Positions 1-38,338 of a DNA stretch of 38,338 nt are shown in pieces. Source of the stretch: Gammaproteobacteria bacterium (GTDB taxonomy: Bacteria; Pseudomonadota; Gammaproteobacteria; Thiohalospirales; Thiohalospiraceae); NCBI GenBank assembly GCA_015490535.1, contig WFXP01000053.1, positions 1 to 38,338 on the forward strand, written 5' to 3'. Positions within the stretch are counted from its first letter, which is position 1. Each line of letters begins with the position of its first letter. Position numbers and translations under genes: made by a program. Under the pieces are notes generated by a model, which made no database searches, was not told the origin of the DNA, and saw only the letters and a list, made by a program, of their open reading frames with translations.

Positions 1-532
1 AGCGGGCATCCTTGTCGAACAGCTCCAGCTCGGTGCGCAGGGCGAAGCCGTTGTTGAAGGCGTACTCCAGCCCGATACCATACGCCAGGCTGAAGTCGTT
101 GACCCTCTCGTAGGGCAGTCCGGTATCGTTCTCCATCCTGGCCGCGCCGGCCTTGCCGAACAGGCCGAAACCGGTGTGCTCCCGGCGCTGCTTGTAGAGG
201 TAATAGAGCGCGCTGAGGGAGAACTCCTTGTAGCCCACCTCATCCGCCGGCGTCATCTCGGCCGCGCCGAGATCGGCGTATTGCCCCTCGACACTGAAGC
301 GCGGGGAGAAATCGTAGCCGAGAAACAGCTTGCCACCGGCGCTGCGCGACTCCTCCACCGTAACCGGTGTGCCGTTGGGATCCGGCTCCAGCTCCGATAT
401 TCCGGCGGCAACACCACCATACCAGCGCTTGGTGAAGCTGTTATCCGCCACGGCGGGAGCCGCGACCCCGCAGAGCAGCAGGGCCGCCGCCAACCACCCT
501 GCTGCCCCTCTCACCTGTCTCCTGATTTCCAT
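1..532 (-). CDS. OmpA-like outer-membrane beta-barrel protein (3' end outside window)
   Basis: Reading from ATG at 532, an open frame runs off the window after about 177 residues. It begins with a basic N-region and hydrophobic core ending near APAVA, a convincing signal peptide, followed by an OmpA/porin-type eight-strand barrel. The motifs WYGGVAAGISELEPDPN, GGKLFLGYDF, LSALYYLYKQ, GLFGKAG and LEYAFNNGFALR are visible. AGGGGAGAG lies about 9 nt before the ATG. The barrel is clearly paralogous to the one at the C-terminal end of the 4205-8098 protein (WYGG, ISEL, GGKLFLGYD, ENxTxLPYxRVND and EYAFxNGFALR are shared). By analogy a proline-rich linker and OmpA peptidoglycan-binding domain should follow beyond the edge, but that is not visible. 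It starts 26 nt after the preceding gene, so the two are probably one transcript. Function beyond outer-membrane anchoring is unknown. Confidence 0.85.
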   Translation of the reverse strand, partial: MEIRRQVRGAAGWLAAALLLCGVAAPAVADNSFTKRWYGGVAAGISELEPDPNGTPVTVEESRSAGGKLFLGYDFSPRFSVEGQYADLGAAEMTPADEVGYKEFSLSALYYLYKQRREHTGFGLFGKAGAARMENDTGLPYERVNDFSLAYGIGLEYAFNNGFALRTELELFDKDAR

Positions 533-558
533 GTCACTACTCTCCCCTGTCACTGCCT

Positions 559-3500
559 TCACCGCGTGCGCTCCTCTCTTCTGGCACGCCGCCGCGAACC
601 AGCCAGATAGAGCAGGGCCGCGCCAAGCATGAGCGGAAACAGGGGATCGAATCCGGCGCGGGGATTGACCGCGCAACCGCCCACACCCTCCAGACCGGTC
701 TGCAGGATCGGCTCCTCCCCATCCGCTGCTGCGATATCTCGGAAATCGGGGGCGCCATCACCGTCACCGTCCGGCAGCGCCAGGGGCCTGCCGCCCCGCC
801 GTGGGGAGACGGCGTCGTCGAGACCGTCCCCGTCCGTATCGACGAAGCCGTCCACACGTCCGTTGCCGTCAGCGTCGCTGCCACCGGCCTCCACCAGGTC
901 GCTCTTGCTGTCTCCGTCCGAATCCAGATCCCGGTAGTCCGGTGTTCCGTCACCATCCGTGTCCACCGGATTCACCCCGGCCCCCTCGGCCCGCCCCTTG
1001 CTGTCCACCTTGGGTGGTCGACCGCTGCCAAGATAGGCGTTGGTGTCGGGATCCGGCAGCTTGGCCTCGATGACATCGGGAATACCGTCGTTGTCGCTGT
1101 CCAGATCCCGATAGTCGGGCACCCGATCACCGTCCGTATCGGGGGGTGGCATGACCCCCGCGCCCGGAGCCAGACCGGTTCCGGAGTCCACTGCGGGCAT
1201 ATCCCGGCCGATGTAGCCGTTCAGATCCGGATCCTGGAGGCCGGCCTCGACGACATCCAGCAGTCCGTCGTTGTCGCTGTCCAGGTCGCGGAAGTCGGGA
1301 ATGCCGTTTCCGCCAATAGCGTCGCCATCGGTGTTGCGCTGGCCATCCTCCACCCCGTCACCGTTGTAATCGGTAATGCCGGAGTCGCTGGAGGTCTCCA
1401 CGGCATCGGCCAGGCCATTGGCGCCGAAGCCGCTGTCGATACGCCCGTCCTTGTCGCGATCCAGCGCCGCATCGTCGGCGCCGGATTCGGTGAGGTCGAA
1501 CAGGCCGTCGTTGTCGCTGTCCAGATCCAGGCTGTCGGATACCCCGTCGCCGTCGCTATCCACTCCGCTCCCGGCCCCCTCCGCAACATCCGGGATGCCG
1601 TCGTTGTCATCATCCAGATCCTGCGCATCCGGAATTCCGTCGCGATCGCTGTCCACCTTCTGGCAGGCCTCGCTGCTGCTGTCGGGAATGCAGGGGTTGG
1701 CGTTGGCGTCATCCTCTTCGTCCATCACCCCGTCTCCGTCGCTGTCCGCAACGGCGGAGTCCAGCGCGTCGATGATGTCGTCCCGGTCGCGGTTCCCGGG
1801 AGCGGCCGGATCGGCACCCACCTCGGCTCCATCCTCCTTGCCGTCGCCGTCGCTGTCCCGGTTGTCCGGGTCGGTCCCCAGACCCTCCTCAACACTGTCC
1901 GGAATGCCGTCCCCGTCGCGGTCACTGGCCGCCACGCAGACCGCACTGGTGGCGTCCGGAATGCAGGGATCGGCGTTGGCGTCATCCTCCTCGTCCATCA
2001 CCCCGTCTCCGTCGCTGTCCGCAACGGCGGAGTCCAGCGCGTCGATGATGTCGTCCCGGTCGCGGTTCCCGGGAGCGGCCGGATCGGCACCCACCTCGGC
2101 CCCGTCCTCCTTGCCGTCCCCGTCACTGTCCCGGTTGGCCGGATCGGTCCCCAGCCCCATCTCCACGCTGTCCGGCAGGCCGTCCCCATCGCTGTCGGTC
2201 GCCACCGCGCAAGCGGACAGATCGCTCTCCTCTCCCACGGCTATGGTGAGCTGCCGGTATCCCGGCAGATCCGACGGCCGCACCGCACGCTGCCGCTCCG
2301 CGCCACCGACGAACCTGACCCTCACCACATGCACCGCATCGGGATCTACTCCGCCAAAATGGGCGAGCGGCGCACCCTGGCTGCCGCGCCCCATGCCGCC
2401 GTTGATCTCCCGCACGCCCGATACGGCGTTGCCGTCGCAGTCATACAGCCGGACGGTGGCCCCCACCGCATCCCGCGCCCCCACGGTGGCGGCAACCTGG
2501 AGATAGTTTCCGTCGTTGCGGGTGTTACGCCACAGCTGCGACGGACTGCCGTTCTGGTTGATCAGCAGATCCATGTCGCCGTCGCGGTCGTAGTCTGCAA
2601 AGGATACTCCCGAGGCGGGCCCGGTGGCGGAAATACCCATGTTCTCCTGCACGAAAGCAAAGCCGCCGCCGTTGAGATAGAGCAGGCTGTTTCCCGGGCC
2701 ACGCGAGGTGAAGAAGAGATCCTCGTCCCCGTCATTGTCCACATCGGCGCACGCCACACCCGCATAGCTGCCACCAAACTCCTGCCGCAACAGGAACCGG
2801 CCCTCTTCGGTCAGCTCGAAGGCACCGACGGTTCCCGCGTCGGTGCGCACCAGATCAAAATCACCATCACCGTCGAGATCGCAGAACACCACCCCCCCTT
2901 TCTGATCGTTTCTGGTGTCCTCATTGATGGCGTCGCTGCGGCTGAAATCGCCCCGGCCGTCGTTGATGAACAGATCCGCTTCGGCGTCCGTATCGCCGGT
3001 GCCGGGCCGGCGCGCATAGAAATCCACATCGCCATCCACATCGAAGTCGGTGGCAGCCAGGTATTCACCGTTCTGTTCCCCGTCGTGAATCTCCAGGTAG
3101 CTGCTCTCGTTCAGCACGCCCGCCTGGTTGAGGTAGATGCGCATGCCGTAGCCGTTGTCCTCGATCAGCAGATCCAGATCTCCATCTGCATCGTGATCGA
3201 TCCAGGCCATTCCCTCCGAATTCCCCGGATTGAACCCCAGCAGGGTGCTGAACCCGTCCGCCTCCCCGGTGGTGTTACGGTAGATCTCCAGCCAGTAGGC
3301 GTGGTTCACCGCCAGATCCACGCGGCCATCGTCGTCGAAATCCCCCCACACCACGGAGCGCGCCGGCTTCACGTTGGTAAGGAACAGCTCCTGCGCAAAG
3401 CTGCCGCCGCAGGCCCCCTCGCCGGTCACCTGCTGACGGTAGAGCACGGTTCCGTCATCGGTATTCTGCGCCACATCGAGGCAGCCGTCGCCGTTGAAAT

Positions 3501-3678
3501 CGGCCCAGGCCACGCCGCCCTGCTTCGCTCCGTCCGCCGCCAGCTGACCGGCCTGCAGCTCAAACGCCGCATGACCCGCAACAGGGGCCGCGGCCAGGAC
3601 CAGCAACACCAGACCTCCACCCGCCGCGGCGGTTGCGCTCCACCGCGATCCGAATCCTGTAATAGGGAGATTACCCAT
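559..3678 (-). CDS. Secreted FG-GAP/ASPIC/thrombospondin-3-repeat protein with Cys-containing C-terminal sorting tail
   Basis: Frame of 1,039 residues from ATG 3678; GGAG lies 7 nt upstream, whereas the longer in-frame start at 3750 has no ribosome site and would bury the signal peptide. Order: signal peptide (about 1-38, ending GHA); seven or more FG-GAP/VCBS-type calcium-loop repeats (about 50-390, such as DFNGDGCLD, DFDDDGRVD, DLDGDGDFD, DYDRDGDMD); an ASPIC/UnbV-like domain (about 388-485, GARDAVGATVRL then INGGMGRGSQG); a long array of thrombospondin type 3 repeats (DSDGDGxPD, about 490-985); then GGC (Cys1002), FDPLFPL, a hydrophobic stretch and an Arg-rich end. That last architecture resembles the JDVT-CTERM/PEP-CTERM-like class of sorting signals recognised by an inner-membrane peptidase; this assignment is inference. 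Likely a calcium-stabilised surface or adhesion protein. It precedes an OmpA-like gene by 26 nt. Confidence 0.85.
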   Translation of the reverse strand: MGNLPITGFGSRWSATAAAGGGLVLLVLAAAPVAGHAAFELQAGQLAADGAKQGGVAWADFNGDGCLDVAQNTDDGTVLYRQQVTGEGACGGSFAQELFLTNVKPARSVVWGDFDDDGRVDLAVNHAYWLEIYRNTTGEADGFSTLLGFNPGNSEGMAWIDHDADGDLDLLIEDNGYGMRIYLNQAGVLNESSYLEIHDGEQNGEYLAATDFDVDGDVDFYARRPGTGDTDAEADLFINDGRGDFSRSDAINEDTRNDQKGGVVFCDLDGDGDFDLVRTDAGTVGAFELTEEGRFLLRQEFGGSYAGVACADVDNDGDEDLFFTSRGPGNSLLYLNGGGFAFVQENMGISATGPASGVSFADYDRDGDMDLLINQNGSPSQLWRNTRNDGNYLQVAATVGARDAVGATVRLYDCDGNAVSGVREINGGMGRGSQGAPLAHFGGVDPDAVHVVRVRFVGGAERQRAVRPSDLPGYRQLTIAVGEESDLSACAVATDSDGDGLPDSVEMGLGTDPANRDSDGDGKEDGAEVGADPAAPGNRDRDDIIDALDSAVADSDGDGVMDEEDDANADPCIPDATSAVCVAASDRDGDGIPDSVEEGLGTDPDNRDSDGDGKEDGAEVGADPAAPGNRDRDDIIDALDSAVADSDGDGVMDEEDDANANPCIPDSSSEACQKVDSDRDGIPDAQDLDDDNDGIPDVAEGAGSGVDSDGDGVSDSLDLDSDNDGLFDLTESGADDAALDRDKDGRIDSGFGANGLADAVETSSDSGITDYNGDGVEDGQRNTDGDAIGGNGIPDFRDLDSDNDGLLDVVEAGLQDPDLNGYIGRDMPAVDSGTGLAPGAGVMPPPDTDGDRVPDYRDLDSDNDGIPDVIEAKLPDPDTNAYLGSGRPPKVDSKGRAEGAGVNPVDTDGDGTPDYRDLDSDGDSKSDLVEAGGSDADGNGRVDGFVDTDGDGLDDAVSPRRGGRPLALPDGDGDGAPDFRDIAAADGEEPILQTGLEGVGGCAVNPRAGFDPLFPLMLGAALLYLAGSRRRARREERTR
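1688..2233 (-). repeat. 91-codon tandem duplication inside the TSP3 array
   Basis: Two adjacent units of 273 bp, about 1688-1960 and 1961-2233, are nearly identical at the DNA level; the block running from the ATCCTC(T/C)TCGTCC stretch to the GGTTCCCGGGAGC stretch differs by only a few bases. Each unit encodes two or three thrombospondin-3 loops plus a Cys-containing segment (DPCIPD or NPCIPD). Identity at third codon positions indicates a recent unequal-crossover expansion rather than selected similarity alone. Confidence 0.85.
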
Positions 3679-3935
3679 AACGAAACTCCATTGCTGTTTC
3701 CGCGTCCGACGAAACCACTGACCGGCAGAAACCGGTTGAGAACCGTTCACCTGGTTTGATGTTCAGGAAAAAAGAGGGGAGGAACGGGGGAATCAGACTC
3801 ACATCCATACCTCCGGCCGCGCAGATCGGCGCCCCGACCCTGGAGATACAGCTCGTTCCCTGTTGCGTAGGGCAGGTTTCATACCACTCCCCCGGTTCCC
3901 TGTGCTGATTATTAGACTCCCTTGACGGAGTACCC

Positions 3936-3952
3936 GTTGTTGCAGGAACAAC
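3936..3952. promoter_or_regulatory. Perfect inverted repeat at the predicted transcription start of the 559-3678 gene
   Basis: GTTGTT-GCAGG-AACAAC has perfect 6-bp arms and a 5-bp spacer. It starts about 9 bp downstream of the -10 hexamer at 3961-3968, a position typical for a repressor operator. A short RNA hairpin at the 5' end of the transcript is the alternative. No regulator is identified. Confidence 0.4.
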
Positions 3953-3960
3953 TGTCGCCA

Positions 3961-3989
3961 AAAATATACAGTTAGCAGGGAAATGTCAA
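3961..3989 (-). promoter_or_regulatory. Sigma-70-like promoter for the 559-3678 gene, with a long leader
   Basis: On the minus strand TTGACA (3989-3984, a perfect -35) is followed after 17 bp by TATTTT (3966-3961), or after 15 bp by TATATT (3968-3963). This predicts a start near 3953 and a leader of about 275 nt before the ATG at 3678. I looked for a riboswitch in that leader and recognised none. The remaining plus-strand stretch 3990-4160 is AT-rich and shows no gene. Confidence 0.65.
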
Positions 3990-4160
3990 GAAATAGTCAA
4001 CAAGAGCTATGGCAAGAATTCCGTGAGAAAAACGTAACGAGTAGCAAAAAGGCTAATATCGCCCCGCAACAAGCGATTCCAGAGAGAAAACGCCGCCAAA
4101 AAAAAGAAAACCAACCACTCTCTTGGCCACGGAAAAGTAACACGCGAGTGTCAAAACAAC

Positions 4161-4201
4161 TTCGCGGGAGAGAGCGACACCAATCGGCTCTCCCCCGCGA
4201 A
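4161..4201 (-). terminator. Rho-independent-type terminator of the 4205-8098 gene
   Basis: Arms 4161-4175 and 4187-4201 (15 bp, one mismatch, 11-nt loop) form a GC-rich hairpin that starts 3 nt after the TAA stop. On the minus strand it is followed by GTTGTTTTGAC, a modest T-tract. It separates this gene from the promoter of the downstream module copy. Confidence 0.75.
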
Positions 4202-4204
4202 CCG

Positions 4205-7200
4205 TTATCTGCCGATCTCGCGGAACTCCACGCGCCGGTTCAGACGGCGTCCCTCGGCGGTATCGTTGCCGGCGACAGGATTGCTCTCGCCGAAGGCTCG
4301 CAAGATCATGCGCTCGCGGGCTATGCCCTTGCTCGCCAGGTAGTCGATCACCGCCCGCGCACGCCTTTCGGAGAGCGCCATGTTGTACGCGTCGGACGCC
4401 CGGCTGTCGGTGTTGCCCTGCACCTCCACACGGGCCCGCGGAACCCTCTGCAGTTCGGCCGCAACCTCGTCCAGGGTGGACCGGGCGGTGGCGGAGAGCA
4501 GGGACGAGTCGGTTTCGAAATAGACTATCCCCAACCTGCCCAGTTTTACCTCGAGCGCCGGCTGCGGTTGCGGCTCATGCTTGGGGGGAGGAGGTGGCGC
4601 AACCGCCACTGGAGCCGGTGCCGGCTCCGGTTGCGGCGCCGGGGCCGGCTCCTCCGGCTTACTGCCGCCGAACCGCTTCAGCAGGCTGAGCGCCAGCAGC
4701 TGGGAATCGGTATCGTAGTAGTCAAACTCGCCGCGCAGCGCAAAGCCGTTGCGGAACGCATACTCCAGACCGGCGCCGAGCATCATGTGGGTATCGTTGA
4801 CCCGCGTATAGGGCAGATCGGTTTGGTTCTCCATCTTGCCATATCCGATACGCCCGAACAGGCCAAACCCCTCATGGGCCTGATGCTGCTTGAACAGATA
4901 GTAGAGCGCGCTCAGGCCATAGTCCCGGTACGCCACATCCCCGCCCGGGACATTCGGATCCGTCGAACCTATTCTGGCCTCACCCTGATCGCTGTAATAA
5001 CCCTCGAAGCTGACGCGCTCGGACCAGTCATACCCGAGGAACAGCTTGCCCCCGCCGCTGCGGGTCTCCTCGTTGGTGTATACCGTGGTGTTGGGATCGG
5101 GCTTCAGCTCGGAGATCCCCACCCCCAGGCCGCCATACCAGCGGCCCTGGAACTCCGTTGCGGCCAGTGCGGGCGGGATCACCATCAGCTGCATGGTAAC
5201 CCCTGCAACGACCAGAGCCAACAAGGGAGATGTGCCCGCCGCACCCCGCCCGCGCAGCAGATAGCCCAGGGCGAACAGTAGCAACAAGGGAAACAGCGGA
5301 TCGATGGAGCGGTTGTTACTTAGCGTACAGCCCAGACCGCCATCCAGACCGGTCTCCAGGCGGGGTGGCTCCTCCGGCCTCTGCCGGTAATCTGGCGTGC
5401 CATTCCCGTCGCTGTCCGGCGGGACCAGACCTCCCGCTGCCAGGGAGGTGGCGAGACCGTTTTGGTCAACCCCGAGGGCACTGCCGCTACCGCTGCCAAT
5501 GAGACCATTGCCATCGGGATCGCTGCCACCGGCCTCTATGACATCGTTGCGGCCGTCATTGTCGGAATCCAGATCGCGGAAGTCCGGAGTGCCGTCACGG
5601 TCGGTGTCGGGAGGCACCAGACCACCGGCGGCAAGCGCTGTCGCGATTCCGGCACCATTCACGCCAAGCGCGCCACCGCTGCCGCTGCCAATCAGGGCGT
5701 TGCTGTCCGGATCGGCTCCGCCAGCCTCAATGACATCGGTGATGCCGTCGTTGTCGCTATCCAGATCCCTGAAGTCGGCCACGCCGTCGGCATCGGTATC
5801 CAGCGGAACACCGCCATTGTATACAACCGGGGTGGAGGAGGTATCGGCTTCCTCCAGAGTGCTGACCAGGCCATTGCTCCCGACCGGATTGGCAGCAGTA
5901 TCGATGCGCCCGGCGCTGTCTATGGCAATACTGGACTGATCGGCACCGGACTCCCGGGCATCCAGAATGCCGTCGTTGTCGCTGTCCAGATCCAGCCGAT
6001 CGACGACCCCGTCGCCATCGGTATCCTCGTCACTTCCGCCGTTCTGCTCGGCGCTGTCCAGGATGCCGTCATTGTCATCGTCGATGTCGTCACCGTCGGG
6101 GACACCGTCGGCATCGCTGTCCACCCCAAACGGAAAGTCGATGGTAGTGTCGGCGACCAGGTTTACATCACGGGAATCGTTCGAGATGGCATACCCCTCC
6201 GGGGAATCAGCAGAATCGACCCGCACCGTATAGCTGCCGCCCACTATATTGCCGAAGGTGTAGCTCCCATCCGCAGCCGTGGTGGTGGAGCCGGCCTGGT
6301 TCCCGGCGCTGTCGATCAGGGTAACATCCACCCCGCCGATTCCGGTCTCTCCGCTGCCGGCCTGCTGGCCATCACCATCCTCGTCACGGAACACGGTGCC
6401 GGAGAGCGTCCAGGTAGCGGGACCCAGGGGGACAAACGGGAAGCTGGTGGTCACATTGGCACCGTTCTGCACCGCGATCTGAAGCGGATTGGCGGTGCTG
6501 GTTACCAGACCGTCGAGAGAGATGCTGCCAGCCTGATCCACATGGAGATAATAGGTGCCGTTCTGAATATCGGCAAAAAGGAACTGGCCGTTGGCGTCGG
6601 TGACCTGATCGCTCCCCACCTGAGAGGTCATCGCCGCATCCCTGTAGAGACGCACGGTCACACCCTGAACACCCTCACCAGGATCCAGGGAGCCGTTGCC
6701 ATCAGCGTCGTTGAATACGCTACCGGCGATCTGCGGCAGATTGAAACTGAAGCGCTGTCCGGAGAGATCCGCGCCTGCAACGGTAACCGCCACGCTCTCC
6801 GTGCCGGTGGTATATCCCGGCCCGGTCAGCTCGGGATCGGCGGCGTCCACCCGTACGATGTAGCTGCCGTCCAGCACCCGGCTGAAACTGTAGCTCCCGT
6901 CAGAACCGGTCTCCAGCGACTCCACCAGCGTATCGTTGGCATCATACTCCCCTGCGGTATCGCCATCGTCCCGATGCAGCCGAACCGTGACCGCCGCGAT
7001 ACCGGTAGTGCCGCTCCCGTCCACCACATCACCGGACACGGTTCTCAGCAGAGTGTTCAGAACGAAATACCCGGCAGTACCGCCGTACATATCGGCATCA
7101 CCGGGACCAGCACCTGCCCTGTACGTATCGCTGGGGAAAGTATTTGGGTCGGTCAGAACGTGGGCGGGGTTGCTCGCCGGATCCACATCCGGGGCAAAGT

Positions 7201-8098
7201 AGGAGAAGCCGTAATAGATCTCCCCCGCGGCCAATCCCAGATCGGCCTGGGAGACGAATGCCAGACCCAGTTGCTCGCTTCCGCCGCCAACCAATGATGG
7301 CGGAACGGAGCTGTCGGAGGTGTGAAGAAAGTCGTTGGTTCTGGGGTTGCCCACAACCCCGTAGCAGATATCGTTGGCTCCACCCGGACATCCCGCACCA
7401 CCAGCATTGACCGTAACAAGAGTGCCGTACGAAGAGGGGTTGCCCGAACTGTCGAGGGCTGTAATGGCCGCAATCTTGACGCTGTTGTTGCCCGACTTCT
7501 CGGTCACCACATGGCCGGCTTTTTCCAGATCCGCCGCCTGCACCGCAGTTATCCCGGCGCTGAATATGAAGTCGACCCGCTCGATGTCCTTGGCCTCGGA
7601 ACCTACATTGTTGAATACATCCAGCGCACCGACATTGATCACCCGCCCCGCCATTACGGCCGCCATGTCGCAACCGGTGCCATCCAGATTACCGGGGAAA
7701 TCGGGCCGATAGTTATTCGTAGTTCCGGTAGTCTCGGCAAACAGGCCACAGGAGGTTCCATTGTTTCTGCGAACCACCCTGACCAGATCCGCTACGCTCT
7801 GGTAGTCATATCTGGTACTGCCGTTGTCCAGCGAAAAGCCGTCGATCAACAGATTTCCGTTGGTACCCGAGCCATCGTCTCCCTGACCCCAGTTATAGGC
7901 GTTCCCGCCCGTAACATAGGTAGCCTGCGCCGCGGCATTACCCGGGGAGGTGTAGATATTGGTAGCCTCCCCCTTGGCCCAAACAGCAGTAGCGGACAGA
8001 GACAGCAATCCTCCGAGCAGCATGGCCGCGGCCGGGGAGGTCAGTGATGAAAAGATGCCTGGATTGGGCAAATCCGGTGAAAAGAGACGGTGCCTCAT
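4205..8098 (-). CDS. Fused TSP3/sorting-tail protein plus OmpA-family barrel and peptidoglycan-binding domain
   Basis: Frame of 1,297 residues from ATG 8098, chosen because GAGGGA lies about 8 nt upstream; the in-frame ATG at 8152 has no ribosome site. Order: signal peptide (1 to about 41, ending AVWA); an unrecognised extracellular domain (about 42-345); three SdrD B-like modules (about 350-650, such as GSVFNDADGNGSLDPGEG and GTVFRDEDGDGQ); thrombospondin-3 repeats (about 657-905); a sorting-tail motif GLGC (Cys924), IDPLFPL, hydrophobic stretch, RGRG (about 920-953); a second signal-peptide-like stretch ending PPALA (about 955-979); an OmpA barrel (about 980-1145); a Pro/Ala/Glu linker; and an OmpA_C domain (about 1185-1297) with GNTDSRASDAYNMALSERRA and GRRLNRRVE. 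The next locus encodes the same two halves as separate genes, so this is a fusion, a precursor, or a lost stop. Confidence 0.85.
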   Translation of the reverse strand: MRHRLFSPDLPNPGIFSSLTSPAAAMLLGGLLSLSATAVWAKGEATNIYTSPGNAAAQATYVTGGNAYNWGQGDDGSGTNGNLLIDGFSLDNGSTRYDYQSVADLVRVVRRNNGTSCGLFAETTGTTNNYRPDFPGNLDGTGCDMAAVMAGRVINVGALDVFNNVGSEAKDIERVDFIFSAGITAVQAADLEKAGHVVTEKSGNNSVKIAAITALDSSGNPSSYGTLVTVNAGGAGCPGGANDICYGVVGNPRTNDFLHTSDSSVPPSLVGGGSEQLGLAFVSQADLGLAAGEIYYGFSYFAPDVDPASNPAHVLTDPNTFPSDTYRAGAGPGDADMYGGTAGYFVLNTLLRTVSGDVVDGSGTTGIAAVTVRLHRDDGDTAGEYDANDTLVESLETGSDGSYSFSRVLDGSYIVRVDAADPELTGPGYTTGTESVAVTVAGADLSGQRFSFNLPQIAGSVFNDADGNGSLDPGEGVQGVTVRLYRDAAMTSQVGSDQVTDANGQFLFADIQNGTYYLHVDQAGSISLDGLVTSTANPLQIAVQNGANVTTSFPFVPLGPATWTLSGTVFRDEDGDGQQAGSGETGIGGVDVTLIDSAGNQAGSTTTAADGSYTFGNIVGGSYTVRVDSADSPEGYAISNDSRDVNLVADTTIDFPFGVDSDADGVPDGDDIDDDNDGILDSAEQNGGSDEDTDGDGVVDRLDLDSDNDGILDARESGADQSSIAIDSAGRIDTAANPVGSNGLVSTLEEADTSSTPVVYNGGVPLDTDADGVADFRDLDSDNDGITDVIEAGGADPDSNALIGSGSGGALGVNGAGIATALAAGGLVPPDTDRDGTPDFRDLDSDNDGRNDVIEAGGSDPDGNGLIGSGSGSALGVDQNGLATSLAAGGLVPPDSDGNGTPDYRQRPEEPPRLETGLDGGLGCTLSNNRSIDPLFPLLLLFALGYLLRGRGAAGTSPLLALVVAGVTMQLMVIPPALAATEFQGRWYGGLGVGISELKPDPNTTVYTNEETRSGGGKLFLGYDWSERVSFEGYYSDQGEARIGSTDPNVPGGDVAYRDYGLSALYYLFKQHQAHEGFGLFGRIGYGKMENQTDLPYTRVNDTHMMLGAGLEYAFRNGFALRGEFDYYDTDSQLLALSLLKRFGGSKPEEPAPAPQPEPAPAPVAVAPPPPPKHEPQPQPALEVKLGRLGIVYFETDSSLLSATARSTLDEVAAELQRVPRARVEVQGNTDSRASDAYNMALSERRARAVIDYLASKGIARERMILRAFGESNPVAGNDTAEGRRLNRRVEFREIGR

Positions 8099-8133
8099 TG
8101 TCGTTCCCTCGCACGATTTCCGATGCGCCGTGC

Positions 8134-8162
8134 ATTGTACAAACAAAGCCATGGTATTGAAA
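8134..8162 (-). promoter_or_regulatory. Candidate promoter of the fused OmpA gene
   Basis: Minus strand TTTCAA (8162-8157), 17-bp spacer, TACAAT (8139-8134), about 35 nt upstream of the ATG at 8098. The -10 matches five of six consensus bases; the -35 is weak. Palindromic element A ends 10 bp upstream of the -35, so its insertion may have replaced upstream control sequence. Confidence 0.4.
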
Positions 8163-8172
8163 GATAAAAAAA

Positions 8173-8442
8173 TGGGTCTTCACCGAATGGTGTGGGTGAA
8201 ATGGCAAATCACCGCGTAGCGGCTTCGTCCTTGACAGGCGGAATGCACGCCGGAAGATGGTCGGCAGAAGGGGATTGGGGACACTTTGGGATAGCCAAGC
8301 CACTTGCAATTCGCACAGGTGGTGGCCATCCATAGTCTCCAGCCAGACGACCCCAATCCCCTTCTGGCTACCGAGTATGTGGCGCGCATTCCGCCTGTCA
8401 AGGATGATTTGCCATTTCACCCACCCGATTCGGGAAAGACCC
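8173..8442. mobile_element. Palindromic MITE-like element, family 1, copy A
   Basis: A 270-bp non-coding element lies between metH and the fused OmpA gene. Its outer arms (about 8173-8211 and 8405-8442) are inverted repeats, as are the inner arms carrying CCTTGACAGGCGGAATGC and its complement. The direct repeat AGATAAAAAA lies immediately outside each end (8162-8171 and 8443-8452), a probable target-site duplication. The left arm carries an extra 16-17 bp (CCGCGTAGCGG...) absent from the right arm. The core orientation relative to this extra block is reversed compared with copies B, C and D. The tips (GGGTCTTC) recall ISL3-family ends, so trans-mobilisation by such a transposase is my inference. 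It begins 27 nt after the metH stop. Confidence 0.8.
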
Positions 8443-8470
8443 AGATAAAAAATAACCTGATGATGAGATG

Positions 8471-12154
<3,684 letters not shown>

Positions 12155-12161
12155 GGGGGGA

Positions 12162-12191
12162 TTGTATCCACTCTTGCCTCCGGAATATAGA
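12162..12191 (+). promoter_or_regulatory. Weak candidate promoter for the plus-strand acyltransferase
   Basis: TTGTAT (12162-12167), 18-bp spacer, TATAGA (12186-12191), 26 bp before the ATG at 12218. It sits inside the 63-bp divergent region shared with metH, so the two promoters must overlap. Confidence 0.3.
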
Positions 12192-12217
12192 ATGAAAGAG
12201 ACAAGGCGATATTCCCC

Positions 12218-13126
12218 ATGGCCGAACGAAACATTACCGCCAAGCACCCCTTGCGCGCGCGGCTGGCTCAAGGCACGCTGCGTCTGTCCGCCCTCCTGCC
12301 GCTGCCCCTGAATCACTGGAGCGGTGCCTTCCTGGGCTGGCTTGCGTGGCTGCTACCTGGCAGGGCGCGGCGGGTCACCATGCGCAATCTGGAGCGCTGC
12401 TACCCGGATCTCGACCCGGTGGCCCGCAATCGGCTGGGGCGGCGCAGCCTGCTGGAGACCGGCAAGACCGCCATCGAGATGGGGCCGCTCTGGCTCTGGC
12501 CGGAGCGGCGCATCCGGCGGCTGGTCCGGGGAGTTACCGGAGAGCAGCGGCTGCGGGAGGCCCTGGCCGAGGGTAAAGGGGTGATCGTCGCCATCCCCCA
12601 CCTGGGGTCCTGGGAGATGGTAGGGCTCTACTGCTCCCTGCGCTACCCCATGACCGCCCTCTATCGCCCGCCCCATCTGCCGGATCTGGAGGAGATGGTG
12701 CGCCGGGGCCGCGAGCGGTTCGGCGCCCGGCTGGTACCTACCGGCGCCCGCGGCGTACGCGCCCTGTACCGGAGCCTGGAGAGGGGCGAAATGGTCTGCA
12801 TCCTTCCCGATCAGGTCCCGTCGGCCGGACAGTGGGTGTACGCCCCTTTCTTCGGCATACCCGCAAGGACCATGACCCTCGTATCGCGTCTCACCCGGCG
12901 CTTCGGCAGCAGGGTACTATTCTGCTACGCCGAACGCCTGCCCCGCGGCGGCGGGTTCCACATCCATTTCCGGCCCGCGCCGGCGCAGATCCACAGCGAC
13001 GATCCCCTGCTTTCCGCCAGTCATCTCAATCTGGGGGTGGAGCGGTGCGTGCGTGGTCTGCCGGAGCAGTACCAGTGGAGCTACAAGCGGTTCCGCGGAC
13101 AGGCGGCGGAGGATTTCTACGAATAG
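12218..13126 (+). CDS. LpxL/LpxM-family lipid A acyltransferase (HX4E type)
   Basis: A 302-residue membrane-associated acyltransferase of the late lipid A (lauroyl/myristoyl) family, which adds a secondary acyl chain to a 3-hydroxyacyl group of lipid A precursors at the cytoplasmic face. The catalytic motif HLGSWE is present (His128, Glu133), followed by family blocks [31 protein letters not shown] and [10 protein letters not shown], and the C-terminal [10 protein letters not shown]. Length is normal for the family. An AAGG lies 11 nt before the ATG. The gene converges on a second family member and their 3' ends overlap by 10 bp. Which acyl position or chain it prefers cannot be read from the sequence. 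Confidence 0.92.
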
Positions 13127-14058
13127 GGGGAGGGCTCGCCGCCGGGACGGGTCTTGAACAGGCGCAGCGACCACATGTACTGCTCCGGGTGTTGCCTGAT
13201 CATGCCCTCCAGCTCCCGGTTCATGCGGGCGGTATCGGCCGCCGTGTCTCCGGTGGGGAAATCCTCCAGGGGGGGGGAGAGGATGACCCGATAGCCGCCG
13301 CTCTCCGCCAGATACCAGCTGGCGCAGGGGACCACCGCAGCCCCGGTGAGCCGCGCCAGCCGGCCGAGGGCGGTGATGGTGGCGGTAGGCACTCCAAAGA
13401 AGGGGGCGAAGATCCACTCCCCCCCTTTCACATGGCTCAGATCCTCATCGGGCAGATAGTAGAACATCTCCCCCCTGCGCAGTGCCCGGACCACCGGCCG
13501 CAAACCGGCGCTGCGCAGGAACAGCCTGCCGTGGAAGCGGGTGCGTCCGCGGCTCATGAGCCATTCGATGAGCGGGTTCCTGACCGGTTTGATCATCCCT
13601 ACCGTGGCGAAACGGCGGGTGATGGCGGCGGCACCGAAATCGAGGGCGACGGTGTGACAGGTGAGCAGAATCACCGGCCTGCCCTGCTCCCGGCACAGCT
13701 GCAGGTGCTCCATCCCCTGCACCGTTACCATTCCGTCCAGCCGCTCCTCCCTCCCCCACCACAGTGCCCCGTAGTCCAGCGAGGAGAGAGCCAGGGAGCG
13801 GAAATAGTCCCGCGCCATCCGCTCCCGCCGTTCGGGATCCAGCTCCGGAAAACAGAGCTCCAGGTTCACCCTGACAATGCGCCGCCGGCGGTCGTTGGCC
13901 AGACGGATCAGGTCACCGATCCGGCGGCCCAGGGCGGCGCGCGCGCGCCGCGGCAGAAGGGAGAGGAGCCGGTACAGCCCCAGCCCCAGCCAGGTGGGCC
14001 AGTGACGCGGCGCCAGCAGGCTGCGCGAGAAGCGCGGGCGGTAACTGCCCTCCTCCAT
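13117..14058 (-). CDS. LpxL/LpxM-family acyltransferase (HX4D type), last gene of the pel operon
   Basis: A 313-residue member of the same acyltransferase family. The motif is CHTVALDF, giving His135 and Asp140 (HX4D) in place of the usual Glu; family blocks include MIKPVRNPLIEWLMSRG, YLPDEDLSHVKGGEW, FFGVPTATITAL and a C-terminal EQYMWSLRLFK. It is divergent from the neighbouring 12218-13126 protein, so this is not a recent duplication. The ATG shares one base with the stop of the fructosamine kinase gene (TGATG), which implies coupled translation as the final cistron of the pel transcript. The likely role is lipid A or another glycolipid acylation; the position in a polysaccharide operon leaves room for a non-lipid-A acceptor. 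Confidence 0.88.
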   Translation of the reverse strand: MEEGSYRPRFSRSLLAPRHWPTWLGLGLYRLLSLLPRRARAALGRRIGDLIRLANDRRRRIVRVNLELCFPELDPERRERMARDYFRSLALSSLDYGALWWGREERLDGMVTVQGMEHLQLCREQGRPVILLTCHTVALDFGAAAITRRFATVGMIKPVRNPLIEWLMSRGRTRFHGRLFLRSAGLRPVVRALRRGEMFYYLPDEDLSHVKGGEWIFAPFFGVPTATITALGRLARLTGAAVVPCASWYLAESGGYRVILSPPLEDFPTGDTAADTARMNRELEGMIRQHPEQYMWSLRLFKTRPGGEPSPYS

Positions 14059-14954
14059 CAGCGCAGCTCGGACAGCAGCCGTCCCAGCATCTGCTCCGCC
14101 TGGCGCAGGTAGCCGCCGCCAAACAGGTTCAGATGGTTGAGGATGTGGTAGAGATTGTATAGATCCCGCCGCACCCGATACCCTTCATCCAACGGCCATT
14201 GCTCGTTGTAGGCGGCGTAGAAGCGGGAGGAGAATCCGCCAAACAGCTCGGTCATGGCGATCTCCGCCTCCCGATCCCCGTAATAGGTTGCCGGGTCGAA
14301 GATCACCGGATCACCGGAGTCACTCACCCCCACGTTTCCCGACCAGAGATCCCCGTGCAGCAGCGAGATGGCCGGGGTGTAGCCGGCGAACAGGGCGGGA
14401 AACAGCTCCAGCAGCAGCTCCCCGCGGCGCTGCAGCTCTCCGCCATAACCGTTGTCACGCGCCAGGCGCAGCTGGTAGCCCAGCCGCCGCTCTCTCCAGA
14501 AGTCCACCCAGTCGTCGGCGGGGGTGTTGATCTGGGGCGTGGAGCCGATGGTGTTGTCCCGCCACCAGCCGTAGCTGCTCCAGGAGCTGCGGTGCATCTG
14601 CGCCAGCTCCCGGCCCAGACGCTCGGAGGCGTCCCCCCTCCCGAAAGGGATATACTCGAGCACCAGAAAGGAGCGTCCCTGCAGCGCCCCGTGGCAGATG
14701 GGGGCTGGAGCGGTTACGGTTCCGGTGGCCGCTATCTCCCGCAACCCGGCGGCCTCCGCGGCAAACATATCCTCCCTGTCGGGGGCGTTCAGCTTTGCGA
14801 AGAGACTCCGCCCGTCCGCGCCCACCAGCCGCCACGCCTCGTTGATACAACCGCCACCCACCGGGCGGGCCTCCCTCACCTGGAACGGGGCGCCCGTGGC
14901 GGCCGCAACGCGCGCGGCGATGCCGCTCCAGGGCTGCTCAGCGACGGGCGCCAC
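14058..14954 (-). CDS. Fructosamine/ketosamine kinase family protein
   Basis: A 298-residue protein of the fructosamine-3-kinase/ketosamine-3-kinase family (aminoglycoside-phosphotransferase fold), which phosphorylates ketoamine adducts on glycated amines and so promotes their removal. Visible: Gly-rich VGGGCINEAW, Lys54 in FAKLN, the Brenner motif HGDLWSGN (His200, Asp202, Asn207), and DPATYYGDREAEIAMTELFGG with the metal Asp220. The start is GTG at 14954, 17 bp inside the 3' end of pelG, with only a weak ribosome site, so translation is probably coupled. Its place between pelG and an acyltransferase is unexplained: it may be a hitchhiker, or act on an amino-sugar-derived substrate, which is speculation. 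Confidence 0.92.
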   Translation of the reverse strand: MAPVAEQPWSGIAARVAAATGAPFQVREARPVGGGCINEAWRLVGADGRSLFAKLNAPDREDMFAAEAAGLREIAATGTVTAPAPICHGALQGRSFLVLEYIPFGRGDASERLGRELAQMHRSSWSSYGWWRDNTIGSTPQINTPADDWVDFWRERRLGYQLRLARDNGYGGELQRRGELLLELFPALFAGYTPAISLLHGDLWSGNVGVSDSGDPVIFDPATYYGDREAEIAMTELFGGFSSRFYAAYNEQWPLDEGYRVRRDLYNLYHILNHLNLFGGGYLRQAEQMLGRLLSELR

Positions 14955-16386
14955 GCTCGACTGGAATCACCGGCGGCACCCGCTTGATAGAGAGGTTGTC
15001 CCAGATGAAGGTGCGGTAGGGGAGATCGTCTATGTGGCGCGCCGACAGGTAGTAGGTGACCACAAAGGTCAGCAGGGTGCTGGCGAAGTAGCCGGCCCCG
15101 TAGAACGGGAACCCCATATTCAGACTGACAAGGGTGAACAGCGCGTTGCTCACCAGGAAGAACAGCTGCAGCAGCATGGAGAGGCGCCGGAAGTCGAAAT
15201 AGGCCAGAATGATGAACTGCATAACCAGCAGCACATGGAAAAACGCCCCCAGCACCCCGTAGCGGAACATCCCGATCTGGCTGTAGCTGAAGCCGATCAA
15301 TTCATAGAGCTTGGGCGAGAGCAGCAGCAACACCACCACGATACAGCCCTGCAGTACGATCATGCTGCGCATGCCGCTACTCAACGACGATACGATTCCG
15401 GACAGGTTCTTCCTGATGCGGGCCAGGCTTACATGCTCCGAGATGTCGCGGTAGAAGCGCAGATACTTCAGGAAGAACCCGGTCTCCACGCTGATCACGA
15501 ACATGGCCAGCCCCGGAATTATGGAAAGATAGGCCAGAAACATGGCCGCATCGTAGTCGGAGTAGGAGGGCATGCCGGGGATGATCATCTCCCGCTCCGG
15601 CGCCAGCAGCCACATGAGCCACTTGTCCACCCAAATGGCCAGATTGTAGAACAGGCCCGCCAGCGCCAGCTCCCAGTAGCGTTTGAAATAGCGGGCGAAA
15701 CCGAACAGATTACGCGCATCCGCACGGTACTCGGAGAAGACATAGGCGATCAGCGCAAACATGATCAGGGCCAGACCGATGGAGAACCCCATCAGCATCC
15801 CCGCCAGGGAGTAGCTGCCTGCAAGCGCGCTGGCCAGAAGAAAGGAGGCGATGAGACCGAGCAGGAAGGTCCAGGAGATCACGTTGTAAGCCTTGAGCGC
15901 GGTAAGATAGACCGCGACCACCCACAGACAGGCAACCAGAAAGTAGTTGACCATCGCCGCTATTCGCACCGACGACTCCAGCTCCACATACCAGAGATAG
16001 AACCAGCCGACAATGGGAAACTGCAGCAGAAACACCACCACCAGTGAGCCCAGCAGCATGCCCGGCACGGCGTCGGTGGAGCGGGAACCATCCTTGCGGA
16101 CCTCGTTGGCGCGGAACACCAGATCCGCCAGGTAGCGGGTCACCACCATGAACACCGGCCCGGTGAATGCCAGCGAAAAGGCGAAGTTGTAGATGATGAT
16201 CAGGCGGAACTCGGCGATGGTCTGGTAGCCGGCGACCCCGCTCACCAGGATGATCATGAACAGCACCAGGATGGTCAGTATCCAGGGCCCCGCCGTCACC
16301 CAGGCCGAGTAGAAGAACCCCTTGGCGATCCCCAGCAGATCGTCGCGCTGCATCAACCTGCGCAGTCGGAAACCGACACCGGCCAT
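14938..16386 (-). CDS. pelG: PelG, inner-membrane Pel polysaccharide transporter
   Basis: A 482-residue multi-spanning membrane protein of the MOP (flippase-like) superfamily, with about 12 hydrophobic segments starting near residue 26 (FFYSAWVTAGPWILTILVLF). In Pseudomonas, PelG with PelD, PelE and PelF forms the inner-membrane synthase/translocation complex. Family-typical content includes GVGFRLRRL at the N-terminus and GLFYNLAIWVDKW in the middle. The ATG at 16386 overlaps the pelF stop by one base (TGATG), the expected gene order for pel operons. The conserved position directly after a PelF glycosyltransferase makes the assignment firm. Confidence 0.95.
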   Translation of the reverse strand: MAGVGFRLRRLMQRDDLLGIAKGFFYSAWVTAGPWILTILVLFMIILVSGVAGYQTIAEFRLIIIYNFAFSLAFTGPVFMVVTRYLADLVFRANEVRKDGSRSTDAVPGMLLGSLVVVFLLQFPIVGWFYLWYVELESSVRIAAMVNYFLVACLWVVAVYLTALKAYNVISWTFLLGLIASFLLASALAGSYSLAGMLMGFSIGLALIMFALIAYVFSEYRADARNLFGFARYFKRYWELALAGLFYNLAIWVDKWLMWLLAPEREMIIPGMPSYSDYDAAMFLAYLSIIPGLAMFVISVETGFFLKYLRFYRDISEHVSLARIRKNLSGIVSSLSSGMRSMIVLQGCIVVVLLLLSPKLYELIGFSYSQIGMFRYGVLGAFFHVLLVMQFIILAYFDFRRLSMLLQLFFLVSNALFTLVSLNMGFPFYGAGYFASTLLTFVVTYYLSARHIDDLPYRTFIWDNLSIKRVPPVIPVERGARR

Positions 16387-17906
16387 CAGCTTGCCTCCTC
16401 CAGATCCACCACCTCTGCGGAACCGCGCCGGAACAGCTCCTCATAGAGCTCCCGGTAGGTGCGATCGAAATTCGCCTTGTTGTAGTAGCGGCGGACGCGC
16501 TCACGAATCCCCTCGCTGCAGCTGAGGTACCATTGAGGTACGGTCAGCAAACGCTCCACCGCCTGCGCCGTGGCAACCGGGTTGGAGAGGGGGGTGATGC
16601 TGCCGCCATGGGGGGGTGGATCGGGATCGTGGTGATCGGAGAGCAGGATCTCGCGGCAGGCTCCGACATCGGTGGCGACCACCGGGATCCCGGCCGCGCC
16701 GGCCTCCAGAATCACCAGCGGCTGACCCTCGCTGATACTGGTCAGCACCAGCACATCGATCCTTCCCAGATACTCCTCCACCCGCACCCGACCGGTAAAG
16801 GTTATGACCCTCTCCAGCCCTATGTGCTCCACCATGTCCAGGCACTCCTCGAAATAGGACGGCTCCTCGTCGGTGGGACCCATCACCAGCGCCTGCAGAT
16901 CGGGAATGCTCTCCTGCAGCGTTGCGCAGGCACGGATGAAGGTCTTGACATCCTTGATCTGCACCACCCGGCCAATCAGCGCAATGGTCGGCGGCGTGCG
17001 ATCCTCGCGCCGCGGGATGGCCGCATACCTCTCCACCTCCACGCCATTGGGAATAACCATCATCTTGCTCTCCTGGGCGCCATCCATAAGCTGAAACGCC
17101 TGGTTGCCCTCGAACAGGGTGATGATCTTGTGGGCGGCGCTGTAGCAGCAGCGGGAGTAGGCGGTGAACGCCCGGACCCACATATCGCTCAACTGGTGGG
17201 GGAGGCGATGCACGCTCAGGCTGTCCTCGTCCATCTCGTGAAACCAGTCCGCCATGGCTATATCTATGCGCCGCTCATTGGTGTAAATACCATGCTCGGT
17301 TACCACCACCGGACTGCCGGTCTCCAGCCCGGCCCGGGCGGCGAACAGCCCCGCGTACCCGGTGGAGGGGGAGTGATACAGGCGCGCGAACGGCATATCC
17401 GCCAGCAGCATCGAATAGATCCCCGCAAACAGCGCCCGCCAGGACCAGAAGTAGTCCAGAAACGACGCCTCCGGATAGGTGCGCTCGTACATGCGCACCA
17501 GCATCTCCCAGGCGTGGCGCGAATTGAGCAGCACATGCTCCCCGATCCTGGCCCGGTAGGGCGCCAGTATGGAGCGCACCTCGTCCAGCTCGTCCAGCCC
17601 GCCATCCACCAGCAGGCGCAGCATGGGCTCCTCCAGCCTGGCCAACAGCCGCCTCTCGTCCGCCACGCGGCGCTCCCCGCTGGGAATCCGCTGCAGAACT
17701 ATGGTAGTGGTGCCGACCACATTGCCCGGCAACTCATACCGATAGGTGGTATCGGCGCCCGGAGCAACCAGAAATACCAGATGGAAATCCAGATGGGACT
17801 GCGCCTTGATGAGCTCATGGGTCCATGCGGACACGCCCCCGGGAACGAACGGATAGCTCCCCTCCAGAATGATGCATACATCCGCCTGTGTCTTGCCTGT
17901 TTTCAC
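16386..17906 (-). CDS. pelF: PelF, cytoplasmic GT4 glycosyltransferase that polymerises Pel
   Basis: A 506-residue glycosyltransferase, close to the 507 residues of P. aeruginosa PelF. In Pel synthesis PelF uses a UDP-activated N-acetylhexosamine to polymerise the chain at the cytoplasmic face. Visible: an N-terminal EGSYPFVPGGVSAW glycine-rich donor loop, GT-B architecture, VIPNGVEVERY at the domain boundary, and the GT4 signature EGQPLVILEAGAAGIPVVATDVG. The start codon is GTG at 17906, supported by GAGGA 7 nt upstream. A 40-bp gap separates it from pelE, the widest gap after pelE and before the end of the operon. Confidence 0.97.
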   Translation of the reverse strand: MKTGKTQADVCIILEGSYPFVPGGVSAWTHELIKAQSHLDFHLVFLVAPGADTTYRYELPGNVVGTTTIVLQRIPSGERRVADERRLLARLEEPMLRLLVDGGLDELDEVRSILAPYRARIGEHVLLNSRHAWEMLVRMYERTYPEASFLDYFWSWRALFAGIYSMLLADMPFARLYHSPSTGYAGLFAARAGLETGSPVVVTEHGIYTNERRIDIAMADWFHEMDEDSLSVHRLPHQLSDMWVRAFTAYSRCCYSAAHKIITLFEGNQAFQLMDGAQESKMMVIPNGVEVERYAAIPRREDRTPPTIALIGRVVQIKDVKTFIRACATLQESIPDLQALVMGPTDEEPSYFEECLDMVEHIGLERVITFTGRVRVEEYLGRIDVLVLTSISEGQPLVILEAGAAGIPVVATDVGACREILLSDHHDPDPPPHGGSITPLSNPVATAQAVERLLTVPQWYLSCSEGIRERVRRYYNKANFDRTYRELYEELFRRGSAEVVDLEEAS

Positions 17907-17946
17907 CGTTCGATCCTCTGGCTACAGGGAAACTTCGGCCGCCCCG

Positions 17947-19053
17947 TCAAGCCGTTGGAGCACCACGCCCCATCCACATGCGCACCGCGTCGGCAATACG
18001 TGACCGCCGTTTGCCGGGGCCATCCACGAACGTATTGCCATACTCCCGCAGCAGCTCCCGCAGCTCCTGAAACCGCCCCAGCCGGTAGAGGCACTCCGCA
18101 TACCAGAGCATGAGCTGCGGTTCGCCCTCGTGATATTGCGGCGTCCGTTGCAACCACTCGATGGCCCGCTCCAGCTCTCCGGAACGCACCAGCAGACGCC
18201 CCAGAGCCAGCGCCGCCTCACGATTGTCCGGCTGCAGCTCCAGCACCTTCTCATATGCCTGCCGGGCCCTGCTGCGGTTGGTCTCTTCACGATCCTCCTC
18301 CAGCAGGCCGGTAAAGGCGTAGTCGTCGTAGAGCCTGGCCTGGTGCAGCAGCCGGTCGATGTCGTCGGGAGACTCGGCAACCGCCCTGTCCGCCTGCATG
18401 GTCTTGTCCTGGAATCCCTTCTCGATATTGGTTATAAGGGAGGCGGCCAGAATGCGGATGGAGTTGTCCGAATCCACCAGGGCGGCCCGCATGGCGGGGG
18501 CAAAGGAGGGCTGGAAGTGCTTGGCCATCAGCACCACCGCATCACGCTTCTGCTGCTGGGTGCCGTTGGCCAGAATGTCCCGGAAGGAGTCCGGCACGTT
18601 GGCCCCGGAGAGCCTGCTGTGGGCCTCGAGAAACTCCGCCAGCTCACCTATCTCGTCGGACTTCTCCTTGGGAAACAGGCCGCTGTACCAGTCGCTGAAT
18701 TCGGTACTGAAGCGCCGGTACAAGATGTGCATGAGTATGGTAAACATGGTCCCAAGCACCCCTAACGGACCAAATGCCGCGGTGGCCACCAGCAACAGGT
18801 AAACCACCCGGCTTCCCATCTCCGGACAGCGGAAGATCTTCTGCTGCCAGAACAGCAGCAACAGCACCAAGGCTATGTGCAGCATGGTGGCGTACAGTAT
18901 CGGCAGGATCTCCGCGAAGGTGACAAACAGCAGCAACGTCTCCAGCAGCAGCGTCAGCAGCATCACCAGTGCGAAGTGAACCCTGCACCCGAAGGTTTTG
19001 TCCCGCTGCTGCGGCAAATCCAGATATCTACTGCTTACTCTCGGTGCTGTCAT
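17947..19053 (-). CDS. pelE: PelE, inner-membrane TPR protein of the Pel synthase
   Basis: A 368-residue protein from ATG 19053. Two hydrophobic hairpins near the N-terminus (VHFALVMLLTLLLETLLLFV, then ILYATMLHIALVLLLLFW and a later VVYLLLVATAAFGPLGVLG) are followed by a soluble helical region with tetratricopeptide-like repeats (ARQAYEKVLELQPDNREAAL and following). In P. aeruginosa, PelE has this arrangement and binds the PelD/PelG complex. I prefer 19053 because GAGAGG and GGGA lie upstream. The alternative ATG at 19089 overlaps the pelD stop and lacks a ribosome site, but would add only 12 residues. Confidence 0.9.
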   Translation of the reverse strand: MTAPRVSSRYLDLPQQRDKTFGCRVHFALVMLLTLLLETLLLFVTFAEILPILYATMLHIALVLLLLFWQQKIFRCPEMGSRVVYLLLVATAAFGPLGVLGTMFTILMHILYRRFSTEFSDWYSGLFPKEKSDEIGELAEFLEAHSRLSGANVPDSFRDILANGTQQQKRDAVVLMAKHFQPSFAPAMRAALVDSDNSIRILAASLITNIEKGFQDKTMQADRAVAESPDDIDRLLHQARLYDDYAFTGLLEEDREETNRSRARQAYEKVLELQPDNREAALALGRLLVRSGELERAIEWLQRTPQYHEGEPQLMLWYAECLYRLGRFQELRELLREYGNTFVDGPGKRRSRIADAVRMWMGRGAPTA

Positions 19054-19081
19054 AGCGGTTCCCGCCTCTCGTGCGAAACCT

Positions 19082-20488
19082 TCATTCATCCGGGGTGTGC
19101 AGATCTTCTATCCGTACCGACCAGGAGGCATCACGCAGCCGGGTATCACTCTCCTCCTGGAGCGCCTTGAGCAGCCGCTCCTCCACCACACGCGCATTGC
19201 GCGTCGGGGTGGCCGGCAGAATGATAGTGAACTCCCGTCCGTTGTTGCGGCGATCAAAGGCCAAATCGGTATTGCGCAGCACCCTCTCCACCGCCGTGCT
19301 GAGCGCCACCGGGGCATGGGCGCGTGCCTCCGGTGGCAGCTCGCGATAGTTCTGCAGCGAGATGTCGATCTGCGCCAGGGCAAACTTGTGACGCCGCGCC
19401 AGGGAGGTGAGAAAGGCGGTCTGCCTCCGATAGTAGTTGGAGGAGAGAAACAGACCGCTGTCATCCAGTACGCTGTTCTCCCGCGCGGTGTGGAACTTCT
19501 GTGAATTGCCGTAGACGGTGCCTATCCATTCACACACCACCTCGAAGTTCTTGATGGTGGTCCAGCCCAGCTCCACGAACTCCAACTCCTCGATCTTGAG
19601 CATGCCGATCACCTCGCCGGTATCGGCATTGATTAGCGGCCCGGCCAGCACGCCCTGCCTGCCGAGGATCTTCTCATCCTCTTCACTGGCTATGTTCAGC
19701 ACGCGGCGCCGCGCCACGATCTCCTGAAACAGGGGGTGCTCGGCCCCTATCACCCGCAGGTAGTCATCCTTGCCGGTCCATCCGGTATGCACCGCCGCCT
19801 CCAGAACATTCTGTCCCAGCATGAACACGGAGGACTTCTGCGGATTCATCACCGCGCGCACCATGTCCATGATGCTGAACAGCACCTTGCCGGAATCCAG
19901 CTGCTCCAGGGACTTGACCGCCTGGTGCATGGAGATGACGGTGCGCATCTGGCCCGCCACACGCGCCTCCAGATCGCTCTTGATCTCCTGCTGACGCTGG
20001 TAGGCGCTGGCGATGATACGCTCCTGCTCCCGGGCCTCCTCCAGCTGCCTGCGCAGCCGCTCCTTCTCGCGCAGGTGGCGCATGCGCAGCTCGCCCAGCA
20101 GCACGGCCGCCACGAACCACATCAGCGGTCGCCGTACCACATCGAACAGGTAGCCGTAGAGATCCTGGTTCAGGGTCTGTTCCGGCATATGCCCCGTAAG
20201 CAAAACCACGCTGGCCGCCAGCGCCGCCAGCACCCCTTCCGCGGTACCGTACTGGACGGTCACCAGCAAAACGATTATCCAGAACGGGTGCGGGGTAACG
20301 TACCAGAAAGAGTCGGCATCGAATACCAGCCGGTCCAGAAGAATGGCTACGACAAAAAAGAGCGCAATCTCCAGGAGCGCGGTGCGCCTTACACCCAGAA
20401 TCCTGACCGGATCCCGCCCCTCTTCCCCGGGTCCGGGACGCGAACCTTCCCGGATCCTGTCCAGCCGCTGCACGGTAACGCCCTTCAT
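19082..20488 (-). CDS. pelD: PelD, c-di-GMP receptor of the Pel complex
   Basis: A 468-residue inner-membrane protein. About four membrane segments lie within 38-130, then a helical/coiled-coil region (LREKERLRRQLEEAREQERI), a GAF domain (about 190-330) and a degenerate GGDEF domain. The c-di-GMP inhibitory-site motif RxxD is intact as R405-N-T-D408, followed by DRRNNGREF in place of an active GGDEF loop; in P. aeruginosa the corresponding arginines and aspartate bind c-di-GMP and switch on synthesis. The domain should therefore be a receptor and not a cyclase. The ATG overlaps the preceding stop by ATGA. No diguanylate cyclase gene lies within the window, so the second messenger must come from elsewhere. 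Confidence 0.96.
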   Translation of the reverse strand: MKGVTVQRLDRIREGSRPGPGEEGRDPVRILGVRRTALLEIALFFVVAILLDRLVFDADSFWYVTPHPFWIIVLLVTVQYGTAEGVLAALAASVVLLTGHMPEQTLNQDLYGYLFDVVRRPLMWFVAAVLLGELRMRHLREKERLRRQLEEAREQERIIASAYQRQQEIKSDLEARVAGQMRTVISMHQAVKSLEQLDSGKVLFSIMDMVRAVMNPQKSSVFMLGQNVLEAAVHTGWTGKDDYLRVIGAEHPLFQEIVARRRVLNIASEEDEKILGRQGVLAGPLINADTGEVIGMLKIEELEFVELGWTTIKNFEVVCEWIGTVYGNSQKFHTARENSVLDDSGLFLSSNYYRRQTAFLTSLARRHKFALAQIDISLQNYRELPPEARAHAPVALSTAVERVLRNTDLAFDRRNNGREFTIILPATPTRNARVVEERLLKALQEESDTRLRDASWSVRIEDLHTPDE

Positions 20489-21045
20489 GATCCATCTTCC
20501 TTCATGGTCAATGCCAGGGAGTCAACCAGCCGCATGGCCATGCGCTGAGCCGCACCGGTAAGGCTGTCCCGCCCCAGATAGGCGTTGCCGGCCTCGGAGG
20601 CGCTGGCGGCCCAAAGCACCGTGCCATCGGTACGAATCAGCCGCAAGCTGATCCCCACCACCGGCTGTTTGCGGAATCCCTGCCGGTATCCATATTCGGT
20701 CACACTGCCGCTCAACACCGCATCAGCGCCCACCACCCTGGCCTGCACCACCGCGTCGGACCCGGGGTCATCCCCGGACACCCCCTCCTGCTCCAGGGAG
20801 GGCGACTCCTGAACGGTGAAGAGCCCCTGCTGATAGAGCTCTGCCGCCATGATTCTGCCCATCGCCACGCCGGCGCCGGGATGGGTGGTAAGGTTATGGA
20901 ACGGCACCACCAGAACGCTCATTCCGCGCTGCGGCGCCGGTGAGCTGTTGACGAAACCGCGCTCCAGATGGAAACCCGTACTACAGCCGGCCAGCAGCAA
21001 CAGCAGAACAGGCACCATAAGGTGAACATATGAACGAGTTACCAT
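20485..21045 (-). CDS. pelC: PelC-like outer-membrane lipoprotein, second copy
   Basis: A 186-residue lipoprotein with lipobox LLAGC (Cys21) and no Asp at +2, which favours outer-membrane delivery. The body carries the PelC/TolB-N-like pattern: VLVVPFHNLTTHPGAG, AAELYQQGLFTV, GADAVLSGSVTEYGYRQG, VVGISLRLIRTDGTVLW and a C-terminal amphipathic helix. PelC in P. aeruginosa (about 172 residues) forms a dodecameric ring at the periplasmic mouth of the PelB barrel and guides the cationic polymer. GGAGG lies 9 nt before the ATG, a strong site. It starts 2 nt after the stop of the upstream paralogue. Both could build one mixed ring or two stacked rings; which copy is the orthologue of PelC cannot be settled here. 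Confidence 0.88.
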   Translation of the reverse strand: MVTRSYVHLMVPVLLLLLAGCSTGFHLERGFVNSSPAPQRGMSVLVVPFHNLTTHPGAGVAMGRIMAAELYQQGLFTVQESPSLEQEGVSGDDPGSDAVVQARVVGADAVLSGSVTEYGYRQGFRKQPVVGISLRLIRTDGTVLWAASASEAGNAYLGRDSLTGAAQRMAMRLVDSLALTMKEDGS

Positions 21046-21047
21046 CT

Positions 21048-21704
21048 TCAGCTTCCTCCCTCGGCCTCAGCCGCATCCCCGGACACGGGCGAGGGGCTGT
21101 CAGCGGTTGGTGCAGCGCACTGGAGAAGGGCGGCGTCCATCTGCTGCAGCTCCGCCGCCAGCGCCTGCGCGACGCGCTGCGCCGCCTGGTTGAGGCTATC
21201 CCTGTGCAGGAAGCCGCGCCCCCCGCTGCTCCGGCTCGATGCCCAGATCACGCGCCCGTCGCATGCACGCACCATGCGCATGCTCAGCCCCACCACAGGC
21301 TCCTCGTGCAGTCCGTGCTGATACCGGTACTCGGTCACGCTGCCCATCAGGACCGCTTCCGCACCCAGCTCGTTGGCTATCTGGCGGGCAAGAGTGACCG
21401 CGCTTGTCTCACCACGACCACGCTGGGCATCCTGCAACTCCCGGGATGTTCTGCTCTCTTCCCGCACCCGAAACAGCCCCTGGCGATACAGCTCCGCGCT
21501 TACCAGGCGGGTCAGAATCCGATCCGCGTTGGGGTAGTCGGTAAGGTTTTCAAACGGCAGAACCGCCACCTGGGGCGCATCCGGCGAGGCCAGCCTCGCC
21601 GGCATCTCGCTCTCCACGCCCCTGCTGCTGGCACAGGAGGACAGAACCAGCGCCGCCATCACTGCCAGCAGGTACATCTTGCTACCGATCTTTTGCTCCA
21701 ACAT
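21048..21704 (-). CDS. pelC: PelC-like outer-membrane lipoprotein, first copy
   Basis: A 218-residue lipoprotein with lipobox LVLSSC (Cys24 from ATG 21704). The core matches the neighbouring PelC-like protein block by block (VAVLPFENLTDYPNAD, SAELYRQGLFRV, GAEAVLMGSVTEYRYQHG, PVVGLSMRMVRACDGRVIW). It differs by an insertion rich in charged residues (TSRELQDAQRGRGETS) and a longer acidic, Ala/Pro-rich tail after the final helix. AAGGA lies 9 nt before this ATG and 6 nt before an adjacent GTG at 21707, so either start would work. It follows the barrel gene by 67 bp, the largest gap within the pelA-pelE part of the operon. Confidence 0.87.
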   Translation of the reverse strand: MLEQKIGSKMYLLAVMAALVLSSCASSRGVESEMPARLASPDAPQVAVLPFENLTDYPNADRILTRLVSAELYRQGLFRVREESRTSRELQDAQRGRGETSAVTLARQIANELGAEAVLMGSVTEYRYQHGLHEEPVVGLSMRMVRACDGRVIWASSRSSGGRGFLHRDSLNQAAQRVAQALAAELQQMDAALLQCAAPTADSPSPVSGDAAEAEGGS

Positions 21705-21771
21705 CACGATTCATCCTTTGTGTAGAAACAGTCCATGACTCACCCCCTGGGTAATGGGGAACAATCCAGAT

Positions 21772-23385
21772 TCAGAACCGCCACAACAGGTAACCTCCTC
21801 CCTTGCTGTAACGGGCAAACTCACCGCGGTAGGGGCCGGCGCTGTAAACGAACTTCAATCCGGCCTCCAGCCCCGAGATCGGCTCCCATGCCAGGTTGGC
21901 GGCCACAAACGGTCCTCCCGCGTCGTTGTACGGATCAAAGCTGGCGCCGGCACCCACATCGTAGCGCAGATAGTCACTAAACCGGTCGAACAGCCAGAGA
22001 TCCAGGGTATGCACCTGGCGCGACACCACCGGCAGCGGATAGTAGAGATCATTCCCGTACAGCCTTTCGTCCCGGGAGGTTATCTCCTCCAGCTCCAGCC
22101 GGTAACCGACGCTCAGCCGCGGAATCCCCTCCTGCAACAGCATGCGCGTACCCAGGGTGAAGAGGTAGGCCCCGGCGACACTGTTGTCCCCGTCCACTCC
22201 GTAACTGCGCACCGCAATCGTTGCGCGGGCCGCCAGATCCTCATCCACCGGCCGCCTCCAGCCGTCGCTACCCGGCCGCTCCCAGCCCAGCGTAAGGGTA
22301 TCCATTCTGCCGCCGTCCACGATCCCTTCCGGGTACTCCCAGGCCGGGGCGTGGTAGTTGGCATCCACCCATACTCGATTCAGATCCAGCCGCTGCGAGT
22401 ACTCGGCGCGAAATCCCACGATCCCGTCGTTTACCCCCGACAGGGTGAGACGGGTGTAGGCCGCCCAGTCAAAATGGTGCTGGCCATACAGCTCCACGTA
22501 GTCACGCTCTCCCCGATAGGATTGCAGCGGTCCGGATATGCGGCGCACTTCGTTGTCACGCAACACCCGTTTCTCCCAGGCGAACCCGAGCGTGGTTCTC
22601 TGGCCAACGATGTCGCGCCCCGAGAGGCGGGTGATGTGCTGCCAGTCGGCACCATGCAGCTGCTGCCAGTCCATATCCAGACGCACCCTGGGGCCATGCT
22701 CATAGAGCAGACCGGCCTTGGCGGCCACCAGCCCCGGATCCCCCTGTCCGGCATACAGCGCCTGGTTGAAATAGGCGATGGCCTGCTGCCACTGCCCCAG
22801 CCGCGCCTCGATGCTCCCCATTTCAGGCAAAAGCTCGCCGTTGTCGGGGTACTGCTCCCGCAGGCGGGCCAGCTTGCGGCGTGCCGCAAACAGTTCCCCG
22901 CGCTCACCCAGAAGAGCGGCCCGCAGCCGCTCGATGCGCAGGGCCGCGGCCTCCCGCCTGGTCGGTGAAAAGGGCTCCGCAGGGGGATGGGCAAGCTCGC
23001 CGGCCGGTTGCCTGGCCAATTTCATCTCCACCGCAATCCGCCGCTCCCCCTCCGCCGTCACCCTGTAGCTGACATCGCGGGCGGCATGGATCAGCAGGCT
23101 GTCATAACCGGCGCTGCTCCAGTCGATCCAGCCGGCTGTCTGCGACTCCACGTCGCTGAGAAGGGTGGGAGGGAAGCGGTGCGAGAAACGCAGCAGCAGA
23201 TCCCGACCATCCACCTCATGCAGCGCCATCACCGGACGATCCCAGGCGAACACCAGCCGCAGCCGCTCCGCGCTCCGCTCCAGAAGCAGCTTCACGCCGC
23301 CGTCGTCCGCCTGTACCGCCGCCGTGCCCAAGGCGAGCAGCACCGCCGCCACGGCCTGCAGCAACCCTCTGCGGGGGGAGATCAT
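21772..23385 (-). CDS. pelB: PelB C-terminal part: outer-membrane beta-barrel with own signal peptide
   Basis: A 537-residue protein matching the porin half of P. aeruginosa PelB, through which the polysaccharide leaves the cell. It has its own signal peptide (LLQAVAAVLLALGTAAVQA, about 1-26), then a beta-rich segment (about 30-120, reminiscent of AMIN-type domains but not assigned), a short TPR segment (about 145-200) and a barrel (about 210-537) ending in aromatic WRF, as outer-membrane barrels usually do. The start ATG overlaps the preceding stop as ATGA. The signal peptide shows that the split from the TPR half is real and not a sequencing frameshift. Confidence 0.88.
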   Translation of the reverse strand: MISPRRGLLQAVAAVLLALGTAAVQADDGGVKLLLERSAERLRLVFAWDRPVMALHEVDGRDLLLRFSHRFPPTLLSDVESQTAGWIDWSSAGYDSLLIHAARDVSYRVTAEGERRIAVEMKLARQPAGELAHPPAEPFSPTRREAAALRIERLRAALLGERGELFAARRKLARLREQYPDNGELLPEMGSIEARLGQWQQAIAYFNQALYAGQGDPGLVAAKAGLLYEHGPRVRLDMDWQQLHGADWQHITRLSGRDIVGQRTTLGFAWEKRVLRDNEVRRISGPLQSYRGERDYVELYGQHHFDWAAYTRLTLSGVNDGIVGFRAEYSQRLDLNRVWVDANYHAPAWEYPEGIVDGGRMDTLTLGWERPGSDGWRRPVDEDLAARATIAVRSYGVDGDNSVAGAYLFTLGTRMLLQEGIPRLSVGYRLELEEITSRDERLYGNDLYYPLPVVSRQVHTLDLWLFDRFSDYLRYDVGAGASFDPYNDAGGPFVAANLAWEPISGLEAGLKFVYSAGPYRGEFARYSKGGGYLLWRF

Positions 23386-25526
23386 GCGCCCCCCTCCCCA
23401 CCACCCGCCAGGAGGGCATCCGCACGCTCGATGCGGCCGCTCTCGAGCAACACCGTAACATAATCGGCGCGCAGATCGAGATTGTCCGGATATCTCTCCA
23501 GCAGCTCCTGATAGGCGAGAATGGCGTTGTCGCTCTCTCCCAAACGATACAGGCTCTGGGCCCGCACGCTGGCCCTGCGCATATCCATCTGCTCCTCGCC
23601 GTCGAGCAGCTGCACCACCCGGCGGTAGTGGGGAGCGGCGCGCAGGTTGCGGTTACGCCGGGTCAGCAGCTCGGCAAGGAAGTAGTTGCTCTCGAAATCA
23701 CCCTGGTTATTCTCCAGGTAGCGGCTGAGCAGCTCATAGGCATCCTCCCATCGCTCCTCGCGGTAAGCCAGAAGGCCCAGCCGACGCAGTATCTCGGGAT
23801 CATCCGGCGCCACACTGAGCAGACGCCGGGCGGCCTCTATCGCCAGATCCGTGAAGCCCACCTGATCAGCACGCCGGATATGGCGCCGCAGCTGCTCCGC
23901 ATCCTGCGCCTCGGCAATGGCCTTGGCAAGGATCTGGCGCAGCTGCGGATAGTCCTCTTCCCGCTGCAGCACATCCATCTGGAACTCCACCGGATCACCG
24001 CTGTAACCAAGCTGGACGAGATCCCGCTGCCCCAGTTTCAGCACCCGCTCGGTAGCCCCCACATCCAGCAGATGCTGCAACCATGCCAGCCGCTGTTCAC
24101 CCCGGGAGCCATGCACCCGCTCCTCCAGCCACTGGAGACCGTACGGCCCCGGTCGTGGCCCCCATATATAGAGCAGCTGGCTGACATAGACGCTGTCGGG
24201 AGGCTCTCCCCGCGCCAGATCCTCGTAGATCCGTTCCGCGAGCACCTTGTCCTCCAGCTGCAGGGCGGAGTAGGCCAGCGCCCGTTTCTCCTTGCGGCTC
24301 AAGCGCAGCTGCCTGTAACGCTGACGCAGCACCGCAACCAGCTCCTCATGCTTCCCTGCCTTGCGCAGCGCCGCCTCGTAACGATAGCTGATTTCGAGTT
24401 TCTCCCGGTCACTCAGCTCGGAGCGGGCCATCTGCAGGTGCCAGAAGGCGTACAGCTCCGGCCAGCGCTTCTCCTCCCGCAGCAGCGCTTCGTAGCGATA
24501 GGTAAACGCCTTGCGCTCCTCCACGCCTATATCGGAGCGTCCCACCTGCTGGCCCAGATACTCCAGCAGCGTCGCGGTGAGGCCGTTTTCACGCAGCGCG
24601 GCTTCGTACCGCTCCCCTACACCCCGGCGCTGCTCCGCGTCCAGATCCTTGCGGCGCAGCTCGCGCAGCAGAAAGGCGACGCGCCTCTCCCCTTCGCCCT
24701 GCGCGCGAAGGGTGTTCTCGTACCGGTAGCTGATCTCGATCTTTCTTCCCGGATCCAGATCCGGCCTGGCCAGCTGGCGGTCCCAGAAGGCATACAGTTC
24801 GGTATACCGGGCGGCGCCCGCCAAGGCACGCTCGTAATATATGGTCCATCTGCCGCCCCGATCGGCGTAGCCTTGCAGGTATCCGATGGCCTCATCATAC
24901 CGCCCCAGATCAAGGGAGAGGCTGACCAGGAACTCCCGCGCGCGATCGTCAAATGCGGCGGGGTGCACCCTCTCCAGGCGGCGCAGCACCTCGGTGGCGC
25001 CAACCATGTCTCCCTGTGCCGCCAACAGGTAGGCCAGGTCCTTGTAGTCCCGGGGCTTGGCATCATAATCCTGGAGGATACGCTTCAACACCTCGATCTG
25101 CCGGTCGATACGCCCCTCTGCGTTATACAGCTGGGACAGACTGCGCAGCGCCTCCTCGGAGGGCTGTACCTGGGCACGTTTTTCCAGGTTGTGCAGATAG
25201 TCGTGGGGGCGCTGTGTCTGCTGATACAGCTTGCCCAGATAGATGCGAGCCTCCAGATTGTCCGGATTGGACTCCACAAACCGCTCCATCAGCTCAACAG
25301 CGCGGTTCATCTCTCCATACACTAGGTAAAGCTCGGAAAGCGGCACCACTACGTTGGCGGAGCTGATCCCCTGCTCCAGCAATCTTTCATACTCCGCCCG
25401 CGCGGCGGTGTACTGCTTGTTCTTGTAGCGCATCAGCGCCAGCTCCGGGGGACGCGGATAGACGAGATAGCCCCCCAGCAGGGCCAGCACCACCACCAGA
25501 ATCACCAAATAATGAGTTCCCTTCAT
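23382..25526 (-). CDS. pelB: PelB N-terminal part: membrane-anchored TPR scaffold
   Basis: A 714-residue protein with one N-terminal membrane segment (YLVILVVVLALLGGYLVY, residues about 6-23) followed almost entirely by tetratricopeptide-like helical repeats to the C-terminus. In P. aeruginosa a single PelB of about 1,193 residues carries an inner-membrane helix, periplasmic TPRs that bind the PelA deacetylase, and a C-terminal barrel; here the TPR part ends before the barrel. Several internal repeats share ISYRYExxLR (SRYE/YRYE blocks around residues 265-400), suggesting local duplication. AGGAGA lies just upstream, and the ATG overlaps the deacetylase stop by one base. Confidence 0.9.
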   Translation of the reverse strand: MKGTHYLVILVVVLALLGGYLVYPRPPELALMRYKNKQYTAARAEYERLLEQGISSANVVVPLSELYLVYGEMNRAVELMERFVESNPDNLEARIYLGKLYQQTQRPHDYLHNLEKRAQVQPSEEALRSLSQLYNAEGRIDRQIEVLKRILQDYDAKPRDYKDLAYLLAAQGDMVGATEVLRRLERVHPAAFDDRAREFLVSLSLDLGRYDEAIGYLQGYADRGGRWTIYYERALAGAARYTELYAFWDRQLARPDLDPGRKIEISYRYENTLRAQGEGERRVAFLLRELRRKDLDAEQRRGVGERYEAALRENGLTATLLEYLGQQVGRSDIGVEERKAFTYRYEALLREEKRWPELYAFWHLQMARSELSDREKLEISYRYEAALRKAGKHEELVAVLRQRYRQLRLSRKEKRALAYSALQLEDKVLAERIYEDLARGEPPDSVYVSQLLYIWGPRPGPYGLQWLEERVHGSRGEQRLAWLQHLLDVGATERVLKLGQRDLVQLGYSGDPVEFQMDVLQREEDYPQLRQILAKAIAEAQDAEQLRRHIRRADQVGFTDLAIEAARRLLSVAPDDPEILRRLGLLAYREERWEDAYELLSRYLENNQGDFESNYFLAELLTRRNRNLRAAPHYRRVVQLLDGEEQMDMRRASVRAQSLYRLGESDNAILAYQELLERYPDNLDLRADYVTVLLESGRIERADALLAGGGEGGA

Positions 25527-27766
25527 CAGATCCTCTCCTGGCGGTATTCTACCTCCACCCTCACCCTCTCCATGGGAGTACGGGCCCGGATGGCAAACCG
25601 CAGCCGGCCATCATCCGGCACAACCACGGTCAGGCTCTCCGTGGCGCCGCTGCCGCCATGCATATTGATCACGTAGCTTCCAGCGCGGGGCACTTTCCAG
25701 AGCATCTCTCCCTCCCCGAACCCGGCTGTTTCGAACCACATCCGGCCCGACCCGTGCCGCACCCCCCAGACCTGCCACGCCGATTCCACCAGGTAAGACA
25801 GGGACGCGGACGGCTCCACCGCGCTCTCCTCGCGCCTTCGCAGCACCACCACCGCTTCGGGAACGGCGCTGTCCAGCGCGACATACAGGGAGCCCTGATA
25901 GTGGTGCTGCCCCACCACCCCGCGCGAACGAACCATGTCCACAGCCAGAAACAGGGCCCGATCGAAGCGCACCGTCTGGAGCGCCTGACGGTTGCCAATG
26001 CGCCACCGGAGCTCTCCTGCACGCTCGATCCTCGTGCTGTAGAACCCCTCCACTATGGCCGCATAGTGGCTGGTGGTCACGGGGATAATGGGCTGACTGC
26101 GGGCAAACTCCAGATTGGCCAGCACGGCGTTCAGGCTGGACAGCTTCTCACCGGAGTACATGTGGTAGTAGATCCCCATCGGCTTGATACGCAACGGGGT
26201 CTCTGTGTTCTTCAGGGTACGAATCAGGTGGCGGTAGCCGAAGAACTGCTCGGACCACTGATCGGTATAGATGTTTTCGTTGCTGTTGGAGGCATACACC
26301 TGCAGCTCCCCCTCCACCATCCGGCCCAGCGGCGATACCCACCCGTAGGAGGGATACTTGCGATCCAGGCGGCTGTCGCCACCGTTGATGTTACGCACCC
26401 CCGAGCTGCGCACCGCTGCGATAGCCTCCGGAAAGGGGTTGGTATCTCCCGACCACTGGTAGATCTGCACCCTCTTGCCAGGAGGAAGGAGGGAGTTGAC
26501 AAACTCGATGGCCCCTCTGGTCTCCAGCTCAAGATCAAATGGCTTCACAGCGTAGGCACGGGGGACCTCAAAGCCGGTTTCCCGATAGTAGTCGTGCCCC
26601 CCGGACTCCACCTTGAGCAGGCTCTCCGGCTCTCCCCAGGGCTTGGCGTAGAGACCAAGGAACGGCCGCTCCCGATCCTGATCCCCGTCGGCAAAGAACC
26701 CCCAGTCGAACGGATGGCTGTATGTGTGGACGCCCGCCTCCACCTGGGGAAGGGCGAAAATCTCCCGCGCCACCTGCATGCTTTTCTCGCTGCCGTGCCA
26801 GGCCGAATCCAGATCCCCGGCGATGGGGGCCACCGTAACCGGCAGGTCGGGATAGGCCTCGATGATCTTCCGCTTGACCACCTCGGCGGAAAGGATCCCC
26901 CGGTGCCGATAGGGATGGATTTCGGTAAAATTATTCCATCCGTCACCATCTATATGGCTGAAAAATATGCGCCGCCCCGCCAGCGTGGTAGTATCCGGGC
27001 GCGGCAGATCATCCAGCTTCAGGGCGCGGCTGAAAAACTCGAAAGGGTTGACATACCACAGCAGGGTGTCTGTGGCCTCGTTGTGGTAGTAGGCGTAATC
27101 GGAGGCTATCCAGCCACCGCTGTCGGTAACCACCACGAGATCGCTGGTCCCGGATGGCCTGTCCCCCCGCTGACGTACCGAAAGCCCGGAGTAGCCGCGT
27201 CCCTTGATGACCCGCATCCGCTCGTAACCGGGTAGCACACCGCCGACCCGGCGCTCAAAATCCACCAGCCGCGGGTCCCGGTAGACGATCTCGGTCCGGT
27301 AGGTAAAGGGGACCCAGTCACTCTCACTGTGCAGCCCCAGCCGCTTCCAGAAGCCGTTGATCTCCTCCTTGTACCTGCCCCCGGAAATCTCTTCGCCGCT
27401 GCCAAATCCGCTAATCATGACCATTTGCCTGCCGCTGTCCATAAGCATCTCGGACCAACGTATGAACTCCCTCGGGTCCTCCATCCCGGCCGCCTCCCAG
27501 ACCAGCACTCCACGTACATCCTCCATCTCCTTCAGGGAAGGAAGCGGGGAGTTGATGTCGTGATAGCGAACCACCAGCCCGAGGTGGTTCAGGGGCATCT
27601 CCGCCAGCCTGTGAACCGCCGTGGCACGGATATCCGACGCACTGTCACCGTCATACAATGCAAGCACTATGCGTGCCAAAGGCTGCGCATGCAGGAGGGA
27701 AACGGGCAGCAGCACGGCCACCCAGAGCCAGAACGGCAGCCAGACCAAGCGGTAACCAATGCTCAT
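25526..27766 (-). CDS. pelA: PelA-type polysaccharide deacetylase (without the hydrolase domain)
   Basis: A 746-residue periplasmic protein with a signal peptide ending VSLLHA (about 1-27). It corresponds to the reductase-like and deacetylase portions of P. aeruginosa PelA. The metal-binding/catalytic pattern of the CE18-type deacetylase is present: HIDGDGW (Asp273, Asp275) and HTYSHPF (His347, His351). Partial deacetylation makes Pel cationic and allows export. A beta-rich C-terminal region (about 570-746) may bind polymer or partners. The start overlaps the upstream hydrolase stop (ATGA). The missing N-terminal hydrolase domain is supplied by the separate upstream gene. PelA in P. aeruginosa is one chain of about 948 residues; here the two proteins total 1,030. 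Confidence 0.9.
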   Translation of the reverse strand: MSIGYRLVWLPFWLWVAVLLPVSLLHAQPLARIVLALYDGDSASDIRATAVHRLAEMPLNHLGLVVRYHDINSPLPSLKEMEDVRGVLVWEAAGMEDPREFIRWSEMLMDSGRQMVMISGFGSGEEISGGRYKEEINGFWKRLGLHSESDWVPFTYRTEIVYRDPRLVDFERRVGGVLPGYERMRVIKGRGYSGLSVRQRGDRPSGTSDLVVVTDSGGWIASDYAYYHNEATDTLLWYVNPFEFFSRALKLDDLPRPDTTTLAGRRIFFSHIDGDGWNNFTEIHPYRHRGILSAEVVKRKIIEAYPDLPVTVAPIAGDLDSAWHGSEKSMQVAREIFALPQVEAGVHTYSHPFDWGFFADGDQDRERPFLGLYAKPWGEPESLLKVESGGHDYYRETGFEVPRAYAVKPFDLELETRGAIEFVNSLLPPGKRVQIYQWSGDTNPFPEAIAAVRSSGVRNINGGDSRLDRKYPSYGWVSPLGRMVEGELQVYASNSNENIYTDQWSEQFFGYRHLIRTLKNTETPLRIKPMGIYYHMYSGEKLSSLNAVLANLEFARSQPIIPVTTSHYAAIVEGFYSTRIERAGELRWRIGNRQALQTVRFDRALFLAVDMVRSRGVVGQHHYQGSLYVALDSAVPEAVVVLRRREESAVEPSASLSYLVESAWQVWGVRHGSGRMWFETAGFGEGEMLWKVPRAGSYVINMHGGSGATESLTVVVPDDGRLRFAIRARTPMERVRVEVEYRQERI

Positions 27767-28617
27767 ATGCGCGGCTCTGAAATGATGCGGTCGAGGGCCA
27801 CGGTGGCCACGTAAGGCACGAAGCCGTTGGCGCGCTGGATACGATAGATCTCGGCTATCCCTGCCTTGTCATCCGGCTTCCAGTAATCCAGGGTAAACAC
27901 CTTGAGCCGCGGATTGATCCGCTGCGCCTCCTTCAGATATGAAAGCTGCAGCTGATAGAGATGCTGCGGCACCCGCTGGTAGGATTTGCTGGCAAAATCG
28001 TAATCCGCATACACCGATTCCCCCAATACGATATCTATGTCACCCGCCACCTGGGGCAGGATCTCATAGGCCCGGTTGAGCATGATACGGATATGCGGGA
28101 ACTGGTTGCGGATAGTGCGTACCAACCTTATCGCCGCTTCACTCATGCCCCGGTAGCGCTCCGGATCCTCACGCTCCAGGTGCAGGGGGCTGTCCAGGGT
28201 ATCCAGAAAAACGCCATCAAAACCCTGATGCAGCAAAGAGGGGACAAGTTCGTATATAACCCGCTCGATCCAGACGGGATGACGGATGTCCAGAAAATAG
28301 CTACCCTCCCAGTTGGGGTTTTCCGCCACCAGCAACCCCTGCTTCTGCAGCGCGGAAAAATGGTAGCGATACTGCTCCGCCTCCCCCAGGCTGAGATAGC
28401 CGAGCAGGATCTTGCCGCGCTCCGCCAGGGGCGCGAGCGCCGGGCGATGATCGCTGTCCAGCACCAACAGATCATAGTCCTGGAATTCCGCGGGGGTGGC
28501 CTTGTCGGAGTAGTAAGCCAGCCAGCGCTCACCAACACTGACACCAGGAGCATTGGCATAGCCATGCAAAGGAAACAGCACAAGGTACAGTGTGGCAAAC
28601 GTTACGCGATATCGCAT
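27763..28617 (-). CDS. pelA: Secreted GH114/GH166-type endo-alpha-1,4-polygalactosaminidase, PelA hydrolase half
   Basis: A 284-residue secreted TIM-barrel glycoside hydrolase with signal peptide MRYRVTFATLYLVLFPLHGYA. It matches the N-terminal hydrolase domain of PelA: GYLSLGEAEQYR, GSYFLDIRHPVW, GFDGVFLDTLD (Asp139) and DIVLGESVY, where Glu200 is the likely catalytic acid. In P. aeruginosa this domain cuts Pel and promotes release of cell-free polymer. As first gene of the operon it lies about 82 nt downstream of the predicted pel promoter start. No strong ribosome site is visible. The separate gene means hydrolase and deacetylase levels could be set independently by translation. Confidence 0.88.
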   Translation of the reverse strand: MRYRVTFATLYLVLFPLHGYANAPGVSVGERWLAYYSDKATPAEFQDYDLLVLDSDHRPALAPLAERGKILLGYLSLGEAEQYRYHFSALQKQGLLVAENPNWEGSYFLDIRHPVWIERVIYELVPSLLHQGFDGVFLDTLDSPLHLEREDPERYRGMSEAAIRLVRTIRNQFPHIRIMLNRAYEILPQVAGDIDIVLGESVYADYDFASKSYQRVPQHLYQLQLSYLKEAQRINPRLKVFTLDYWKPDDKAGIAEIYRIQRANGFVPYVATVALDRIISEPRI

Positions 28618-28647
28618 GATCAGGAACTATTTCCTTCGGGTTTATTT

Positions 28648-28676
28648 GTTATACTGACGCCACCGGTTTTCGCCAC
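28648..28676 (-). promoter_or_regulatory. Possible second pel promoter
   Basis: Minus strand GTGGCG (28676-28671), 17-bp spacer, TATAAC (28653-28648). The -10 is good (five of six), the -35 weak. It would start transcription about 25 nt before the hydrolase ATG. Confidence 0.25.
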
Positions 28677-28705
28677 AGCGTCATGATTCCGACCCCATCT
28701 GGCTG

Positions 28706-28735
28706 ATTATATTGTCATCACATCAATACTTTCAA
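28706..28735 (-). promoter_or_regulatory. Main predicted promoter of the pel operon
   Basis: Minus strand TTGAAA (28735-28730), 18-bp spacer, perfect TATAAT (28711-28706). The start should lie near 28699, giving a leader of about 82 nt. It is the best sigma-70-like match upstream of the ten-gene pel cluster. Confidence 0.6.
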
Positions 28736-28742
28736 TGTATTG
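28724..28742. promoter_or_regulatory. Inverted repeat overlapping the pel promoter -35, possible operator
   Basis: CAATACTTTCAATGTATTG has perfect 6-bp arms (CAATAC and GTATTG) around 7 bp, and the -35 hexamer lies inside it. A dimeric repressor bound here would block polymerase. The sequence does not match the FleQ box that I know from Pseudomonas pel control. Confidence 0.4.
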
Positions 28743-28851
28743 TGTCTCTTATACGCCACAGCAGGCTGCGGGTGAACACCCCTTTCATGGCTCCCGCGGC
28801 GACACCACGGCCCCCGGCAGGCCGTGATACTCTCAGCCGCGCGGCTGTTTG

Positions 28852-28860
28852 TTATACACA
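28852..28860 (+). promoter_or_regulatory. DnaA-box match TTATACACA
   Basis: Exact match to TTATNCACA. A single 9-mer of this degeneracy can occur by chance; it is recorded because a second match lies 200 bp away in the same orientation, upstream of the replication-restart gene priA. Confidence 0.3.
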
Positions 28861-29051
28861 TCGCCCGCTACAGGCTCCCCTTCGGCACGGCTCACGCGGA
28901 CTGGGTGACGAGCGTTACATCCGAGGCCGGACATGCTTTATAACAACCTGAACAGACAACGTTTTTCAACCAGGATAACGATCCCTCGAACCGGGTGGCC
29001 CAGCCCCGGTTACCACCATTTGGCAGCAATCACAAATATTTTTCAACAAAG

Positions 29052-29060
29052 TTATTCACA
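29052..29060 (+). promoter_or_regulatory. DnaA-box match TTATTCACA
   Basis: Exact match to TTATNCACA beside an AT-rich tract (29033-29050) and about 225 bp before the priA start. Possible DnaA control site; no origin is claimed. Confidence 0.35.
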
Positions 29061-29284
29061 GAAAGTGCGGGCAACCCGCAATTGTCCATTGAGGACAACC
29101 GGTTATCCGGAGAGTCCGCGAACCATGCTCAATTGTAACCGGTAACCATAGATCCGGATATGTAATCCTGCATCACCCGTCGTGGTTCGGCGACAGCTGG
29201 TGCTCTTTACAAGGCGATAAATTAAAGAGTGCTATATGTCACCGACTATTCATTAGTCTATCAGCTGGGATTACACTGCTCCAA

Positions 29285-31504
29285 ATGTCCGAACCGTCAG
29301 TTCTGCGCATCGCCATACCCTCTCCGCTGCGGCGCAGCTTCGACTATCTGCCGCCGGAGGCGGAGAACCCGAGGCCGGTACCCGGCGTCCGCGTCCAGGT
29401 TCCGTTTGGCAACCGGGTGGTGATCGGGATTCTGCTGGAGATGGCCGCAGGCAGTTTGATTGCGCCCCGGCGGTTGCGGCGCGCCATCCGGATACTGGAC
29501 CAAGAACCGGTGCTGCCACCGGATCTCATGGCCCTGCTGCGCTGGGGAAGCGAATACTACCACCACCCCATAGGGGAGGTGCTCCAGGGGGCGCTTCCGG
29601 CCCAGCTGCGCACGGGGGCGGCGGCACGGCTCCGCCCCGACACCATATGGCGGCTGACCGAAAAGGGTCTTGCAACCCAGCCCCGGGAGCTGGCCCGGGC
29701 CCCTCGCCAGGCGGAGCTGCTGGAGCTGCTGCGGGAGCACTCCGCTGGACTCTCCCCCGCCCGGCTGGAACGGCAGCACTGCAACTGGCGCCCGGCCATG
29801 CTGCGGCTGAAAGAGAAGGGGCTGGTGGAGGCCTGCGAGATCACGCCGCCTCCCGTGATGGCGCCCGTCACCACCGCCGGGCGGGGGAACCCCCCAGCCC
29901 TCAATCGCGCCCAGCAGAACGCGGTGGACAGGCTGCTGGAGAGCGCCACCGGCTTCTCGGTTACCCTGCTGGAGGGTGTCACGGGCAGCGGCAAGACCGA
30001 GGTCTACCTGCGCATCGTGGAGCGGATTATTGCCACCGGCCGCCAGGCGCTGATCCTGGTCCCGGAGATAGGCCTCACCCCGCAGCTGCTGGAGCGCTTC
30101 GCGCGGCGCTTCCCCGGAAGGGCGACAGTGCAGCTGCACTCGGCCCTCCCGGACCGGGAGCGTCTCGCCGCCTGGCTGGCGGCCCGTGACGGCACGGCGC
30201 CGATCATCATCGGCACCCGCTCCGCCCTGTTCACCCCCCTGAAGAATCCCGGGCTGATCATCCTCGACGAGGAGCACGATCCCTCCTTCAAGCAGCAGGA
30301 GGGGTTCCGCTACTCCACGCGCGACATGGCGATAGTACGGGCGCGCAACGCCGGGATCCCAATCCTGCTGGGCAGCGCCACACCCTCCTTGGAGAGCCTC
30401 CACAACGCCGCCCGCCGGCGCTACCGCCACCTGCTCCTCCCGGAGCGGGCCGGGGCAGCCGGCAGCCCGGAGTTCCGCCTGCTGGATCTGCGCCGCCAGC
30501 CCATGCAGGAGGGGATCTCCTTCAAGCTGATGGAGATCATGGAGGAGCACCTGCAGCGTGGCGGGCAGGTGCTGCTGTTTCTCAACCGGCGGGGCTACGC
30601 CCCCACCCTGCTGTGCCACGAGTGCGGCTGGGTGGGCCGCTGCCACCGCTGTGACGCCCACCTCACCCTGCACCAGCGGCAGCAGTGCCTGCGCTGCCAC
30701 CACTGCGGCCGGGAGCAGCCGCTGGACAGCCAGTGCCCGGAGTGCGGCAGCCTCGATCTGCGCGCCCTGGGAGCGGGAACCGAGCGCATCGAAACGGTGC
30801 TGCAGGAGCGCTTTCCGGAGTTCAGCATGGCGCGTCTGGATCGTGACAGCACGAGCCGCAAGGGGAGCATGCAGCGGCTGCTGGGGGAGATCCGCGCGGG
30901 CCAGCGGCGCATCCTGATCGGCACCCAGATGCTCACCAAGGGCCACCACTTCCCGGATGTCTCACTGGTGGGGATCCTGGATGGGGATCAGGGTCTGTTC
31001 AGCGCCGACTTCCGCGCCTCCGAGCGCATGAGCCAGCTCATCGTCCAGGTGGCGGGACGGGCCGGGCGGGCGGAGCGCCCCGGCCAGGTGGTGATCCAGA
31101 CCCACCATCCGGAGCACCCCCTGCTGCAACAGCTCATCACCGAGGGCTACTCCGGCTTCGCCCGCAGCGCGCTGGAGGAGCGCCGCAGCGCCGAACTCCC
31201 TCCCTACCGGTTCCTGGCGCTGCTGCGCGCCGAGGCCACCGGGCGGGACTTGCCGCTGCAGTTTCTGCAGGAAGCGCACCGGCAGGCCGGCCGGATGGAG
31301 ATGGACGGCGTCACCCTGTGGCAGCCGGTGCCTGCCCCCATGGAGCGAAGGGCCGGACGTTACCGGGCGCAGCTGCTGCTGCAATCCGCAAGCCGGGGTG
31401 CACTGCACCGGCTGCTGGACCAACTGCTCCCCCTGCTGGAGGAGAGCAGGAGCGGTCGCAGGGTGCGCTGGTCGCTGGATGTGGATCCGGTGGATCTGTA
31501 TTGA
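29285..31504 (+). CDS. priA: PriA, primosomal replication-restart helicase
   Basis: A 739-residue 3'-to-5' DNA helicase that reloads the replisome at stalled forks. N-terminal 3'BD and winged-helix regions (about 1-200) are followed by Walker A GVTGSGKTEVY (Lys237), Walker B DEEHD (Asp328-His331), GSATPSLES, and a zinc-binding insert with eight cysteines (CHECGWVGRCHRC through CPECGS). Motifs GTQMLTKGHHFPDVSLVG and QVAGRAGRAERPGQV complete the helicase core. Length matches E. coli PriA (732). The TGA stop lies inside the 7-bp repeat flanking palindromic element B, which directly follows. The ribosome site is weak. Confidence 0.98.
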   Translation: MSEPSVLRIAIPSPLRRSFDYLPPEAENPRPVPGVRVQVPFGNRVVIGILLEMAAGSLIAPRRLRRAIRILDQEPVLPPDLMALLRWGSEYYHHPIGEVLQGALPAQLRTGAAARLRPDTIWRLTEKGLATQPRELARAPRQAELLELLREHSAGLSPARLERQHCNWRPAMLRLKEKGLVEACEITPPPVMAPVTTAGRGNPPALNRAQQNAVDRLLESATGFSVTLLEGVTGSGKTEVYLRIVERIIATGRQALILVPEIGLTPQLLERFARRFPGRATVQLHSALPDRERLAAWLAARDGTAPIIIGTRSALFTPLKNPGLIILDEEHDPSFKQQEGFRYSTRDMAIVRARNAGIPILLGSATPSLESLHNAARRRYRHLLLPERAGAAGSPEFRLLDLRRQPMQEGISFKLMEIMEEHLQRGGQVLLFLNRRGYAPTLLCHECGWVGRCHRCDAHLTLHQRQQCLRCHHCGREQPLDSQCPECGSLDLRALGAGTERIETVLQERFPEFSMARLDRDSTSRKGSMQRLLGEIRAGQRRILIGTQMLTKGHHFPDVSLVGILDGDQGLFSADFRASERMSQLIVQVAGRAGRAERPGQVVIQTHHPEHPLLQQLITEGYSGFARSALEERRSAELPPYRFLALLRAEATGRDLPLQFLQEAHRQAGRMEMDGVTLWQPVPAPMERRAGRYRAQLLLQSASRGALHRLLDQLLPLLEESRSGRRVRWSLDVDPVDLY

Positions 31505-31507
31505 AAC

Positions 31508-31778
31508 GGGTTCTTCCCCGAATCGTGTGGGTGAAATGGTAAATCATCCTTGACAGGCGGAATGCACGCCGGAAGATGGTCGGCAGAAGGGGATTGGGGA
31601 GATTTTGGGATAACCGCACCGGTTGCAAGTTGCGCAGGTAGTGGATATCCGCCGGTCCCCAGCCAGACAGCCCCAATCCCCTCATGGTTGCCGAGTATGT
31701 GGCGTGCATTCCGCCTGTCAAGGACGGAGCCGCTACGCGGTGATTTACCATTTCACCCCCGCGATTCGGGGAATAACC
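31508..31778. mobile_element. Palindromic MITE-like element, family 1, copy B
   Basis: A 271-bp non-coding element between priA and argS. It has outer arms beginning GGTTCTTCCCCGAATCG and the complement at the right end, the conserved CCTTGACAGGCGG inner arms, and the extra CCGCGTAGCGG block on the right arm. TTGAAAC flanks both sides (31501-31507 and 31779-31785), a probable 7-bp target duplication that includes the priA stop codon. The structure should fold into a very long RNA hairpin and may end priA transcription. Confidence 0.82.
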
Positions 31779-31786
31779 TTGAAACA

Positions 31787-31815
31787 TTGAGTTGTCCTCC
31801 CCAAGCGGGGATAAT
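31787..31815 (+). promoter_or_regulatory. Candidate argS promoter next to element B
   Basis: TTGAGT (31787-31792), 17-bp spacer, GATAAT (31810-31815), 21 bp before the argS ATG. It begins 2 bp outside the target duplication of element B, so argS probably has its own promoter despite the insertion. Confidence 0.5.
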
Positions 31816-31836
31816 GATCGTTTTGCCGGGAACCCC

Positions 31837-33594
31837 ATGAAACACCACCTGCAACAGCTGATCGGCTCTGCGCTCACGGCCCTGCAGAGGGACGGGCAAC
31901 TCCCTGCGCGCAGTTCTCCGGAGATTCATATCGAGCGCAGCCGCGACGCCGGCCACGGCGATTTCGCTTGCAACATCGCCCTCGCCCTGGCGAGGGAGGC
32001 GCGCTGCAAACCGCGCCAGCTGGCAGAGCTGCTGGTGGAGGCGCTGCCGCCATCGGAGCTGGTGGAGAAAGTGGAGATCGCCGGCCCCGGCTTCATAAAC
32101 TTCTTCCTGACCGCGGCCGCCTTCCAGAACGTGGTGCGCGAGGTGCTGGAGGCCGGCGAGGCCTACGGACGCTCCACCATTGGCTCCGACCAGCGGGTGC
32201 AGGTGGAGTTCGTCTCCGCCAACCCCACCGGCCCCCTGCATGTCGGGCACGGGCGCGGTGCCGCCTACGGCGCGGCGGTGGCGGACCTGCTGGCCGCGGC
32301 CGGTTTCCAGGTACATCGTGAATACTACGTGAACGACGCCGGGAGGCAGATGGAGATCCTCGCCACCAGCGTCTGGCTGCGCTACCTGGAGCGCTGCGGC
32401 GAGAGCTTCACCTTTCCCAGCAACGGCTACCGGGGAGAGTACATCTACACCATCGCCGGAGAGCTGGAGCGGGAGCACGGCACCGGGCTGTGCCGCAGCG
32501 CCGCCTCCCTGTTCAGCGGCATCCCCGCGGACGAGCCGGAGGGCGGGGACAAGGAGCGGCACATCGACGCCCTCATCGAGCGCAGCCGTGACCTGCTGGG
32601 AAACGGCTACGAAACCGTGTTGCAGACCGCCCTCAACCACATAGTGAGCGAGATCCGCGGGGATCTGGAGCAGTTCGGCGTGGTTTACGAGGAGTGGTTC
32701 TCGGAGCGCTCCCTGACCGAATCGGGAGCAGTGGCGCGGGTAATCGAACGCCTGCAGCAGGAGGGCCACCTGTACGAAAAGGGGGGCGCCCTCTGGTTCC
32801 GCTCCTCGCAGTTCGGTGACGAGAAGGATCGGGTGGTGGTGAGGGAGAACGGCCAGCCCACCTATTTCGCCTCCGACATCGCCTACCACGCGGACAAGAT
32901 GGAGCGCGGCTTCGCGCGGGTAATCGATGTCTGGGGCGCCGATCACCACGGCTATGTACCGCGCATCAGGGCAGCCCTGGAAGCGCTCGGCTACGACAGC
33001 CGGCGGCTGGATGTGCTGCTGGTGCAGTTCGCCAACCTGTACCGCGACGGCAAGCGGATCCCCATGTCCACCCGCTCCGGATCGTTCGTGACCCTGCGCG
33101 AGCTGCGCGAGGAGGTGGGCAACGACGCGGCGCGCTTCTTCTACGTGATGCGCCGCTGCGAGCAGCACATGGATTTCGATCTGGAGCTGGCCAAGTCACA
33201 GAGCAACGACAACCCGGTCTATTACGTACAGTATGCCCACGCCCGGGTATGCAGCGTGCTGCGCCAGCTGGAGGAGAAGCAGCTGAGCCACGACCGATCC
33301 GCCGGCCTGGAGCAGCTTGATCTGCTGACGGAGAGACACGAACAGAAACTGCTGCGCAGCCTCTCCCGCTACCCGGAGGTGGTGGAATCGGCCGCACTGG
33401 GCCATGAGCCACACCTGCTGACCCACTACCTGCGCGAGCTGGCCACCGATTTCCATACCTACTACAACGCCCACCAGTTTCTGGTGGAGAGCGCGGGGCT
33501 GCGTGATGCGCGCCTCTGCCTCATCCTCGCGGTGCGCCAGGTGGTAGCCAATGGTCTCGGCCTGCTGGGGGTCTCCGCCCCGGAGAGGATGTAG
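31837..33594 (+). CDS. argS: Arginyl-tRNA synthetase
   Basis: A 585-residue class I synthetase that charges tRNA-Arg. It shows the N-terminal additional domain, the HIGH-type motif as [11 protein letters not shown] after SANPTGP, the ArgRS-type [14 protein letters not shown] in the KMSKS position, and a C-terminal helical anticodon-binding domain ending in [17 protein letters not shown] start at ATG 31837 because homologues begin with MK(x)nL-type sequence; the earlier in-frame ATG at 31792 falls in the promoter region. Only GGGAA precedes it as a ribosome site. It is followed after 4 bp by the SPOR gene, an order common in gammaproteobacteria. Confidence 0.97.
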
Positions 33595-33598
33595 CGCC

Positions 33599-34159
33599 AT
33601 GGCCAAAAGGACGGGAAACGACAGGTCGACGGCGCCGGGCTGGGTCTGGCTGCTGGCCGGCCTGGTGGCGGGGCTGTTCGTGGCCTTTCTGGTCTATCTG
33701 CAGGGACAGGAGCCGCGCCAACCCGACCTGCCACCGCCGGCGCGGCAGGAGACCCGGACCGTGCCGGCGCAACAGCCTCCGGCCCGCCCCCGTTTCGACT
33801 TCTACACCATCCTGCCGGAGATGGAGATCCCGGTTCCCGAACCGGAGCCGGCCACCCGGCGACCGCCACCACGCACGGAAAGCAACCGGCGGCCACCCGC
33901 CGCACCCCCGGCGCCGATGACCACCGGCAGCTACGTGCTGCAGCTCGGCTCGTTCCGCAACCGTAACGACGCGGACCGGCTCAAGGCCCGCATCGCCATG
34001 CTCGGCTTCGAACCCCATATCCAGACCGTCAACATCAACGGCAGCGACTGGTACCGGGTGCGTATCGGTCCCTACCGCAACTCGGTACGCATCACCGAGG
34101 TGCGCCACCGCCTGCGCAGCAGCGGACTGGACGCCATGCTGCTCAAGCTGAAGGAGTGA
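33599..34159 (+). CDS. SPOR-domain membrane protein, FtsN-like
   Basis: A 186-residue bitopic membrane protein: a short basic cytoplasmic start (MAKRTGNDR), one membrane helix (WVWLLAGLVAGLFVAFLVYL, about 15-34), a proline-rich periplasmic linker (about 36-105) and a C-terminal SPOR domain (about 109-186) beginning SYVLQLGSFRNRNDADRLKA and including WYRVRIGPY. SPOR domains bind denuded septal peptidoglycan, and the argS-adjacent SPOR protein in gammaproteobacteria is often annotated as FtsN. The start is ATG 33599, 4 bp after the argS stop. An essential FtsN role is plausible but the juxtamembrane activation motif of E. coli FtsN is not obvious here, so I leave the symbol blank. Confidence 0.9.
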   Translation: MAKRTGNDRSTAPGWVWLLAGLVAGLFVAFLVYLQGQEPRQPDLPPPARQETRTVPAQQPPARPRFDFYTILPEMEIPVPEPEPATRRPPPRTESNRRPPAAPPAPMTTGSYVLQLGSFRNRNDADRLKARIAMLGFEPHIQTVNINGSDWYRVRIGPYRNSVRITEVRHRLRSSGLDAMLLKLKE

Positions 34160-34338
34160 GCATGATGTTGACCCGGCAACAAATATCGTATTCAGATATT
34201 CAGGAACCGGCCGGAACCCCTGACAATCCGATTTCGAGAGAGAAGCTGTCGCATGCCGGTCTGCTGCCGGTGTCGGCAAGAATTGCCGGCGGGAGGCTCC
34301 GGCGGCGTTTTGCCACCTTGCAGCAGCGGCGGCTGAAC

Positions 34339-34848
34339 ATGATGGATATTGCTACCAGCTTGATACCGAAGACGGCGCCGGCGCTCCTCGCTCTGCTTGT
34401 GGCAAGCGGTGCCGCGGCACAACCCTATGTGGACGCGCAGTTGGCGCTGGGCAAACCCACCGGCTTCGGCACCGGCCTGGAGGCGCTGGTGTCCACCGGC
34501 ATACCGGTGGCCCAACGCAAGAACCTGTTCCTCGAAGCGGAGCTGGCCACCACCCTGATGGCCCCGCAGAAGGACTCCAGCGGAATCTCCCACTCAAGTC
34601 TGGGCGGCTACGGAATCTATCGGCGAATGATGGATGAACGGCTCGCCCTGCACGGCAAGGTGGGAATGCTCTACCAGTACAGCGTTCCGGAGCGGGGCGA
34701 CATCCAGCGCGGATTGGGGATCGCCGTAGGTGTCGGCGCCACCATCCGCCGCGACCGCGCCATCAGCTATCTGATAGAGGGGGTAGCGGTTCAGGGCACC
34801 CTGGATCTGTTCCGGATCTCCGCCGGGATCCGCTACCTGTTCCGCTAG
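34339..34848 (+). CDS. Small predicted outer-membrane beta-barrel protein
   Basis: A 169-residue protein of unrecognised family. A signal-peptide-like start (PALLALLVASGAAA, cleavage near residue 29) precedes alternating-hydrophobicity strands (YVDAQLALGK, LFLEAELATTL, SLGGYGIYRRM, LALHGKVGMLYQY, LGIAVGVGATI, SYLIEGVAV, LFRISAGIRYLFR) ending in Phe-Arg. This looks like an eight-strand OmpA/porin-like barrel. The start is uncertain: an in-frame ATG at 34156 overlaps the previous stop but adds 61 residues that hide the signal peptide. The 180-bp gap after the SPOR gene contains CGGCAA-GAA-TTGCCG, a small hairpin. The TAG stop lies within a CTAG that forms the edge of a family-2 repeat end. Confidence 0.7.
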   Translation: MMDIATSLIPKTAPALLALLVASGAAAQPYVDAQLALGKPTGFGTGLEALVSTGIPVAQRKNLFLEAELATTLMAPQKDSSGISHSSLGGYGIYRRMMDERLALHGKVGMLYQYSVPERGDIQRGLGIAVGVGATIRRDRAISYLIEGVAVQGTLDLFRISAGIRYLFR

Positions 34849-35166
34849 CACTCTTTCAAAGTACTGGTTCTTCCCCGAATCGTGTGGGCAAAATGGTAAA
34901 TCACCGCGTAGCGGCTCCGTCCTTGACAGGCGGAATGCACGCCACATACTCGGTAACCATGAGGGGATTGGGGCTGTCTGGCTGGGGGCAAGCGGATATC
35001 CACTACCCGCGCAAATTGCAACTGGTGCGGCTATCCCAAAGTGTCCCCAATCCCCTTCTGCCGACCATTTTCTGGCGTGCATTCCGCCTGTCAAGGATGA
35101 TTTACCATTTTGCCCACACGATTTGAGGAAGAACTCCCTAATTTATTACCTTGTAAAGAGTACTAG
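34845..35166. mobile_element. Family-2 palindromic element ends interrupted by family-1 copy C
   Basis: The left end CTAG-CACTCTTTCAA (34845-34859) and the right end at 35142-35166 (TTATTACCTTGTAAAGAGTA-CTAG) are inverted copies of the family-2 terminal sequence seen intact in the adjacent element. Between them lies family-1 copy C. The simplest reading is that a family-1 element inserted into an older family-2 element, leaving about 17 and 27 bp of it. The right CTAG is shared with the next element, making a perfect 20-bp palindrome AAAGAGTACTAGTACTCTTT at 35155-35174. Confidence 0.6.
34866..35135. mobile_element. Palindromic MITE-like element, family 1, copy C
   Basis: A 270-bp element with outer arms GGTTCTTCCCCGAATCG and complement, the CCGCGTAGCGG block on the left arm, and a core in reverse orientation to copy B. 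No convincing target duplication flanks it. It lies inside the remnants of a family-2 element, 17 bp after the barrel-gene stop. Confidence 0.8.
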
Positions 35167-35429
35167 TACTCTTTCAAGGTGATAACTTGGGATGCAGCCG
35201 GTCAGGAAGCGGTTAGCTGCTAGGCGCGCGACCGCAGGACTAGCCATAGCTAATTCAAGGGAGCGCAACACCGCAGATGACCGCTTCCTGGCCGGCCCGA
35301 AGGGAGCTTCCCAAACCGGCCAATGCTGCGTTGCACTCCTTGGAAAGGGCATGCCATTCCCTGCGGACTGCGCCTTGCCTTGGCCGGTTTGGGAAGCTCT
35401 GCATCCCAAGTTATCACCTTGAAAGAGTA
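35167..35429. mobile_element. Family-2 palindromic element, intact copy, flanked by CTAG
   Basis: A 263-bp non-coding element. Its ends are identical inverted repeats of 31 bp (35167-35197 and 35399-35429), starting TACTCTTTCAAGGTGATAAC. Both sides carry CTAG (35163-35166 and 35430-35433), which may be a 4-bp target duplication. Inside are two further hairpins: CCGGTCAGGAAGCGGT with its near-complement (about 35197-35214 and 35279-35297), and CTTCCCAAACCGGCCAA with its complement (about 35310-35326 and 35380-35396). The predicted structure is a multi-arm junction. The right CTAG supplies the TAG stop codon of speA. No transposase is present. Confidence 0.75.
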
Positions 35430-37346
35430 CTAGCCCGCGGGAACATCAGGACCGGCCACCGCCCCGCCCTGCAGGTAGGTGGAGCCCTCCAGACCGCGCT
35501 CCAGCTCGGCCAGGAGACGGTCACGCTCCGCATCGGGCAGATCCGCCACCCTGGCCCGATAGCTCTCCAGCAGATCCCCGGCCTGGAGGTCGATGTGCCG
35601 CAGCACCTCGCCGATCCGCTCCGCCGGTACCACATCCAGCAACCGGTGTCCGCCATCCCCGGTCAGCTCCACGCTGACCGTGGCGGTGGTGCCGAACAGG
35701 TTGTGACGATCCCCCAGGATCTCCTGGTAGGCGCCAGCCAGAAACAGCCCCAGCAGATAGGGCTCGCCGGGGCGGGGGGCGTGCAGCGGCAGGGTGCTCT
35801 CCGCCCCTCCGTGCTGGACATAGCTGTCGATACGGCCGTCCGAGTCACAGGTTATGTCACGCAGCACCGCGCGCTGCCGCGGCTGCTCATCGAGGCGATG
35901 CAGGGGAACCACCGGAAACAGCTGGTCGATGGCCCACACGTCGGGCAGGGACTGGAACAGGGAAAAGTTGCAGAAGTAGCGGTCGGCCAGCCTCTCCTCC
36001 AGCTCGTCGAGCACCTCGCGATGGGCGCGGGAGCTGCTGCTCAGCAGGGAGCGCAGGCGCCGGCATGTGGCGAAATAGAGCCGTTCGGCGCAGGCCCACT
36101 GCTCCAGGGTGAGCAGGCCGTGGATGTAGCGGGAACGGGCCTCGGAGAGGGCGTGCTGGGCGTCGTGCCACACCTCCAGCAGGGAGCGCTCGCTCTCCCC
36201 CTGCAACAGCGCCAGATTGCGCCCCATGATCCGGACGATATCCGGATCTCCCTCCCCCGGCGGGGGAGGCTGCTCCCCGTCCGGAACCCGCTCCACCGCG
36301 GCCACGTTGACCACCAGCACGGCGTGGTGGGCGGTGAGCGCGCGTCCCGACTCGGTGACGATCTCCGGGTGCGGCAGGCGGTTCTCGTCACAGCAGCGGC
36401 GCAGGGCCTGCACCACGTTGTTGGCGTACTCCTGGAGGGTGTAGTTCATGGAGCAGAAGCCGCGCGTGCGGCTGCCCTCGTAGTCCACCCCCAGGCCCCC
36501 GCCTACATCCACCACCGCGACCGGCACCCCCAGGCGGCGCAGCTCGGCGTAGTAACGCGCCCCCTCATCCACCCCGCGCTGGATATCGCGGATATTGGGG
36601 ATCTGGGAGCCCATGTGGAAATGGAGCAGCTGCAGGGCGTGCAGGGCGCCCGCGGCGCGCAGCCGCTCCACCATGCGCAGCAGCTGCGCCGGCGAGAGGC
36701 CGAACTTGGACTTCTCTCCGCCGGTGTTCTGCCACAGCCCCGAACCTATGGAGGCGAGCCGCACCCGGACCCCCAGCAGCGGCTCGATCCCCAGGGCGGC
36801 GGACTCCTCCAGCACCAGCTCCAGCTCCGAGGGCTTCTCGATCACCAGATGGACACGCAGCCCCAGCCGGTTTCCAATCAGCGCCAGACGGAGATAGCCG
36901 CGATCCTTGTAGCCGTTGCAGATCAGCATCGCGCCGCGGGGCGCGGCGGCCAGCGCCATCATCAGCTCGGGCTTGCTGCCGGCCTCCAGGCCCACACCGG
37001 GGCCGGAGGCAAGGATGGTCTCCACCACCCGGCGCTGCTGGTTTACCTTGACCGGATAGACCGGGGTGAAACCGCCGGCAAATCCCTCCGCCTGCATGGC
37101 CTGGCGGAAGGCGTCGCGCAGCCTGGAGATGCGGTCCTGCAGGATGTCGTCGAAACGCACCAGCACCGGGGGGGAGATCCCCTCCGCCTCCAGCTCGGAG
37201 ATCAGGGCATGGAGATCGACGCCGGGGTGGCGGCTCCCGCGCCGCGCATTGACCTGCAGGTGGCCGTGCCGGTTGATATCGAAATAGCCCTCTCCCCAGG
37301 AGGGGATGCTGTACAGCCGAAGCGCCTGCTGGATACTCCACTCCAT
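35430..37346 (-). CDS. speA: Biosynthetic arginine decarboxylase
   Basis: A 638-residue PLP-dependent fold-III decarboxylase converting arginine to agmatine, the first step of the agmatine route to putrescine. The N-terminus WSIQQALRLYSIPSWGEGYFDIN and PVYPVKVNQQ (PLP lysine) are typical, as are HFHMGSQIPN, VDVGGGLGVDYEGS and the C-terminal catalytic CDSDGRIDSYV. Length matches the family (about 630-660). The start lacks a clear ribosome site; it lies 24 bp after the hemerythrin gene, so co-transcription is likely. The TAG stop is formed by the CTAG edge of the family-2 palindromic element, so the original C-terminal end may have been altered slightly by the insertion. Confidence 0.96.
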   Translation of the reverse strand: MEWSIQQALRLYSIPSWGEGYFDINRHGHLQVNARRGSRHPGVDLHALISELEAEGISPPVLVRFDDILQDRISRLRDAFRQAMQAEGFAGGFTPVYPVKVNQQRRVVETILASGPGVGLEAGSKPELMMALAAAPRGAMLICNGYKDRGYLRLALIGNRLGLRVHLVIEKPSELELVLEESAALGIEPLLGVRVRLASIGSGLWQNTGGEKSKFGLSPAQLLRMVERLRAAGALHALQLLHFHMGSQIPNIRDIQRGVDEGARYYAELRRLGVPVAVVDVGGGLGVDYEGSRTRGFCSMNYTLQEYANNVVQALRRCCDENRLPHPEIVTESGRALTAHHAVLVVNVAAVERVPDGEQPPPPGEGDPDIVRIMGRNLALLQGESERSLLEVWHDAQHALSEARSRYIHGLLTLEQWACAERLYFATCRRLRSLLSSSSRAHREVLDELEERLADRYFCNFSLFQSLPDVWAIDQLFPVVPLHRLDEQPRQRAVLRDITCDSDGRIDSYVQHGGAESTLPLHAPRPGEPYLLGLFLAGAYQEILGDRHNLFGTTATVSVELTGDGGHRLLDVVPAERIGEVLRHIDLQAGDLLESYRARVADLPDAERDRLLAELERGLEGSTYLQGGAVAGPDVPAG

Positions 37347-37370
37347 GGCGGGGAGGCCGCCCCGGCGGCG

Positions 37371-37763
37371 TCAGCCGAGGGTGCGCTGGATATGTACGGC
37401 GGTAACGTAGTCCATGGTGTTGCGGTGCAGCACGAACCAGGCGGAGAGCTGCTCCCGGACATACTCCCGCGCCCCCTCGATGTCGTCCCGCTCCAGCTGC
37501 TCCAACACCTCCTCCAGCTCCGCCAGCACCCGCTCGTGCTCCGCCTTGTGGACCGCCGTGACCGGAAAGGCAGAGCGCTCCATGAGCTGCTCCTCCTCGG
37601 CGAAGTGCTCGCGGGTATGCTCCGCCAGCCTGGCGAACAGCCTGCGGAACTCCTCGGGGGGAGCATCCGGCAGCGCATTCAGCAGATCGACGAACTCCCG
37701 GTGCGCATTGTCGATGGCCGGAACCCCGACCACCAGCTCATCTGTCCACTCCACCAAGGGCAT
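37371..37763 (-). CDS. Bacteriohemerythrin
   Basis: A 130-residue four-helix diiron protein that binds oxygen reversibly. All seven expected ligands are present in family spacing: His21 (DNAHREF), His53 and Glu57 (HFAEEEQ), His72 and His76 (VHKAEHERV), and His113 with Asp118 (LHRNTMDYV). The N-terminal W6 and VGVPAIDNAH are also typical. GGAG lies 6 nt before the ATG. The protein has no fused signalling domain, so it probably serves oxygen storage, delivery or sensing in the cytoplasm. It is the first gene of a likely two-gene unit with speA; a functional connection to polyamine synthesis is not established. Confidence 0.95.
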   Translation of the reverse strand: MPLVEWTDELVVGVPAIDNAHREFVDLLNALPDAPPEEFRRLFARLAEHTREHFAEEEQLMERSAFPVTAVHKAEHERVLAELEEVLEQLERDDIEGAREYVREQLSAWFVLHRNTMDYVTAVHIQRTLG

Positions 37764-37793
37764 CTACTTCTCCGTTCGAACGATTCCGGACAC

Positions 37794-37799
37794 ATTATA
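37794..37799 (-). promoter_or_regulatory. Candidate -10 element for the hemerythrin-speA unit
   Basis: Minus strand TATAAT (37799-37794) inside the AT run ATATATATAAT, 30 nt before the ATG. The only -35-like hexamers (TTGGAG at 37818-37813) are poorly spaced at 13 bp, so this promoter may need an activator. Confidence 0.35.
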
Positions 37800-37886
37800 T
37801 ATATGATCCCGACTCCAAGTATATCGGTTCCGGCTGCCCTATGCGCCCCCTCGCAAGGCGTAGCGAGTTGAATCCGCGAGGTAATA

Positions 37887-37923
37887 AATCAGGATTCAGT
37901 TGAAGGGACGCTGAATCCTGATT
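37887..37923. repeat. Perfect 13-bp inverted repeat
   Basis: AATCAGGATTCAG (37887-37899) and CTGAATCCTGATT (37911-37923) form a perfect hairpin with an 11-nt loop. It directly abuts the left tip of family-1 copy D. It may be a terminator for hisC read on the minus strand or a remnant of another repeat. Confidence 0.6.
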
Positions 37924-38179
37924 GGATCTTCCTCAAATCGTGTGGGTGAAATGGTAAATCACCGCGTAGCGGCTCCGTCCTTGACAGGCAGAATGCACGC
38001 CACATACTCGGTAGCCAGGAGGGGATTGGGGCTGTCTGGCCGGGAACTGGCGGATATCCACTGCAACTGGTTCGGCTATCCCAAACTCTCCCCAATCCCC
38101 TTCTGCCGACCATCTTCCGGCGTGCATTCTGCCTGTCAAGGATGATTTACCATTTCACCCACACGATTCGAGGAAGACC
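37924..38179. mobile_element. Palindromic MITE-like element, family 1, copy D
   Basis: A 256-bp copy between hemerythrin and hisC, with arms beginning GGATCTTCCTCAAATCG and complement. It has the CCGCGTAGCGG block on the left arm and a core 14 bp shorter than in copy C. Flanks TCCTGATT (left) and TCCTATT (right) may be a decayed target duplication. The surrounding sequence (GAGGTAATAAATCAGG on the left, CCTATTACCTTGATAG on the right) resembles the inner part of family-2 ends, so this copy too may sit in a family-2 remnant. It lies 26 bp after the hisC stop. Confidence 0.78.
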
Positions 38180-38205
38180 TTCCTATTACCTTGATAGTTA
38201 TACGG

Positions 38206-38338
38206 CTACGCCCCGGCAGCGCACACCCGCCGCAGGGCGTCCAGAAACGCCCGGTTCTCCCGCTCCGTCCCGATGGTCACCCGCAGGCAGTCGCGCAGCG
38301 CCCCTCCGCCACCACCCAGGTTCTTGATTAGAATCCCC
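38206..38338 (-). CDS. hisC: Histidinol-phosphate aminotransferase, C-terminal end (5' part outside window)
   Basis: The last 43 residues of a minus-strand frame are visible, ending TAG at 38206. The sequence GILIKNLGGG, LRDCLRVTIGTERENRAFL and DALRRV matches the C-terminal end of HisC-type class II PLP aminotransferases (GILVRxxG, LRVTIGTxEEN). HisC converts imidazole acetol phosphate to histidinol phosphate. Other class II aminotransferases share parts of this tail, so the assignment depends on few residues. Confidence 0.8.
   Translation of the reverse strand, partial: GILIKNLGGGGGALRDCLRVTIGTERENRAFLDALRRVCAAGA

Follow-up and report, generated by a model that had tools for sequence, protein, structure and literature searches.

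A repeat-rich passenger protein and an OmpA-family barrel encoded as a fused or split module in gammaproteobacteria

We describe a gene module that pairs a repeat-rich passenger protein with its own OmpA-family barrel. In sequence comparisons the module has a recurrent architecture and is conserved. Fused and split forms of the genes interchange, sorting peptidases co-occur with them, and a short passenger motif is associated with the barrel partner. We consider it probable that the products form a two-component surface module, with the passenger docked on the barrel, and that two cuts in the fused precursor release the pair of proteins that the split genes encode.

The fused and split copies of the module

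The window, 38,338 nucleotides in length, is the entire contig C53 of a draft genome (2.1 Mb, 171 contigs). It carries two copies of the module, with all of the module genes on the minus strand. The features are as follows.

4205-8098, minus strand: fused gene, 1,297 aa when read from Met 8098, with the same open frame in five congeners; in order, a signal peptide, an SdrD_B-like and Asp-rich repeat passenger, an internal JDVT-type sorting tail, a second signal-like segment, an 8-strand barrel and an OmpA domain
5339-5359, minus strand: LETGLDG partner motif of the fused passenger, predicted to form a short beta strand
5246-5341, minus strand: internal JDVT-CTERM sorting tail GLGCTLSNNRSIDPLFPLLLLFALGYLLRGR (NF033191, 32.9 bits; cut-off 27)
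5159-5254, minus strand: basic loop and second signal-peptide-like segment ending PPALAA, in frame from tail to barrel
4664-5143, minus strand: OmpA-type beta barrel of the fused gene (PF13505, 64.1 bits; 8 barrel strands in the model)
4235-4522, minus strand: OmpA peptidoglycan-binding domain of the fused gene (PF00691, 78.4 and 84 bits in two scans; Foldseek matches to OprF/Pal)
559-3750, minus strand: split passenger, 1,063 aa, with FG-GAP repeats, weak TSP3 repeats and a C-terminal JDVT-CTERM tail
685-705, minus strand: LQTGLEG partner motif of the split passenger, located before the tail
589-687, minus strand: JDVT-CTERM tail of the split passenger (NF033191, 30.0 bits; cut-off 27)
1-532, minus strand: OmpA-family barrel gene of the split copy, encoding a separate signal peptide and truncated at the edge of contig C53 (window base 1)

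These ORF coordinates agree with a preliminary description of the window, which had reported one fused copy in a 1,297-residue frame and one split copy with a 26-nt gap. The gap spans 558-533 and is followed by the barrel gene ATG at 532. Counted from its first ATG, at 8152, the fused ORF (8152-4205) encodes 1,315 aa. The same description had called the two barrels paralogous and the sorting tails Cys-containing. The barrels are 59% identical, and both tails score above the JDVT-CTERM cut-off. Its TSP3 label held only in part. The split passenger consists chiefly of FG-GAP repeats, with weak TSP3_bac matches. The fused passenger gave three SdrD_B-like matches, together with Asp-rich repeats, but no TSP3 match above cut-off.

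According to the preliminary description, a stop codon near position 5230 in the fused copy, if resequencing revealed one, would count against its reading. Reading of the junction found no stop codon near 5230, and the junction is likewise uninterrupted in five congeners (G002, G003, G004, G006 and G007). The internal Cys tail, CTLSNNRSIDP, is almost invariant across the fused genes of the congeners. At each junction a basic loop is followed by a second hydrophobic stretch, with an AxA-like end just before the barrel. Among the six congeneric junctions no start codon for a translation restart before the second signal looks conserved; hence, a single polypeptide is likelier than a restart. Between the window and G002, dN/dS was 0.07 for the motif and tail, 0.11 for the barrel and 0.57 for the passenger, values that rest on few counts. 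The second signal segment drifts in sequence between the same two genomes, and signal peptides generally do so. In the fused genes of these two genomes (window 4208-8152 and L061:2027-6274 of G002), the passengers were 43% identical over the aligned part and the barrels ~94% identical. Either fast passenger change or domain replacement could account for the low passenger identity.

The genome encodes one MrtJ (NF033192, 115.3 bits; cut-off 75), on contig C71. Immediately upstream of it lies the C-terminal part of an OmpA gene, which stops at the contig edge. G002 shows the order intact on a single contig, C129: fused gene, split passenger, OmpA gene, MrtJ. Contigs C53 and C71 are thus probably neighbours. 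The split barrel gene probably continues on C71 with the OmpA domain and is then followed by MrtJ; about 40 residues of the split OmpA protein would be missing between the contigs. The matching sorting peptidase, proposed as a check on the module, is therefore present in the genome, and in congeners it lies directly downstream of the pair. An OmpA gene immediately precedes MrtJ in G000-G005, and outside the genus the same adjacency occurs in G054, G194, G267, G088, G316, G326, G111, G155, G075 and G189. At many other MrtJ loci there is a JDVT protein and no OmpA gene. MrtJ was not found in the draft genomes G006 and G007, though both carry Cys-type fused genes. Within the genus, a conserved 240-residue protein is encoded directly after MrtJ (L060:3475-4194, minus strand; matching ORFs in L040, L041, L044, L061 and L067), and it matched no Pfam family.

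The remainder of the window includes genes of other kinds. A PelF glycosyltransferase (424.6 bits) is encoded within 14000-28600, minus strand, and its neighbours resemble a pel exopolysaccharide operon. They include a TIGR01370-type glycoside hydrolase, a weak LptE-like lipoprotein match and several large unnamed proteins. An LpxL/HtrB-type lipid A acyltransferase (13117-14058, minus strand) lies between the pel-like genes and ORF 12316-8471, which is methionine-synthase-like, a name given from its sequence alone.

Fused and split forms across the gammaproteobacteria

We used 19 barrels as queries against 369 genomes drawn over the gammaproteobacterial class, counting matches with E<1e-15 as strong. 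Strong barrel matches occurred in 40 of the 369 genomes, and these 40 span more than 20 family codes. By their junctions, 42 ORFs were classed as fused and 44 as split-like. The fused ORFs are spread over ~14 family-level groups. For tree building, cut or doubtful ORFs were dropped and one contig-cut fused gene was added, leaving 42 fused and 33 split forms. The tree requires 10 changes between the fused and split states, with at least 6 forced by starred branches. Conserved adjacency of passenger and OmpA gene, which the preliminary description had suggested counting, is thus borne out across gammaproteobacteria.

Orthologues in sister species can differ in state, as in the pairs G213/G086 and G062/G304. 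The split genes of G086 and G304 break within the basic cytoplasmic loop; the two ORFs are 11 nt apart in G086 and overlap by ATGA in G304. At split loci, candidate starts commonly overlap by 4 bases. Two hydrophobic segments were found in 41 of the 42 fused ORFs, a loop with at least 2 R/K residues in 41 and an AxA-like site in 39. Passenger domains vary across the family and include SdrD_B, FG-GAP, Ig-like, LRR, invasin D3 and cadherin-like types.

A barrel scan of a collection of genome contigs gave one true relative, the Gammaproteobacteria MAG HyVt-486, with the same sequence as G002:C129; it is the nearest relative that has a name, and the other three matches were OmpA-only or chance. 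The HyVt genome series derives from hydrothermal vents. A draw of 399 genomes over the phylum gave a single match apart from the window's own, so prevalence depends on sampling. Barrels without a motif-bearing passenger occur in G001:C141, G071 and G267. The gene on G001:C141 (L066, 10836-12074) encodes a barrel and OmpA domain akin to the fused clade, with no passenger upstream, and is possibly an orphaned module half.

The partner motif, LxTGLxGxG, lies just before the sorting tail and was scored as [LIV]xT[GAS][LV]xGxG. Among 60 tails found by the JDVT and GlyGly models, the motif was present in 14 of 14 followed by a barrel and in 2 of 46 without one, where the pattern had been shaped on some loci overlapping the 14. 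It is present in 37 of the 42 fused ORFs and is weak or absent in the other 5. Split loci carry it in 29 of 34 cases, and 2 of the remaining 5 have too little upstream sequence. The motif precedes the Cys or GlyGly, on the presumed cleavage side, and should therefore stay on the mature passenger.

AlphaFold2 models were made of the segment from tail to C-terminus for the window protein and for a distant GlyGly-type protein, with 31-34 alignment rows. Each has a barrel of 8 strands, a pair of hairpin helices and an OmpA domain. Foldseek matches of the modelled segment were OprF, Pal and OmpA. In both models a strand is predicted at exactly the first three motif residues (LET and VLT), with confidence above that of the surroundings, and a 3-residue strand (YTR and FKQ) is predicted in loop L3, between beta5 and beta6. 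L3 is extracellular in the OmpA topology. The models suggest that the motif strand may pair with the L3 strand, at a pLDDT of only ~68 for these segments.

Sorting tails in the family are of two kinds. Those of the window have the Cys and DP of JDVT. With the JDVT-CTERM model (cut-off 27), internal tails scored 28.6-37.3 bits in the window and in five congeners. The non-Cys tails are Gly/Ser-rich and GlyGly-CTERM-like; most fall below the TIGR03501 cut-off of 15.5, and some score 16.2-29.5 bits. Of the 40 barrel genomes, 39 have rhombosortase, compared with 85 of 329 others (Fisher p=1e-19). MrtJ is present in all 14 genomes that have a Cys tail but in only 5 of the 25 in which no such tail was seen (p 8e-7). 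The genome sets were compiled by hand from tables, and relatedness inflates both p-values. T2SS GspD is present.

A proposed model for display of the passenger

We propose that the module works as follows. The passenger, a repeat-rich and fast-evolving surface protein ending in LxTGLxGxG and a sorting tail, would be exported. The tail would then be removed by an intramembrane peptidase: MrtJ for Cys/JDVT tails and rhombosortase for GlyGly-like tails. The trimmed passenger would reach the cell surface, probably via type II secretion, on which MYXO-CTERM and GlyGly proteins depend (PMC11980579). There, the motif on the mature passenger may dock on the extracellular side of the barrel. By binding peptidoglycan, the OmpA domain would tether the complex to the wall. 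Split genes would form an operon from which passenger and barrel are made as two proteins. The fused precursor would cross the inner membrane as a hairpin, comprising the tail segment, the basic cytoplasmic loop and the second signal segment. Cleavage by the sorting peptidase and by signal peptidase I would then yield the two proteins made by the split form.

The fate of the fused protein can be read in another way. The preliminary description took the fusion as a physical tie, and a protein that stays whole would indeed be anchored covalently by the barrel and OmpA domain at its C-terminus. Such a reading accords with the single open frame of 42 genes, with the lack of a conserved internal start codon and with the stability of the fused form over many genera. 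We nevertheless think it distinctly unlikely. Nearly all fused genes keep the two hydrophobic segments, the basic loop and the AxA-like site, and sister species encode the same segments as two genes with the break in the loop. Since the tail transmembrane segment, loop and second signal are kept, and since sister orthologues split in the loop, the fused gene most likely gives rise to the same pair of products as the split genes. On steric grounds also, a barrel that begins ~10 residues past an uncut inner-membrane segment could not be expected to reach the outer membrane. That the fusion reflects a sequencing or assembly error, with loss of a stop codon, scarcely merits belief. In its favour, the assembly is a draft of many contigs, and the window stops within the split barrel gene. 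Against this, five congeners keep the open frame through the junction, which excludes the lost stop, and the fused ORFs recur in ~14 family-level groups.

A different alternative concerns the contact between the two proteins. The sorting tail alone might anchor the passenger, through a lipidated Cys or a modified GlyGly end, with the OmpA gene merely an operon-mate. Many JDVT proteins are encoded beside MrtJ with no OmpA partner, so the tail needs no barrel partner. Hence, of the obligate partnership suggested by the preliminary description, the conserved pairing stands (42 fused and 33 split forms) but the obligate nature does not. Anchoring by the tail alone is still rather unlikely in our view. 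LxTGLxGxG goes with the barrel partner in both of two unrelated sorting systems, recurrent fusion preserves 1:1 dosage, and TraA/TraB offers a precedent for direct partnership (PMC12045341).

The docked two-component module can also be stated more generally, and to this we would give slightly less than an even chance. It would be a display module independent of the sorting enzyme, in which LxTGLxGxG at the mature C-terminus of varied passengers is recognised by barrel L3, and about half of its members would be made as a polyprotein cut by two membrane proteases. A specific peptide and a barrel loop are thus offered as a candidate means of holding sorted surface proteins to the outer membrane. 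As bacterial polyproteins the fused forms would be a rarity, and the fused and split sister orthologues are natural test pairs. The passenger evolves far faster than the tail and barrel, as expected for a cell-contact or adhesion protein.

Comparison with known systems

The preliminary description knew of no system with this arrangement; the published record says otherwise. In Myxococcus xanthus outer membrane exchange, the gene for the sorting-tail adhesin TraA is followed by that for TraB, with a barrel and OmpA domain, and the ORFs overlap by 4 bases (PMC3325183, PMC12045341). TraA and TraB are reported to form a 1:1 complex in which the second head of TraA sits on the TraB barrel (PMC3325183, PMC12045341). 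The division of labour is the same as in the window module, and the 4-base start overlap is also common in the gammaproteobacterial loci. The domains differ. Where TraA combines a PA14-like/variable domain with Cys-rich repeats and MYXO-CTERM, the passengers of the window combine SdrD_B or FG-GAP/TSP3 repeats with JDVT-CTERM. Pfam and NCBIfam scans of the window proteins found neither the TraA variable/PA14-like domain nor MYXO-CTERM. Membership of TraAB was rejected, because the TraB model NF033763 scored 82.9 bits against a cut-off of 700, on the OmpA domain only.

The fused layout also has a precedent. MXAN_5598 of M. xanthus has an adhesin, an internal MYXO-CTERM, a barrel and an OmpA domain in one frame (PMC11980579). 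Its authors suggest a gene fusion, propose processing of the N-terminal part and present the case as atypical (PMC11980579). The gammaproteobacterial fused forms, conversely, have JDVT or GlyGly tails, are common and interchange with split forms. Given TraA/TraB and MXAN_5598, the arrangement itself is not new (PMC11980579, PMC3325183). In the literature we did not find a description of how broadly it occurs in gammaproteobacteria, of its use with two other sorting systems, of how often fused and split forms interchange or of the LxTGLxGxG motif.

The sorting systems themselves are familiar. The JDVT-CTERM/MrtJ system is described as MrtJ with one JDVT protein (PMC11980579, citing Haft 2024). 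The window module resembles it in having tails above cut-off and MrtJ in the genome and operon. It differs in the OmpA barrel gene between the two, in a second presumed substrate with an internal tail and in LxTGLxGxG on the tail. The split tail is at the C-terminus but the fused tail lies ~345 residues from the protein end, so only the split copy counts as an ordinary member of the system. Similarly, sister modules with Gly-rich, non-Cys tails occur in rhombosortase genomes and resemble GlyGly-CTERM proteins, some of them above cut-off. The window tails, with the Cys and DP of JDVT, do not; most of the partnered GlyGly-like tails are below cut-off, and in the described form the tail is not internal. 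PdsO (TIGR03789), a sortase-associated OmpA-like protein by its model description, is likewise linked with a surface-sorting enzyme of its own. Assignment to PdsO was rejected at 67.3 bits against a cut-off of 152.2. The literature on PdsO and on MtsC/MtsD, when searched, yielded nothing of use. With its PF13505 barrel and PF00691 domain, the product of the fused gene belongs among the OmpA-family barrels and anchors. The module thus carries a layout of the TraA/TraB type beyond myxobacteria, into many gammaproteobacteria and two more sorting systems.
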